Below, one piece after another: positions 1 to 64,000 of a stretch of 64,000 bases of DNA; position 1 is the stretch's first letter, and each line of letters starts with the position of its first letter. The stretch comes from Zanthoxylum bungeanum (taxonomy: Eukaryota > Streptophyta > Magnoliopsida > Sapindales > Rutaceae), in contig SKCR01036129.1 of assembly GCA_019454045.1 (NCBI GenBank), positions 1-64,000 on the forward strand, given 5' to 3'. Position numbers and translations under genes: made by a program. The notes below the pieces were generated by a model. That model was not told the DNA's origin. It saw only the letters and a program-made list of their open reading frames with translations, and did not search any database.

Positions 1-100
1 TAATAACAACAGTAGGAATTAAGTCCTCGTGGGATCGATATTTTTATACTACTTGAACGATACGTGCGCTTGCGTTATACGTGTGTGTTTACGCCGGTCA
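1..100 (+). repeat. 3' end of an Athila-type LTR (separate copy)
   Basis: The stretch ends in CGGTCA, the terminus shared by all Athila-type LTRs in this window. Its last 80 bases match the reverse complement of the LTR end of element C at 63399-63480, including the variant GTTTACGCCGGTCA, better than the LTR of element A. It is followed directly by another LTR fragment rather than by a primer-binding site, so it is a piece of a different copy whose remainder lies left of the window. Confidence 0.75.
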
Positions 101-616
101 CCCTCGATCTTCTTTGAGGATAGATAACCCTTTAATAGATTTCCTTACATGATAGGAATATACCTGTCGGGCGGGGGTAGCCATAATTGGAACTTAATCT
201 TAATGAATTCAGATAACTTGGTTAACATAGGAATATGATTAATCGGGTTACACTGGGTATTTGTATCTGACCATCGAAAGAGGATTTTACATAATTCCGT
301 GTTCCAGGTTAATAAAACAATTTATTACACAACCGTAAGTTAATCACTTTACCTTTAAAAATGATATTGGAAGGATTCACAACCCTCAATAGTTTTAAAA
401 TTGAATTTTCTTAAAAACTACTTTCAAGCAATTTTATTTACTTGTTTTAAATTTAAAATCACCATCCAAATAAACAATCAATCCATTAGATACTCGTAAA
501 ATTTGACTTCATAAATTGATAACAAAAGGTTTTAAGTCCTTGTGGGATCAATACTTTTTATACTATTAGAACGATACGTGCGTTTGCGTTATACGCGTGT
601 GATTTCACACCGGTCA
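101..616 (+). repeat. 5' LTR remnant of Athila element A (last 516 bp)
   Basis: The sequence matches 39428-39943, the final quarter of the 3' LTR of element A, base for base apart from scattered substitutions and small indels. It ends in CGGTCA at 616, six bases before a primer-binding site. The first ~1.5 kb of the LTR (U3, TATA) is missing and replaced by the unrelated LTR end at 1-100, so this 5' LTR has no promoter left. Confidence 0.85.
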
Positions 617-622
617 AGTTTT

Positions 623-640
623 TGGCGCCGTTGCCGGGGA
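623..640 (+). promoter_or_regulatory. Primer-binding site, tRNA-Asp type
   Basis: TGGCGCCGTTGCCGGGGA is complementary to the 3' end of plant tRNA-Asp (CCCCGGCAACGGCGCCA). It sits 6 bp downstream of the LTR end at 616, as expected for minus-strand priming. tRNA-Asp priming is typical of the Athila lineage. The same site occurs in inverse orientation in element C at 63375-63392. Confidence 0.92.
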
Positions 641-749
641 CTTATTTATCTTTCACTATTAATTTTGAGGTTAGATACCTTTATTTGTATCTAATTTTCT
701 TTTTACTTATTGTTTTTGTTTTATTGTGTTTCAGGTTCTCAGACACTAC

Positions 750-2155
750 ATGAGACGAACCAGAAGCTTTGAACTTCGATCGCTTGACCCAGGGATTGAA
801 AGAACCACCGGACAGTTGAAAATGGAAATGCGAGAAGACCAAGAAGTAATCATTAACATGGAACTTGAACCTTTGAACGTTGCACCACCAATTCCCATTC
901 AAGACAGAACCATTCCGGTGTTTGACAGACTCATTTCTTGTATTGTACTTCCTCCCTTACCAGCAAATGCGGGTGACATCAAAACATGCATCCAATGATT
1001 CAGCAGTTAGTACAATTTGGGGAAATGCAACTGAAGATCCTAATGCCCACATCAGAAACTTCCTGGAAGTTTACAGTACTTTCAATTACAACCGAGCAGC
1101 TGAAGAAGCAATGAGACTGCGGCTTTTCCATATTCCCTGAAAGATAAAGCTAAAGCTTGGCTACATTCGTTACCAGTAGGTTCCATCACAACTTGGAACA
1201 CTCTAGCCACCAAATTCCTTGCAAAGTACTTTCCACCAGCCATAACTACAAAGTTGAGGAATGACATCACATCCTTCGTGCAACAAGATTCAGAATCCCT
1301 TTGAAAAGCTTGGGAAAGATTCAAAGATTTACTCCGAAAATGTCCTCATCATGAGATCGCAAAGTGGCTACAAGTCCAAACCTTATACAATGGACTTTCT
1401 AGAATAATGAGAACCACAATTGATGTTGCTGCTGAAGGAGCTTTGATGGAAAAAGGAGAAGATCAGGCCTGGGATTTAATTGAAGAAATGGCCAACAACA
1501 ATTCTTTATGGCCAACAGAAAGGAGCATGATCCAAAGAATTGCATGAATTTATGAAGTTGGAGCCAACACAACACTGAATTCCAAGCTGGATGTGATTTG
1601 CAAAAATCTGGAAACTCTTAACATGAAAGTTAATGGTGGATCCACAAGTTCACCATTTGGAGGAGTACCTGAGTCAGAATCTGACAACCAACAAGAAGAG
1701 ACAGTGAACTATGTCAACAATTTCAACAGACAGAGGAACAATCCATATTCCAACACCTATAACCCAGGGTGGAGGAATCACCCCAATTTCGCATGCAAAA
1801 GAACTACCCACCACATGGATTCCAACAACCAAATAAAAGCCAGAAGCATGAAAAAGAACCAGGAATAATTGAAGTGTTGGCCCAGTTGAAGAAGCAAGAA
1901 GCAAAATATGATGCTTTAGCAACTATGGTTCAAAATCAAGTATCATTGAATCAAAGCTATTCAGCCTCTATTAAAGCACTGGAAAATCAATTGGGACAAC
2001 TGGCCAGTGCTCAGAGTTACAGACCGCTAGGAAATCTTCCAAGCAACACAGAACCAAATCCAAGGAACCGAGGGAATGAGCAATGTCAAGCCATTACTTT
2101 GAAAAGCGGTACTGAAATCAACAAAGATGTTGGAATCAAGGCAATCATTGTATAA
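750..2155 (+). pseudogene. gag: Athila gag, element A, broken
   Basis: The frame begins MRRTRSFELRSLDP at 750 and matches the gag of element C (63274-61910) along its whole length. Recognisable Athila gag blocks are the KDKAKAWLHSLP block near 1140, the SITTW block near 1190, FLAKYFPPA near 1215 and CPHHEI near 1345. There are frameshifts near 990 and 1790 and in-frame stops near 1138, 1302 and 1546, so no full Gag can be made. Gag would form the cytoplasmic virus-like particle. The frame runs on toward protease without its own stop, as in Athila gag-pol. Confidence 0.88.
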
Positions 2156-3656
2156 GTTCCAAAAGATGCAGTTCCACAGATGGAGGAAAAAGAATCAAAG
2201 GAAAAAAATCAAGAAAGAATCACTTTACCTCCACATTTTCCTCAACGACTCCAGAAAAACAAATTGGATAAACAGTTTGCTCGATTCTTGGAGGGTGTTC
2301 AAAAAGCTGCATATCAACATTCCATTTGCAGAAGCTTTGGAAGAAATGTCCAGCTATGTCAAATTCATGAAAGACATTCTTTCACAAAAATGGAGATTGG
2401 GAGATTACGAGACAGTAGCATTGACGGAGGAATGCAGCGCCATCATTCAGAGGAAACTTCCCCCGAAGTTGAAAGATTCTGGCAGTTTCACAGTTTCTTG
2501 CACCATTGGAGAACATTATATTGGTAAAGCTTTATGTGATTTAGGTGCAAGTGTTAATTTAATACTTTTTTCTATTTACAGGAAACTACAAATTGGAGAA
2601 GCAATGCCTACCTCAGTCTCTCTGCAACTTGCTGATCGAACGCTTCGCATTTATGAGAGGTGTCGTTGAAGATGTGCTGGTCAAAGTCGACAAACTCATT
2701 CTCCCAGCAGATTTCATTATCCTTGACATGGAAGAAGACAAAGATGTTCCTACCATCATTGGGAGACCATTCTTGGCTACAGGTCAAACTGTGATTGATG
2801 TGCAAAAAGGAGAACTAACTATGAAAGTGCAAGACCAAGAAGTTACTTCAATGTTTTCAAAGCCATGAATTCCCGAGTGAAGAAAATTAGGAATAATGTT
2901 TCAGAATTGATGTTGTTGATAGTATCATTCATGATACTGATACAGTTCCCACGGATAAACTTGAAGCTTGCATCACTAACATGACTGACAGCGAGCTAGA
3001 TGCTGAAATTCTGGAATGTATCAACCATCTTGACAAGCCATTTCGATTCAAATCGACACCACCAGTGGAAAGTCTGGAACTTCCGAAGAAAGATAGAATC
3101 AAGCCCTCAATTAAAGAACCACCGTAACTGGAATTGAAGCTATTACTGAGTCATCTCAGGCATGCATTTCTTGGAAACTCTTTTGAATTACCTGTTATTA
3201 TTTATTCTTCGCTAACATTAGAGCAGGAAGAAAAGTTACTGAGAGTGTTACGAGAACACAAGAAAGCCATTTGCTGGACTATAGCAGATATTCGAGGCAT
3301 TAGTCCATCATTTTGCATGCACAAGATTCTGATGATTGACGAGTAAAAACCCACAGTGGAGCATCAACGGAGATTAAATCCAATCATGAAGGAGGTCGTG
3401 AAGAAAAAAATCATCAAATGGTTGGATGCTCGCATCATCTACCCCATTTCAGATAGTAGTTGGGTGAGTCATATGCAGTGTGTACCAAAGAAATGAGGAA
3501 TTATTGTAGTCACAAATGAAAAGAACGAACTGATTCCAACAAGAACGGTGACTGGATGGAGAGTATGCATGGACTACCAGAAGTTGAACAAAGCAACAAG
3601 GAAAGATCATTTTTCGCTGCCGTTTATTGATCAGATGCTAGACAGACCGGCGAGAT
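2156..3656 (+). pseudogene. pol: Athila pol fragment A-left: protease and first part of RT
   Basis: This continues gag with a linker (KKLHINIPFAEALEEM near 2305) and an aspartic protease whose active site reads CDLGASVN near 2540. The start of reverse transcriptase follows from about 3355. It carries stop codons at 3343-3345 (GAGTAA where element B has GAGTAC) and at about 3495 (AAATGA where B has AAAGGA). Coding similarity stops abruptly at 3656 in the RT block that reads FYYFLDGYSGYNQ in the copy at 32676. From 2523 on, everything is present again at 31537-32680 with the same stop codons. Confidence 0.88.
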
Positions 3657-5185
3657 ATGAGTTCTATTGGTCTTAAGCTGAGACTTGCATCGCTAATACT
3701 TGCGACAATCAGTATACTTTGGTTTAAGTCATCTATGGCTTTAATATGTTCTGTGTACGCCTCTTCTGGGTATACTGAGAATCGTAGTTTATTGGGTGTG
3801 ATGTCAAGATGGAAGTATCACTCCAGTCATATGGAGATGATGATCACGCAGGGATACGGAACTGGTACTCTTAAGTACTGCAGTCATCGGGATAATATGA
3901 CTAGGTCATGATTATCCGATTATAGAGACTAGTTACTAGAGATCCGATATATGCTTCGTACGGGGCAGACATAATTCCAGCCCTAGGCCTAGCATGTGAT
4001 ATCCGATATTGGATCGTAATACGCAATATTACGTATACTACGCTTGACAAAGATTATATATTCCTTTAAATAATATTTCTGGAGAATTGGGTAGGCACGG
4101 TGCTTTGCTGGAAGCCAACCATGTCTTGTAAATCGATAAGAACGTGGTACTGGGTACGCACGTATTTGGATAGTCCGATGACCGTATTTACTGCCAACAA
4201 ATCCATGGATCTCTTGGGTCTCTTCTCGAAGATTTACCGATGACATTTGACTCAAACAAAATTAATCTGGGATTAATTATGAGAGAGAAAATTAATCTGA
4301 GATTAATTACGGTAAGAATTAATTTGGGATTATTAATATCAGAGAAAGAATTAATCTGGGATTAATTGCGTCGAGAATTTAGCTGGGATTAAATTTGTCG
4401 AGAGGAGAGATCGCGATTAATTTGGAATTAATCGGTAAAATAAATTTAATTGTTAAATTAGATTTTTCTATTTAATTTATTTATTTGGGCTAAATTAATA
4501 TATTGGATATATTAAATGAAATTAGATTTGAAAGCGGAATTGAAATTGAATTTTAATTCGATCGAACGAATTAATTTAGAATTAATTCGTTAGTGACTTT
4601 CTTAATAATTTTGCAAGACATAATTATTTAATTAAATTAGATTTAATTATGTCGCAACAGTAAATTCATTTAATTCGGAATTAAAGAACCCGGGCCCGAG
4701 CGAAGTTGCGTGTTGAGTTGTTCGACTTAAATTTGGAATTTAAAAGTCGTGGGACCCACTTGACTTACATCTACATGTTTGACATATGATGGAAGTTGTT
4801 AATGGTTGTATAAAGCTTGGATTGCTTGTTGAATACACAAACCAAAAACCAACACACTTTGTTTTTAATTAAAAACATATACCAACTTTGAAAGTCAACT
4901 TTTGTATTAAATTTTGGAAATCAAAATGCACTATTCCTATTCCTCTCTCATTGGGCGTGAATGCTCTCTCCCTTCATGGATTTTTGTTGCAAAACTTCAA
5001 GCAAACTAGCACTTTAAAGAGACAAATGAAAGTGATAGGGAAACTAATCCTAGAGTTTGGAATTCAATTTGGAGGCTTGAAGCTTCTACAGAACAAAGTA
5101 AAGTTTGAAACTCATCCAATCAAAGTAAGTAATTTCCGCAACTCCCTTTGATTAATTCACACACGAATCACTCTTAGACGATATT
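3657..5185 (+). repeat. Diverged copia LTR fragment
   Basis: 3657 onward aligns with copia-1 LTR positions from about 5893 (shared blocks GAGACTTGCA, ACTTGCGACA, GTGTACGCCTCTTCTGGGTAT and the GGCACGGTGCTTTGCTGGAAGC block at 4098). The LTR's first ~455 bp is absent. Similarity fades after about 4700. The end near 5120-5185 (TCAAAGTAAGTAATTTCCGCAACT) resembles the LTR end near 7385-7420, but no clear CA terminus or primer site follows. It is a relative of copia-1, not the same insertion. No gene is seen here. Confidence 0.75.
4257..4440 (+). repeat. Array of palindromic AATTAATC-TGG-GATTAATT units
   Basis: Six or so imperfect copies of an 8-bp inverted repeat around a 3-nt spacer, spaced roughly 30-35 bp, can be read in this LTR fragment (for example at 4259, 4291, 4317 and 4348). 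Two or three copies are in the copia-1 5' LTR at 6481-6560, and none is in its 3' LTR, which has a deletion exactly there. Each unit could fold as a short hairpin. Confidence 0.7.
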
Positions 5186-5194
5186 GGCATGTTC

Positions 5195-5437
5195 TATGAA
5201 CACTAATAAGGAGAATCATTGTGAAGCTACGTGGCCCGCTTCAACAAAGAGAGGAAAAGTATTCCAGATCTCTATCAACCTACAGCAGTGGAAGCTTTCA
5301 GAAATGGGTTACTCTATGAAAACAGACTCTACAAAAAACTCACTAAGTTTCGATACCATACAATGGACCAAGCCATGGCGCGGGCCCAAATTGAAATCAG
5401 GTGGGAAGAAGACAAGAGAAAAAAAAGAAAAGAGAGT
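5195..5437 (+). pseudogene. gag: Gag fragment of a Tat-type gypsy element
   Basis: The frame through 5231-5437 contains YVARFNKERKSIPDL, AFRNGLL, LYKKLTKF, TMDQAMARAQ and EIRWEED, in the order of the conserved gag core of Tat/Ogre-like Ty3/gypsy elements. Upstream in the same frame GESL-stop-SYVARFNKE suggests a CGA-to-TGA nonsense change. The fragment is cut at 5437 by the copia-1 LTR, so it is the sequence copia-1 inserted into. The other half of this gag is not found in the window. Confidence 0.7.
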
Positions 5438-7474
5438 TGTTGGACAATTATGACCTATAACATCACTATTTGTACAGAACATGGTGTTGTTGTACAAATT
5501 AACTATGTGACAAAGGAAATTGCTCTTTTCTCATTTGTAATTAGATTACCAGGATCTATAAATGATAAAAGTCCATATGATTAGTTTCAGATTGATAAGA
5601 TATGAGACAGTATCAATCCATGAAGGTTTAATCATTAAAAGATCCCTAGTTGGAGTATTATCGAGATTTGACATCGATAATGCGGAATAGACTAGTATTG
5701 CACTTGTGCGCATTGTGGGAGCAAAACTGCATAGTTCTCATATATTTGGGTATTGGATACTCATGCAAGTGTATAGGAGGTTGTGTTTACCGATGGTACG
5801 GAAACAACTTCGTTCTGGATAGACCCCTCATAATTCCATTGGTAGTATGACTATGTGTCTATGGAAGTCTAAATCAGGTTAGGTGTATTTGGTCTTAACC
5901 TGAGACTTGCACCGCTAATACTTGCGACACTCAATATACTTTGGTTTTGGTCGTCCAGGGCTTTAACAGGTTCTGTGTACGCCTCTTCTGGGTATATTGA
6001 GAATCGTAGTGTATTAGGTGTGATATCCAGATGGAAGTATCACTTCAGTCATATGGAGATGATGATCACGCAGGATACGGAACTAGTACTCTTTAGTACT
6101 GCAGTCATCAGGATAATATGACTAGGTCATGATTATCCGATTATAGAGAGACTAGTTACCAGAGATACGATATATGCTTCGTACGGGGCAGACACAATTC
6201 CAGCCCCAGGCCTAGTATGTGACATCCGATACTGGATCGCAATACGTAATACTACGTATACTACGCTTGATATAGATTACATATTCCTTAAGAATATTTT
6301 TGGAGAATTGGGAAGGCACGGTGCTTTGCTAGAAGCCAACCATGTCTTGTAAATCGGTAAAAATGTAGTACTAGGTATGTACGTGTTCGGATAGTCTGAC
6401 GACCGGATTTACTGCCAACATATCCGGGGATCTCATGGGTCGCTTCTCAAAGATTCACCGATGACGTATGACTCGCACATAATTAATCTGGGATTAATTA
6501 TAAGAGAGAGAAAATTAATCTAGGATTAATTACAGAGATATTTTATCTGGGATAAAATACTATTTAAAGATAGCGAACGATTAATTTGCAATTAATCGAT
6601 AAAATAATATATTCGATATATTATACGAAATTAGATTTCGACACGGAATTAAAATTGGATTTTAATTCGGGCAAACGAATTAATTTAGAATTAATTCACT
6701 AGCGACGTGAATAGTAATTTTGCTAGGCATAATTATTTAATTAAATTTGATTTAATTACGTAGCAACGGAAAATTCGTTAATTCGGAATTAACGAACCCG
6801 AGCCCGGAATGTGTTTGCGAGGCCACTCCGATTTTGAATCAAGTGTGGCCATAAATCACATCGCAAGTCACTCACATGTCACATCCACTTTTTGTGATGT
6901 GTGTCATGTCACCTTTTTGGTGATGGAGGTGGTTGAGAGCAATTAATGCTCTTTTCCCTCCAAATTTCTTTTGGAAAGCATATACCAAAATGTGTGTAGG
7001 ATTTTGTGATTAGGGTTTTATAAACCAAAAACAACACTTCTCTTCCTCTCTCTCCCTCATTCGGCCTTGGATCCATTTTCTCTCATAAGTTCTTGGCTTG
7101 GCCGAGAGAGAACAAGAAGAAGCAAATAGAAAGATTTGTGGCAAATTTTTCAATGATGCTAGCACATCCAAGGGGTCATTCAAATGTGATAGGGAAACCC
7201 ATTCATGAGCATGAAATCACAAATCAAAGCTTGGAGCTTGAAGATCATCCATGGAGGAGCTTGGCCGAATCTTGGAGGAGCACAAAAATGGGACATTGGC
7301 CGAAACTTGGAGCACCAAAGATGAGCTTTCCTGAGAGCTTCAATGGAGCAAGGAAAATTTTTATGTTCATCGCATCACAAATCCGATCAAAGTGAGTATT
7401 TACGCAACTTTACTTTGTTGTATTCGCACTTTTCATTGCTTAATTGATCTTGGGATGACCTAGAAAACTCAACA
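5438..7474 (+). repeat. 5' LTR of copia-1
   Basis: The LTR starts TGTTGGACAATTATGACC and ends CTCAACA (TGTTG...CAACA), followed by an initiator-Met type primer site. It aligns along its length with 29560-31320, except that 6485-6745 is missing from the 3' copy. Some stretches are open (7093-7395) but the reading frames are not conserved in the second LTR, so I regard them as non-coding. Confidence 0.9.
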
Positions 7475-7475
7475 A

Positions 7476-7488
7476 TGGTATCAAGAGC
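7476..7488 (+). promoter_or_regulatory. Primer-binding site of copia-1 (initiator-Met type)
   Basis: TGGTATCAAGAGC lies 1 bp after the LTR end. Plant Ty1/copia elements prime with the 3' part of initiator tRNA-Met using TGGTATCAGAGC. This copy has one extra A. The same sequence recurs at 31322-31334 after the second LTR. Confidence 0.8.
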
Positions 7489-9829
7489 CTTGATTAAGCA
7501 TGAAATTAGATTTAGGGTAAAATTTGGGTAAAATTGATTTGAGCATGATTTGATGAAATTGATTGATTGAGTATGCTTGAATGATGATAACATAGAGTTA
7601 TGCATGATCAATTTGATGAAAATTGAATTGGATTAATTTTTCCCCAAATAGTAGGATTGGCCGAAAGTTTGAAGTACCCTAAAGTCATGGTGATTTTGTT
7701 TTTGATCATTGGATGAGTTGGAAGACATGGGATAAATTGATTTAGGATTTAATTGTGATAGTTGGAATATTGTGATTAAATTAATTGGGCTTAATTTGGA
7801 ATTGGGCTTATAAAGTTGTATTTGGGCTTAATGGGCTTGGTTGGGCCAAGTTTGGTTTAGGTTAATTGGTTGGATCCAATTGGGCCTAAAACCATATCCA
7901 TAAAGTCCAAATATAATATAATGGACCTTTAAAATTTTAATTGGGCCTAATGGGCCTAAATTGATTTTTGGCAAAAGGGTGATTCCTTATTGGGCTTTGG
8001 TTATAAAGTTGTATTTGGACTTAATGGGCTTGGTTGGGCCAAGTTTGGTTTAGGTTAATTGGTTGGATCCAATTGGGCCCAAAACCATATCCATAAAGTC
8101 CAAATATAATATAATGGACCTTTAAAATTTTAATTGGGCCTAATGGGCCTAAATTGATTTTTGGCAAAAGGGTGATTCCTTATTGGGCTTTGGTTGCCAA
8201 AGTCCATGCCTTATAAATTAATTGAAAGCCCATTGGACTTTAATTAAATTGACATTGGATGTTAATTGGGCTTTGAGACCCGTAAAGATTAGATTTAGAA
8301 TCTAATTCGCAAAGGCTCATTAATAAAGTGTAATTATTTAATTTAGAATTAAATATAGAATTAGTATTGAATACAAATTAAATTGGATTTAATGTTGTAG
8401 TTTGATTTAATTCAAGAATTCGTACTTTGAGTACTTATTCTTAAAACGAGTCGGACTCGCGCAAATCAAATCGTTGTTTGAACATTGGATGGTCATTAAT
8501 TTCAGATTAATTAATTAGATTAGATTGATTGATAACATGCTTTGTGTGAATACATGGATGTGATGTATGAATAATGTATATCAGATGGATATTAGATGGG
8601 TGAGGGCAATTTTGGAAATTGTTGTAATAAATTTAGAATTTATTAAATTGGACCTGCGTGTCCAGCCTATTACCTCTTGACTCTTTGAATTTCTCTTCTC
8701 ACCTATTCCCCTCAATGTAAATGAGGTTTCTTTAGAAGTGTTGTGTAATTGGGTAGAAGTAAGATTTGTGCTAGGGAGAGAGGAAATGGAGAGATTTTTT
8801 CTAGGAACAAGTTGTTTTAAATATCCATCCGCATATCATTATTAATTTATTTATCGCGCCTTATTATGCTTTTAGAATGCATGTTTAAGGGTTTATGATG
8901 AGACCTAATCAAAGATAATTAATTGGTTGCCAATTACGCGAAAAACCCTCAACATATATTAAGTGTTTTTCCTTCCATTGAATGATTCATTCTCAAGATC
9001 CAAGATTGGCACTGGTTTGTTGGTCAAAGTCAAGACCTTTGTCCATCGCGGATGTGTTTGAATCATGACGGCTTTGTTCCATATCGCATGTCTTGTCCAA
9101 GTTGTGATTTGTTGGCCAAAGTAAAGATCACTTCTTGTCCATCGATATCAATTACGAAGCTTTCCAAGGTCAATGGGTCCTGCTTAACTGGAATCATTAA
9201 GTTTATTGTGCCAAAGCCAAGGCTTAGTTGATTCAAGGAAAAAAGGTTAGGAAAATATATCGGATAAATTAGCATATATTAGATATATGTTTCGGACTTG
9301 GATGTCCACCTACTGGATCTAGGAATTGGATGAGATCTAATTGATCTTAGAGATCTTCCTAGTTAAATATCATACAGCTTGTTGGCCAAAGTCAAGGTTG
9401 TGTGTTATTTAACGGGATCCTAGCCCACTAGGAAACAAGGTTTCCCGAGTACTCAACAGAGGGTTAGAGGCTCGCCAAAAAATAGTGGGAGGCAAGTATT
9501 AAATTTGCGATTTCGTTTAGATACTTGCCAATACGCGCTCATTTTTTATTTTTCATCATTAATTTTAAATATATTAGTTGGACTAATATTCAATTGTTGT
9601 TTTAATTTAAACAGTTGGACTATATTCAAACTACTTCAATTTATAGTTGATTATATAATTAGATTATAGTAATCAATATATTTGAATTTAACCAATCAAA
9701 TTATAGTTGATTATATAGTTAGACTATATTAATCATTATATTCAATAGTACATGAAATCGTTGATTGGATAGTTGGACTATAGCAATCAAGATAACTGAA
9801 AGCTTAGCGTTTAAAACATAATCCTGGGA
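7489..9829 (+). other. Long untranslated leader of copia-1, no gene seen
   Basis: About 2.3 kb of AT-rich sequence separates the primer site from the first recognisable gag codons. It has no long reading frame on either strand. It contains a 193-bp tandem duplication and many short repeats (TTGGGCTTAATGGGC-type). The region 9000-9480 repeats TTGGTCAAAGTCAAG/TTGGCCAAAGTCAAGG several times. This leader is longer than the usual copia leader, so a further decayed insertion may hide in it, but I could not delimit one. Confidence 0.55.
7808..8193 (+). repeat. 193-bp perfect-register tandem duplication
   Basis: The unit starting TTATAAAGTTGTATTTGG at 7808 starts again at 8001 and runs to the same GGGCTTTGG end. 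The two copies differ at only a few positions, so the duplication is much younger than the element. Confidence 0.9.
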
Positions 9830-10500
9830 GAAAATGTCTTTAAACGGCTTTAATTTTCAAATTAGGAACTGAGAAGTTATTCTATTTGATAGAACAACCT
9901 CTTGGGCCTAAGCCCGGAGTGGAGCAAATAGTAGAACATGATCTTTAGAAGATTCATGTAATGATAACTTTAGTGCTCAATCCATTATACTTGTCGCAAA
10001 GACTCCTTAAGTTCTTCGTCAGAACTAAGGATGAGATCCTTATAATATGATATTGAAATTAAATATCTTAATAGATCTATTCTTAGATCTTAGAAGTACA
10101 AATTGCATAAGAAACTCTTCGCTCGTGTATGTCAGAGGGTACATCTGTCGAGCACTAGGTATCACAGATGATTGCTGACATCGATCAGCTAGGTTAGCTG
10201 GGCATTACCTATGTGGCCGAGCCTACCAAAGATTTGATCTTATAGTCTCTACCCGAAAGCTGGAGCAGGTTCATTATGAACCAAGAGTAAACGCTTGGAG
10301 AGTTGATGGCTATGCTCTAGGAGGAAGAGCCAGAGCTTCTAAAAGGGGCAAAGGTAAAATCATCAAATTCTTCTAGGAAGACAAATGACATATCCCAAGA
10401 TGTCTGCCTAAACTATGCCAAACGGGGTCACTGGAAGCGTGACTGCCAAATGGACAAGGCAGACATGAAGGAAGCGAAGACAGGTTAGGCTCCGGCTTCA
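9830..10500 (+). pseudogene. gag: Copia gag remnant with CCHC knuckle, copia-1
   Basis: In pieces, the frame reads LGITYVAEPTKDLILQSLPESW and FIMNQE, typical of plant copia gag, then a basic region. A zinc knuckle follows at 10405-10446, in which the second cysteine has become tyrosine (C-L-N-Y). The duplicated copy at 23041-23082 keeps all four ligands (C-X2-C-X4-H-X4-C). Several stops and shifts break the frame. Confidence 0.75.
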
Positions 10501-12038
10501 AGTATGTTTGTCATAAACATATTTACAACTAGTTTCAAAATTGGATTTTGATACTAAGTGTTGTACATAAATATATATGATGTACGGAATCTGTTGATTT
10601 GCAGGAGACTGGCTTCAGTTGAGATTGATCTGTGAGTAGGAAACGGGACGAGAGTCATTGCTTTAACCGTAGATACCTAAGTTTAGGAACTACCCTTAGG
10701 GTATGTACTTAAAATTAGGAAGCTGTTATAATGTACCTAGTTTGACTAGAAACATTATCTCCGTATCAGAGTTTAATCCGTTACGGATATACCTTTATAT
10801 TCTAGAACACTAAAGTGTTTCATTTTATAAAGATGATATTGAGATAAACACATTAGATGTGAATAACGGTATTTATATTTTGAATATAATTGAATCTCAA
10901 ACGTATGACATGATAAACAAATAGCTCAAACCGAATTAATCAGATGAGACTTATTAGTGGCATTGTTGTCTGGGACACATTAAACAAGACTCGTATATCC
11001 ACACTTTTGAAGAGTGGATACTAGGACAGATTTGATTACTATTCAAATAATGTCTACGAATCTAGTTTATTAGGCAAAGTGCCTAAAACACCTTCTACTT
11101 GGTAAAAGTAAAAGTGCCACCGATCTGTTAGCCCTCGTTCATAGTGACGTAAGTGGGCCCATATCTCGCTAGGCTAGAGGTGGATATGAATGCTTCGTAA
11201 CCTTTACGGATGTGGCTTCGCGTTATGGTTATGTGTTTCTTTAGAAACACAAATCAGAAACTTTTGATAAATTCAAAGAGTTTCGGCACGAAGTATAAAA
11301 ACAGATCGGCTAGAGTATTAAAACTATCATGGTTAGACCGTGATCGAAATACTTAAGCAATAAACTTCTCAAATACTTGAAAGAGTATAGTATTCTTTCA
11401 ATGTGGACTCTTCATGGAACACCTCAATTTGACGGTGTGTCCAAACGGAGAAACCGAATTTTGTTGGACATGATAAGGTTAATCATGAGTCGCTCTGAGC
11501 TACCATTTTCCTTCTAGGGATACACATTAAACAGTGCAGAACTTATTTTGAATAAGGTTCCATAAAAATCTATTAGACAGATTTCATATTAGATATGAAC
11601 AGGAAAGAAATCGAGTTTTCTAATTCCTGAAGATTTAGGAATGATAGGCATATGTTTGGATGATACCAAACTAAAACCCAAATCAGATAAGTGCCTAATT
11701 TATAGGTTATCATAGGGAAACCAAAGTATAGTACTTATACAACTCATAAGAGAACAATGTAATTATTGCTCGCCATGCGGTTTTCCTAAGAGGAATACCT
11801 ATATGCAGTGGTAAGTGGGAGGAAAGTAAAACTCGATGAAAATCGGAGTGATATTATTCCAGGCACCGATTCCTTAATGGAACACAAACAGTTCATCATG
11901 GATGAAACTGTACCACAATCTTCGAATACACAAGAACCGCGTAAGTCGAAGAGAGTCAGAAAACAACTTGGGAGGTATGGGTTTCTGATCTCACCTCATG
12001 AAGATGTCAATCTTATTGAGGAAGATGAACTGACTACG
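10501..12038 (+). pseudogene. pol: Copia-1 protease and integrase remnant
   Basis: The order protease then integrase then RT is that of Ty1/copia. The protease is barely visible (the usual DTG reads D-T-K near 10540). Integrase is recognised by LVHSDVSGPIS near 11133, RGGYECFVTFTDVASRYGYVFL near 11178, TFDKFKEFRHEV near 11260, then WTLHGTPQFDGVSKRRNR near 11410. The tail includes RKSKRVRKQLGRYGF near 11950. Many stops are present. The frame is interrupted at 12038 by element D and resumes at 28177. Confidence 0.85.
12034..12038. repeat. Target-site duplication of element D (CTACG), left copy
   Basis: CTACG precedes the D LTR at 12039 and occurs again directly after the D 3' LTR at 28172-28176. 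Reading copia-1 across the pair restores the linker before RT, confirming the insertion point. Confidence 0.9.
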
Positions 12039-12681
12039 TGTAGGCATTGCATTTTTGCATGTGAAACCCGATGATGAGTCTCAGTTGGAGGCACTTCATT
12101 TTAGTTAAGGATATTGCGGGAAACGATCGTCGGAAGGGAATCAGTATTTCGTTAGATCTTTGTTCACTTATTTGGCGTCAAGCTCACTTGTTGGACCTCC
12201 GTTTAGATCACCTTTGGCCCAGAAAAAAAACCAAAAACCTTTTAATCTAGCCCATACACGCCTAACCCACTCACCAAGCCAAACCAAGCCCACACCACAT
12301 CTAGCCCACACGCCCACCATGACTAGGCCCACACGCCCTTCACCCTAAATTACACCCAAATTAAATAAAATATTAAATAAAATATTAATTAGATAATGTA
12401 ATTGAATTAAATAAAATAATTAAACCATTTACCAATTAAATAAAACATAAAATATAATCCTACCTAATTTAGATAAATCAAATATATTAACTTCATAACT
12501 AAACAAAATAATATACTAAATTAAAGAAATATCATGCCTAATTAAATCACTCATAACCAATTTAAATATATTGACTTCCTAATCTAAACCAATCTTGTCT
12601 CCATCAAATCCATTGCTTTCTTTCTTTAACACTAAATCAAATCCCTTCCTTGTGAGACAAGGAGAAGCCCTAGCCCTTCTC

Positions 12682-12689
12682 TATATAAA
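12682..12689 (+). promoter_or_regulatory. Probable TATA box of the D LTR
   Basis: TATATAAA in the context CTTCTCTATATAAACAACCC is conserved in the 3' LTR at 25283-25290. An A- and C-rich probable transcribed leader follows in both copies. Confidence 0.65.
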
Positions 12690-13597
12690 CAACCCCTAAC
12701 CAAGACATGATGGCCCTAGCTCAGACACACAACTCGCACGCAAATCACAGCAAGATACCCTAGACATTACACGCAAATCACAAGAAAAATAGCAAACAAT
12801 TCTCTTCATCCCCACCCTCACATTACCGAAAATACAACAGCCATTCACAGCCCCTACAACCATCAAAACAGCCCTTAATCACCACCGAAAACTAGCCTCA
12901 TAAACCCCCACACATCACTGAAAATTACCCCCAAAAACAGCAGCTACATACACCAAAAATTACCCCAAAAATAGCAGCCCTGAACACGCAAACAACAGCC
13001 CAAAATCACCTTAAAACAGCAGCAAATTAACCCTAAAAACATCAGCCATTCACGCCAAAACAGTGACCTGAACAGTGAGCAGAAAATACAGAGGAAACAG
13101 CAGCAAAACGGAGGCCAAACAGCAAGCAAAACAGCAAAACAATGAGCTAAAACGCAAACCAGTGAACCGGAGAAGTTGAGGAGCTTTACCCTTTCGATCT
13201 CCGTGAAACGCAAGTCCGAAAGTCGGCAAAAAAGTTTAGACCTGAGGGTATTTTCCACATTCGTTTTCTGTTTTATTTTTATTATTCATTGAGTATTGTT
13301 CGCATGATTGTTATGTTAAAATGCATGTTGTGGCCCTTAAGTAGATAAATATGCATGGATTACGAAATATTGTATGTTGTGGCCTTGGAATAAAATGAAA
13401 GACGTGTCAACTCTCGCGGTATATCGGATGGAAACCCAGACATAATTTCATAGCCGATTCCGAATGGACGGTAGTATGATATGTACTCGGGATACAACTC
13501 CACGTACCGCTTGAGTAAACAACACTTTCTTTTGTTTTATGTTGCTTTGATTTATTTATTATTCGTCATTTAAATTCCGCATGTTACTTGTTTATAC

Positions 13598-13946
13598 ATG
13601 ATGCGATCGGGCGCATGAGCTTAGTAAGTTGGATTAAAGGTCCCCTATTTGGAGGGGTTAAAACCCTTTACCACGATGCTTTGCCGCGTCGGTTGATGTG
13701 TGTTCGGTTGAATGTAAGATATGTTCAATCTGGCATACTAAGTTTGATATTATTGTCTTTATTCTTTGTATGCATGATGCGATCAAGCGCACGGGCTTAG
13801 TAAGTCGGATTAAAGGCCCCCTATTTGGAGGGGTTAAAACCCTTTACCACGATGTTTTGCCGCGCGGTTGATGTATATTCGGTTGAATGTAAGATGTGTT
13901 CAATCAGGTATACGAAGTTTCATATAATTATCTTTATCTTTGTACG
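13598..13946 (+). repeat. Two 174-175-bp tandem units in the D 5' LTR
   Basis: Each unit begins near CATGATGCGATC and contains GGTCCCCTATTTGGAGGGGTTAAAACCC-like sequence, with inverted CCCCTA...GGAGGGG. A more divergent unit follows at 13947. The 3' LTR has three such units (26189-26714). Confidence 0.85.
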
Positions 13947-15418
13947 CATTGTAATGAAAAGCGCATGGGCTCATTGTGTTGGACTAAAAAGGTTCTCCAT
14001 TTAGGGGAAGAAAAGCCTAAAAGGCTACTTTGCCACGATATTTGCCGCGTATTTCATATATTGATTGCATCATCTACCCCTGTCTTGGCTCGATCTATTA
14101 CCATTGTACACCCATATTATTAGCCCTTGCACTTTCCTTTGTTCATACACAAACCAGAACCCTCATTCACGTTAAGACCTAAGCCTCTTCACGCTAATCA
14201 CACCTTTACCCACTTAACGCCACCTATTAGCCTCAAATAGCTTTACCCCCTTCTCTCGCTACGCACCTGCTCGCCCACGTCCCCCTAACCTGCCACCTTG
14301 CCCTTTTACCGCAACAACCTCACCAGCCTCAACTTTAATTTACGCTTACCACAAGCACAAAGCCTCACGCAATTGTCCATTTGCCGCCGCAACTACCTAC
14401 AAGCCATTTGCTCCACTCATAAGACCATGCCTTAACGCCACCTATTAGCCTCAACCCGCGCGTAAAGCCAACTATACCATTCACGCATGTATTATGAAAT
14501 CCCATATGGTCATCCTTATCTTTGTACGCATCATAATGAAAAGCACATTTATTCCATTGGTTGCATCACTTACCTTAGTTTTGGTTTAACGTATTACAAT
14601 TCATATATCCATGTCATGATAGCATTTGAGTATTATTTCTTGTGGTATATCGGATGGAAACCCAGACATAAATTCCGTAGCCGATTTCGAATGGACGGTA
14701 GTGCGGTCTGTACTTGGGATACAATTCCACGTACCACTTGGAAAAGTGTTCACATGTGTGTTTGTGTCCATATTAGTTATCTTCTTTTGCACCACGTCAT
14801 AACATGCTTACTTTAATGCCTAATTGCATCCTTAAGTGTCTTTTTGCATTATGTATTTAGTTGACTCTTTTATTTACACATGGATATGAAATGGCTATTT
14901 GTTTATGCTTCCGCACGTATAAGTATGATATGTCTATGAAATCACATGTTCACCATTATTTGATTCGCTTTTATGTGTTCTTGCATGGTTAATGTGTGCT
15001 CGTGTTTCCATGAATACAATATGCCAATGAAGTTGTAAGTTCGTTGCTATTTTGATTTACTTTCAAGCATGCAATCTTAAATGTAAGATATATGCAAATT
15101 TAGGTGTAAGTTTTATTTTTTGCACATATGAACTTAGAAGCATGATACTCTTGGAAATAAGTGTTACTTAAGCTTGATTAAATTATTACACAAATCATTT
15201 CATTACAAGTGACATAAGTAAGGGACCATTCCGAACCCAATGGTTTGAGGTCTTCCCTTGCGAGGGGTGAATGCGGCCTTAAATCTCATTTTCCCTGTTC
15301 ACACCGGGTGGCGACTCCATTATTCTCCGGTTTAGTCCCCCGTGGCTACTCCGTACTCCCGACTAGGCCGCGAGCCTAGGACAACATGCGTCGCCCCAGA
15401 TCCTGTGTTCCCACAGTC

Positions 15419-15436
15419 TGGCGACTCCACTGGGGA
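15419..15436 (+). promoter_or_regulatory. Primer-binding site of element D (tRNA-Arg type)
   Basis: TGGCGACTCCACTGGGGA follows the LTR end by 3 bp and fits the complement of a plant tRNA-Arg 3' end (CCCCAGTGGAGTCGCCA). Ogre-type elements use tRNA-Arg. Confidence 0.8.
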
Positions 15437-16590
15437 TAGAGAATCGGCCCCGAAATATTGTCTTGTAATGTTTGGATTTATGTTCTAATTGACCGTGTCT
15501 ATAGTGGATAAAATGGGGGTTTAATTACAGGCATTTTGAGGCTAGGTAATGGTTTGGTGTCTTCCTTCACTCACTACCTTTCTAGAAGGAAAAGCTGTGA
15601 AGGCACCTAGATAGCCATCTACTCGTAGCCTATTGTGATGGACTAATTTGGAGGACTCGTTGTTTATTCCTGACACCAAGCGATAAGAGCCTAAGAGGCT
15701 TGGGTATTTAAGTGAGCCTCGCTCCACCCCCCTCTGTGGAATCTACAACGGGAAATCCATTTGACAGTCGGTCACACACCATAGCTCACTGGCATGTACC
15801 TTAGTGTATAAAAAAGGGTGCGCTCACTTAGCCGCTCGAACCCTTGATTGGGGGGAGACCTAGTTGTGGGCCATCCTTCACCGGTGAGAGCCTTTGTCTA
15901 CACTCTTGCGAACCCACCCATAGACCGGGGTTGTATGGTTAAAGTAACAATTATTTTCTTGAGTATGTGCTTGTGGACCATCCTTATTTGGATGCAGTTG
16001 GACAATTGTCAGAAATACGAACTTGCTGGGCCATTTAAACTGGGGCGAGTTCGTACCTTATGACCATTAGGCCCAAAGCTTCTGAAATGTTGATGGGCCA
16101 TTCTGTAGAAATTATTGTTTTATGTTTGCATTATCTTTCTTTTATGCTTGTGTTTGGGAACATCGTCGTTTGGATCCATTTGGACCATTTGTCATGGGAT
16201 ATGGGCTTGTTGGCCATTTAAACTGGGACAAGAACGTATTTTATGACGATTGGGCCAAAGGCTTCTAAGTGTTGATGGGTCACTTTGTGCTTGTGTTCGG
16301 AACATTACCATTTGGATTTAGTTGGGCTCCTTGCCATGGATGTGAACTCGTTGGGCCATTTAAACTGGGACGAGTTCACTTCTATGACAGTTAGCCCAAA
16401 AGCTTCTAAAATGATAACGGGCTGATTTGTTTGAAAAATTTAGTTGATTTAGTATGTTATATATGTTACATGCATCTCATCACCTCATACATACATGTAT
16501 CATATTAACACCTTCCATGTCTCAAAAAGACATCATAGATACCGTTGGGTTAGAGAAGGGACAAGGCTCATTAAGAGAACAGTAACAGGC
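15437..16590 (+). other. Untranslated leader of element D
   Basis: This lies between the primer site and gag. The only open stretches are short (15848-16063) and carry no recognisable domain. Its second half holds three tandem repeats. Confidence 0.6.
15967..16425 (+). repeat. Three tandem repeats (~136-170 bp) in the D leader
   Basis: Each unit begins TGCTTGTG(T/G) and contains GGCCATTTAAACTGGG(A/G)C(G/A)A, TATGAC and CCAAAGGCTTCTAA-like blocks, ending GATGGGCC. Units start near 15967, 16145 and 16288. They differ at many positions, so the array is old. Confidence 0.8.
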
Positions 16591-17555
16591 ATGAGTGAAT
16601 CCGGTAACGAGGTATCCCGTATGGATCAGTTAGAGAACGGTCTCGCCAAGATCACTGAATAGTTGCAAGCTTTGACTACTGCTGTGGCTGGTATAGCCGA
16701 GTCTCGTGCTGGGGGTAGTTCTGGGGATGTAAGGCAAGAGGAACCTCCGAACAGATTGGGGGATGATATCCCCACTTTTGATGATGATATGGCAGAGTAT
16801 GCAGCAGCAGAGTATCTGGGTCTCAGGCAGAGTTACAGAAGCTTCGGGATCAGGTTGAGTCAGTTACCCGCAAGATGAGGGGTAAAATGAGGATTTGCTG
16901 GATTATGACATGCTGACTTTCAAGGAACAGTTACCGGCACAGTTCAAGATGCCTGATATGGCTAAGTTTAGCGGGGGAATGGGGATCCAAGGGTGCATCT
17001 CCGACAGTTGTATCAGTCATGAGTTCAGTTGGCCTATCTCAGCGCCAAGTGCAGAAGATGTTTGGAATGTCGCTCGAGGGAGCTCCCGTGGTGTGGTACC
17101 ACAGTTTAGAGAAGAAAGTGAAGGAAGATTGGAGGGAGTTGGCTGATGGCTTCCTGAAGCAGTATGTCACTGACCTAGAGATCGATCTGTCACTCCGCGA
17201 TCTGGAGAATGTTAAACAAAAGTCGGAGGAGAGTTTTAAGGAATATGTGGACCGATGGAGAGGTCAGTTGTTGAAGATGCAGACTAGGCCTTCGGAGAAG
17301 GATCAGATTAAAATGATTATCAAGGGCACCAAGCCCTCTATTTACAGCAAGTTGAGGAGGATGACCTCCATGATTACAGACTTTCGGCAGTTGAGGGAAA
17401 CTGTCATGGACATTGAAGACAAAGAGGCGGAAAACAGGAAGTTTTATGGCTTAAGTAGGAGGCCTGTTGGAGGGACATTGGGAACTAAGCCTGTTTCTGT
17501 GGAAGTTGCTGCCATCCGGAACCGGAGATTTTCCAACTTGGGAAGGCCCCTGTGA
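16591..17555 (+). pseudogene. gag: Gag of Tat/Ogre element D, broken
   Basis: The likely start is ATG at 16591 (MSESGNEVSRMDQLENGLAK), followed by an in-frame TAG at about 16660. The gag core runs from FKMPDMAKFSGG near 16947 through QRQVQKMFGMSLEGAPVVWY, FLKQYVTDLEIDLSLRDLENV and FKEYVDRWRGQL to about 17450. A frameshift lies between 16880 and 17020. The order and spacing match gag of the Tat clade. Confidence 0.8.
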
Positions 17556-18290
17556 AAGGTGCTAGAGAAATTGAAGAGGTAAGGGCTCTTAAAACCCTTG
17601 GAAGCCAAACCATTACCCAATCCCCCACCATCATATTATAACCTAAGCCTTTACTGTCACTTTCACCAATAAAAGGGCCATGACACCGACAACTGCGCCC
17701 GACTCCGCCATGAAATCCAAGACTTGATAGACTCCAAGAAAATACCTGACCCAGAAACAGAACAGCCTGACACACATAGAAACCCCTTACCCAACTACCG
17801 TGCCGTACCACCACCACCTATATGATCAATTCTGGCCTCCCAGAAGACCTTGTCCTAAAATCCTTTCACCCTCAAGCCTTTTGCCTGGGAATCTGGGATA
17901 GTACTAGTGAAGATGAGACTGAGTTGGGGGAAAAACTTTTGGCTTGATTTCTCTAGCAAGTGATGAGGAAGAAGTGAGGGGAATGACGCGCAGCGGTCGT
18001 TTTTACAATGATATGGCAGAAAAGGGTAAGGAAGTTTTGACAGATGGTAGAGAAGTGGTTGAGACTGCAGAAAATACTGAGGGAGATATAGTGCTGAGGC
18101 AATTGAGGAAGACTAGAGCACAAGTGAGTATCTGGGAACTGTTATGTGCATCTCGGGAGCATAGGCAGGCCATGGTTGAGGCCTTGAGCAAGATTGTGGT
18201 CGGAAGACGCCAACCCTGCAATGTTTGTTGGGTCAGTTCAGAAAGAAGCTTTGCAGATATCTTTTTCTGAGGATGAACTCCCGGTGGAGG
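17556..18290 (+). pseudogene. Gag-protease linker of element D
   Basis: A proline-rich, frameshifted stretch is followed at 17944-18200 by MTRSGRFYNDM and LRKTRAQVSIWELLCASREH. These are the conserved region that precedes protease in Tat/Ogre polyproteins. No enzymatic motif is visible. Confidence 0.7.
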
Positions 18291-18780
18291 GGGAGAAATC
18301 ATAATAGGCCTCTATTTATCAGGGCCGAGGTGAGGGGCAAGAGAACTTCATGTGTGATGGTGGATGACGGTTCGTCCATCAATGTGTGCCCGCTGAAAAT
18401 TTTGGCAAGATTGGGTATGAAAGCGACAGACTTGGACCCCTCCAGCATGACTATTAAGGCTTATGATGACAGTAAAAGGGGAGTTGAGGGTACTTTTGTG
18501 GCTATGGTCAAGGTAGGCCCGATTGAAGATGAGGTTGAGTTCACGGTACTGGACATCCGGCTACTTTCGCCTTATTATTGGGAAGACTTGGTTTCACAAA
18601 CTTGGGGGCGTGCCTTCCACTTTACATCAGATGATCAAGTTCCCGTATGAGGGAGAAGTTGTTACTATCCGAGCTGAGGTAGATAATGCCGTGGCTGCCT
18701 TGGAGATACAACCTTTCACGAGGTTTCAAGTGTCGGCTACTTTTGAGGAGTGGGGGATCCTAGGGTGGCTAGGATCATGA
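18291..18780 (+). pseudogene. pol: Aspartic protease of element D
   Basis: The frame 18300-18640 contains the retropepsin-like active site MVDDGSSINVCP near 18360, then the body to VEFTVLDIRLL. A frameshift near 18575 moves the C-terminal part (WFHKLGGVPSTLHQMIKFP) into another frame. The active-site aspartate is kept but the gene is broken. Confidence 0.8.
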
Positions 18781-19379
18781 AAAAAATGAAGTTTGAGCCG
18801 GGTGAAGGTTCAAATTACCAGATTTCAGAGGACAGACTACTCGGAAGGGTTTGGGGTACAAATCTGATGAGGAAAAGCTGAAGGTCAAGAAAAGGGTTCA
18901 TGAAACTGATGGAATGTTTTGTGAAAGCTTCAGGATATCAAGGGGAGCCTGAACCTGTGGAAGTTAATGAATTGTGGTACCTGGGTTTGAGATTTTCCAG
19001 GATATGCTGGGTAAGAAGCGATGGTTGAAGAAATTGTGAAGAAAGAAGAAGAGAATTGGGGGAAGAGAATGATGAAGTTGGAGAGCCTGACTCTGGGAGA
19101 GGACAAAAAGCCTGAGGAAAACCTGGTTGCAGAGGAAGAAGTGTCTATAGATGATGAAGACATTTACCTTCCTGATTTGTTTGAATGTTTTCCACATTAT
19201 CCAATAATAAAGACATTTCTTTTGCTTACTTGCCTGAGTCATTTCCATTTACTCTGCACGAATCAAGCATATGATATCAGTTTGGCCAGAACTACTGCAT
19301 TTAACTTGGGTACGCTGAGAAACCCCAAGGAAATTCTGATTGCAAGTGAAGTTACCTCCGAAGAGAGGGAGAAACTAGA
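18781..19379 (+). pseudogene. Protease-RT linker of element D
   Basis: This is an acidic, heavily frameshifted stretch including KVKKRVH-like and EEEVSIDDEDIYLPD segments. Its position between protease and RT is that of the long linker in Ogre-type pol. No catalytic motif is seen. Confidence 0.6.
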
Positions 19380-20250
19380 AGAAGTGTTGGTCAATATGCC
19401 AAAGTGTTTGCTTGGTCCTATGAGGACATGCCTGGGGTAGACAGAAACATTGCTCAGTACACAATACCAACTTATACGAATATGAGGCCAGTAAAACAGA
19501 AACTCCGACGGATGAGACCAGAATGGGCTGAGAAAGTCAGAGAGGAAGTTAAGAAACAGATAGATGTGGGGTTCCTGGAAGTAGTAAAGTATCCTGAGTG
19601 GTTGGCTAATATAGTGCCGGTGCCAAAGAAAGAAGGGAAGGTCAGAATGTGTGTAGACTACAGAGATCTCAACAAGGCTTGTCCAAAAGATGATTTTCCT
19701 CTGCCGCATATAGATGTTCTGGTTGATAGTGCGGCTTTATCTGCTATGTATTCATTTGTAGATGGGTTTTCAGGTTACAATCAGGTTCTCATGGCTGAGG
19801 AGGAAGACAAACACAAGACTGCATTTGTTACTGAGTGGGGTACTTATTGTTACAAGGTAATACCGTCGGGCTTAAGAATGCGGGAGCTACTTATCAGCGG
19901 ATGGCCACTACACTTTTCCACGACTTGATGCACAAAGAGATTGAGGTGTATGTGGATGACATGATGGTGAAATCAGAGACAAGAGTTGGGCATATCGAAG
20001 CACTGGAAAGGTTCCTTCAGAGAGTTGACAAATACAACCTGCGGCTTAATCCCAAGAAATGTGTGTTTGGGGTGACATCAGGGAAATTGCTTGGTCATAC
20101 AGTGGGAATGGGCGGAATAGAGGTAGATCTGAGAAAATCAAGGCAATCACAGAAATGCCTGCACCTAAGACAGAAAAAGAAGTCAGAGCATTCTTGGGGA
20201 AGATTCAGTACATCAGTCGGTTCATCGCCAAGTTGACATCAGTATGTGAG
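19380..20250 (+). pseudogene. pol: Reverse transcriptase of element D (Tat/Ogre)
   Basis: Order of motifs: FAWSYEDMPGVD, KKQIDVGFLEVVKYPEWLAN, VPVPKKEGKVRMCVDYRDLNKA, DGFSGYNQ, ATYQRMAT and the catalytic VYVDDMMVKS near 19950, then LNPKKCVFGV. The K-V-R-M-C-V-D-Y-R-D-L-N-K-A-C-P block is diagnostic of Tat/Ogre. The catalytic YVDD box is intact, but frameshifts near 19870 and 20100 break the frame. Confidence 0.9.
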
Positions 20251-20790
20251 CCTATCTTCAAACTGTTGAGAAAAGATCAGCCAGTGAGATGGAATGAACA
20301 GTGTCAGACAGCCTTCGAAAAAATCAGAGAGTACTTGGTAAAGCCTCATGTATTGAAACCTCCGAGACCGGGCAGACCTTTGATATTGTATTTGGCTATA
20401 GAATCAGAAGCACTGGGGGCAATGATGGTTACAGGCAGATGAGACAGGGGGTTGAGAACATGCAGTCTATTATCTGAGTAAGAAGATGCTCCCGTATGAG
20501 GCTCGGTATCAAGAAGTAGAGAAGATCTGTCTTGCTGTGGTATGGGCTTCCCGAAAATTACAGCATTATTTCCAGTCTTACAAGATCCGGGTTAGTGGCA
20601 AAGGAAAATCCTCTGAAATATCTTCATTCGGTGCCTTCACTAGTGGGAAAATTGGGCAGATGGTTGGTATTGCTGACAGAGTTTGACATTGAGTATCTCA
20701 TCCAAAATGATCCAAGGGCGAGCAGTAGAGCAGAGAGTAGCAGAGTTTCTGGCATTGCAACCTATTGAGGGGGATCAATATAAGTTTGAA
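20251..20790 (+). pseudogene. pol: First RNase H of element D
   Basis: ILYLAIESEALGAMMV, then YEARYQEVEKICLAVVWASRKLQHYF near 20490, match the Ty3/gypsy RNase H. The first catalytic position reads A-I-E-S where D is expected. Stops and shifts occur near 20440 and 20690. The sequence continues without a break into a second RNase H domain. Confidence 0.8.
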
Positions 20791-21200
20791 TTTCCAGATG
20801 AAGAGATCCAAGCAATAACAGTTCAGAGATGGAAGATGTATTTTGATGGAGCAGTGAATTACAAGGGAGCCGGAATGGGATTGTGATAGTGACCCGAGGG
20901 AGAAACTTTGCCTTTGGCCAAGAGGTTGACATTCAGAGTGACTAACAACATGGCCGAGTATGAAACATGTGCTTTTGGTTTGACAGCATTGATAGCCTTG
21001 AAGGCTGGGAGTGTGGAAGTCTACGGAGATTCTATGTGGTAGTCCAGCAGATGCGAGGAGAATGGGAATTGAAGAAGAACGGTTGAAACCTTACCTTTTT
21101 ACCTTAGAAAGTTGGCACAGGTTATCCCCGAGTGTAAGTTTCAGCACTTATCGAGAGAAGAGAATCAGATGGCAGATGCATTGGCTACACTTGCAGCGCA
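20791..21200 (+). pseudogene. pol: Second (archaeal-type) RNase H of element D
   Basis: WKMYFDGAVNYKGAGMGL near 20830, then TNNMAEYETCAFGL near 20944 and VYGDS near 21020, are the D-E-D set of the additional RNase H (aRH) carried by the Tat clade between RNase H and integrase. This places D firmly in Tat/Ogre. A stop at about 20883 and a frameshift near 21035 inactivate it. Confidence 0.82.
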
Positions 21201-21429
21201 ACTTGGGAAAATCCAGAAAAGTTAGTGATGAGACCGTTGATACTGACAACAGCAAGCAGACCTGTTTATGAGATAGAAAGAATTCTGGAAGTTGAGGTCG
21301 ACGACGGTAAACCTTGGTATTATGACATTCAGAGGTATCTGAAAATGGTGAACTCCCGGAAGGGGCAGACAGAAAAGACAGAATAGCCATTCAGAAATTA
21401 GCTTCCCAGTATGTAATTTTGAAAAGGGA

Positions 21430-22560
21430 ACTGTACAAGAGGCAAGCAAACGTATTCAGTTGAAGTGTTTGAGAAAAGAAGAAGCTCATCATGTATGGAA
21501 GAAATACACGCTGGGGTATGTGGTCCGCACATGAACGGGTTGAATCTGTCCCGCAAGATAGTAAGACAAGGTTTTTATTGGTCACCATGGAAACAGACTG
21601 CGCGAAGATGGTGAAGCACTGTCATTATTTGTCAAGCACATGGTAATTTGAATCACTTACCGCACACAGAGTTGCACGGGTTGTCAAAGCCGTGGCCTTT
21701 CTCAGCATGGGGAATTGATATGATTGGAGAAATTCGACCGAATGCATCGAATGGGTATCGCTTCATAGTAGTGGCAGTAGATTACTTCTCGAAGTGGGTG
21801 GAAGCCGAATCATTCTGCAATGTTACAAGCAAAACAGATGGCAAAGTTTATAGCTCGGAACCTCATTTATCGGTATGGTATGCCGCATCATGTAGTGACA
21901 GACAACAGAGTTCAGTTTCAAAGAGAGACGAAGGCAATTGTTGCAGAAATACGGGATAGGCCACCATAAGTCATCACCGTACAGGCCACAAGCAAATGGG
22001 GCAGTTAAGGCAGCCAACAAACTATAAAGACGATTTTAGCCAAGATGACAGAGAACTGCAGAGATTGGGCCGAGAAACTACCATATGCTTTGTGGGGGTA
22101 CAGAACATCAGTAAGAACAGCAACATGGGCCACACCTTACTCTTTAGTTTATGGAATGGAAGCAGTATTGCCAGTAGAAGTGGAAATACAGTCTATGAGG
22201 GTATTAGCAGAGGCAGAATTACCGGAACAGGAGTGGGCCGCACAGAGGTTTGATCAGTTAGCACTATTGGATGAGAAGAGAATGAAGTATTTGTATCACA
22301 TGCATTTGTATCAGAAGAGACTAGCCCGAGCATTCAACAAGAAGTACGCCCCCCCCCCCCAAGATCAGAAAGGGTGATTTGGTACTTAAGCAATCAAGGC
22401 CGTCGACGACAGATCCAGAGGAAAGTTCAAACCTAACTGGGAATGACCTTACGTAGTGCAGAAGGTAATGGGAAATGGAGCAGTGAAGCTATCATACTTG
22501 GAAGGGAACGTGTTCACCGAGCCGATCAACGTAGACAAATTGAAACAGTACTTTGCCTGA
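21430..22560 (+). pseudogene. pol: Integrase of element D
   Basis: A degraded H-H-C-C zinc region (HAGVCGPHMNG near 21512) is followed by FSAWGIDMIGEIRP, FIVVAVDYFSKWVEAE near 21768, then the C-terminal part WAEKLPYALWGYRTS and TPYSLVYGMEAVLPVEVE near 22130. The DDE core is frameshifted around 21830-22000. A run of 12 C at 22349-22360 disrupts the tail. The frame ends with TGA at 22558-22560. Confidence 0.85.
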
Positions 22561-22751
22561 GGGAGAGAGAAGACCGAGCAGTCACCAAGGAAATTGGCAG
22601 AAGAACCTAACCCAACGGGATAAGAAAATCATTCATGCATACACGTAACATTGCATTCTCTTCGTTGTTTGTTCTTGGTTTTGTGTTTCGCAGGTTCGAA
22701 GAAAAAGAGAAGCGGCAGAAGTGAGCCAAATAGCGTCAACGCAGTTTCAGT

Positions 22752-22937
22752 CTTGGGGGATGAGTCCCAGGGGACGAGGCCCACATCAACATTTTTTGGG
22801 GATAAGTCTCAGGGGCGAGGCCCATATCGGCTTGGGGGCAAGGCCCATGTCAGCTTGGGGGCGAGGCCCATATCAGCTTGGGGGCGAGGCCCTACATCAT
22901 GTCAGCTTAGGGGCGAGGCCCATATCAGCTTGAGGGT
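22752..22937 (+). repeat. 23-bp minisatellite in the 3' UTR of element D
   Basis: Units of the type GCTTGGGGGCGAGGCCCATATCA are repeated about seven times with point changes. Such 3'-UTR minisatellites are common in Tat/Ogre elements. The array stops in the sequence GCTTGAGGGTGAG at the junction with a displaced copy of copia-1. The true polypurine tract of D is therefore missing. Confidence 0.85.
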
Positions 22938-24666
22938 GAGTTGATGGCTATGCTCTAGGAGGAAGAGCCAGAGCTTCTAAAAGGGGCAAAGGTAAGATCA
23001 TCAATTCTTCTAGAAGACAAATGACATATCCCAAGATGTCTGCCTAAACTGTGGCAAACGGGGTCATTGGAAGTGTGACTGCCGTATGGACAAGGCAGAC
23101 ATGAAGGAAGTGAAGATAGGCTAGGCTCCGACTTCAAGTATGTTTGTCATAAACATATTCACTACTAGTTCAAAATTGGATTTTGATACTAAGTGTTGTA
23201 CATAAATATATACTGATGTGCGGAATCTGTTGATTTGCAGGAGACTGGCTTCAGTTGAGATTGATCTGTGAGTAGGAAACGGGACGAGAGTCATTGTTTT
23301 AACCGTAGATACCTAAGTTTAGGAACTACCATTAGGGTATGTACTTAAAATTAGGAAGCTGTTATAATGTACCTAATTTGACTAGAAATATTATCTCCGT
23401 ATCAGAGTTTAATCCGTTGCGGATATACCTTTATATTCTAGAACACTAAAGTGTTTCATTTTATAAAGATGATATGAGATAAACACATTAGATGTGAATA
23501 ATGGTATTTATATTTTGAATATAAATGAATCTCAAACGTATGACATGATAAACAAATAGCTCAAACTGAATTAATCAGATGAGACTTATTAGTGGCATTG
23601 TTGTCTGGGACACGTTAATCAAGACTCGTATATCCACACTTTTGAAGAGTGGATACTAGGACAGATTTGATACTAATCAAATAATGTCTACGAATCTATT
23701 TATTAGGCAAAGTGTCTAAAACACCTTCTACTTGGTAAAAGTAAAAGTGCCACCGATCTGTTAGCCCTCGTTCATAGTGATGTAAGTGGGCCCATATCTA
23801 GCTAGGCTAGAGGTGGATATGAATGCTTCGTAACCTTTACGGATGTGGCTTCGCGTTATGGTTATGTGTTTCTTTAGAAACACAAATTGGAAACTTTTGA
23901 TAAATTCAAATAGTTTCGACACGAAGTATAAAAACAGATCCGCTAGAGTATTAAAACTATCACGGTTAGACCGTGATCGAAATACTTAAGCAATAAGCTT
24001 CTCAATTACTTGAAAGAGTATAGTATTCTTTCAATGTGGACTCTTCATGGAACACCTCAATTTGACGGTTGGTCCAAACGGAGAAACCAAATTTTGTTGG
24101 ACATGATAAGGTTAATCATGAGTCGCTCTGAGCTACCATTTTCCTTCTAGGGATACACATAAACAGTGCAGAACTTATTTAATAAGGTTCCATAAAATCT
24201 ATTAGACAGATTTCATATTAGATATGAACAGGAAAGAAACCGGTTTTCTAATTCCTGAAGATTTGGGAATGCTAGGCATATGTTTTGGATGATACCAAAC
24301 TAAAACCCAAATCGGATAAGTGCCTAATTGTAGGTTATCCTAGGGAAACCAAAGTATAGTACTTATACAACTCATAAGAGAACAATGTAATTATTGCTCG
24401 CCTTGCAGTTTTCCTAAGAGGAATACCTATATGCAGTGGTAAGTGGGAGGAAAGTAAAACTCGATGAAAATCGGAGTAATACTATTCCAGGCACCGATTC
24501 CTTAATTGAACACAAACAGTTCATCATGGATGAAACTGTACCACAATCTTCGAATACACAAGAACCGCGTAAGTCGAAGAGAGTCAGAAAACAACCTGGG
24601 AGGTATGGGTTTCTGATCTCACCTCATGAAGATGTCAATATTATTGAGGAAGACGAACTGACTACG
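22938..24666 (+). repeat. Second copy of copia-1 gag-integrase flank
   Basis: This duplicates 10300-12038 at very high identity, starting GAGTTGATGGCTATGCTCTAGG and running to the CTACG just before the LTR. It includes the gag zinc knuckle at 23041-23082, here with all four ligands, and the RKSKRVRKQ tail. It lies upstream of the D 3' LTR, where D's own 3' UTR and polypurine tract should be. It shares the broken frames of the first copy. Confidence 0.92.
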
Positions 24667-25282
24667 TGTAGGCATTGCATTTTTTCATGTGAAACCCGAT
24701 GATGAGTCTCAGTTGGAGGCACTACCTTTTTAGTTAAGGATATTGTGGGAAACGGTCGTCGGAAGGGAATCGGTATTTCGTTAGATCCTTGTTCACTTAT
24801 TTGGCGTCAAGCTCACTTGTTGGACCTCCGTTTAGATCACCTTTGGCCCAGAAAAAAAAACCAAAAATCTTTTAATCTAGCCCATACACGCCTAACCCAC
24901 TCACCAAGCCAAACCAAGCCACACCACATCTAGCCCACACGCCCACCATGAATAGGCCCACACGCCCATCCACCTAAATTACACCCAAATTAAATAAATT
25001 ATTGAATTAAATAAAATAATTAAACCATTACCAATTAAATAAAACATAAAATATAATCCTACCTAATTTAGATAAATCAAATATATTAACTTCATAACTA
25101 AAAAAAATCATATACTAAATTAAAGAAAAATATCATGCCTAATTAAATCACTCATAACCAATTTAAATATATTGACTTCCTAATCTAAACCAATCTTGTC
25201 TCCATCAAATCCATTGCTTTCCTTCTTTAACACTAAATCAAATCCCTTCCTTATGAGACAAGGAGAAGCCCTAGCCCTTCTC

Positions 25283-25290
25283 TATATAAA
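25283..25290 (+). promoter_or_regulatory. Probable TATA box of the second D LTR
   Basis: TATATAAA stands in the same context as 12682-12689. Confidence 0.65.
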
Positions 25291-26188
25291 CAACCCCTAA
25301 CCAAGACATGATGGCCCTAGCTCAGACACACAACTCACACGCAAATCACAGCAAGATACCCTAGATATTACACGCAAATCACAAGAAAAATAGCAAACAA
25401 TTCTCTTCATCCCCACACTCATATTACCGAAAATACAGCAGCCATTCACAGCCCCTACAACCATCAAAACAACCCTTAATCACCACCGAAAATAGCCCCA
25501 TAAACCCCCACACATCACCGAAAATTACCCCAAAACAACAGCTACATACACAAAAAATTACCCCAAAAATAGCAGCCCTGAACACGCAAACAACAGTCCA
25601 AAATCACCTTAAAATAGCAGAAAATTAACCCCAAAAAACAGCAGCTATTCACGCCAAAACAGTGACCTGAACAGTGAGACGAAAATACAGAGGAAACATC
25701 AGCAAAACGGAGGCCAAACAGCAAGAAAAACAATGAGCTAAAACGCAAACCAGTGAACCAGAGAAGTTGAGGAGCTTTACCCTTCCGATCTCCGTGAAAC
25801 GCAAGTCCGAAAGTCGGCAAAAATGGTTAGACCTGAGGGTATTTTCCACATTCATTTTCTGTTTTATTTTTATTATTCATTGAGTATTGTTCGCATGATT
25901 GTTATGTTAAAATGCATGTTGTGGCCCTTGAGTAGATAAATATGCATGGATTACGAAATATTGTATGTTGTGGCCTTGGAATAAAATGAAAGACGTGTCA
26001 ACTCTCGCGGTATATCGGATGGAAACCCAGACATAAATTTCATAGCCGATTCCGAATGGACGGTAGTATGATCTGTACTCGGGATACAACTCCATGTACC
26101 GCTTGAGTAAACGACACTTTCTTTTGTTTTATGTTGCTTTGATTTATTTATTATTCGTCATTTAAATTCCGCATGTTACTTGTTTATG

Positions 26189-26714
26189 CATGATGCGATC
26201 GAGAGCATGGGCTTAGTAAGTCGGATTAAAGGTCCCCTATTTGGAGGGGTTAAAACCCTTTACCACGATGTTTTGTCGCGCCGGTTGATGTGTTTTCGGT
26301 TGAATGTAAGAAATGTTCAATTGGGGACAATAAGTTTGATATTATTGTCTTTATTCTTTGTATGCATGATGCGATCGAGTGCATGGGCTTAGTAAGTCGG
26401 ATTAAAGGTCCCCTATTTGGAGGGGTTAAAACCCTTTACCACGATGCTTTGCCGCGCCGGTTGATGTGTGTTCAGTTGAATGTAAGATATGTTCAATCGG
26501 GCATACTAAGTTTGATATTATTGTCTTTATTCTTTGTATGCATGATGCGATCGAGCGCATGGGCTTAGTAAATCGGATTAAAGGTCCCCTATTTGGAGGG
26601 GTTAATACCTTTTACCATGATGCTTTGCCGCGTCGGTTGATTTATATTCAGTTGAATGTAAGATGTGTTCAATCAGGTATACGAAGTTTCATATAATTAT
26701 CTTTATCTTTGTAC
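26189..26714 (+). repeat. Three 174-176-bp tandem units in the D 3' LTR
   Basis: Units start at 26189, 26365 and 26541 with CATGATGCGATCGAG. The extra unit compared with the 5' LTR shows copy-number change after or during insertion. Confidence 0.85.
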
Positions 26715-28171
26715 GCATTGTAATGAAAAGCGCATGGGCTCATTGTGTTGGATTATAAAGGTTCTCCATTTGGGGGAAGAAAAGCCTAAAAGGCTACCTT
26801 TGCCAGGATATTTGCCGCGTCTTTCATATATTGATTGCATCATCTACCCCTGTCTTGGCTCGATCTATTACCATTGGTACACCCATATTATTAGCCCTTG
26901 CACTTTCCTTTGTTCATACACAAACCAGAACCCTCATTCACGTTAAGACCTAAGCCTCTTCACGCTAATCACACCTTCACCCACTTAACGCCACCTATTA
27001 GCCTCACGTAGCTTTACCCCCTCCTCTCGCCACGCACCAGCTCGCCCACGTCCCCCTAAACCTACCACCTTGCCCTTTTACCGCAACAACCTTCACCAGC
27101 CTCAACTTTAATTTACGCTTACCACAAGCACAAAGCCTCACACAATTGTCCCTTTGCCGCAACTACCTACAAGCCATTTGCTCCACTCACAAGACCATGC
27201 CTTAACTCCACATATTAGCCTCAACCCGCGTGTAAAGCCAACTATACCATTCACGCATGTATTATGAAATCCCATATGGTCATCCTTATCTTTGTACGCA
27301 TCGTAATGAAAAACACATTTATTCCATTAGTTGCATCACTTACCTTAGTCTTGGCTTAACGTATTATAATTCATATATCCATGTCATGATAGCATTTGAG
27401 TATTATTTCTTGTGGTATATCGGATGGAAACCCAGACATAAATTCCGTAGCCGATTCCGAATAGACGGTAGTGCGGTCTGTACTTGGGATACAATTCCAT
27501 GTACCACTTGGAAAAGTGCTCACATGTGTGTTTGTGTCCATATTAGTTATCTTCTTTTGCACCACGTCATAGCATGCTTACTTTAATGCCTAATTGCATC
27601 CTTAAGTGTCTTTTTACATTATGTATTTAGTTGACTCTTTTATTTACACATGGACATGAATGGCTATTTGTTTATGCTTCCGCACTTATAAGTATGATAT
27701 GTCTATGAAATCACATGTTCACCATTATTTGATTCGCTTGCGTGGTTAGTGTGTGCTCGTGTTTCCATGAATACAATATGCCAATGAAGTTGTATGTTCG
27801 TTGCTATTTTGATTTACTTTCAAGCATGCAATCTTAAATGTAAGATATATGCAAATTTAGGTGTAAGTTTTATTTTTTACACATATGAACTTAGAAGCAT
27901 GATACTCTTGGAAATAAGTGTTACTTAAGCTTGATTAAATTATTACACAAATCCTTTCATTACAAGTGACATAAGTAAGGGACCATTCCGAACCCAACGG
28001 TTTGAGGTCTTCCCTTTCGAGGGGTGAGTGCGGCCTTAAATCTCATTTTCCCGGTTCACACCGGGTGGCGACTCCATTATTCTCCGGTTTAGTCCCCTGT
28101 GGCTACTCCGTACTCCGACTAGGCCGCGAGCCTAGGACAACATGCGTCGCCCCAGATCCTATGTTCCCACA

Positions 28172-28176
28172 CTACG
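28172..28176. repeat. Target-site duplication of element D (CTACG), right copy
   Basis: It matches 12034-12038 and is directly followed by the continuation of copia-1 (TATGAGGAAGTG). Confidence 0.9.
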
Positions 28177-29545
28177 TATGAGGAAGTGATACAAGGTGTC
28201 GACTCCTTATTATAGCAAAGTGTCATGATGTCCGAAATGGATTCCATGTATACCAACCGAGTTTAGACACTGGTTGTTGTACTGGAAGGCATTGTGCCTA
28301 TTGGTACTATATGAGTCTTCAAGGAAGACATACATGGATGGAAACATACCAATGTACAAAGCTAGGCTTGTAGCGAAAAGGTATCATTATCAACATTATG
28401 TCGATTACGACGAAACCTTTTACTCGTTGCCATGGTTAAAATCCATTTGGATAATGCTTGCTAATGCTGCATGTTTCATTTATGAAATATGGCAGCTGAA
28501 GGTCAAAATCATTTTCCTTAAACGAAAACCTTTTGGAGGATGTTTACAACATCCTGACGGTTTTGTCGTACCAAAACGAGCAAACAAGGTATGCAAGTTA
28601 ATTCGATCCATTTATGGATTGAAGCAAACATTGCGTTCTTGGAACTAGCGTTTTGATGTAATCATAATGGTATATGATTTAATTCAAAACTAATATGATT
28701 ATTGTGTATATAAGAAGGTTAGTGGGAGCGCACTGACAGTGATGGTCCTATAAAATGATGACGTATCATTTCTTGGAAATGATATTCCCATAATATAATC
28801 GTGAAAGCTTGGCTTTCATGAAAATTCTCCGTAGAATACTTGGGAGAAACAACCTTTATTCTAGGAATAAAGATCTACTGAGATAGATCTAAAAGTTGTT
28901 GGCACTCTCCGAGAACCCGTACATTGAAACATATGTACATGACCTGATGTCTCATATGCTTTGAGCACATGGAGTCACAATCAGGCCAATCCAAGTGATA
29001 GTCACTGGATTGATGTTAAGAACATCATTAAGTATCTTAGATGAACTAAGGATGCTTTCTTATGCTATGGAGAAGGAGAACTTGAAGTGACTGGGTTCAC
29101 TACTGCAAGTTTCCAAACCGACAATAACGACTATAAGTCGTAATAAAGGTACTATATAGTTTGAAAAACGGAACAGTGAGCTGGAAATCTTCCAAGCAAG
29201 ATACTGTTGCCGAATAAACAACAAAAGCGGAATATTGCTGCAGCTGAGGCAACAATAGAAGCACTTTGGATCTTTATAATCCTAATTGGATTAGGTATAG
29301 TTCTGTTAGCAGCTGAGCTAGGCTACAACACAGGATAAAGAATTAATGGTCTCATCAACGATCCAAGTATATACTTCAATTATTTATCTGATTCGTTCGG
29401 ATCATACATCATGGTGATGTGATGATCGAATAAATCGCATCAGATGATAACCTTGCAAATCCGCTGACGAAAGCATTTTTCTCAGCAGAAGTTTGAGCCA
29501 ACCGTACATAGTTCAAATGTAGGACACTTGAGTGATTGACTATAG
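28177..29545 (+). pseudogene. pol: Copia-1 reverse transcriptase and RNase H remnant
   Basis: The sequence resumes copia pol with SEMDSMYTNRV, then YKARLVAKRYHYQHYVDYDETF near 28355 and KVCKLIRSIYGLKQT near 28588. No YVDD box can be read and the region after 28650 is badly decayed. RNase H is suggested by AEATIEALW near 29240 and by QKFEPTVHSS near 29490. Multiple stops are present. Confidence 0.82.
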
Positions 29546-29548
29546 GCC

Positions 29549-29559
29549 AAGTGGGATAT
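29549..29559 (+). promoter_or_regulatory. Polypurine tract of copia-1
   Basis: AAGTGGGATAT lies directly before the LTR start TGTTGGAC at 29560, the usual plus-strand primer position. Confidence 0.7.
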
Positions 29560-31320
29560 TGTTGGACAATTATGACCTATAGCATCACTATTTGTACAGA
29601 ACATGGTGTTTTTGTACAAATCAACTATGTGACAAAGGAAATTGCTCTTTTATCATTTGTAATTAGATTACCGGGATATATAAATGATAAAAGTCCTTAT
29701 GATATTGATAAGATATGAGACAGTATCAATCCATGAAGGTTTAATCATTAAAACATCCCTAGTCGGAGTATTATCGAGATTTGACATCAATAATGCGGAA
29801 TAGACTAGTATTGCACTTGTGAGCGTTGTGGGAGCATAACAGCATAGTTCTCATATATTTGGGTATTGGATACTCATGCAAGTGTAATAAGAAGGTTGTG
29901 TTTACCGATGGTACGGAAACAGCTTCACTCTGGATAGACCCCTCGGAATTCCATTGGTAGTATGACTATGTGTCTATGGAAGTCCGAATCAGGGTAGGTG
30001 TATTTGGTCTTAACCTGAGACTTGCACCGCTAATACTTGCGACAATCAATATACTTTGGTTTTGGTCGTCCAGGGCTTTAACAGGTTCTGTGTACGCCTC
30101 TTCTGGGTATATTGAGAATCGTAGTGTATTGTGTGTGATATCCAGATGGAAGTATCACTTCAGTCATATGGAGATGATGATCACGCAGGATACAGAACTA
30201 GTACTCTTTAGTACTGCAGTCATCGCGATAATATGACTAGGTCATGATTATCCGATTATAGAGACTAGTTACCAGAGATCCGATATATGCTTCGTACGGG
30301 GAAGACATAATTCCAGCCACAGGCCTAGTATGTGACATCCGATACTGGATCGCAATACGCAATACTACGTATACTACGCTTGATATAGATTACATATTCC
30401 TTTAAGAATATTTTTGGAGAATTGGGAAGGCACGGTGCTTTGCTAGAAGCCAACCATGTCTTGTAAATCGGTAAAAATGTAGTACTAGGTATGTACGTGT
30501 TCGGATAGTCTGACGACCGGATTTACTGCCAACATATCTGGGGATCTCATGGGTCGCTTCCCAAAGATTCACCGATGACGTATGACTCGCACATAATTTT
30601 ATTTAATTATGTCGCAACAGAAAATTCGGTTAATTCGGAATTAACGAACCCGAGTCCGAATGTGTTTGCGAGGCCACTCAATTTTTGAATCAAGTGCGGC
30701 CACAAATCACATCGCAAGTCACTCACATGTCACATCCACTTTTTGTAATGTGTGTCATGTCACCTTTTGGTGATGGAGGTGGTTGAGAGCAATTAATGCT
30801 CTTTTCCTTCCAAATTGCTTTTTGAAAGCATATACCAAAATGTGTGTAGGATTTTGTGATTAGGGTTTTAGAAACCAAAAATAACACTTCTCTTCCTCTC
30901 TCTCCCTCATTCGGCCTTGGATCCATTTTCTCACATAAGTTCTTGGCTTGGCCGAAAAAAAGAAGAAGCAAATAGAAAGATTTGTGGCAAATTTTTCAAT
31001 GATGCTAGCACATCCAAGGGGTCATTCAAAGGTGATAGGGAAACCCATTCATGAGCATGGAATCACAAATCAAAGCTTGGAGCTTGAAGATCATCCATGG
31101 AGGAGCTTGGCCGAATCTTGGAGGAGCACACAAATGAGACATTGGCCGAAACTTGGAGCACCAAAGAGGAGCTTTGCCGAGAGCTTCAATGGAGCAAGGA
31201 AAATTTTTGTGTTCATCGCATTGCAAATCCGATCAAAGTGAGTATTTCCGCAACTTTACTTTGTTGTATTCACACTTTTCATTGCTTAATTGATCTTGGG
31301 ATGACCTAGAAAACTCAACA
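29560..31320 (+). repeat. 3' LTR of copia-1
   Basis: TGTTGGACAATTATGACC...CTCAACA matches 5438-7474. About 260-276 bp including the AATTAATC palindromes is deleted at about 30598. Confidence 0.9.
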
Positions 31321-31536
31321 ATGGTATCAAGAGCCTTGATTAAGCATGAAATTAGATTTAGGGTAAAATTTGGGTAAAATTGATTTGAGCATGATTTGAT
31401 GAAATTAATTGATTGAGTATTCTTGAATGATGATAACTTATAGTTATGCATGATCAATGATGATGAAAATTGAATTGGATTAATTTTTCCCCAAATAGTA
31501 GGCTTGGCCGAAAGTTTGAAGTACCCTAAAGTCATG
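31321..31536 (+). repeat. Second 5' internal fragment of copia-1
   Basis: After the 3' LTR the sequence continues with the primer site (31322-31334) and leader, matching 7475-7690 almost exactly, instead of flanking DNA. It stops inside AAAGTCATGGT at the junction with element A. The layout LTR-internal-LTR-internal indicates a tandem product of recombination between LTRs. Confidence 0.88.
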
Positions 31537-32430
31537 GTAAAGCTTTATGTGATTTAGGTGCAAATGTTAATTTAATGCTTTTTTCTATTTACAGGAAACT
31601 ACAAATCGGAGAAGCAATGCATACCTCAGTCTCTCTGCAACTTGCTGATCGAACTCTTCGCATTTCCGAGAGGTGTCGTTGAAGATGTGCTGGTCAAAGT
31701 CGACAAACTCATTCTCCCAGCAGATTTCATTATCCTTGACATGGAAGAAGACAAAGATGTTCCTATCATCCTTGGAAGACCATTCTTGGCTACAGGTCGA
31801 ATGTTATTGATGTGCAAAAAGGAGAACTAACTATGAAAGTGCAGGTCCAAGAAGTTACCTTCAATGTGTTTTCAAGGCCATGAAATCCCGAGTGAGAAAT
31901 GAGGAAGAATGTTTCAGAATTGATGTTGTTGATAGTATCATTCATGATACTGATACAGTTCCCACGGATAAACTTGAAGCTTGCATCACTAACATGACTA
32001 ACAGCGAGCTAGATGCTGAAATTTTGGAATGTCTCAACTATCTTGACAAGCCATTCCGATTCAAATCGACACCACCAGTGGAAAGTCTGGAACTTCCGAA
32101 GAAAGATTGAATCAAGCCCTCAATTAAAGAACCACTGCAGCTGGAACTGAAGCTATTACCGAGTCATCTCAGGTATGCATTTCTTGGAAACTCTTTTGAA
32201 TTACTTGTTATTATTTCTTCTTCACTAACATTGGAGCAGAAAGAAAAGTTGATGAGAGTGTTACGAGAACACAAGAAAGCCATTGGCTGGACTATAGCAG
32301 ACATTCGAGGCATTAGTCCATCATTTTGCATGAACAAGATTCTGATGATTGACGAGTAAAAACCCACAGTGGAGCATCAACAGAGATTAAATCCAATCAT
32401 GAAGAAGGTCGTGAAGAAAGAAATCATCAA
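31537..32430 (+). pseudogene. pol: Athila protease and linker, element A-right
   Basis: AAAGCTTTATGTGATTTAGG begins in the middle of the protease (active site CDLGANVN, with S changed to N compared with 2540), followed by the linker TDKLEACITNM near 31965. It duplicates 2523-3390 at roughly 94 percent and shares its stop codon GAGTAA at about 32356. The N-terminal part of protease is absent from this copy. Confidence 0.88.
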
Positions 32431-33130
32431 ATGGTTGGATGCTCGTATCATCTACCCCATTTCAGATTGTAGTTGGGTGAGTCATATGCAGTGTGTACCA
32501 AAGAAATGAGGAATTACTGTAGTCACAAATGAAAAGAACGAACTGATTCCAACAAGAACGGTGACTGGATGTAGAGTATGCATGGACTACCGGAAGCTGA
32601 ACAAAGCAACAAGGAAAGATCATTTTTCGCTGTCGTTTATTGATCAGATGCTAGAAAGACTGGCAGGATACGAGTTCTATTATTTTTTGGATGGATACTC
32701 GGGGTACAATCAGATTGCCATCGCCCCAGAAGATCAGAAGAAAACTACATTTACATGTCTGCATGGTACTTTGATTTCCGCAGAATGCGATTTGGACAAT
32801 GTAATGCTCCTGCCACATTCCAACGTTGCATGATGGCCATCTTCTCAGACATGCTAGAACAAAGTATGGAGGTTTTTATGGATGACTTCTCTATGTTTGG
32901 AGATTCTTTTGACCATTGCTTGCAAAATCTGGAACATGTGTTACAAGGTGCGAAGATACAGACTTGGTACACAATTGGGAAAAATATCATTTCATGGTAC
33001 ATGAAGGCATTGTTCTTGGACACCGGATCTCACAAAAGGGAATCGAGGTAGACAAAGCAAAGATCGAGATAATTGAAAAACTACCTCCACCCACAACTGT
33101 CAATGGGATTCATAGTTTTCTCGGACGTGC
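32431..33130 (+). pseudogene. pol: Athila reverse transcriptase, element A
   Basis: Motifs in order: CMDYRKLNKATRKDHF near 32580, FYYFLDGYSGYNQIAIAPEDQ near 32676, ATFQRCMMAIFSDMLE near 32815 and the catalytic EVFMDDFSMFGDSF near 32868. The catalytic DD pair is kept. An in-frame TGA (32507-32509), a frameshift near 32770 and another near 32950 break it. The sequence is typical of Athila RT and matches element B (53870-53130). Confidence 0.9.
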
Positions 33131-33600
33131 TAGCTTTTACAGGAGATTTATCAAAGACTTCTCAAATATTACAAAACCTCTTCGCAATCTTCTAGAGAAA
33201 GATGTGCCTTTCAACTTCACCAAAGAATGCCAGGAAGCCTTTGAGATCCTAAAACAGAAGCTGGTCTCTGCACCCATCATAGTAGCACCGGACTGGACCC
33301 TTCCATTTGAGGTGATGTGCGATGCTAGTGATTTTACTGTAGGAGCAGGTTTCGGACAACGTAAAGCAAAGATCTTCCATGCCATTTACTATTCCAGCAG
33401 AAATCTGAATGAAGCTCAACTCAACTACACAACCACTGAAAATGAGTTGCTTGCAGTTGTGTTTATTTTTGATAAATTCTGCTCTTATCTGCTAGGTCCC
33501 AAAGTGGTGGTCTACACATATCATTCAGCAATCAAGTATTTGATCGCGAAGAAAGATTCCAAATCCAGATTGATTCGTTGGATACTTCTCCTGTAATAAT
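33131..33600 (+). pseudogene. pol: Athila RNase H, element A
   Basis: [20 protein letters not shown] near 33312, [16 protein letters not shown] near 33433 and [13 protein letters not shown] near 33505 give the RNase H D-E-D set. The third aspartate (YTDHS in element B) has become tyrosine here, so this domain would be inactive even in an open frame. A stop follows at 33595. Confidence 0.85.
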
Positions 33601-35041
33601 TTGACGTGGAGATCAGAGATAGGAAAGAGACAGAAAACCAAGTGGTAGATCATTTATCGAGGCTTGAGAATGGAGATACAACTGGCAAAGAACTAACAAT
33701 CAAAGAAACTTTTCCAGATGAACAGCTGTTTGCTATGAAACAGCAAGAAGTCCCTTAGTATGCTGACTATGTAAACTACATAGTGTCGGGAAAATGGCCG
33801 TTGGAATGGACAACTCAGCAAAGGAAGAAATTCTTCAAAGAAGTCAAGCACTATGTCTGGGATGAACCGTACCTGTTCAAACAATGTGCTGATCAATTAC
33901 TGAGACTGTGTGTTCCACAGGAAGAGGTTAACAGTATTCTGCAACATTGTCATTCATTACCATATGGCGGACACTTCAGCGGGAATAAAACTGCAGCCAA
34001 AGTCCTACAATCAGGTTTGTTTTGGCCCACTCTATTTAAATATACTTATCTGTTTGCTCTTCAATGTGACAGGTGCCAGAGAACTGGAAATATTTCAAGA
34101 AGAAATGAAGGACCGTTGCAAAACATTCTGGAAGTGGAGATATTTGATGTATGAGGGATTGATTTTATGGGACATTTTGTTCCATCATTTGAAACTTGTA
34201 CATACTGGTTGCAGTAGACTACGTCTCCAAATGGGTTGAAGCAATTGCACTGCCATCCAATGATTCAAAAGTGGTGATCAAGTTCCTGAAAAAAAATATT
34301 TGCACTCGCTTCAGAACACCTCGGGCAATTATCAGCGATGGTGGCTCATATTTCTGCAACAGATACTTCGATACACTCCTATCCAAATACGGAGTTACTC
34401 ATAAGGTTGCCACAGCCTATCATCCACAGTCAAACGGGTAAGTTAAAGTTTTAAACAGGGAGATCAAAAGAATCTTAGAGAGAACCGTTGGATCAACAAG
34501 GAATGACTGGTCTGAAAATCTGGATGACGCATTATGGGCCTACCGAACAGCTTACAAGACACCTATTGGTATGTCCCCATATCAAATTGTGTTCGAGAAA
34601 GCATGCCATCTGCCAGTTGAGCTTGAACACAAGCCATACTGGGCACTAAAGTAGGTGAATCTTGATCCACAAGCTGCAGGAGAGAAAAGACTTCACCAAC
34701 TCAATGAGTTGGAGGAATTTCGCCTACAGGCTTATGGGAATGCCAAACTGTACAAAGAGAAGACCAAGAAATGGCATGACCGAAAAATAGTGCGCAAACA
34801 ATTGGAACCAGGGCAGTAAGTGTTGTTGTACGATTCAAGGTTGAAACTTTTTCCTGGAAAGCTGAAATCAAAATGGTCAAGTCCATTTGCGATTACACAG
34901 GTGTTACCCTACAGAGTTATTGAGATATACAATCCCAAGTCGAGCAACACATTCAAGGTTAACAGCCAGCGTGTCAAGTAATACTGGGGAGAATCATTTG
35001 AGCGACAAAAAGAAAGTGTCACACTTTCATATCCAGCCTAA
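33601..35041 (+). pseudogene. pol: Athila integrase, element A
   Basis: The zinc region (H-X-H...CDRCQ near 33950-34080) is followed by the catalytic core with [15 protein letters not shown] near 34201, [15 protein letters not shown] near 34328 and [10 protein letters not shown] near 34412, then [19 protein letters not shown] near 34540. A TAA right after the NG block (34440-34442) and other stops break it. The C-terminal domain with KSKWSSPFAITQVLP near 34865 ends in TAA at 35039-35041. No chromodomain is visible. Confidence 0.87.
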
Positions 35042-35182
35042 CGTTAGGGAAATCATGTCTAGCTGACGACATTAAACTTAGCGCTAGCTGAGAGGCAACC
35101 CAAGCAATTTGTGTATATATTGTGATGTTGTGTGTTTTAATTTTTATGTGTTTAGTTTTTGCAAGTTAAGACGCATTTCAGG

Positions 35183-35730
35183 ATGGAAGAAGCTCTCGCA
35201 AATCTTCACAAGCAATTTCCTTTTCTCCCTCAAAATTCTCTGATAAAGTCTACAAAGCTCGCATGGAACAAATGAGACTTCTGACGATCCATGGTATTCC
35301 TAATGACATTCATTGGGTAATCGAAGCACGAGTCTGATTAGCAGGTGAGTATTCTGATTCTTGTAATTCTTATTTGCCTGGTTTTGGAAGAAGCACCTAT
35401 GCAAAGAAACGTAGAGCTAAGCAAATGGGTGTTTGTTACAAATGTGCACGCTGTAATTGTAATACTCATTGTCGTTCTTTAGGAATGGTATCTGATAATC
35501 GCGAAGATAAAATTAAATTCATTAGGGATGGCTTGAGTAAGGAGTCTTTAGATGATATATCTTCGACTCTTGAGACGTATGTCAGTGGATATGTTCATAT
35601 AGCCATTCGCAAAATACATACACAATTCCGAAAAGAAAGACAACAGTTAAGTCTTGGGAATCTGACTCTAAAATACCATGTTTGCCAATTTATAAGAAAA
35701 TTGGATGGGAAGCTTGTCCCTGACGCATAG
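35183..35730 (+). pseudogene. ORF-X, uncharacterised accessory ORF of element A, frameshifted at the N-terminus
   Basis: The start is inferred at ATG 35183 (MEEALANLHKQFP), conserved in B (51098) and C (60468). Two small lesions break the first third; the remainder is open from 35374 to 35730. The central part has the cysteine pattern C-X2-C near GVCYKCARC and further Cys near CNTHC, then SLGMVSDNREDKIKFIRDG and a conserved end RKLDGKLVPDA. It is strongly basic in the middle. No membrane segment or signal peptide is seen. I do not recognise the family. Its place between pol and LOG in all three elements shows it is part of the transposon. A putative acceptor TTTCAG precedes the start codon. 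Confidence 0.7.
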
Positions 35731-35900
35731 ACGTCATTCAAGCCGTTACATTATTGTAAATATTATATCTCTTTGTCTTTTCTTAATAATTGTGATTTGT
35801 TTTGTTATTTTCTCCGACAGGATCCAGGTATTTTTTGACCTTTCACGATTTACTATTTTGCCACTAATCGTCCTTTGGAAGATACTTGTGCTATTATTAC

Positions 35901-35913
35901 TCACCCTTTTCAG
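35901..35913 (+). promoter_or_regulatory. Possible splice acceptor upstream of LOG
   Basis: TCACCCTTTTCAG, a pyrimidine-rich stretch ending in CAG, lies 72 bp before the LOG start. The same block (CACCC.TTTTCAGGT) precedes LOG in B (about 50350-50366, - strand) and C (about 59730-59745, - strand). It could serve a spliced subgenomic RNA, but no donor has been tied to it. Confidence 0.4.
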
Positions 35914-35984
35914 GTTCTATAAATTCAACTCATCATTGCACTATTGAAGGCATCCAGAGCTGAAAAAAAAAGAAACACAAAAAT

Positions 35985-36638
35985 ATGGAAGCCACTTCAA
36001 GAAGACGAGTGGTAAATATTTGTGTGTTTTGTGGTACCAGTGTTGTTGTTAAACCAGAATGCATAGTAGCAGCACAGGAATTGGGTCGAGTCTTAGCTGA
36101 AATAAATATGCACCTAGTATATGGAGGAGGCAATCTTGGACTAAAGGGGATCGTTTCAAAGGCTGTATATGATGGAGGGAGTCAAGTCTTGGGAATCATC
36201 CCAAAACCGTTGGTGGAAGCGAATCTTGTTGGATCATCAAACAACGAGGAATTAATCATGCTAGGTATGTCTGAACGACTGATAAAAATGATTAACCGTG
36301 TTGATGCTTTTATTGCTTTGCCAGGAGGCTTGGGCACGATGGAGGAAATTTTTACAGTACTATCTTGGGCAAACTTGAACATACACCAGAAACCGCTTGG
36401 ACTGTACAATGTTGATGGATTTTATGATTTTCTTTGTGTGTTTCTTGATGATGCCCGGAGAAATGGGTTCGTGTCAAAGCTTGTAAAAGAACTCCTCTTT
36501 ACTGCCAGAACTGCCTCAGATTTAATTAACCAAATCTTAGCATTTGAACCTCAAATTGACCCCATTTTTTCCAAGATAAATTGGTCCGATGATGATCATG
36601 GTAAGAGGCGTCGAATAAATCTGGATCTTAACCTTTAA
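35985..36638 (+). CDS. LOG-like: LOG-type cytokinin riboside 5'-monophosphate phosphoribohydrolase carried by Athila element A
   Basis: This is an uninterrupted 217-residue frame (ATG in the context AAATATGGAAG). It has the LOG/TIGR00730 Rossmann-fold layout: N-terminal ICVFCG (12-17), glycine loop VYGGGNLGLKG (45-55), IIPKPL, MSERL with the usual catalytic-site Arg at 98, PGGLGTMEE (113-121) and NIHQKPLGLYNVDGFYD. LOG enzymes release ribose 5-phosphate from cytokinin nucleotides to give active free-base cytokinin. The Lys that normally follows the conserved Arg is Leu here, so activity is not certain. The C-terminus adds acidic SDDD, KRRR (207-210) and LDLNL (213-217). Plant LOG genes normally have several introns and this copy has none, which fits capture from spliced RNA. 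It lies between integrase and the 3' LTR, the usual env position in Athila. Confidence 0.9.
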   Translation: MEATSRRRVVNICVFCGTSVVVKPECIVAAQELGRVLAEINMHLVYGGGNLGLKGIVSKAVYDGGSQVLGIIPKPLVEANLVGSSNNEELIMLGMSERLIKMINRVDAFIALPGGLGTMEEIFTVLSWANLNIHQKPLGLYNVDGFYDFLCVFLDDARRNGFVSKLVKELLFTARTASDLINQILAFEPQIDPIFSKINWSDDDHGKRRRINLDLNL

Positions 36639-37930
36639 CTTTTCATTTAGATGTAGAATTTCACCTAACCAGGTACGGTTTTCTAAACTCTTCTTCTGCT
36701 GTTTAAGACATTGGGGATAATGTCTCATTTAGGTTTGGGGGAGGAGAATAATTAAATTGTATCTTGTTCTTATATTTTATTTTTAGTCAAAATTTTTCGA
36801 AAAAGCCAAAATAAAAATTGAAAAATTTTACAAAAACCAAACAAATATTTTGTGTTTTATTTGATTAATCAGGTGAAATTGGTGTGAGATAGCTGAGTAA
36901 GGAATTTCCACTCCTGAGACGTATCTCAACCTATTTCGGAATAAATTAATTTTTGTTTATTTCATTCTAAATTATTTAATTTGTGAATTCTCCATAATAC
37001 TGACTAAAATGAATCTTCATATGCTCATTTGACAAGTATTATCAGCATACATGGTAACATACAGACATGAGCTGTAATTGAAAAGTTTGTAATATCCAGT
37101 GCTCTAGTATAATTGGAGGAAGCATCTTTAAAAAAGAGATGGGATAAAAAAAAGAAAAAAAATATATAAAAAAAACGTCTGAGATCTGAGTTATTAAGTC
37201 GGTAAGGGTGCCTTAACACCTAGTGCCCTAAAACCAACTGGTTTGGGAGTCACTGGCCCAAAGCTCGTTACATGGATCAAAGATGTTGCCAAAAAATATA
37301 TATATCTGAAGTCTGAGTAATTAAGTCTGTAGAGGTGTCTTAACACCTAGTGCCCTAAAGCCAACTGGTTTGGGAGTCACTGACCCAAAACTCGCTACAT
37401 AGATGGATGATATTGTATATAAAAAAAATCAAAAATCAAAAGTGAGAAAAATTATTTCATTGCTTTAAAAAAAAGGTGTGAATTCTGATATAACTTTAGG
37501 ACAAAAATATTACTCTCTTTTCAACTGCATTTGTGACTATTGTGGACAAAATGAGTTGATTAATATTTTGTTGGCTGTGTATATGGAGAATGGTAAAAAT
37601 AATTGGAGAATTTACTTATTCGGTAATTTAGAATGAAACAAAATAACTATTGACTTGGATTAGATGTTTCATCTATTTAGTCACTAACTTTTTTATTCTC
37701 TTTTCTCTTGTCTTTTTGCTTTTGTGTGTATTAGTTTTATTATCTTTTTACTTTTGTAAAACGTTTGTGGGTATTGTTGCTGTAAGCTCTCACGAGACTA
37801 CAACTCGTCCACTAGGGACACCTAGGGGTTTAAAGGCTTGTTGCATACGCTAAATGCAACCGTGATCCCTACGAAAGTGGCTTAGTTTAATTTTAATTAT
37901 TTTTTTGTTTTGCTCGAGGAATAGCAAAAT
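36639..37930 (+). other. 3' untranslated region of Athila element A
   Basis: There is no gene. It is AT-rich, with long poly-A/T stretches, and has two tandem hairpin-forming repeats (separate entry). The sequence CAAAATGTTAGGTTTGGGGGTG closes it. The order LOG, AT-rich spacer, repeat pair and polypurine tract is conserved in B and C. Confidence 0.75.
37178..37406 (+). repeat. Tandem pair of conserved hairpin repeats in the 3' UTR of A
   Basis: Two ~128-bp spaced copies share GGTG(T/C)CTTAACACCTAGTGCCCTAAA and CCAACTGGTTTGGGAGTCACTG. Within each, CCTAGTG can pair with CACTGG, CCC with GGG, and GGTGT with ACACC. B (48878-49110) and C (58250-58480) carry the same pair in the same place. Confidence 0.8.
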
Positions 37931-37946
37931 GTTAGGTTTGGGGGTG
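37931..37946 (+). promoter_or_regulatory. Polypurine tract of element A
   Basis: GTTAGGTTTGGGGGTG lies directly before the LTR start TGATGAGCGG. An identical tract precedes the LTRs of B and C. Confidence 0.85.
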
Positions 37947-38540
37947 TGATGAGCGGAAAATATATCAATATTTACCGTCCCTTTTACTTAATATTTTATT
38001 TAGTTTCTCGGGTTTGATGAATGTTTTGATATGTTTTAGTTTATTTTGCAGATAAAATAATATTGGGACACAATGAAATCATTTAGGACGAAAATGGGTC
38101 AAATAAAGGCAAAATATTGGACTTGACATATTAATTTTGGAGATTGAAAACTTGAAAGGGCGTTTTAACGAAGTGCAGTTTTGGAAATTCCAATTTTGCG
38201 CATCTGTCGTATTTTAGGCATAACGTTTTACTCCAATATCGGATTGAGCTGATTCAAGTTCAAAATTAAAGAAGACTTAATGATCTACAATTTTGAAGAA
38301 CAAAATAATTTCGAATTCGGATGATTTCATGACCGAAATTGATGAAACATCCGTAAGTGTGTTATGTGTAATTATTAAAGTCATTTTCAAAGCAAATAAA
38401 TAAATAAAAATTAAAAATTGTCAAACTCCCACCAAACATGATAGCAATTAGTGAAACAATTATTGGAGCAATTAATAATGGATTTGGTTGAGCAATTAGT
38501 GGAGCAATTAATAATGGATTTGGTGGATGATTTGATGGAG

Positions 38541-38560
38541 GCAAAATTTTGCCTATAAAT
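38541..38560 (+). promoter_or_regulatory. TATA box with adjacent 12-bp palindrome, LTR of A
   Basis: GCAAAATTTTGC, a perfect palindrome, runs directly into CTATAAAT. The same arrangement is present in LTR C (57065-57084, - strand). In LTR B the TATA box is kept but the palindrome is replaced by CG-rich sequence. Confidence 0.65.
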
Positions 38561-38891
38561 ACCAAGTCATTTCATTTGTAAATTCATACTTTCTTCTAAG
38601 GAATTCCTTAAGAATACTAAGAAGATTGTATCTTGTTTGTTTATTTACAACTTTCAGTAATTAATTTCCGCTTTCGCATTTTCTTTTCTTTACTTTTCAG
38701 TCTTTACTTTCAGCAATTTACTTTTTACGCACATTACTTTCCTTCTTTACTTTTCAGTTTTTTTTTTACTTTTTACGCAATGAGGAGGTAACTCCCCTTT
38801 GCCGGGGAAAAAGGTAAATTTTTTATTATTGCTATTTAGATTATTCTCCCCTAATTATAATATAATTAACTATTTAAAATCTGACTTAACG

Positions 38892-38975
38892 AGGATACCG
38901 CCATATTGGTCGGTTGGTAATTAATTATTAATTTGACTTAATCAGGATACCGCCTATATCGCTGGTTGGTAATTA
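38892..38975 (+). repeat. Two GGATACCGCC...GGTTGGTAATTA repeats in LTR A
   Basis: Two units about 53 bp apart read GGATACCGCCATATTGGTCGGTTGGTAATTA and a close variant. Longer arrays of the same unit stand in LTR B (47125-47345) and LTR C (56536-56743). Confidence 0.75.
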
Positions 38976-39079
38976 TCACGCAAAGTTAATATATTATATT
39001 AAGGGAGATATCTAAAATAGTAGTAATAAAAGTGGATCCTCTAACCCCCAGCATTTCTTTTATATGTACTTTTACTATT

Positions 39080-39170
39080 TTACTTTTCAGCAATTTACTT
39101 TTCAGCAATTTACTTTTCAGCAATTTACTTTCAGCAATTTACTTTTCAGCAATTTACTTTTCAGCAATTT
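39080..39170 (+). repeat. 15-bp minisatellite (TTACTTTTCAGCAAT)n in LTR A
   Basis: About six head-to-tail copies are present, one with a single T missing. Isolated copies of the same unit are scattered near 38690-38770 and in the other LTRs. Confidence 0.85.
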
Positions 39171-39943
39171 TCTTGATGTCTTTTATTTTATTTAAGTTTT
39201 TACCAGCCCTAGTTATGTGTTGTAACTAAGTTAGTTATCTGGGGTTGTGATGAAGTCCAATATCACCGGTTTATAAGGGGTTAAATTACGGTTTGGGTAA
39301 TATAAAAGTTTATTTATTGAGCCTTAGTCTTAATGCTTTTTATTAACTGGAAATTAATAAAATTGAACTGGTAAACTTAAAATGAACTTGGAAAAGAGAT
39401 TTTAGGTTAAATACCTTAGACTCAATATCCCACGATCTTCTTTGAGGATATATAACCCTTTAATAGATTTCCATATAGGATAGGAATATACCTGTCGGGC
39501 GGGGTAGCCATAATTGGAACTTAATCTTAATGAATTCATATAACTTGGTTAACATAGGATTATGATTAATCGGTTACACTGGGTATTTGTATCTGACCAT
39601 CGGAAGAGGCTTTTACATAATTCCGTATTCCAGGTTAATAAACCAATTTATTACACAACCGTAGGATAACCACTTCATCTTTAAAAATGATATTGGAAGG
39701 ATTCACAACCCTGGATAGTTTAAAAATTGAATTTTCTTAAAAACTACTTTCAAGCAATTTTATTTACTTGTTTTAAATTTAAAATCACCATCCAAATAAT
39801 CAATCAATCCATTAGATACTCGTAAAATTTGACTTCATAAATTGATAACAAAAGGTTTTAAGTCCTCGTGGGATCGATACATTTTATACTACTTGAACGA
39901 TACGTGCGCCTTGCGTTATACGCGTGTGATTTCGCACCTGTCA

Positions 39944-41426
39944 TTCATCTAAAAGAAAAATATATTTTCCTTTTTATATTTAGGGTTTTAATTTCACAAA
40001 ATAAAACAAAACCCTAGCCTCCACACAATAGTAATTTTCATCCATATGGTATTTTTTCTTTAATTTTTGTAACATCCACCTTTATTACTATAATAAAGGA
40101 TATGTACAAAAAATAAAAGGTTAATTTCCTTTCATAAAGTGCAATTACTAAAACCATTCAAAATCCTTCCAAAAACTATTTTGGAAAATCAAATATCAAA
40201 AATATATTTATTAAATTAAATAATATAATTTAATAACATGTAATTAATAATCATCAAATAATTATTAAAACTATATATTAACCTTTTAATATATAGTATC
40301 AAGTTTGACATATTAATATTATTAATCATATTAATAATATTTATACATATGTGAGTATATAATTGGACTATCCAATTATACTAAATCCGCTATAGTATAT
40401 CGAGCTAGCATGTGGACCAAATGGACCTACGGTTTCGAGCTCCAATAATCTCAAAATATTAATTAAGCTCTTAATTAAATATTCCGAATTATTAACTCGG
40501 GTTATTCCACTAAAACCCGAAGTTGCACTCTCGTTTCCGCAAATGATATATTAAGCCGAACCAAGTCAGTGTCCATCGATATAGTCACTACATATAGATT
40601 TATCATTCACAAGTATCTCGTAATTAGAGCCGGGTCATAATATCTGTTATACCCCTCTAATTATTTTTACCTTAAGTACCATTGATTCTCTAATGAACGA
40701 TTTATTCATAACCATTATGAATTTTAATCTTTCTATTCGTAATAGAAAGACTTGAGCGCTCTAACCAATCAAATACTGAATAAACCCTTAAGAAAGATAC
40801 TCATCTACTTCTCGCAAGAAGGTGTGAACTCCATATCTGTGTAAAACGTTCCCAGCTACACAATAGACCATGCCCCCAAAGTACGTAGCTATTGGTCGGG
40901 ACTGCTACACCAACCTCACCTTTGTAAATCAAAGGACATAGCCTGTCATGCAGGAGTTCGTAGTACACTTAGGATTAAGATCAATCCATATATGACCATC
41001 TAATAAATCGAAATGACTTCTTTGTTTAACGGATATTATACGAATGTCAATTCCATCTGGGTTCAGTCCAATATGATCACATCATATAAGGTACCTTCAT
41101 TCTCAGGTCTCTACATGGACGATCCCAGATCAAGGTCGCCATACAATTATAGAATGGACCGCAGCTATAGATAAACCACAAACAAAGTACCATCTTTGTT
41201 TGCTCTCTATGGACTATTTAAGATTACAAACTTCTGAATTAAATCCTCTTGTGTATGACATTCATACACAAAGTCTGAAGGTACATAAGTAATCTAAGGT
41301 ATTCAAGATAATTTATAATATGCGAATATTAAACAAACACTTTGATAAATGAATAATGCATCATTTTATTTCAAAACACATAAAGTCGTTTACATTATAT
41401 GTAGCTTTAGGGAATACATCCCAAAA
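39944..41426 (-). repeat. 3' LTR of copia element F (partial, left end unresolved)
   Basis: On the minus strand the LTR begins at 41426 with TTTTGGGATGTATTCCCTAAAG, a mutated form of the common copia start TGTTGGGATG. It is preceded by the polypurine tract AAGTGGGAGAT. It continues to at least 40060. The end may be cut by element A at 39943, since no clear CA terminus is visible. Beyond this LTR the interval holds no gene. Confidence 0.65.
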
Positions 41427-41449
41427 ATCTCCCACTTGCACTAGAGCAA

Positions 41450-41787
41450 ATGGGACATGTCACGTATTCCTATACTATCTAGGTGACCTTCAAACACTTT
41501 AGCCGACAAGGTCTTTGTAAACGGATCTGCCAGGTTCCTATGAATTTCCTCTCTATATGCTTTCCCCTCTTATGGCTTCTTAATTCCTTAAATTTTCCAC
41601 TGTACCACTATTATCGCAATAAAGTGTGAGTGGTCTATCCATATCTGGAATAACTTCCAGATCTCTCAAGAATTTACGGAGCCAGACTACTTCCTTAGCT
41701 GCTTCACAAGCTGCTATATATTCAGCCTCCATAGTGGAGTCAGCAATGCAAGATTGCTTTATACTCTGCCATTTATAGCCCCACCAC
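41450..41787 (-). pseudogene. pol: Copia RNase H remnant, element F
   Basis: The minus strand reads MEAEYIAACEAAKEVVWLRKFL then LTLYCDNSGTVENLRN, giving the copia RNase H E and D positions. Stops appear after about 41610. It continues directly from the RT above and leads into the polypurine tract. Confidence 0.75.
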
Positions 41788-42942
41788 CTAGGGTAAACAC
41801 TGATTCAGATGTTGATTTCCTAGAATCAATATCTGTTGAAAATCAGAGTCCTTATATCCCCTTAGGATCATATCCTCACCGGAATACACAAGCATATAAT
41901 CTATCGTTCTCTTAAGATACTTGAGAATGTGTTTCACAGCCACCCAGTAATCCAATCCTGGGTTCGACTGAAACCTACTGACTACTCCCACTACAAAACA
42001 GATGTCCGACCTCATGCATAACATAGCATACATGAGACTACCAACTACTGAGGCATATGAGATATGTCTTATTTCCTCAACATCTTGAGGTGTCTTAGGA
42101 GACTGTTCCTTTGACAAATGAATTTCATGCCGATAAGGCAGATTGCCTTTCTTGGAATTCTGCAACACAAATCGCACAAAGATCTTGTCGATATAGGACG
42201 CCTGAGACATAGCTAACAGTCATTTCTTGCGATCCCGAAGTATCTGAATCCCAAAACATAACTGGCCTCTCCCAAATCTTTCAGTTGGAATTGGTTAGCT
42301 AGCCAGGTTTTCACATCCGATAATATCTTTACATCATTCCCAATGAGTAAAATATCATCGACGTATAAAACAAGAAAAACCACATTCCCTTCAATGACGC
42401 GCTTGTATACACAAGGCTCATCGACATTCTGCTCAAAATCATAAGACTTGATTGTGGTATCAAATTTTATATTCGAAGATTGAGATGTCTGTTTAAGTCC
42501 ATAAATGGACCTTTGCAGCTTGCAAACCTTTTGCTCTTGACCTTGGGCAATGAACCCATCTGGTTGTACCATATAGATACTCTCATCAAGATTGTCATTC
42601 AAGAATGCAGTCTTAACGTCCATTTGCCAAATTTCACAGTCATAATATGCGGCAATGGATAGAAGAGTACGGATGGATTTGAGCATGCCTACTAGCGAGA
42701 AAGTTTCCCCATAGTCAACTCCCTCTTTCTGGGTATAACATTTGGCCATTAGCCTAGCCTTGAAAGTCTGTACCTTCCCATATGCTCCCCTCTTTCTCTT
42801 ATAGATCCACTTGCAACCTATGGGTTTCACCCCCATCAGGTTGGTCTACAAGTTTCCAAACTGAGTTGGAGTAAATGGACTCCATCTCTAGGTTCATGGC
42901 TTTGAGCCATTCCTCTTTGTCTGAATCATCCATTGCACTATG
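41788..42942 (-). pseudogene. pol: Copia reverse transcriptase, element F, 5' truncated
   Basis: Two open pieces (42836-42213 and 42210-41788) carry FKARLMAKCYTQKEGVDYGETF, QMDVKTAFLNDNLDESIYM, KVCKLQRSIYGLKQTSQSS, then the catalytic LVLYVDDILLIGND and, further on, SYASVVGSLMYAM. All are in the order of Ty1/copia RT. The catalytic YVDD is intact. One stop separates the two pieces. The upstream gag, protease and integrase are missing: coding sequence begins at about 42942 directly against an LTR-like end. Confidence 0.85.
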
Positions 42943-43990
42943 TGTTGGGGTTTTGGGGGGGGGGGCGCGGCGGAAGCGCGGTTCGGGTGAAATCATAATT
43001 TAAAACTTTTAAATTGCCAAATAAATTATTCAATATCAAATATGAATAATTCAATCATATTTCACCTAAGCATATTTATTCGATATCAAATAACGACATA
43101 AATAGTTACGAAAATGTTTTTCCGCAAAATGGCATAAAACACATTTTTTACCGAACCGACTACCCAATACACATGAGAGCTGCCCAGGTCATCCCCAATA
43201 GTATTAGGGCAGTTCATGGGCTGCCCGAAAAGTGAAAAATTCACTGTTTGGGCAGCCGTCACCCGGTTGGATCAAAAGTCACCCGGTAACGCCGTTTTTT
43301 ACCGTTTTCGCTTATTTTAACTCCGAAAAAATTTCCGGAAATTGTTCCAACACCCAAAACACATCCAATACATTCAAATGACATTATTCTCATCAAAATC
43401 AACCCATTTTTCTAGATCTGATTTTGCAACAAAAATAATCAATTTTTCAGGCTTTAATCCAACTTTTTCAACATGAATCATATTAATCAAAACACCAATT
43501 CAAGTCACCACCAATGAAGCACTCAAGAAAAATTCTAGGTATTACAAGAGTGGTCATAACACTCTAGAATGGAAACTTATCATCAAATGATAAAATTGAA
43601 CAAATATTACAATAATATCTTTCAATTCTACTTCACACATGCTCAAAGCCTTCCATTTCATCCTCCAAACCAAAAAACCCCAAATTCTAAGAAAAAGAAG
43701 AAACCCTAGAATCCATCTAGATAATCCAGAACATGAAACATGCTTTCAAAACTTAAGGGAATTAAAGATTACCTTTAATCTCTTATTTCCTAAAGCTTTT
43801 TTTCTTGATTTTTCTTGATTTTCTTCCTTAAATCATCAAGCCAATATTTGAGAGCTTTGGAGGATATATTTCGGCCATGATAGCTTTTTTTGGTGAAAAG
43901 AAATTTTTTTTTCCCTTTTAAATCATGAATGCCGACTTTCCAATGGTAGTTTGGTCATTTTTGCATTTTAATTTCATTAAATTAAAAACA
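42943..43990 (-). repeat. LTR-like segment of a copia element
   Basis: On the minus strand the segment ends with GGTGAAATCATG-type AT-rich sequence, the stretch CCCGAACCGCGCTTCCGCCGCG, a run of C and CCCCAACA. That resembles the U5 end of many plant copia LTRs. On the plus strand its borders read TGTTGGGG and AAAACA, but no matching target duplication is visible. It could be the 5' LTR of element F after internal deletion, or a separate LTR. No gene is seen. Confidence 0.45.
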
Positions 43991-43992
43991 AG

Positions 43993-43997
43993 ATAAG
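43993..43997. repeat. Target-site duplication ATAAG, left of solo LTR E
   Basis: ATAAG stands directly left of the LTR start and again directly right of it at 46213-46217. Confidence 0.8.
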
Positions 43998-46212
43998 TGT
44001 AGGACACAGAACTTGACAACGCTGTTCTAGGCTCGCGGCCTAGTTAGGAGTACGGAGTAGTCCGCAGGGGAACTAAACCAGATAAATAACATGGAGTCGC
44101 CACCCGGTGTGAACCGGGAAAATGATTTAAGGCCGCACTCACCCCTCGCAAGGGAAGACCTCAAACAGTTGGGTTCGAAATGGTCACTTACTTATGTCAC
44201 TTGTAACGATATGATTTGTGCAATAAACTAACCGAATCTACTCAACATATATGCCCAAAGATGACTTAGATCTAGTTCTCATTCATGAAAGTAAATCCTA
44301 CGTCTAAGTTTGCATGCTTCGAAAGTCATTATAACGGCAAGCATATAATATCACACAATGAGCATGTCGAATCATCAAACACAAAGAACAAATAAATAAA
44401 TACTAAAAAAAAACGTAAACTAAATTCCTAATGTGAAATCAAAGTATTAAATCATGAATAAAGAAATAATATAGTCATACTTAAAAATAAACAATATTCT
44501 AGACTAAATCATGCTTAGATAAATAAATAACCTACTAGATTAAATCATGTTAAATAAATAAATAATCTACTAACTAAATCATGCTCAAATACAAGATTGG
44601 ATGAAACGAAATACGTGTGTCTCTTAAGTAGTACGTGGCATTGTATCCCGAGTGCAAACTGCAATACCGTCCATTCGGATTCGGCTACGGGATTTACGTC
44701 CGAGTTTCCATCCGATATACCACAAAAGAGAACACGCATTCCGTTCATCCGGAATTCACATCATGCATCAACAAACGACTCTCATGCGATAATATATTAA
44801 AATAAATAAAAAAAAAGAAAAATAATAAATAAGAAGGTGCCCTCAGGTCTAACCTCTTTTGTCGTCTCTCGAAAGCGCATGGCGTCGGAAGGGTTGATGC
44901 TCCGCAACTCTTCCAGTTCACTGGTTCAATGTTTTTACTCGCTGTTTCACTATTTAGGCTACTGTTTTCACTCCGTTTTGCTGTTGTTTTCGCTGTATCT
45001 TTTGGTCACTGTTTTTGGTAATTAATGGATTGTTTTGCGGGTTATTTGGGTTATTTTGGGGGCAGTTTTGGGGTGGTAAGATGTGGTTAACTGGACAGTT
45101 TTAAGGGGCTGTGTGCGTGCAGTGCAGGAGGGAGCAGTTTCGGTGATTTGTGGGCTGTATTTGTGGTCAAAGGGAGGGCTACGTTGAAGGCAGTGGGCTG
45201 AGTTTGTTTACTGTTTGAATGTGAATGGCGAGAGTTACGTGAGAGATCTGAGTGCTGTTGATGTGTGTGGATTAAAGAATTGGCTTGAGTGAGGCGTGTT
45301 GAAGGCCAACACGTGAAAGGGGGCTGGTGAGGGCAGATTCGTGAGTGGGGTAATGTGAGGGCAAGGTGAAGGCAGGCTAGGCGTTTGGAGGGGGCAGGTC
45401 AGTGGCGTGAGTGGGTTACGTTATTGGCAGGTTTGAGGTGTTGATACGTAAGGGATTGTGAAGGAGGCAGCATGTGGCGTGATGTGAGGGATACGTGAGG
45501 GAGGCAGCAATGTGTGAATGGACCAGGGTAGGAATGAGGGGTTTGATGAAGGCAATGTGAGTGGAGGTGTGCCGGTGTGTTGCCAAGTGGGGATGGGCTT
45601 AGAATATTAGGGTTGATTTCGTGAGAATGAGCCATGCCTTTAATGTGTTGGTGAAAGGTTCTTTTCATAGGCAAATGGATGGGGGCTTTCCTTGTTTGAG
45701 AAGGTGAAGGATTTGTGCATTAAGGGAATATCTTTTAAATTAGTATGTGATAAGGAAATCTTTTAATTTAGGGAAGTGATTTGATTTATTTTTTATTTAT
45801 TCTCTTTTAGTTAGGGATATGATTTGATTTGTATCTTTAATTAGGGAATGTAATTTAAGTGGAATAGGAAAGTATTTGATGGGATTTCTTTAATTTTGGA
45901 AGAGGATTTGGCTTGATTTATGCATGTGTTTAATATGTGTTTTTTGTTAATTTGGAAGGTGAGTGGGCGTGGCTTAGTTCAATTTGGGGCGGAATTGCTT
46001 TGTTTGTGGTGGGATTGGGCTACGGATGTGTTTTGAAACGGAGGTCCAACAAGCGAACCGAAGCTCTAATCCAGCGAATTAAATCCAACAATGCGTCAAT
46101 TCTTGACTATTCCCTTCCGACGTCCGTTTCCCGCGACTTTCAGAATTGAAGAGGTAGTGTCTCCATGTGAGACTCATCATCGGGACTTATATGCAAAAAT
46201 ACAGTGCCTACA
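43998..46212 (-). repeat. Solo LTR E of a Tat/Ogre element
   Basis: The reverse complement begins TGTAGGCACTG and shares with LTR D the TTTGCAT start, the block GGTATATCGGATGGAAACTCGG, and the end block with GGTGGCGACTCCATG and CTAGGCCGCGAGCCTAG. It has TG...CA ends, a 5-bp duplication on both sides and no internal region, so it is a solo LTR left by LTR-LTR recombination. Small open frames inside (for example 45399-45674) show no domain. Confidence 0.85.
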
Positions 46213-46217
46213 ATAAG
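46213..46217. repeat. Target-site duplication ATAAG, right of solo LTR E
   Basis: It matches 43993-43997. A second ATAAG (46218-46222) abuts LTR B at 46223 and may be the target duplication of element B. Confidence 0.78.
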
Positions 46218-47124
46218 ATAAGTGACCGGTGCGAAATCACACGCGTATAATGCGAGCGCACATATCGTTCAAGTATTATAAAAGTATCGATCCCACGATG
46301 ACTTAATACCTAGGCTATTAATTTTTATGAGGCCAAATGATTACAAGTATCTAACATGTTGATTGTTTGATTGGGTGGTGACTTTAAACATAAAAACAAG
46401 TAAATAAAATGGTGCGAAAGTTGGTTGAGAAATTTAATATTAAGAAACTATCCAGGGTTGTGATTTCTTCCAATATCTTTTTAAATATGAAGTGGTTATT
46501 TCATGTTTGTGTAATATATTGGTTTACTAACCTGGAACACAAAATTCTGCAAAAGCCTCTGTCGATGGTCGGATGCAAATACTCAGTGTAACCCAATTAA
46601 ATCATATGTCTATGTTAATCAAATTACCTAGATTCATTAAAACCAAGTTCCAATTGTGGTTACCCCGCCCGAAAGGTATAGTCTATCCTAAAGGAAATCT
46701 ATTAAAGGGTTATCTATCCTCAAAGAAGATCGTGGGCTATTAACTTTAGGGCTAAAACCTAAAATTCATTTGTCAAGTTTATTTTAAGTTTACCAGATCA
46801 ATCTTATAATGTCCAGTTAACAAGAAGTATTAAGCTTAAGACTTAATAAGTAAACCTTTATATTACCCAAACTATAAAATAACCCCTTATAAAATAACCA
46901 GTGATATTGGAATTCATCACAACTCTAGATAACTAACTTAGTTACGACAAATAATTAGGGCTAGTAACAACTTAAAAATAAAAGACATAAAGTAAAATGC
47001 TGAAAAGTAAAATGCTGGAAAATAAATAAAGAAAAATACAATAAAAGAAAATGCTAGAGCTAGAGGATCTACTTTTATCACTACTATTTTAGATATCTCT
47101 CTTAATATAATATATTAACTTGTG

Positions 47125-47345
47125 TGATATTACCAACCAGCCATATAGGCGGTAACCTGATTAAGTCAAATTAAGTCCGATCGACCATAAAGGCGGTATC
47201 ATTATTTGTCCATACACCAGCCATATAGGTGGTAATTACCAACCGACCAACCAGGCGGTATCCATGCTTAGTCAGGTTAAAACCAGTTTATAATTAATTA
47301 CCAACCGACCAATAAAGTGGTATCATTGTTAAGTCAAGTTTTAAA
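47125..47345 (-). repeat. Array of ACCAACCGACCA...GGCGGTA repeats in LTR B
   Basis: About five imperfect units with GACC(A)NNNNNGGCGGTA are spaced 40-60 bp apart, at 47130, 47180, 47215, 47240 and 47300 approximately. The position downstream of the TATA box places them in the transcribed part of the LTR. Confidence 0.7.
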
Positions 47346-47599
47346 TAGTTTATATATTATAATTAAGGGAGATTAATCTAAATAGCAGTAATAAAAGTTT
47401 TACCTTTCACCCTAGCAGGGGGAGTTGCCTCTCATATCTGAATAGTAAAAACTGAAAGAGTAAAGAAAGTAAATTACTATTACAAAAAGTAAATAAAATT
47501 AATTACAAAACTGAAATTAAAACAAACTAGATACAAACTCCTTATTATTATCAGAGAATTCAAAGAGGAAGGTACATCTGAAACTGAAATTTCGAGCTC

Positions 47600-47609
47600 T
47601 ATTTATAGG
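47600..47609 (-). promoter_or_regulatory. TATA box of LTR B
   Basis: The minus strand reads GCCTATAAATAGAGCTC. The same CCTATAAATA core is found in LTRs A and C. Confidence 0.7.
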
Positions 47610-47665
47610 CGTCTATGGTGGTCTCGCGTCTCGACGCGTGGATTGCTCTTGCGTCGCGACGCGAT

Positions 47666-48000
47666 GACGTGTCACATTCTGATTGGCTTCTTTGATTCCC
47701 TTATCTTCTGACGTGGCATTTTGGATGATTAACTCAATAATTATACTAACGTGGTGGTGATGTGGCGACACGTGGCGATGTTGATTGTCGGCACCGTGTG
47801 ATTGCGACACGTGTCACGTGATGATTGACTGATGATGACGTGGCACACTGACTTGGCACGTGGCTGATGTGGACGCCTATGTGGCTGACACATGGACAAC
47901 ACGTGGATGACACATGGCGATGGTGATTGTCGGCACCATAGGATGATGACACGTGGCACAACACACGTTAGCATGATCGGCTGTGATGTTGACACGTGGC
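47666..48000 (-). promoter_or_regulatory. Cluster of about ten ACGTG (G-box/ABRE) cores upstream of the LTR B TATA box
   Basis: ACGTG-containing cores are at 47667, 47711, 47769, 47808, 47815, 47838, 47857, 47898, 47950 and 47993. Several read CACGTGGC. ACGTGGC is the ABA-response element core bound by bZIP factors, and CACGTG is the G-box. They lie 60-400 bp upstream of the TATA box in LTR orientation. LTRs A and C have no such array. Regulation by ABA or light signals is inferred from motif content only. Confidence 0.65.
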
Positions 48001-48333
48001 AGACGTATGTTAGCAGATTCAGCACACGTTAGCATCTGACACATTTTAGTAAAATACCTCTGATTGGTCCATGTGTCCTGGCGCACATTAGCAGAGCTAC
48101 GGCGCACGTTAGCTGTCGCGAGGCGGGCTGTGCGTCACAACGCGCCAAATTACCATTTTGGCATTTTTTGTCCTTTTTCATTGTTTTGGCCTCGAATCAC
48201 CTCCGGAGAGTCCTGAAACTTTATTTATCTACAAAATAACATAAAACACATCAAAATATTCACAAAGCTCAAGAAACTATACAAAATATTTGGTTAAATG
48301 AGTGGGAAATAGTGATACATTTACCACTCATCA

Positions 48334-48349
48334 CACCCCCAAACCTAAC
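48334..48349 (-). promoter_or_regulatory. Polypurine tract of element B
   Basis: On the minus strand GTTAGGTTTGGGGGTG directly precedes the LTR start at 48333. Confidence 0.85.
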
Positions 48350-49633
48350 ATTTTGCTAGTCCTCGAGCAAAATAATAAAATAAAATAACATAAACATCTT
48401 TAAAATAAAATTAAGCTAATCCACTTTCTTAGGGATCACGGTTGCTTTTAGCGTATGTAACAAGTCTTTAAACCCATAGGTGTCCCTAGTGGACGAGTTG
48501 TAGTCTCGTGAGGGCTTACATCAACGATACCCACAAACGTGTTACAAAAGTAAAAAGTTAGTAAAACTAATGCACACAAAAAATAAAAAGACAAGAGAAA
48601 ATAGAATAAAAAAGTTAGTGATTAACCAAATGAAACTTCTTATCCAAGTTTAGAGTTGTTTTCTTTCTTTCTAAATTACTGAATAAGTAAATTCTCTGAT
48701 CATTTTTACCATTCTTCATATACACAACCAACAAAATATTAATCAACCCATTTTGCCCACAATAGTCACAAGTGCATTTGAGAAGAGAGTAATATTTTTG
48801 TCCTAAAGTTTTATCAGAATTCACACCTTTTGCAGCAATTGAATAATTTTTCTGATTTTTTTTATATATACAATATCATCCATCCATGTAACGCGCTTTA
48901 GGTTAGTGACTCCCAAACTAGTTGGCTTTAGGGCACTAGGTGTTAAGACACCCCTACAGACTTAATTACTCAGACTTCAGATATATATATATATTTTTTG
49001 TAACATCTTTGATCCATGTAGGAAGCTTTGGGCCAGTGGCTCCCAAACCAGTTGGTTTTAGAGCACTAGGTGTTGACAACTCTTACAGACTTAATAACTC
49101 GGATCTTAGACGTTTTTTTTTATCTCATCGCTTTTATGGATGCTTTTTCCAATTAAACTAGAGCACTGAATATTACAAGCTTGTCAAATACAACTCATGT
49201 CTGTATGTTACCATGTATGTTGATAATACCTGTCAACTTAGCATATGAAGATTTATTTTTATGGAGAATTCACAAATTAAATAATTCAAAAGGAAATAAA
49301 CAAAAATTACTTGTTTCAAAATAGGTTGAGATACGTCTCAGGAGTGGAAACTCCTTATACATCTATCTCACACCAATTTCACCCGATTAATCAAATTAAA
49401 AACACAAAACATAAAAAAAAAAAAAAAAAAAATTGTAAAATTTTTCAATTGTTTTTTGTATTTTTCGAAAAAATTTTGGACTAAAAATAAAAACAACATA
49501 CAAACAAGATACTTATCAACTATTCCCCACCCCCAAACTTAAATGAGATATTGTCCCCAATGTCTTAAAAAGTAGAAGATGAGTTCAGAAGATAGTATTT
49601 GGTTAGCTGAAATTCTACATCTAAATGGGAAAT
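48350..49633 (-). other. 3' untranslated region of Athila element B
   Basis: There is no gene. It is the AT-rich counterpart of 36639-37930, with long A/T runs near 49410-49430. It includes the tandem hairpin repeats at 48878-48981 and 49008-49110. Confidence 0.75.
48878..49110 (-). repeat. Tandem pair of conserved hairpin repeats in the 3' UTR of B
   Basis: Plus-strand reading gives CCCAAACTAGTTGG...AGGGCACTAGGTGTTAAGACACCCC and a second copy with GAGCACTAGGTGTTGACAACTC. They match the pairs in A and C. The second copy has changed bases that weaken one stem. Confidence 0.75.
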
Positions 49634-50287
49634 TTAAAGGTTAAGATACAGATTTATTCGACGCTTCTTACCACGATCATCATCAGACCATTTTATCTTG
49701 GAAATGATATGGTCAATTTGTGGTTCATAGGCTAAGATTTGGTTAATTAAATCATGGGCAATTCTGGCAGTGAAGATGAGTTCTTTTAAAGGTTTTGACA
49801 CGAACCCACTTCTCCAGGCATCATCAAGAAATACACAAAAAAAATCATAAAATCCATCTGCGTTGAACAATCCAATTGGTTTCTGGTGTATGTTCAAGTT
49901 GGCCCAAGATAGCACTGTAAAAATCTCCTCCAACGTACCCAAACCACTTGGCAAAGCAATAAAAACATCAGCATGGTTAATCATTTCCACCAGTCATTCA
50001 GACATACCTGGCACGATTAGTTCTTCTCTGTTTGATGATCCTATAAGATCTGCCTCTTCCAAGGGTTTTGGGATGATTCCCAGAACTTGACTGCCTCCAT
50101 CCTGTACGGCCTTTAAAACGATCCCCATTAGTCCAAAACTACCTCCGCCATATACTAGGTGCATATTCTTCTCAGCTATGACTCGTCCCAATTCCTGTGC
50201 TGCTGCTATGTATTGTGGCTTAGTACCAACACTAGTACCACAAAAGACACAGAGATTTACAACTCGTCTTCTTGAAGTAGCTTCCAT
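49634..50287 (-). pseudogene. LOG-like: LOG-type gene of Athila element B with one nonsense codon
   Basis: The frame is the same length as the intact copy in A (218 codons with stop). It is interrupted only by TGA where A has CGA and C has CGT-type Arg codon, at the conserved Arg of MSERL (around 49991-49993). This is a C-to-T change at a CpG. A second harmful change turns the PGG signature into PSGLGTLEE. The glycine loop reads VYGGGSFGLMG, as in plant LOG proteins. The C-terminus ends KKRRINLYLNL, still LxLxL. Position and flanks are as in element A. Confidence 0.88.
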
Positions 50288-50548
50288 TTTATGTATGTTT
50301 CTTTAATCAAATCTGGATGCCTTCAAAAGTGCAAAGATGAGTTGAATTTATAACACCTGAAAAGGGGTGAGTAATAATAGCACTAATATCTTCCAAAGAA
50401 CGATTAGTAGTAAAACAGTAAATCGTGAAAGGTCAAAAAGGTCTGGATCATGTCGGAGAAAATAAAATAAAACAACAAAATAAATCACAATTATTAGGAA
50501 AAGAAAAAGAGAAATAATTTTTACTATAATTTACGGCTTGATTGACAT

Positions 50549-51098
50549 CTATGCGTCAGGGACAAGCTTCCCATCCAATTTTCTTAAAAATTGGCAAACA
50601 TGGTCTTTTTGAGTCAGATTCCCAAGACTTAACTGTTGTCTTTCTCTTTGGAATTGTGTATATAACACGCGAATTTCATGATACACATATCCACTGGGAT
50701 GCGTCTCAAGAGTTTTAGATATGTCATCCAAAGACTCCTTACTAAAGCCATCCCTAATGAAATTAATCTTATATTCACGGTTATCAGACACCATTCCTAA
50801 AGAATGACAACGAGTATCACAAAACATACGAGCAAATTTATAGCATACACCCATTCTTTTAGCTCTTCTCTTTCTAGCATAGGTGCTTCTTCCTAAACAA
50901 GACAGATGTGAAATAAAAGAGTCAGAAGACTCACCTGCCAATCGGACCCGTTGCTTCAATAATCCAACGAATGTCATTTGGAATACCTTTGATCATCAGT
51001 AGTCTCATCCGTTCCATGCGAGCTTTGTAAACTTTCATCAGAATGTTTTGAGGGAGAGAAGGAAATTGCTTGTGAAGATTTGCGAGAACGTCTTCCAT
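50549..51098 (-). pseudogene. ORF-X of Athila element B
   Basis: The start is inferred at ATG 51098 (MEDVLANLHKQFPS). A one-base lesion near 50975 breaks the frame, and the rest is open from 50977 to 50549 (142 codons). Conserved parts are VRLAGESSDSFISHL, YARKRRAKRMGVCYKF, SLGMVSDNREYKINFIRDG, QQLSLGNLTQ and RKLDGKLVPDA. The second Cys of the C-X2-C pair in A is Phe here (CYKF). There is no recognisable domain. Confidence 0.7.
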
Positions 51099-51235
51099 CG
51101 TGAAATGACTTTACCTACAAAAATAAACACACAAAAATAAAACACACCGGATCAAAATATATACATAAATTGCATGGGTTGCCTCCCTGCGAGCGCTAAG
51201 TTTAACTCCGTCAGCTAGACATGACTTCTCGAACG

Positions 51236-52480
51236 TTAGGCTAGATTTGAAAGTGTGACACTTTCTTTTTGTCGCTCAAATGATTCTCCCCAGTAGTGTT
51301 TGACACGCTGACTGTTAACCTTGAATGTTTCATTGGTGTTGGGATCAAGTAACTCAACAGCTCCATATGGGGTAAAAGCTGAGTGATCACAAATGAACCT
51401 GACCACCTTGATTTCAACTTTCCAGGGAAAAGTTTAACCTTGAATTGTACAAAAACACATGCTGTCTTGGTTCCTATTGTCTGCGCACTATTTTTGGGTC
51501 ATGCCATTTCTTGGTCTTTTCTTTGTATAATCGAGCATTCTCACAAGCTTGTAGATGAAACTCTTCCAATTCGTTGAGTTGGTGAAGTCGTTTCTCTCCT
51601 GCATCTTATGGATCAAGATTCACCTTCTTCAGTGCCCAGTACGCCTTGTGTTCAAGCTCAACTGGCAGATGGCATGCTTTCCCAAACACCATACGATATG
51701 GGGACATACCAATGGGTGTCTTGTAAGCTGTCCGATAGGCCTATAAAATGTCATCCAGTTTTGTAGACCAGTCCCTCCTTGTTGATCTGACGCTTCTTTC
51801 CAAGATTCTTTTGATCTCTCTGTTTGAAACTTCAACATGTCCATTTTAATGAGGATGGTAGGCGGTGGAAACTTTATGAGTAACTCCATATTTGGATAGG
51901 AGCGCATCGAAATATTTGTTGCATAAATGTGTGCCACCATCACTGATAATAGCCCGAGGTGTTCCGAAGCGAGTGAAAATAATCTTTTTAAGGAATTTGA
52001 TCACCACTTTTGAATCATTTGATGGTAGTGTGATTGCTTCAACCCATTTGGACACGTAGTCTACAGCAACCAGTATGTACAGTTTTCCGAACGATGGCAC
52101 AAAGGGTCCCATAAAATCAATACCCCACACATCGAATATCTCCACTTCCAGAATGTTTTACAGTGGTCATTCATTTCTCCTCGAAATATTTCCGTTCTCT
52201 GGCACCTGTCACATTAAAGAGAAAACAAGTAAGCATATTTAAAAAGAGTGGGCCAAAACAAACCTGATTGTAGGACTTTGGTTGCGGTTTTATTCCTGTT
52301 GAAGTGTCTGCCATATGGTGATGAATGACAATGTTGTAGAACACTGTTGACCTCCTCATGTGGAACACACCGTCTCAATAATTGATCAGCACAACATTTG
52401 AACAGGTACGTCTCATCCCAAACATAATGCTTGACTTCTTTGAAGAATTTCTTCCTTTGCTAAGTTGTCCATTCCAACGG
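51236..52480 (-). pseudogene. pol: Athila integrase, element B
   Basis: The catalytic core is open at 52145-51846: [46 protein letters not shown] and [14 protein letters not shown]. The zinc region and the C-terminal part ([19 protein letters not shown] near 51720; SFERQ-like tail degraded) carry stops. It ends at TAA 51236-51238. Confidence 0.85.
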
Positions 52481-53130
52481 CCATTTTCCCGATAATATGT
52501 AGTTGACATAGTCAACATACCAAGGAGCATCATGCTGTTTCATGGAAAACAACTGTTCATTTGGAAAAGTTTCTTTGGTTGTCAGTTCTTTGCCAGCTAT
52601 TTCTCCATTCTCAAGCTTCGATAAATGATCTGCCACTTGGTTTTCTGTCCCTTTCCTGTCTCGAATCTCCACGTCAAATTCTTACAGTAGAAGTATCCAA
52701 CAGATCAATCTGGGTTTGGCATCTTTCTTTGTGATTAGATATTTGATTGTTGAATGATCTGTGTAGACCACCACTTTGGGACCCAATAGATAGGATCAGA
52801 ATTTATCAAAAGCAAACACAACTGCGAGCAACTCATTTTCAATGGTTGTGTAGTTGAGTTGAGCTTCATTTAGAGTTCTACTGGGGTAATAAATGGTGTG
52901 GAAAACTTTTGCTTTGTGTTGTCCCAAAACTGCACCTACAGCAAAATCACTAGCATCGCACATCACCTCAAATGGAAGGGTCCAGTCTGGTGCTACAATG
53001 ATAGGAGCAGAAACCAGATTATGTTTTAGGATCTCAAAAGCTTCATGGCATTCTTTGGTGAATTTGAAAGGCACATCCTTCCCCAAAAGATTGCACAGAG
53101 GTTTAGCAATCTTTGAGAAGTCTTTGATAA
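52481..53130 (-). pseudogene. pol: Athila RNase H and connection, element B
   Basis: [37 protein letters not shown] and [13 protein letters not shown] keep the D-E-D set, including the third aspartate lost in element A. A stop at 52793-52795 and another near 52682 break the frame. Downstream, RDRKGTENQVADHLSKLE is the usual Athila RNase H-integrase connection. Confidence 0.85.
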
Positions 53131-54037
53131 ATCTCCTGTAAAAACCTGCATGTCTGAGAAAGCTCCGAATCCCTTTGACTGATGTTGGCAGAGGTAATTT
53201 TTCAATTGTTTCAATCTTTGCTTTGTCTACCTCGATTCCCTTTTGTGAGATCTGGTGTCCCAGAACAATGCATTCCTGCACCATGAAGTGGCATTTCTCC
53301 CAGTTGAGTACCAGGTTGGTATCTTCGCATCTTTGTAACACATGTTCCAGATTTTGCAAGCAGTGGTCAAAAGAGTCTCCAAACAGAGAGAAGTCATCCA
53401 TGAAATCCTCCATACTCTATTCCAGCAAGTCTGAGAAAATGGCCATCATGCAACGTTGGAATGTGGCAGGAGAATTACATAGTCCAAATGGCATCCTGCG
53501 GAATGCAAAAGTACCATACAGACATGTAAAATTGGTCTTCTCCTGATCTTCTGGGGCGATGGCAATCTGATTGTACCCTGAGTATCCGTCCAGAAAATAA
53601 TAGAACTCATGTCCCGCTAGTCTGTCCAACATCTTATCAATGAATGGCATCGGAAAATGATCCTTCCTTGTTTCTTTGTTCAGCTTCCGGTAGTCCATCC
53701 ATACTTTCCATCCAGTCACGATTCTTGTTGGAATCGGCTCGTTCTTTTCATTTGTGACTACAGTTATTCCTCCTTTCTTCAGTACATACTGCATATGACT
53801 CACCCAAGTGCTGTCTGAGATGGGGTAACTGATACCAGCATCCAACCATTTGATGATTTCTTTCTTCACGACCTCCTACATGATTGGATTTAGTCTTCGT
53901 TGATGCTCCACTGTGGGTTTGTACTCATCGTTTATCAGAATCTTGTGCATGTAAAATGATGGACTAATGCCTCGAATGTCTGCTATAGTCCAGCCAATGC
54001 CTTTCTTGTGTTCTTGTAACACTCTCAGCAACTTTTC
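53131..54037 (-). pseudogene. pol: Athila reverse transcriptase, element B
   Basis: Two large open pieces (53869-53417 and from 53413 on) are split by a single TAG. Motifs: KKEIIKWLDAGISYPISDS, WMDYRKLNKETRKDHFPMPF, FYYFLDGYSGYNQIAIAPEDQ, FRRMPFGLCNSPATFQRCMM and the catalytic FMDDFSLFGDSF. This is the best-preserved RT in the window. Confidence 0.9.
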
Positions 54038-54764
54038 TTACTGCTCCAATGTTAGCGAAGAAGAAATAATAACAGGTAATTCAAAAGAGTTTCCAAGAAA
54101 TGCATACCTGAGATGGCTCGTAAGTAACTTCAGCTCCAACTGCGGTGGTTCTTTAATTGAGGGCTTGATTTGCTCCTTCTTCGGGAGTTCCAGACTTTCA
54201 ACTGATGGTGTTGATTTGAACCGAAATGGTTTGTCAAGATAGTTGATACATTCCAGGATTTCAGCATCTAGCTCGCTGTCAGTCATGTTGGTGATGCAAG
54301 CTTCAAGTTTGTCTGTGGGAGGTGGTACTGCATCAGTATCCTGGATGATACTATCAATAACATCAAATCTGAAACATTTTTCCTGTTTTTCATCACTCGG
54401 GAATTTCATGGCTTTGAAAACATTAAAGGTAACTTCTTGGTCCTAAACTTTCATGGTTAGTTCTCCTTTTTGTACATCAATAACATTTTTGACCTGTAGC
54501 CAAGAATGGTCTTCCAAGGATGATAGGTACATCTTTGTCTTCTTCCATGTCAAGGATAATGAATTTGTTGGGAGAATGAGTTTGTCGACTTTGACCAGCA
54601 CATCGTCAACAACACCTCTTGGAAATGCGAATGTTCTATCAACAAGTTAGAGAGACACTGAGGTAGGCATTGCTTCTCCAATTTGTACTTTCCTGTAAAT
54701 AGAAAAAGGCATCAAATTAACACTTGCACTTAAGTCACATAAAGCCTTACCGATATAATGTTCT
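54038..54764 (-). pseudogene. pol: Athila protease and linker, element B
   Basis: The protease active site reads CDLSASVN, with the Gly of the D-x-G motif replaced by Ser, so the enzyme would be damaged. The sequence continues through [16 protein letters not shown] to the linker TDKLEACITNMTDSELDAEI (open at 54409-54038). There are stops near 54443 and 54648. Confidence 0.83.
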
Positions 54765-55634
54765 TCAATGGTGCATGGGACAGTGAAACTGCCAGGATCT
54801 TTCAACTTCGGGGGAAGTTTCCTCTGAATGATGGTGCTTCATTCTTCCCTCAATGCTACTGTCTTGTAATCTCCCAATCTCCATTTTCGTGAAAGAATGT
54901 CTTTCATGAATTTGACGTAGCTGGGCATTTCTTCCAAGGCTTCTGCCAATGGAATGTTGATATGTAGTTTTTTGAACACCTCGGAATCGAGCAAACTGTT
55001 TGTCCAGTTTGGTTTTTAGAAGACGCTGAGGAAAAGGTAGAGGTGGAGTGATTTGATCTTTTTCCTGTACTTCGTTTTCCTCCATCTGTGGAACTGCATC
55101 TTTTGGAACTTCTTCAATGGATGCCTTTATTCCAACATCTTTGTTGATCTCAGTACCACTTTTCAAAGTAATTGCTTGACATTGCTCCTACCCTCGGTTC
55201 CTTAGATTCGGTTTTGTGTTGTTGGGAGATTTCATGGCGGTCTGTAACTCTGAGCATTGGTCAGTTGTCCATTTGATTCTCCAGTGCTTTAATAAAGGCA
55301 GATTGGCTCTGAAACATAGCATCATATTTTTTTAACTGAATCAGCACTTCGCTATTCCTGGTTCATTTTCCTGCTCCTGGACTTTGTTCTGTTGCTGTTG
55401 GAATCCAGGTGGTGGATAGTTCTTTTGCCCTGAATTGTTGCTCCATGAGAAATTGGGATGAATCCTCCACCCTGGGTTGTAGGTGTTGGAATATGAATTG
55501 TCCCCATGTCTGTTGAAATTGTTGGCAAAATTCACCGTCTCTTCTTGTTGGTTTGGTTAGGGTGCTCCTCCATATGGTGAACTTGTGGCTCCAATATTGC
55601 CTTGCATACCGAGAGTCTCCATGAATTTGCATAT
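54765..55634 (-). pseudogene. gag: Athila gag C-terminal part and gag-protease linker, element B, cut by element C
   Basis: On the minus strand the sequence starts at ICKFMETL, then SSPYGGAP, NFNRHGDNSYSNTYNPGWR, then the KSGTEINKDVG linker at 55166 and KLDKQFARF. The N-terminal two thirds of gag are missing because LTR C begins at 55635. They should lie beyond the right edge of the window if element C is a simple insertion. Confidence 0.85.
55630..55634. repeat. Candidate target site of element C (CATAT)
   Basis: These are the last five bases of element B before LTR C. The second copy should follow LTR C to the right of the window and cannot be checked here. Confidence 0.4.
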
Positions 55635-56535
55635 TGACCGGCGTAAACACACACGTATAACGCAAGCGCACGTATCGTTCAAGTAGTATAAAAATATCGA
55701 TCCCACGAGGACTTAATATCTAATCTATTAATTTTATGAGGTCAAATGATTACTAGTATCTAACAGGTTGTTTGATTGATTTGAAATGGTGACGATTCTA
55801 AATTTAAAAACAAGTAAATAACATTGTTCGAAAGTAGATTTTAAAAATTTAATATTAAAAACTATCTAGGGTTGTGATTTCTTCCAATATCATTTTAAAG
55901 ATGAAGTGGTTATCTTAAAGTTGTTAACATATTGATTTATTAACCTGGAACACTAAATTATGTGTAAGCCTCTGTCGATGGTCAGACACAAATACCCAGT
56001 TTAACCCAATTGAACCATATGTCTATGTCAACCAAATTATCTGGATTCATTAAGTTTAAGTTCCAATTATGGCTACCCCCGCCCGACAGGTATATTCCTA
56101 TCCTGTAAGGAAATCTATTAAAGGGTTATCTATCCTCAAGGAAGATCGTGGGCTATTGAGTCTAAGGCTGAAACCTAAAATCTCTATGTCTAGTTCATTT
56201 TAGATTTACCAGATCAATTTTTTAATGGCCAATTAATGAAAAAGCATTAAGATTAAGACTCAATAAATAAATCTTTATATTACCCAAACTATAATCTAAC
56301 CCTTATAAAACGGTGATATTGGATTTCATCACAACCCCAGATAACTAATTTAGTTACAACACATAACTAGGGCTAGTAAAAACTTGAAAATAAAAGACAT
56401 AAAGTAAAAATGCGGTAAAGTAAATACTGAAAAGTAAATTACAATAAAATAAAATGCTAAGGTAAAAGGAATTACTTTTACTACTACTAATTTAGATATC
56501 TCCCATAATATAATATATAAACTTGTGATAACATT

Positions 56536-56743
56536 ACCAACCAGCCATATAGGCGGTAACCTGATTAAGTCAAATAAAGTCCAACTGGCCATTAAGGCGG
56601 TAAAAAAGATTTCCATGAACCTGCCATATAGGCGGTAAGAAAGTTTAATTACCAACCGACCAATCTGGCGGTATCCTTGATTAGTCAGGTTAAAACCAGA
56701 TTAAAATGAATTACCAACCGACCAATATAGCGGTATCCTTTTT
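56536..56743 (-). repeat. Array of GGCGGTA repeats in LTR C
   Basis: About five units of ACCAACCGACCA(A/T)...GGCGGTA type are present, homologous to the arrays in LTR A (2 units) and LTR B (about 5 units). Confidence 0.72.
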
Positions 56744-57064
56744 AAGTCAATATTTTAAATAGTGAATATATTATATTAAGGGAGATTAATCTAAATAGCA
56801 ATAGTAAAAGAATTACCTTTCACCCTAGCTGGGGAAGTTACCTCCTCATTACTGAAAAGTAAAAACTGAAAAATTAAAGAAAGAAAAGTACTGTGCGTAA
56901 AAGTAAATTGCGGAAAGTAAAAACTGAAAAGTAAAGAAAAGAAAGTGCGAAACTGAAAATTAATTACTGAAAACTAAAAATAAACAAACTAGATACAATC
57001 TTCTTATTTATTCATTAAGAATTTCAAAGAAGAAAGTATGAATTTTACAAATGAAATGGCTTGG

Positions 57065-57084
57065 TATTTATAGGCAAAATTTTG
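57065..57084 (-). promoter_or_regulatory. TATA box with palindrome, LTR C
   Basis: The minus strand reads GGCAAAATTTTGCCTATAAATACC, identical to LTR A over palindrome and TATA box. Confidence 0.68.
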
Positions 57085-57691
57085 CCACCATCAAATCATC
57101 CATCAAATTCTCCACCAAATCCATTATTAATTTCTCCACTAATTACTCCACCAAATCCATAATTGCTCCACTAATTGCTTATCTTGTTTGGTGTTGATTT
57201 GATAATTTTTATTAATTATTAATAATTAATATTTTGCTTTGAAAATGATTGATAATGACTTTTAATAATTACACTCCACACACTTCTGGATGGTTCATCA
57301 ATTCGGTCATGAAATCATCAGAATTCGAAAATATTTTCTCTTTCAAAGTTGTAGAACTTTGAGTCTTCTTAATCTGGCACTTGAATCAGCTCAATCCGAT
57401 ATCTGAGTAAAAAGTTATGCCCAAATTACGACAGATGCACAAAACTGGAATTTCCAAAACTGCACTTCGTCAAAACGCCCTTTCAAGTTTCCAATCTCCA
57501 AAATTAAAATATCAAGTCCAATAATTGCCATTATTTGACCCATATTTCATCCTAAATGATTTCATTGAGACCCGATATTATTTTATCTGCAAAATAAACT
57601 AAAACACATCAAAAAGTTCATCAAACCCGAGAAACTAAACAAAATATTAAGTTAAAGGGGCGGTAAATATTGATATATTTTCCGCTCATCA

Positions 57692-57707
57692 CACCCCCAA
57701 ACCTAAC
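57692..57707 (-). promoter_or_regulatory. Polypurine tract of element C
   Basis: GTTAGGTTTGGGGGTG on the minus strand directly precedes the LTR start at 57691. Confidence 0.85.
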
Positions 57708-59014
57708 ATTTTGCTAGTCCTCGAGCAAAACAACAAAATAAAAATAAAATTAAACTAAGCCACTTTCGTAGGGATCACGGTTGCATTTAGCATATGCAAC
57801 AAGCCTTTAAACCCCTAGGTGTCCCTAGTGGACGAGTTGTAGTCTCGTGAGGGTTTACAGCAATGATACCCCACAACATTTTACAAAAGTAAAAATTAGT
57901 TAAAACTAATGCACACAAAAGCAAAAAGACAAGCGAAAAGAGAATAAAGATGTTAGTGACTAATCAGGTGAAACTTCTACTCCAAGTTACTAGTTGTTTG
58001 TTTTTATTTTAAATTACTGAATAAGTAAATTCTCCGATTATTTTTACCATTCTTCATATACACAGCCAACAAAATATTAATCAACTTATTTTTGCCCACA
58101 ACAGTCATAAGTGCAGTTGATAAGAGAGTAATATTTTTGTCCTAAAGTTCTATCAGATTTCACACCTTTTTTGGAGCAATGGAATAATTTTTCATTTTTC
58201 TGATTTTTTTTCTTTGATTTTTTCTCTATTTTTTATTTATATACAATATCTTCCATCTATGTAGCGAGTGTTGGGTCGGTGGCTCCCAAACCAGTTGGCT
58301 TTAGGGCACCAGGTGTTAAGACACCCCTACGGACTTAATTACTCAGACTTCAGATATATATATATTTTTTGCAGCATCTTTGATCCATGTAACGAGCTTT
58401 GGGCCAGTGACTCCCAAACCAGTTGGCTTTAGGGCACTAGGTGTTAAAACACCCTTACAGACTTAATAACTCGGATCTCATACGTTTTTTTTTTTTTTTT
58501 TCCATTGCTTTTTGAGATGCTTCCTCCAATTAAACTAGAGCACTGAATATTACAAACTTTTCAATTTTAGCTCATGTCCGTATGTTACTATGTATGTTGA
58601 TAATATCTGTCAACTGAGCATATGAAGATTCATTTTAGTCAGTTTTATGAGAATTCACAAATTAAATAATTCAAAATGAAATAAACAAAAATTAACTTGT
58701 TTCGAAATAGGTTTGAGATACGTCTCAGGAGTGGAAACTCCTTACTCAGCTATCTCTTACCAATTTCACATTTTTAGTCAAAATAAAAAAACAAAAACGC
58801 AAAATATTTTTGTAATTTTTGAAAAAATTTCAATTTTTTTTGTATTTTTCGAAAATTTTGGACTAAAAATAAAAATAACATACAAACTAAAAAAACAGGT
58901 ACTGATCAACTAATTCCCTCCCCCAAACCTAAATGAGACATTGTCCCCAATGTCTTAAACAGTAGAAGGAGAGTTAAGAAGGTTGTACCTGGTTAGCTGA
59001 AATTCTACAGGAAA
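57708..59014 (-). other. 3' untranslated region of Athila element C
   Basis: There is no gene. It is the counterpart of 36639-37930 with the tandem hairpin repeats at 58250-58355 and 58378-58480 and long T runs near 58484-58502. Confidence 0.75.
58250..58480 (-). repeat. Tandem pair of conserved hairpin repeats in the 3' UTR of C
   Basis: The plus strand reads GGCTCCCAAACCAGTTGGCTTTAGGGCACCAGGTGTTAAGACACCCC and a second copy at 58400. The stem-forming bases are kept in both. Confidence 0.78.
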
Positions 59015-59666
59015 TTAAAGGTTAAGATCCAGATTAATCCGACGCCTCTTACCACGATCGTCCTCGGACCAATTTATCTTTGAAAGGATAGGGTCAACTT
59101 GTGGTTCATAGGCTATGAGTTGGTCTATTAGATCCGGAGCAGTTCTGGCAGTAAAGAGGAGTTCTTTTAAAGGTTTTGACACGAACCCATTTCTCCGAGC
59201 ATCATCAAGAAACACACAAAGAAAATCATAAAATCCATCAACATTGAGCAATCCAAGCGGTTTCTGGTGTATGTTCAGGTTCGCCCAAGATAGTACTATA
59301 AAAATTTCCTCCAATGTGCCCAAGCCACCTGGCAAAGCAATAAAAGCATCAGCACGGTTAATCATTTCTACCAGTCGTTCAGACATACCTGGCACGATCA
59401 GTTCCTCTCCGTTTGATGATCCAATAAGATTTGCCTCTGCCAAGGGTTTTGGGATGATTCCCAAAACATGACTGCCTCCTTCCTGTACGGCCTTTGAAAC
59501 GATCCCCATAAGTCCAAGATTGCCTCCGCCATATATTAAGTGCATATTCCTTGCAGCTAAGACTCGACCCAATTCCTGTGCTGCTTCTATGTATTGTGGC
59601 TTAGTACCAACACTTACCGCAAAACACACAGATGTTTTCAACTCGTCTTCTTGAAGTGGCTTCCAT
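59015..59666 (-). pseudogene. LOG-like: LOG-type gene of Athila element C, frameshifted near the N-terminus
   Basis: The ancestral start is ATG 59666 (MEATSRRR-type). A 2-bp deletion near 59617 (GGTA--AGTGTT against GGTACCAGTGTT in A) shifts the frame after residue 17. From there to 59015 the reading frame is open and complete, with IYGGGNLGLMG, IIPKPLAEANLIGSS, MSERL, PGGLGTLEE and the C-terminus KRRRINLDLNL. No ATG opens the longer frame (it would need TTG at 59641), so this copy is probably not a full enzyme unless the deletion is a sequencing error. It is about 87 percent identical to the copy in A at protein level. Confidence 0.85.
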
Positions 59667-59925
59667 TTTTTTTATTTCTTTCTCAACTCGGGATGCCTTC
59701 AAAAGTGCAATGACGGGCTGAATTTATAGTACCTGAAAAGGGTGAGTAAAAATAGCACAAGTATCTTCCAGAGGACGATTAGTAGCGAATAGTAAAATAG
59801 ATCGTGATAGTCAAAAGGTCTGGATCCTGTCGGAGAAAAATAAAAATCAACAAAACAAATCACAATTATTAAGAAAAGACAAAGAGATATAATATTTACA
59901 AGAAAAGTAACGGCTTGATTGACGT

Positions 59926-60468
59926 CTATGCGTCAGGGACAAGCTTCCCATCCAATTTTCTTATAAATTGGCAAACAGGGTCTTTTTGAGTCAGATTCCA
60001 GACTTAACTGTTGTCTTTCTTTTTGGAATTGTGTATGTAATTGCGAATGGCAATGTGAACATATCCACTGGATGCGTCTCAAGAGTTAAAGATATATCAT
60101 CTAAAGACTCCTTACTCAAGCCATCCCTAATGAAGTTAATTTTGTCTTCGCGATTATCAGACACCATTCCTAAAGAACGACAACGAGTGTTGCAATTAAT
60201 CGTGCACATTTAAAACAAACACCCATTTGCTTAGCTCTTCGTTTCTTTGCATAGGTGCTTCTTCCAAAACCAGGCAGATGTGAAATAAAAGAGTCAGAAG
60301 ACTCACCTGCCAATCGGACTCGTGCTTCAATTACCCAACGAATATCATTAGGAACACCTGAATTGTCAGTAACCTCATCCGTTCCAAGCGAGCTTTGTAA
60401 ACTTTCATCAGAGATTTTTGAGGGAGAGAAGGAAATTGCTTGTGAAGATTTGCGAGAGCTTCTTCCAT
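59926..60468 (-). pseudogene. ORF-X of Athila element C
   Basis: The start is inferred at ATG 60468 (MEEALANLHKQFPSLPQ) and the end at TAG 59926-59928 after the conserved LVPDA. Single-base lesions near 60357, 60210 and 60000 interrupt it. Conserved parts are VRLAGESSDSFISHLPGFG, AKQMGVCFKCAR, CRSLGMVSDNREDKINFIRD and RKLDGKLVPDA. Both Cys of the C-X2-C pair are kept. No known family is recognised. Confidence 0.68.
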
Positions 60469-60605
60469 CTTGAAATGACTAAACCTGCAAAAATTAAACA
60501 CACAAAATTAAATCACACCAATCACAATATATACAAAAATTGCATGGGTTGCCTCCCTGCTAGCGCTAAGTTTAAAGTCGTCAGCCAGACTTGACTTCTC
60601 GAACG

Positions 60606-61943
60606 TTAAGCTGGATCTGAAAGTGTAACACTTTCTTTTTGTCGCTCAAATGATTCTCCCCAGTAGTGCTTGACACGCTTGTTTTTAACCTTGAAAGTTT
60701 TGTTAGCGTCAGGATCATGTATCTCAACGGCTCTATTTGGTAAAACTTTGGTGATCACAAATGGACCTGACCACCGTGATTTTGGCTTCCATGGGAAGAA
60801 TTTCACCCTTGATTTGTTTAACAGTACCTTCTGCCCTGGTTCCAGTTGTATGCGCACTAACTTCTCATCATGTCTTTTCTTGCCCTTTTCTTTGTACAAT
60901 TTGGCATCCTCAAAAGGCTGATTGTGAAATTCCTCCAATTCGTTGAGCTGGTGGAACTTTTTCTCTTCTGTTGCTTGTAGTGCAAGAATTGGCTCTTTCA
61001 GTACAAAAGATGCTTTATCTTTAGGCTCCACAGGCAATTGACATGTTTTAAGTTTGTCAGTAGAACTTTGTCTTTCATCAGAGTTCTGAATGGTACTGTG
61101 TATCACATCGAGTTTGAAACATTCCTCCTTCTTTTCATCATCTGGGAAATTCATGGCCTTGAAAACATTGAATGTTACTTCTTGGTCCTGTACCCTCATG
61201 GTTAATTCTCCTTTTTGTACATCAATAATGGTTCGACCTGTAGCCAAGAATGGTCTCCCAAGGATGATTGGCACGTCTGCGTCTTCCTCCATATCAAGGA
61301 CAATAAAATCTGCTGGGAAAATGAATTTGTCAACCTTGACCAGCACATCCTCAACTACGCCTCTTGGAAATACGAGCGTTCTATCAGCAAGTTGCAGTGA
61401 GACTGATGTTGGCATTGTTTCTCCAATCTGTAATTTCCTGAAAATAGAAAAAGGCATCAAGTTAACACTCGCACCTAAATCACACAAAGCCTTACCAAAG
61501 TTATGTTCTCCTATGACGCAAGGAACAGTGAAACTGCCAGGATCTTTCAACTTCGGGGGAAGTTTCCTCTGAATGATGGCACTGCATTCTTCTGTTAATG
61601 CTACTGTCTCGTAATCTCCCAATCTCCGTTTTCGTGAAAGAATATCTTTCATGAATTTGGCATAGGTGGGCATTTGTTCCAACGCTTCTGCAAATGGAAT
61701 GTTGATATGCAGCTTTTTGAAGATCTCCAGGAACCGAGAAAACTGCTTGTCCAATTTGTTCTTCTGAAGACGTTGAGGAAAAGGTGGAGGTGGAGTGATC
61801 TGTTCTTTTTCCTTTGCTTCTTTTTCCTCCATCTGTTGCTTTGTTTCTTTTGGAACTTCCTCAGCAGTTGTTTTGGCTCCAACATCTTTGTTGATTTCAG
61901 TACCGCTTTTTAACATGATGGCATGACATTGCTCCTTCCCCAT
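60606..61943 (-). CDS. Protease fused in frame to the integrase C-terminal tail, element C (RT, RNase H and integrase core deleted)
   Basis: This 445-codon open frame has three parts. First is the gag-protease linker (KSGTEINKDVG, KLDKQFSRFLEIFKKLHINIPF). Next is an intact Athila aspartic protease (CDLGASVNLMPFSIFRKLQIG, then [14 protein letters not shown] and [15 protein letters not shown]). Finally, after TDKLKTC, comes the integrase tail with [32 protein letters not shown] (GPY/F-type module) and the normal pol end YWGESFERQKESVTLSDPA. Everything between, about 2.6 kb in element A, is missing without breaking the frame. The ATG at 61943 is internal: ancestrally this is one gag-pol frame with 61910-63274, joined across a 1-bp deletion near 62020. 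A protein made from this frame would need a frameshift or internal initiation. Confidence 0.8.
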   Translation of the reverse strand: MGKEQCHAIMLKSGTEINKDVGAKTTAEEVPKETKQQMEEKEAKEKEQITPPPPFPQRLQKNKLDKQFSRFLEIFKKLHINIPFAEALEQMPTYAKFMKDILSRKRRLGDYETVALTEECSAIIQRKLPPKLKDPGSFTVPCVIGEHNFGKALCDLGASVNLMPFSIFRKLQIGETMPTSVSLQLADRTLVFPRGVVEDVLVKVDKFIFPADFIVLDMEEDADVPIILGRPFLATGRTIIDVQKGELTMRVQDQEVTFNVFKAMNFPDDEKKEECFKLDVIHSTIQNSDERQSSTDKLKTCQLPVEPKDKASFVLKEPILALQATEEKKFHQLNELEEFHNQPFEDAKLYKEKGKKRHDEKLVRIQLEPGQKVLLNKSRVKFFPWKPKSRWSGPFVITKVLPNRAVEIHDPDANKTFKVKNKRVKHYWGESFERQKESVTLSDPA

Positions 61944-63274
61944 GTTCCTTGGATTTGGCTCTGTGTTGCTAGGAAGGGTACCTGGCGGTCTGTAACTCTG
62001 AGCATTGGCCAGTTGTCCATTTGATTCTCTAGTGCTTTGATATAGAGGCTGAATGGCTTTGAAATATAGTCATATCTTCTTGCTGCTTGAGAGTCGTGTT
62101 TTGCTTCCATCTTTTTCAAGTAGGTCAACACTTCTGTTATTCCTGATTCATTTGCCTGCTCCTGGCCTTTGTTCTGTTGCTGGAATTCAGGTGGATAGTT
62201 CTGCTGTTGGCCTGAATTGTTGCTCCATGATAAATTAGGATGATTCCTCCACCCTGGGTTGTAGGTGTTGGAATATGGATTGTTCCCTTGTCTGTTGAAA
62301 TTGTTGACATAATTCACCGTCTCTTCATGTTGGTTTGGTTCTGGTGCTCCTCCATATGGTGAACTTGTGGATCCAGTGATGTTCACAACTTGCGTGCTAA
62401 GTGTTTCTAGACATTTGCATATCTGATCCAGCCTGGTATTCACTGCTGTGTTTGCTCCAACTTCATAAATTCCTGCAATTCTTTGGATCATGCTCTTTTC
62501 TGTTGGCCACAAGGAATTGTTGTTGGCCATTTCTTCTTCGATTAGGTCCCAGGCTTGATCTTCTCCTTTTGCCATCAAGGCTCCTCCAGCAGCAGCATCG
62601 ATTGTGGTTCTCATTATTCCAGAAAGTCCATTGTAGAAGGTCTGAACTTGTAGCCACTTTGGAATCTCATGGTGAGGACATTTCCGGAGTAAATCTTTGT
62701 ACCTTTCCCAAGCTTCGCAGAGGGATTCTGAATCTTGTTGTACAAAGGATGTGATGTCATTCCTCAATTTTCCGGTTCTGGCTGGTGGAAAGTACTTTGC
62801 AAGAAATTTGGTGGCTAAAGTGTTCCAAGTTGTGATAGAACCTGCTGGTAGTGAATGTAGCCAAGCTTTAGCTCTGTCCTTCAGGGAATATGGAAAAACT
62901 CGCAGTCTCATTGCTTCTTCTGATGCTCTGTTGTAGTTAAAAGTGCCGCAAACTTCCAGGAAGTTGCTGATGTGGGAATTAGGATCTTCAGTTGCATTCC
63001 CCCCGAACTGAACTGACTGCTGAATCATCTGAATGCATGTTTTGATGTCACACGCATTTGCTGGTAAGGGAGGAAGTACAATACAGGAAATGAGTCTGTC
63101 AACCACCGGAATGGTTCTGTCTCGAATGGGAATTGGTGGTGCAACGTTCAAAGGTTCAGGTTCCATGTTGACTAAAGCTTCTTGGCCTTCTCGCCTTTCC
63201 CTTCTCAACTGTCTGATGGTTCTTTCAATTTCTGGGTCAAGCGGTCGGAGTTCAAAGCTTCTGGTTCGTCTCAT
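61910..63274 (-). CDS. gag: Athila Gag, element C, nearly complete
   Basis: ATG 63274 begins MRRTRSFELRPLDPEIERT, as in element A. The frame is open for 454 codons. Athila gag blocks are all present: SCIVLPPLPANACDIKTC, GNATEDPNSHISNFLEVC, LKDRAKAWLHSLPAGSITTW, FLAKYFPPARTGKLRNDI, SLCEAWERYKDLLRKCPHHE and DAAAGGALM, then SNTYNPGWRNHPNLSW. A 1-bp deletion after ALENQ near 62020 (against element A) diverts the last ~37 codons, so the frame closes at 61910 while the ancestral frame continues into protease. No CCHC knuckle is seen, as is usual for Athila. It would form particles in the cytoplasm. Confidence 0.85.
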   Translation of the reverse strand: MRRTRSFELRPLDPEIERTIRQLRRERREGQEALVNMEPEPLNVAPPIPIRDRTIPVVDRLISCIVLPPLPANACDIKTCIQMIQQSVQFGGNATEDPNSHISNFLEVCGTFNYNRASEEAMRLRVFPYSLKDRAKAWLHSLPAGSITTWNTLATKFLAKYFPPARTGKLRNDITSFVQQDSESLCEAWERYKDLLRKCPHHEIPKWLQVQTFYNGLSGIMRTTIDAAAGGALMAKGEDQAWDLIEEEMANNNSLWPTEKSMIQRIAGIYEVGANTAVNTRLDQICKCLETLSTQVVNITGSTSSPYGGAPEPNQHEETVNYVNNFNRQGNNPYSNTYNPGWRNHPNLSWSNNSGQQQNYPPEFQQQNKGQEQANESGITEVLTYLKKMEAKHDSQAARRYDYISKPFSLYIKALENQMDNWPMLRVTDRQVPFLATQSQIQGTWGRSNVMPSC

Positions 63275-63374
63275 GTTTTCTGAGAACCTGAAACACAAGA
63301 AAACAAACAATAAGTAAAAAGAAATTAGATACAAGTAACGTATCTAACCCCTAAACTAATAGTAAATAAATAAG

Positions 63375-63392
63375 TCCCCGGCAACGGCGCCA
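63375..63392 (-). promoter_or_regulatory. Primer-binding site of element C (tRNA-Asp type)
   Basis: The minus strand reads TGGCGCCGTTGCCGGGGA, 6 bp after the LTR end at 63399, the same as element A. Confidence 0.92.
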
Positions 63393-63398
63393 AAAACT

Positions 63399-64000
63399 TG
63401 ACCGGCGTAAACACACGTATAACGCAAGCGCACGTATCGTTCAAGTAGTATAAAAATATCGATCCCACGAGGACTTAATATCTAATCTATTAATTTTATG
63501 AGGTCAAATGATTACTAGTATCTAACAGGTTTTTGATTGATTTGAAATGGTGACGATTCTAAATTTAAAAACAAGTAAATAAATTGTTCGAAGTAGATTT
63601 TAAGAAAATTTAATATTAAAAACTATCTAGGGTTGTGATTTCTTCCAATATCATTTTAAAGATGAAGTGGTTATCTTAAAGTTGGTTAATATTGATTTAT
63701 TAACCTGGAACACTAAATTATGTGTAAGCCTCTGTCGATGGTCAGACACAAATACCCAGTTTAACCCATTGAACCATATGTCTATGTCAACCAAATTATC
63801 TGGATTCATTAAGTTTAAGTTCCAATTATGGCTACCCCCGCCCGACAGGTATATTCCTATCCTGTAAGGAAATCTATTAAAGGGTTATCTATCCTCAAGG
63901 AAGATCGTGGGCTATTGAGTCTAAGGCTGAAACCTAAAATCCCTATGTCTAGTTCATTTTAGATTTACCAGATCAATTTTATTAATGGCCAGTTAATGAA
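63399..64000 (-). repeat. 5' LTR of Athila element C (end part, continues past the window)
   Basis: The minus-strand end is TTTACGCCGGTCA. 602 bp are visible and match 55635-56240 of the 3' LTR with few differences. Confidence 0.9.

Follow-up and report, generated by a model that had tools for sequence, protein, structure and literature searches.

A LONELY GUY homologue with a changed binding pocket, next to a carlavirus-type nucleic-acid-binding reading frame, in a Ty3/gypsy element of Zanthoxylum bungeanum

Some Athila elements have further reading frames between pol and the 3' LTR, be they env-like genes, ORF1 or others; the extra proteins of sunflower Athila and Tekay have predicted nuclear signals, and silencing modulation has been proposed for Tekay (PMC6317226, PMC2410132, PMC11728184, in the available parts of these papers). 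The function of such extra ORFs in plant retrotransposons has been called rather speculative (PMC6317226, available part). The closest described system is a YgdH domain, linked in that paper to LONELY GUY (LOG), in Ty3/gypsy consensuses of Citrus sinensis and C. clementina, and also in Populus trichocarpa Ty3/gypsy elements when the copy-number filter is off; Steinbauerova 2011 is cited there for an earlier report (PMC9289625, available part). These elements have the same LOG-type extra domain as the locus described here, and poplar proteins are also among the matches of its LOG; in contrast, the accessible text of that paper reports the domain alone and is silent on the pocket, the tail, selection, gene order and a partner ORF. 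The original prediction held that no plant retrotransposon with this cargo had been described, and that paper overturns it, LOG cargo being already known, from the same accessible text, as a domain in plant Ty3/gypsy elements. No other report bearing on LOG or lysine-decarboxylase-type cargo in retrotransposons was recognised among the literature matches listed, and in a word search of the available part of a 2026 gene-capture review (PMC13317346) the terms cytokinin, YgdH and Athila did not occur. As far as the search reached, what is new is the pocket change, the tail, the nucleic-acid-binding-protein-like (NABP-like) partner, a relative without LOG (L002) and the selection values.

The locus lies in a stretch of 64,000 nucleotides from Zanthoxylum bungeanum (the window), which holds three element copies, A, B and C. 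The ORF at 35985-36638 is a LOG homologue; in the Ty3/gypsy element that holds it, it follows pol and precedes the 3' LTR:

35985..36638, + strand: LOG-derived ORF of copy A, 217 aa, frame intact; R98 and E121 kept, S96, L99 and T124 replacing pocket H, K and E
36600..36638, + strand: C-terminal tail and stop of the copy A LOG, GKRRRINLDLNL, a basic stretch plus LxLxL, predicted disordered

Assignment to the LOG family, as first proposed, is upheld by profile matches to Pfam PF03641 (4.6e-33) and TIGR00730 (2e-43), by the match to the solved Arabidopsis At2g37210 (LOG3; 1e-51), and by the fold; the AlphaFold model has a pLDDT of 84.7 (below 50 in the last 14 residues), and its top fold matches are PDB 2a33 and 1ydh (Arabidopsis LOG3 and LOG8), followed by bacterial type-I LOGs. 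The protein scores 106.4 bits against a cut-off of 300 for the NCBIfam equivalog NF058542, a weak test, the resource being built for bacteria and archaea. The signature is PGGLGTMEE, of the form PGGxGTxxE, together with R98 and E121, and the frame is open without an intron from 35985 to 36638; the earlier description of an intronless LOG carrying this motif is accurate. The further step, by which the intronless state pointed to capture of a spliced RNA, is weak evidence, because an element passing through RNA can shed introns after capture.

Plant LOG1/3/4 and LOG8 (At2g37210, At5g11950) share the fold, PGGxGTxxE and the catalytic Arg and Glu with the window LOG; unlike them, the window protein has lost the pocket His, Lys and Glu, bears a basic and LxLxL tail, and is encoded by an element. 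In the C. glutamicum LOG (CgLOG; PMC4979012, available part) the proposed catalytic residues are Arg99 and Glu122, adenine is held by Met96, Lys100 and Glu121, and the proposed prenyl site is formed by Met96, His97, Lys100, Glu125 and Trp129; according to the authors the prenyl-site residues are identical in AtLOG3, OsLOG and CpLOG. The window LOG aligns with LOG3 without gaps across the pocket and the catalytic sites; catalytic Arg98 and Glu121 are present, M95 and W128 are kept, and Ser96, Leu99 and Thr124 stand where working LOGs have His, Lys and Glu. Owing to these three replacements the specificity of the window LOG for cytokinin nucleotides is, judged by its sequence, doubtful, and the proposal of a hormone-activating enzyme is not supported, even with the catalytic pair still in place. 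Pocket residues by themselves are no proof of specificity, since LOGs with the same motif residues can differ in activity (PMC11593424, available part).

The same pattern extends to relatives of the window protein. An element-type set of 93 proteins of 205-235 aa was drawn from the window protein and the best 120 of its 1365 matches, the remaining 28 of the 121 being left out of the residue counts; the 93 rows are non-independent, with many poplar-type copies, and most of the database relatives are classed as element-borne from sequence and abundance, the DNA setting having been seen for the window copies. The host set is the best 120 of 7997 proteins scored, with the names LOG1, LOG3, LOG4 and LOG8 and none named LOG5/7/9. 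The catalytic Arg is present in 86/93 element-type proteins (Gln or Leu in the other 7/93), the equivalent of Glu122 in 91/93 and both in 85/93, and the strict motif PGGxGTxEE occurs in 80/93 as against 113/120 of this best-listed host set. The pocket Lys is kept in 8/93, the Glu125 equivalent in 8/93, His in 17/93 and Trp in 91/93; all four pocket residues are found together in 8/93, versus 120/120 best-listed host LOGs. As read from these residues, the pattern is one of a changed binding site and a kept catalytic core rather than of decay. We lean slightly towards the view that the captured LOG has been kept as a nucleus-directed, nucleotide-processing accessory protein whose substrate is not one of the standard cytokinin ribotides, alongside the NABP-like protein; its location, substrate and benefit are what we infer.

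A different outcome would be that the LOG encoded by the element still activates cytokinin, so that cells in which the element is active have more free cytokinin and divide more. The PGGLGTMEE motif, the catalytic Arg and Glu, a fold matching AtLOG3, and purifying selection between the copies are all consistent with this, and the full pocket of 8/93 relatives suggests that some of them may still activate cytokinin; such a role is possible above all for the relatives with a kept pocket. The window protein, however, has all three of His, Lys and Glu replaced, and across the set 85/93 lack the Lys, 85/93 the Glu and 76/93 the His, residues that are kept in 120/120 best-listed host LOGs; in CgLOG, changing AMP-binding and catalytic residues to Ala (Lys100 is listed among them; S19A is the exception) nearly abolished activity (PMC4979012, available part). 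We consider a working cytokinin-activating enzyme unlikely, and the sequences suggest that the element LOG has probably ceased to activate cytokinin in the standard way.

The accessory-protein reading also draws on the C-terminal tail. A K/R cluster is present in the last 16 residues of 92/93 element-type proteins versus 7/120 host proteins, and a strict LxLxL lies within the C-terminal 30 residues of 75/93 versus 0/120; the host proteins are again the best 120 of 7997, a sample without LOG5/7/9, one of which could share the tail or pocket. The basic stretch and the LxLxL are taken here to be NLS-like and EAR-like, respectively. With such a tail the LOG fold might instead serve as a non-enzymatic scaffold, which binds a nucleotide while the LxLxL recruits a co-repressor and alters host or element transcription; a basic and LxLxL tail in most element-type rows, predicted to be disordered, and the loss of the adenine-contact Lys in 85/93 agree with this. 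The catalytic Arg (86/93) and Glu (91/93) are among the best-kept positions, which is hard to explain without catalysis, and a pure scaffold seems improbable.

Phylogenetic analysis separates 33 element-type from 24 host LOG rows (split support 97/97), and 33 from 23 (100/100) when the pocket and tail columns and the bacterial row are removed. With a single bacterial row as root, support for the element clade is 94/90. In the 56-row tree, built without the pocket and tail columns, a branch of 28 pocket-changed rows has a support of only 96/70, and the pocket-retaining rows fall outside that branch; on this tree one change accounts for the loss of Lys, one for that of Glu and four for that of His. 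Element LOGs are placed outside LOG1/3/4 and LOG8 (97/97; one long bacterial outgroup row, no LOG5/7/9), and with such an outgroup and such sampling the outside placement is no evidence of age. Nesting the element LOGs with LOG1/3/4 gives a p-AU of 0.03 and with LOG8 a p-AU of 0.175; from these sequences an origin inside LOG1/3/4 is disfavoured, and one inside LOG8 would be compatible with its p-AU. The suggested tree of element-borne and host LOGs yielded a split between the two, and for the donor that it was meant to reveal it gives these two values. Among the relatives, a predicted protein of 359 aa from Xanthoceras sorbifolium (P0009) contains two LOG domain stretches.

The three copies in the window are laid out as follows:

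105..616, + strand: upstream piece of an LTR, the end part of a 5' LTR, 94% to 39429-39943
623..640, + strand: primer-binding-site sequence, TGGCGCCGTTGCCGGGGA
31536..35060, + strand: pol remains of copy A with RNase H, integrase zinc-binding and integrase core; holds stops
32916-33596, + strand: RNase H ORF of copy A, part of the pol remains
33783-34154, + strand: integrase zinc-binding ORF of copy A
35907-35926, 50344-50363 (- strand) and 59720-59739 (- strand): TTTTCAGGT tract just 5' of LOG in the three copies, resembled in L002
36707..36742, + strand: internal polypurine-like tract 3' of LOG, in all three copies; L002 has a similar tract
37947..39943, + strand: copy A 3' LTR, reading TGATGAGC...TGTCA, with GGTTTGGGGGTG before it
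46223..48333, - strand: 3' LTR of copy B
49634..50287, - strand: LOG copy B, full length, with one internal stop and PGG changed to PSG
52796..53869, - strand: RT (RVT_1) and RNase H of copy B
55635..57691, - strand: 3' LTR of copy C
59015..59666, - strand: LOG of copy C, open apart from a 2-nt frameshift near its start
61910..63334, - strand: gag (Retrotrans_gag, PF03732) of copy C
63375..63392, - strand: primer-binding-site sequence of copy C, same letters as in copy A (TGGCGCCGTTGCCGGGGA)

The LOG genes of copies B and C align with that of copy A across the whole gene, and copy A alone among the three has an intact LOG frame. That all three hold LOG in the same place between pol and the 3' LTR with the same flanks, as originally noted, is confirmed by the TTTTCAGGT tract on its 5' side, the polypurine-like tract on its 3' side and the start of the 3' LTR, which are common to the copies; these flanks sit inside long alignments, over which the copies are ~14-17% divergent. 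The TTTTCAGGT tract is, from its letters and position, a possible candidate for the splice acceptor of a LOG mRNA. The integrase core of copy A was assigned by similarity to L002; read in the frame of L002, the stretch from RNase H to integrase (RH-INT) holds 6 stops in copy A and 9 in copy B, and copy C is without a stretch corresponding to A 31944-34598. The 5' LTR of copy C is visible from 63398 to the end of the window, and where its LTRs can be compared, over 610 columns of their visible parts, they are 97.7% identical. Copy C looks nested in the gag of copy B, because the gag homology of B stops at 55634, at the LTR end of C (55634/55635). Duplication of one locus is rejected on the LTRs, the apparent nesting and the divergence between copies, and by these sequence features A, B and C look like separate insertions spread by transposition, the alternative that the original prediction had asked to see distinguished. 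As the LTRs of C are 97.7% alike and the copies ~14-17% apart, LOG moved with the element before the copies split.

Comparison of the copies gives LOG dN/dS values of 0.312 (A-B), 0.290 (A-C) and 0.281 (B-C) at a dS of about 0.3, with Fisher p of 6e-7, 4e-7 and 2e-7, respectively; gapped and stop codons are left out of the counts. The corresponding values are 0.224 (A-B) for RH-INT, and 0.377 (A-B), 0.233 (A-C) and 0.278 (B-C) for the NABP-like region. By these ratios LOG is under purifying selection about as strict as that on the element's other genes; neutral decay after insertion raises all dN/dS values between copies. The intact frame of copy A is not taken as a sign of function, as one intact copy could be luck. 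The LOG could also be passenger DNA, acquired once and carried without benefit, a view that fits two broken copies out of three and the finding of no LOG in L002; it is already weakened by dN/dS values of 0.28-0.31 at a dS of about 0.3, most proteins of a wide set have retained the core motif and the tail, and we give it very little credence.

A second extra gene lies between pol and LOG; its ORF is longest in copy B:

35183..35730, + strand: NABP-like ORF (carlavirus-type nucleic-acid-binding) of copy A, broken by one in-frame stop and one gapped codon
50549..50977, - strand: NABP-like ORF of copy B, 142 aa open part; homology reaches 51101
59905..60468, - strand: NABP-like region of copy C, frame-broken

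The original prediction was silent on this neighbouring viral-type ORF. The copy B ORF matches Pfam Carla_C4 (PF01623) at 1.2e-5, with 25.7 bits against a cut-off of 20.9, and one Cys of its finger is changed to Phe. There are 203 relatives in all; many of the best 120 have 182 aa, and these 120 include proteins of Xanthoceras, Populus and Rhamnella. Most of 25 aligned rows have a Cys finger together with a basic, KKRRAK-like stretch, and among 39 scanned relatives from the best 120 of 203, PF05515 (Viral_NABP) is detected in 34/39 and PF01623 (Carla_C4) in 33/39 at an E of 1e-3, some of these matches lying below the family cut-off. The structure model of the NABP-like protein is poor (pLDDT 64), and a PDB sequence search with it gave no match. 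The cysteine-rich proteins of carlaviruses, allexiviruses and mandariviruses likewise combine PF05515 and PF01623 with a basic stretch beside a Cys finger; unlike these, the NABP-like ORF is encoded by a retrotransposon, and many of its relatives have 182 aa. Viral members of this kind are reported to be silencing suppressors, and one to be a transcription factor that causes hyperplasia (PMC12172455, available part). Scans of viral contigs gave L001 as the sole match, at 30%, and among the literature matches listed, supplements being outside their scope, no report of a viral-type NABP in retrotransposons was met, which is not proof of absence. An exchange of genes between RNA viruses and Athila-type elements, in either direction, is possible.

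L002 (DAIEQH010000041.1, 1-3330) is a 3.3 kb contig found in scanning prokaryote assemblies and filed under a Candidatus Nomurabacteria MAG; it is probably a plant retrotransposon fragment contaminating the bacterial MAG. Its order is RH-INT, an intact NABP-like ORF (1799-2347) and a polypurine-like tract. When L002 was searched with one host and five element-type LOGs, the sole match covered 14 residues at an E of 0.23; the contig ends before any LTR, so that a LOG further downstream is possible and none stands at the place where the window has it. The NABP-like ORF therefore occurs without LOG beside it, and at this position some members have either acquired LOG or lost it.

The domain order RT-RH-INT and LTRs of the form TG...CA are as in Ty3/gypsy elements. 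Presence of a second RNase H (aRH) marks Tat (PMC6317226, available part). By Pfam, none matched in copy A, where ~320 nt lie between RNase H and the integrase zinc-binding domain, and none was recognised on reading the open frame of L002, without a Pfam scan, from the RNase H end to integrase; a Tat/Ogre placement is rejected on this lack of a second RNase H in copy A or L002. The same primer-binding site, TGGCGCCGTTGCCGGGGA, occurs at both 5' ends seen, 623-640 (+) and 63375-63392 (-). We take it to be of the tRNA-Asp type used by Athila. The element differs from the Athila elements with extra genes described above in that its extra genes are NABP-like and LOG-like, with no PF03078 match among the 20 window ORFs scanned. 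Membership in Athila, as initially claimed, is likely on the domain order and the lack of a second RNase H; it falls short of proven.

Under the accessory-protein reading, an Athila-type Ty3/gypsy family harbours two accessory genes, placed after pol and before the 3' LTR: one encodes a nucleic-acid-binding protein of the carlavirus type, with a Cys finger, and the other, present in some members, a LOG-derived Rossmann enzyme. After capture, the LOG would first have gained a basic, nuclear-targeting tail and next the LxLxL; the pocket Lys and Glu would then have been lost, each in seemingly one step. The present protein would be directed to the nucleus and cleave or bind a nucleotide outside the standard cytokinin ribotides, and together with the nucleic-acid-binding protein it may help the element replicate or evade silencing. 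Counting against this are the broken copies B and C, the stops in the pol of copy A, the 8/93 relatives with a full pocket and the 7/93 with a replaced catalytic Arg. The locus offers two extra ORFs with recognisable chemistry, an apparent order from tail to pocket and a function that is directly testable; some LOG-annotated plant proteins, such as Populus 'LOGL10' (P0044), may be element-type and not make cytokinin. A bolder version, distinctly unlikely in our estimation, is a two-gene, virus-like module for host manipulation, in which a silencing suppressor of the carlavirus kind would be joined by a nucleus-directed LOG-fold hydrolase that, no longer tuned to cytokinin ribotides, destroys or soaks up another nucleotide signal, for example in immunity or chromatin; if true, a plant retrotransposon would be equipped with an anti-defence cassette, and one branch of the LOGs would have acquired a new base specificity.

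Further repeats lie in the window. Inside the span of copy A, a repeat pair of ~5 kb (10297-15415 and 22935-28171) is ~95% alike, and the DNA that separates its members matches gag, RT and RNase H; the repeats are probably the LTRs of an element that is Tat/Ogre-like by LTR size. A piece of the copy A pol occurs twice, at 2522-3668 and 31535-32681, 29 kb apart and 94.7% alike, and copy A might comprise two adjacent copies or be a single rearranged one. At the start of the window (1-616), LTR-end sequences stand in tandem (about 1-104 and 105-616) at a truncated LTR junction.
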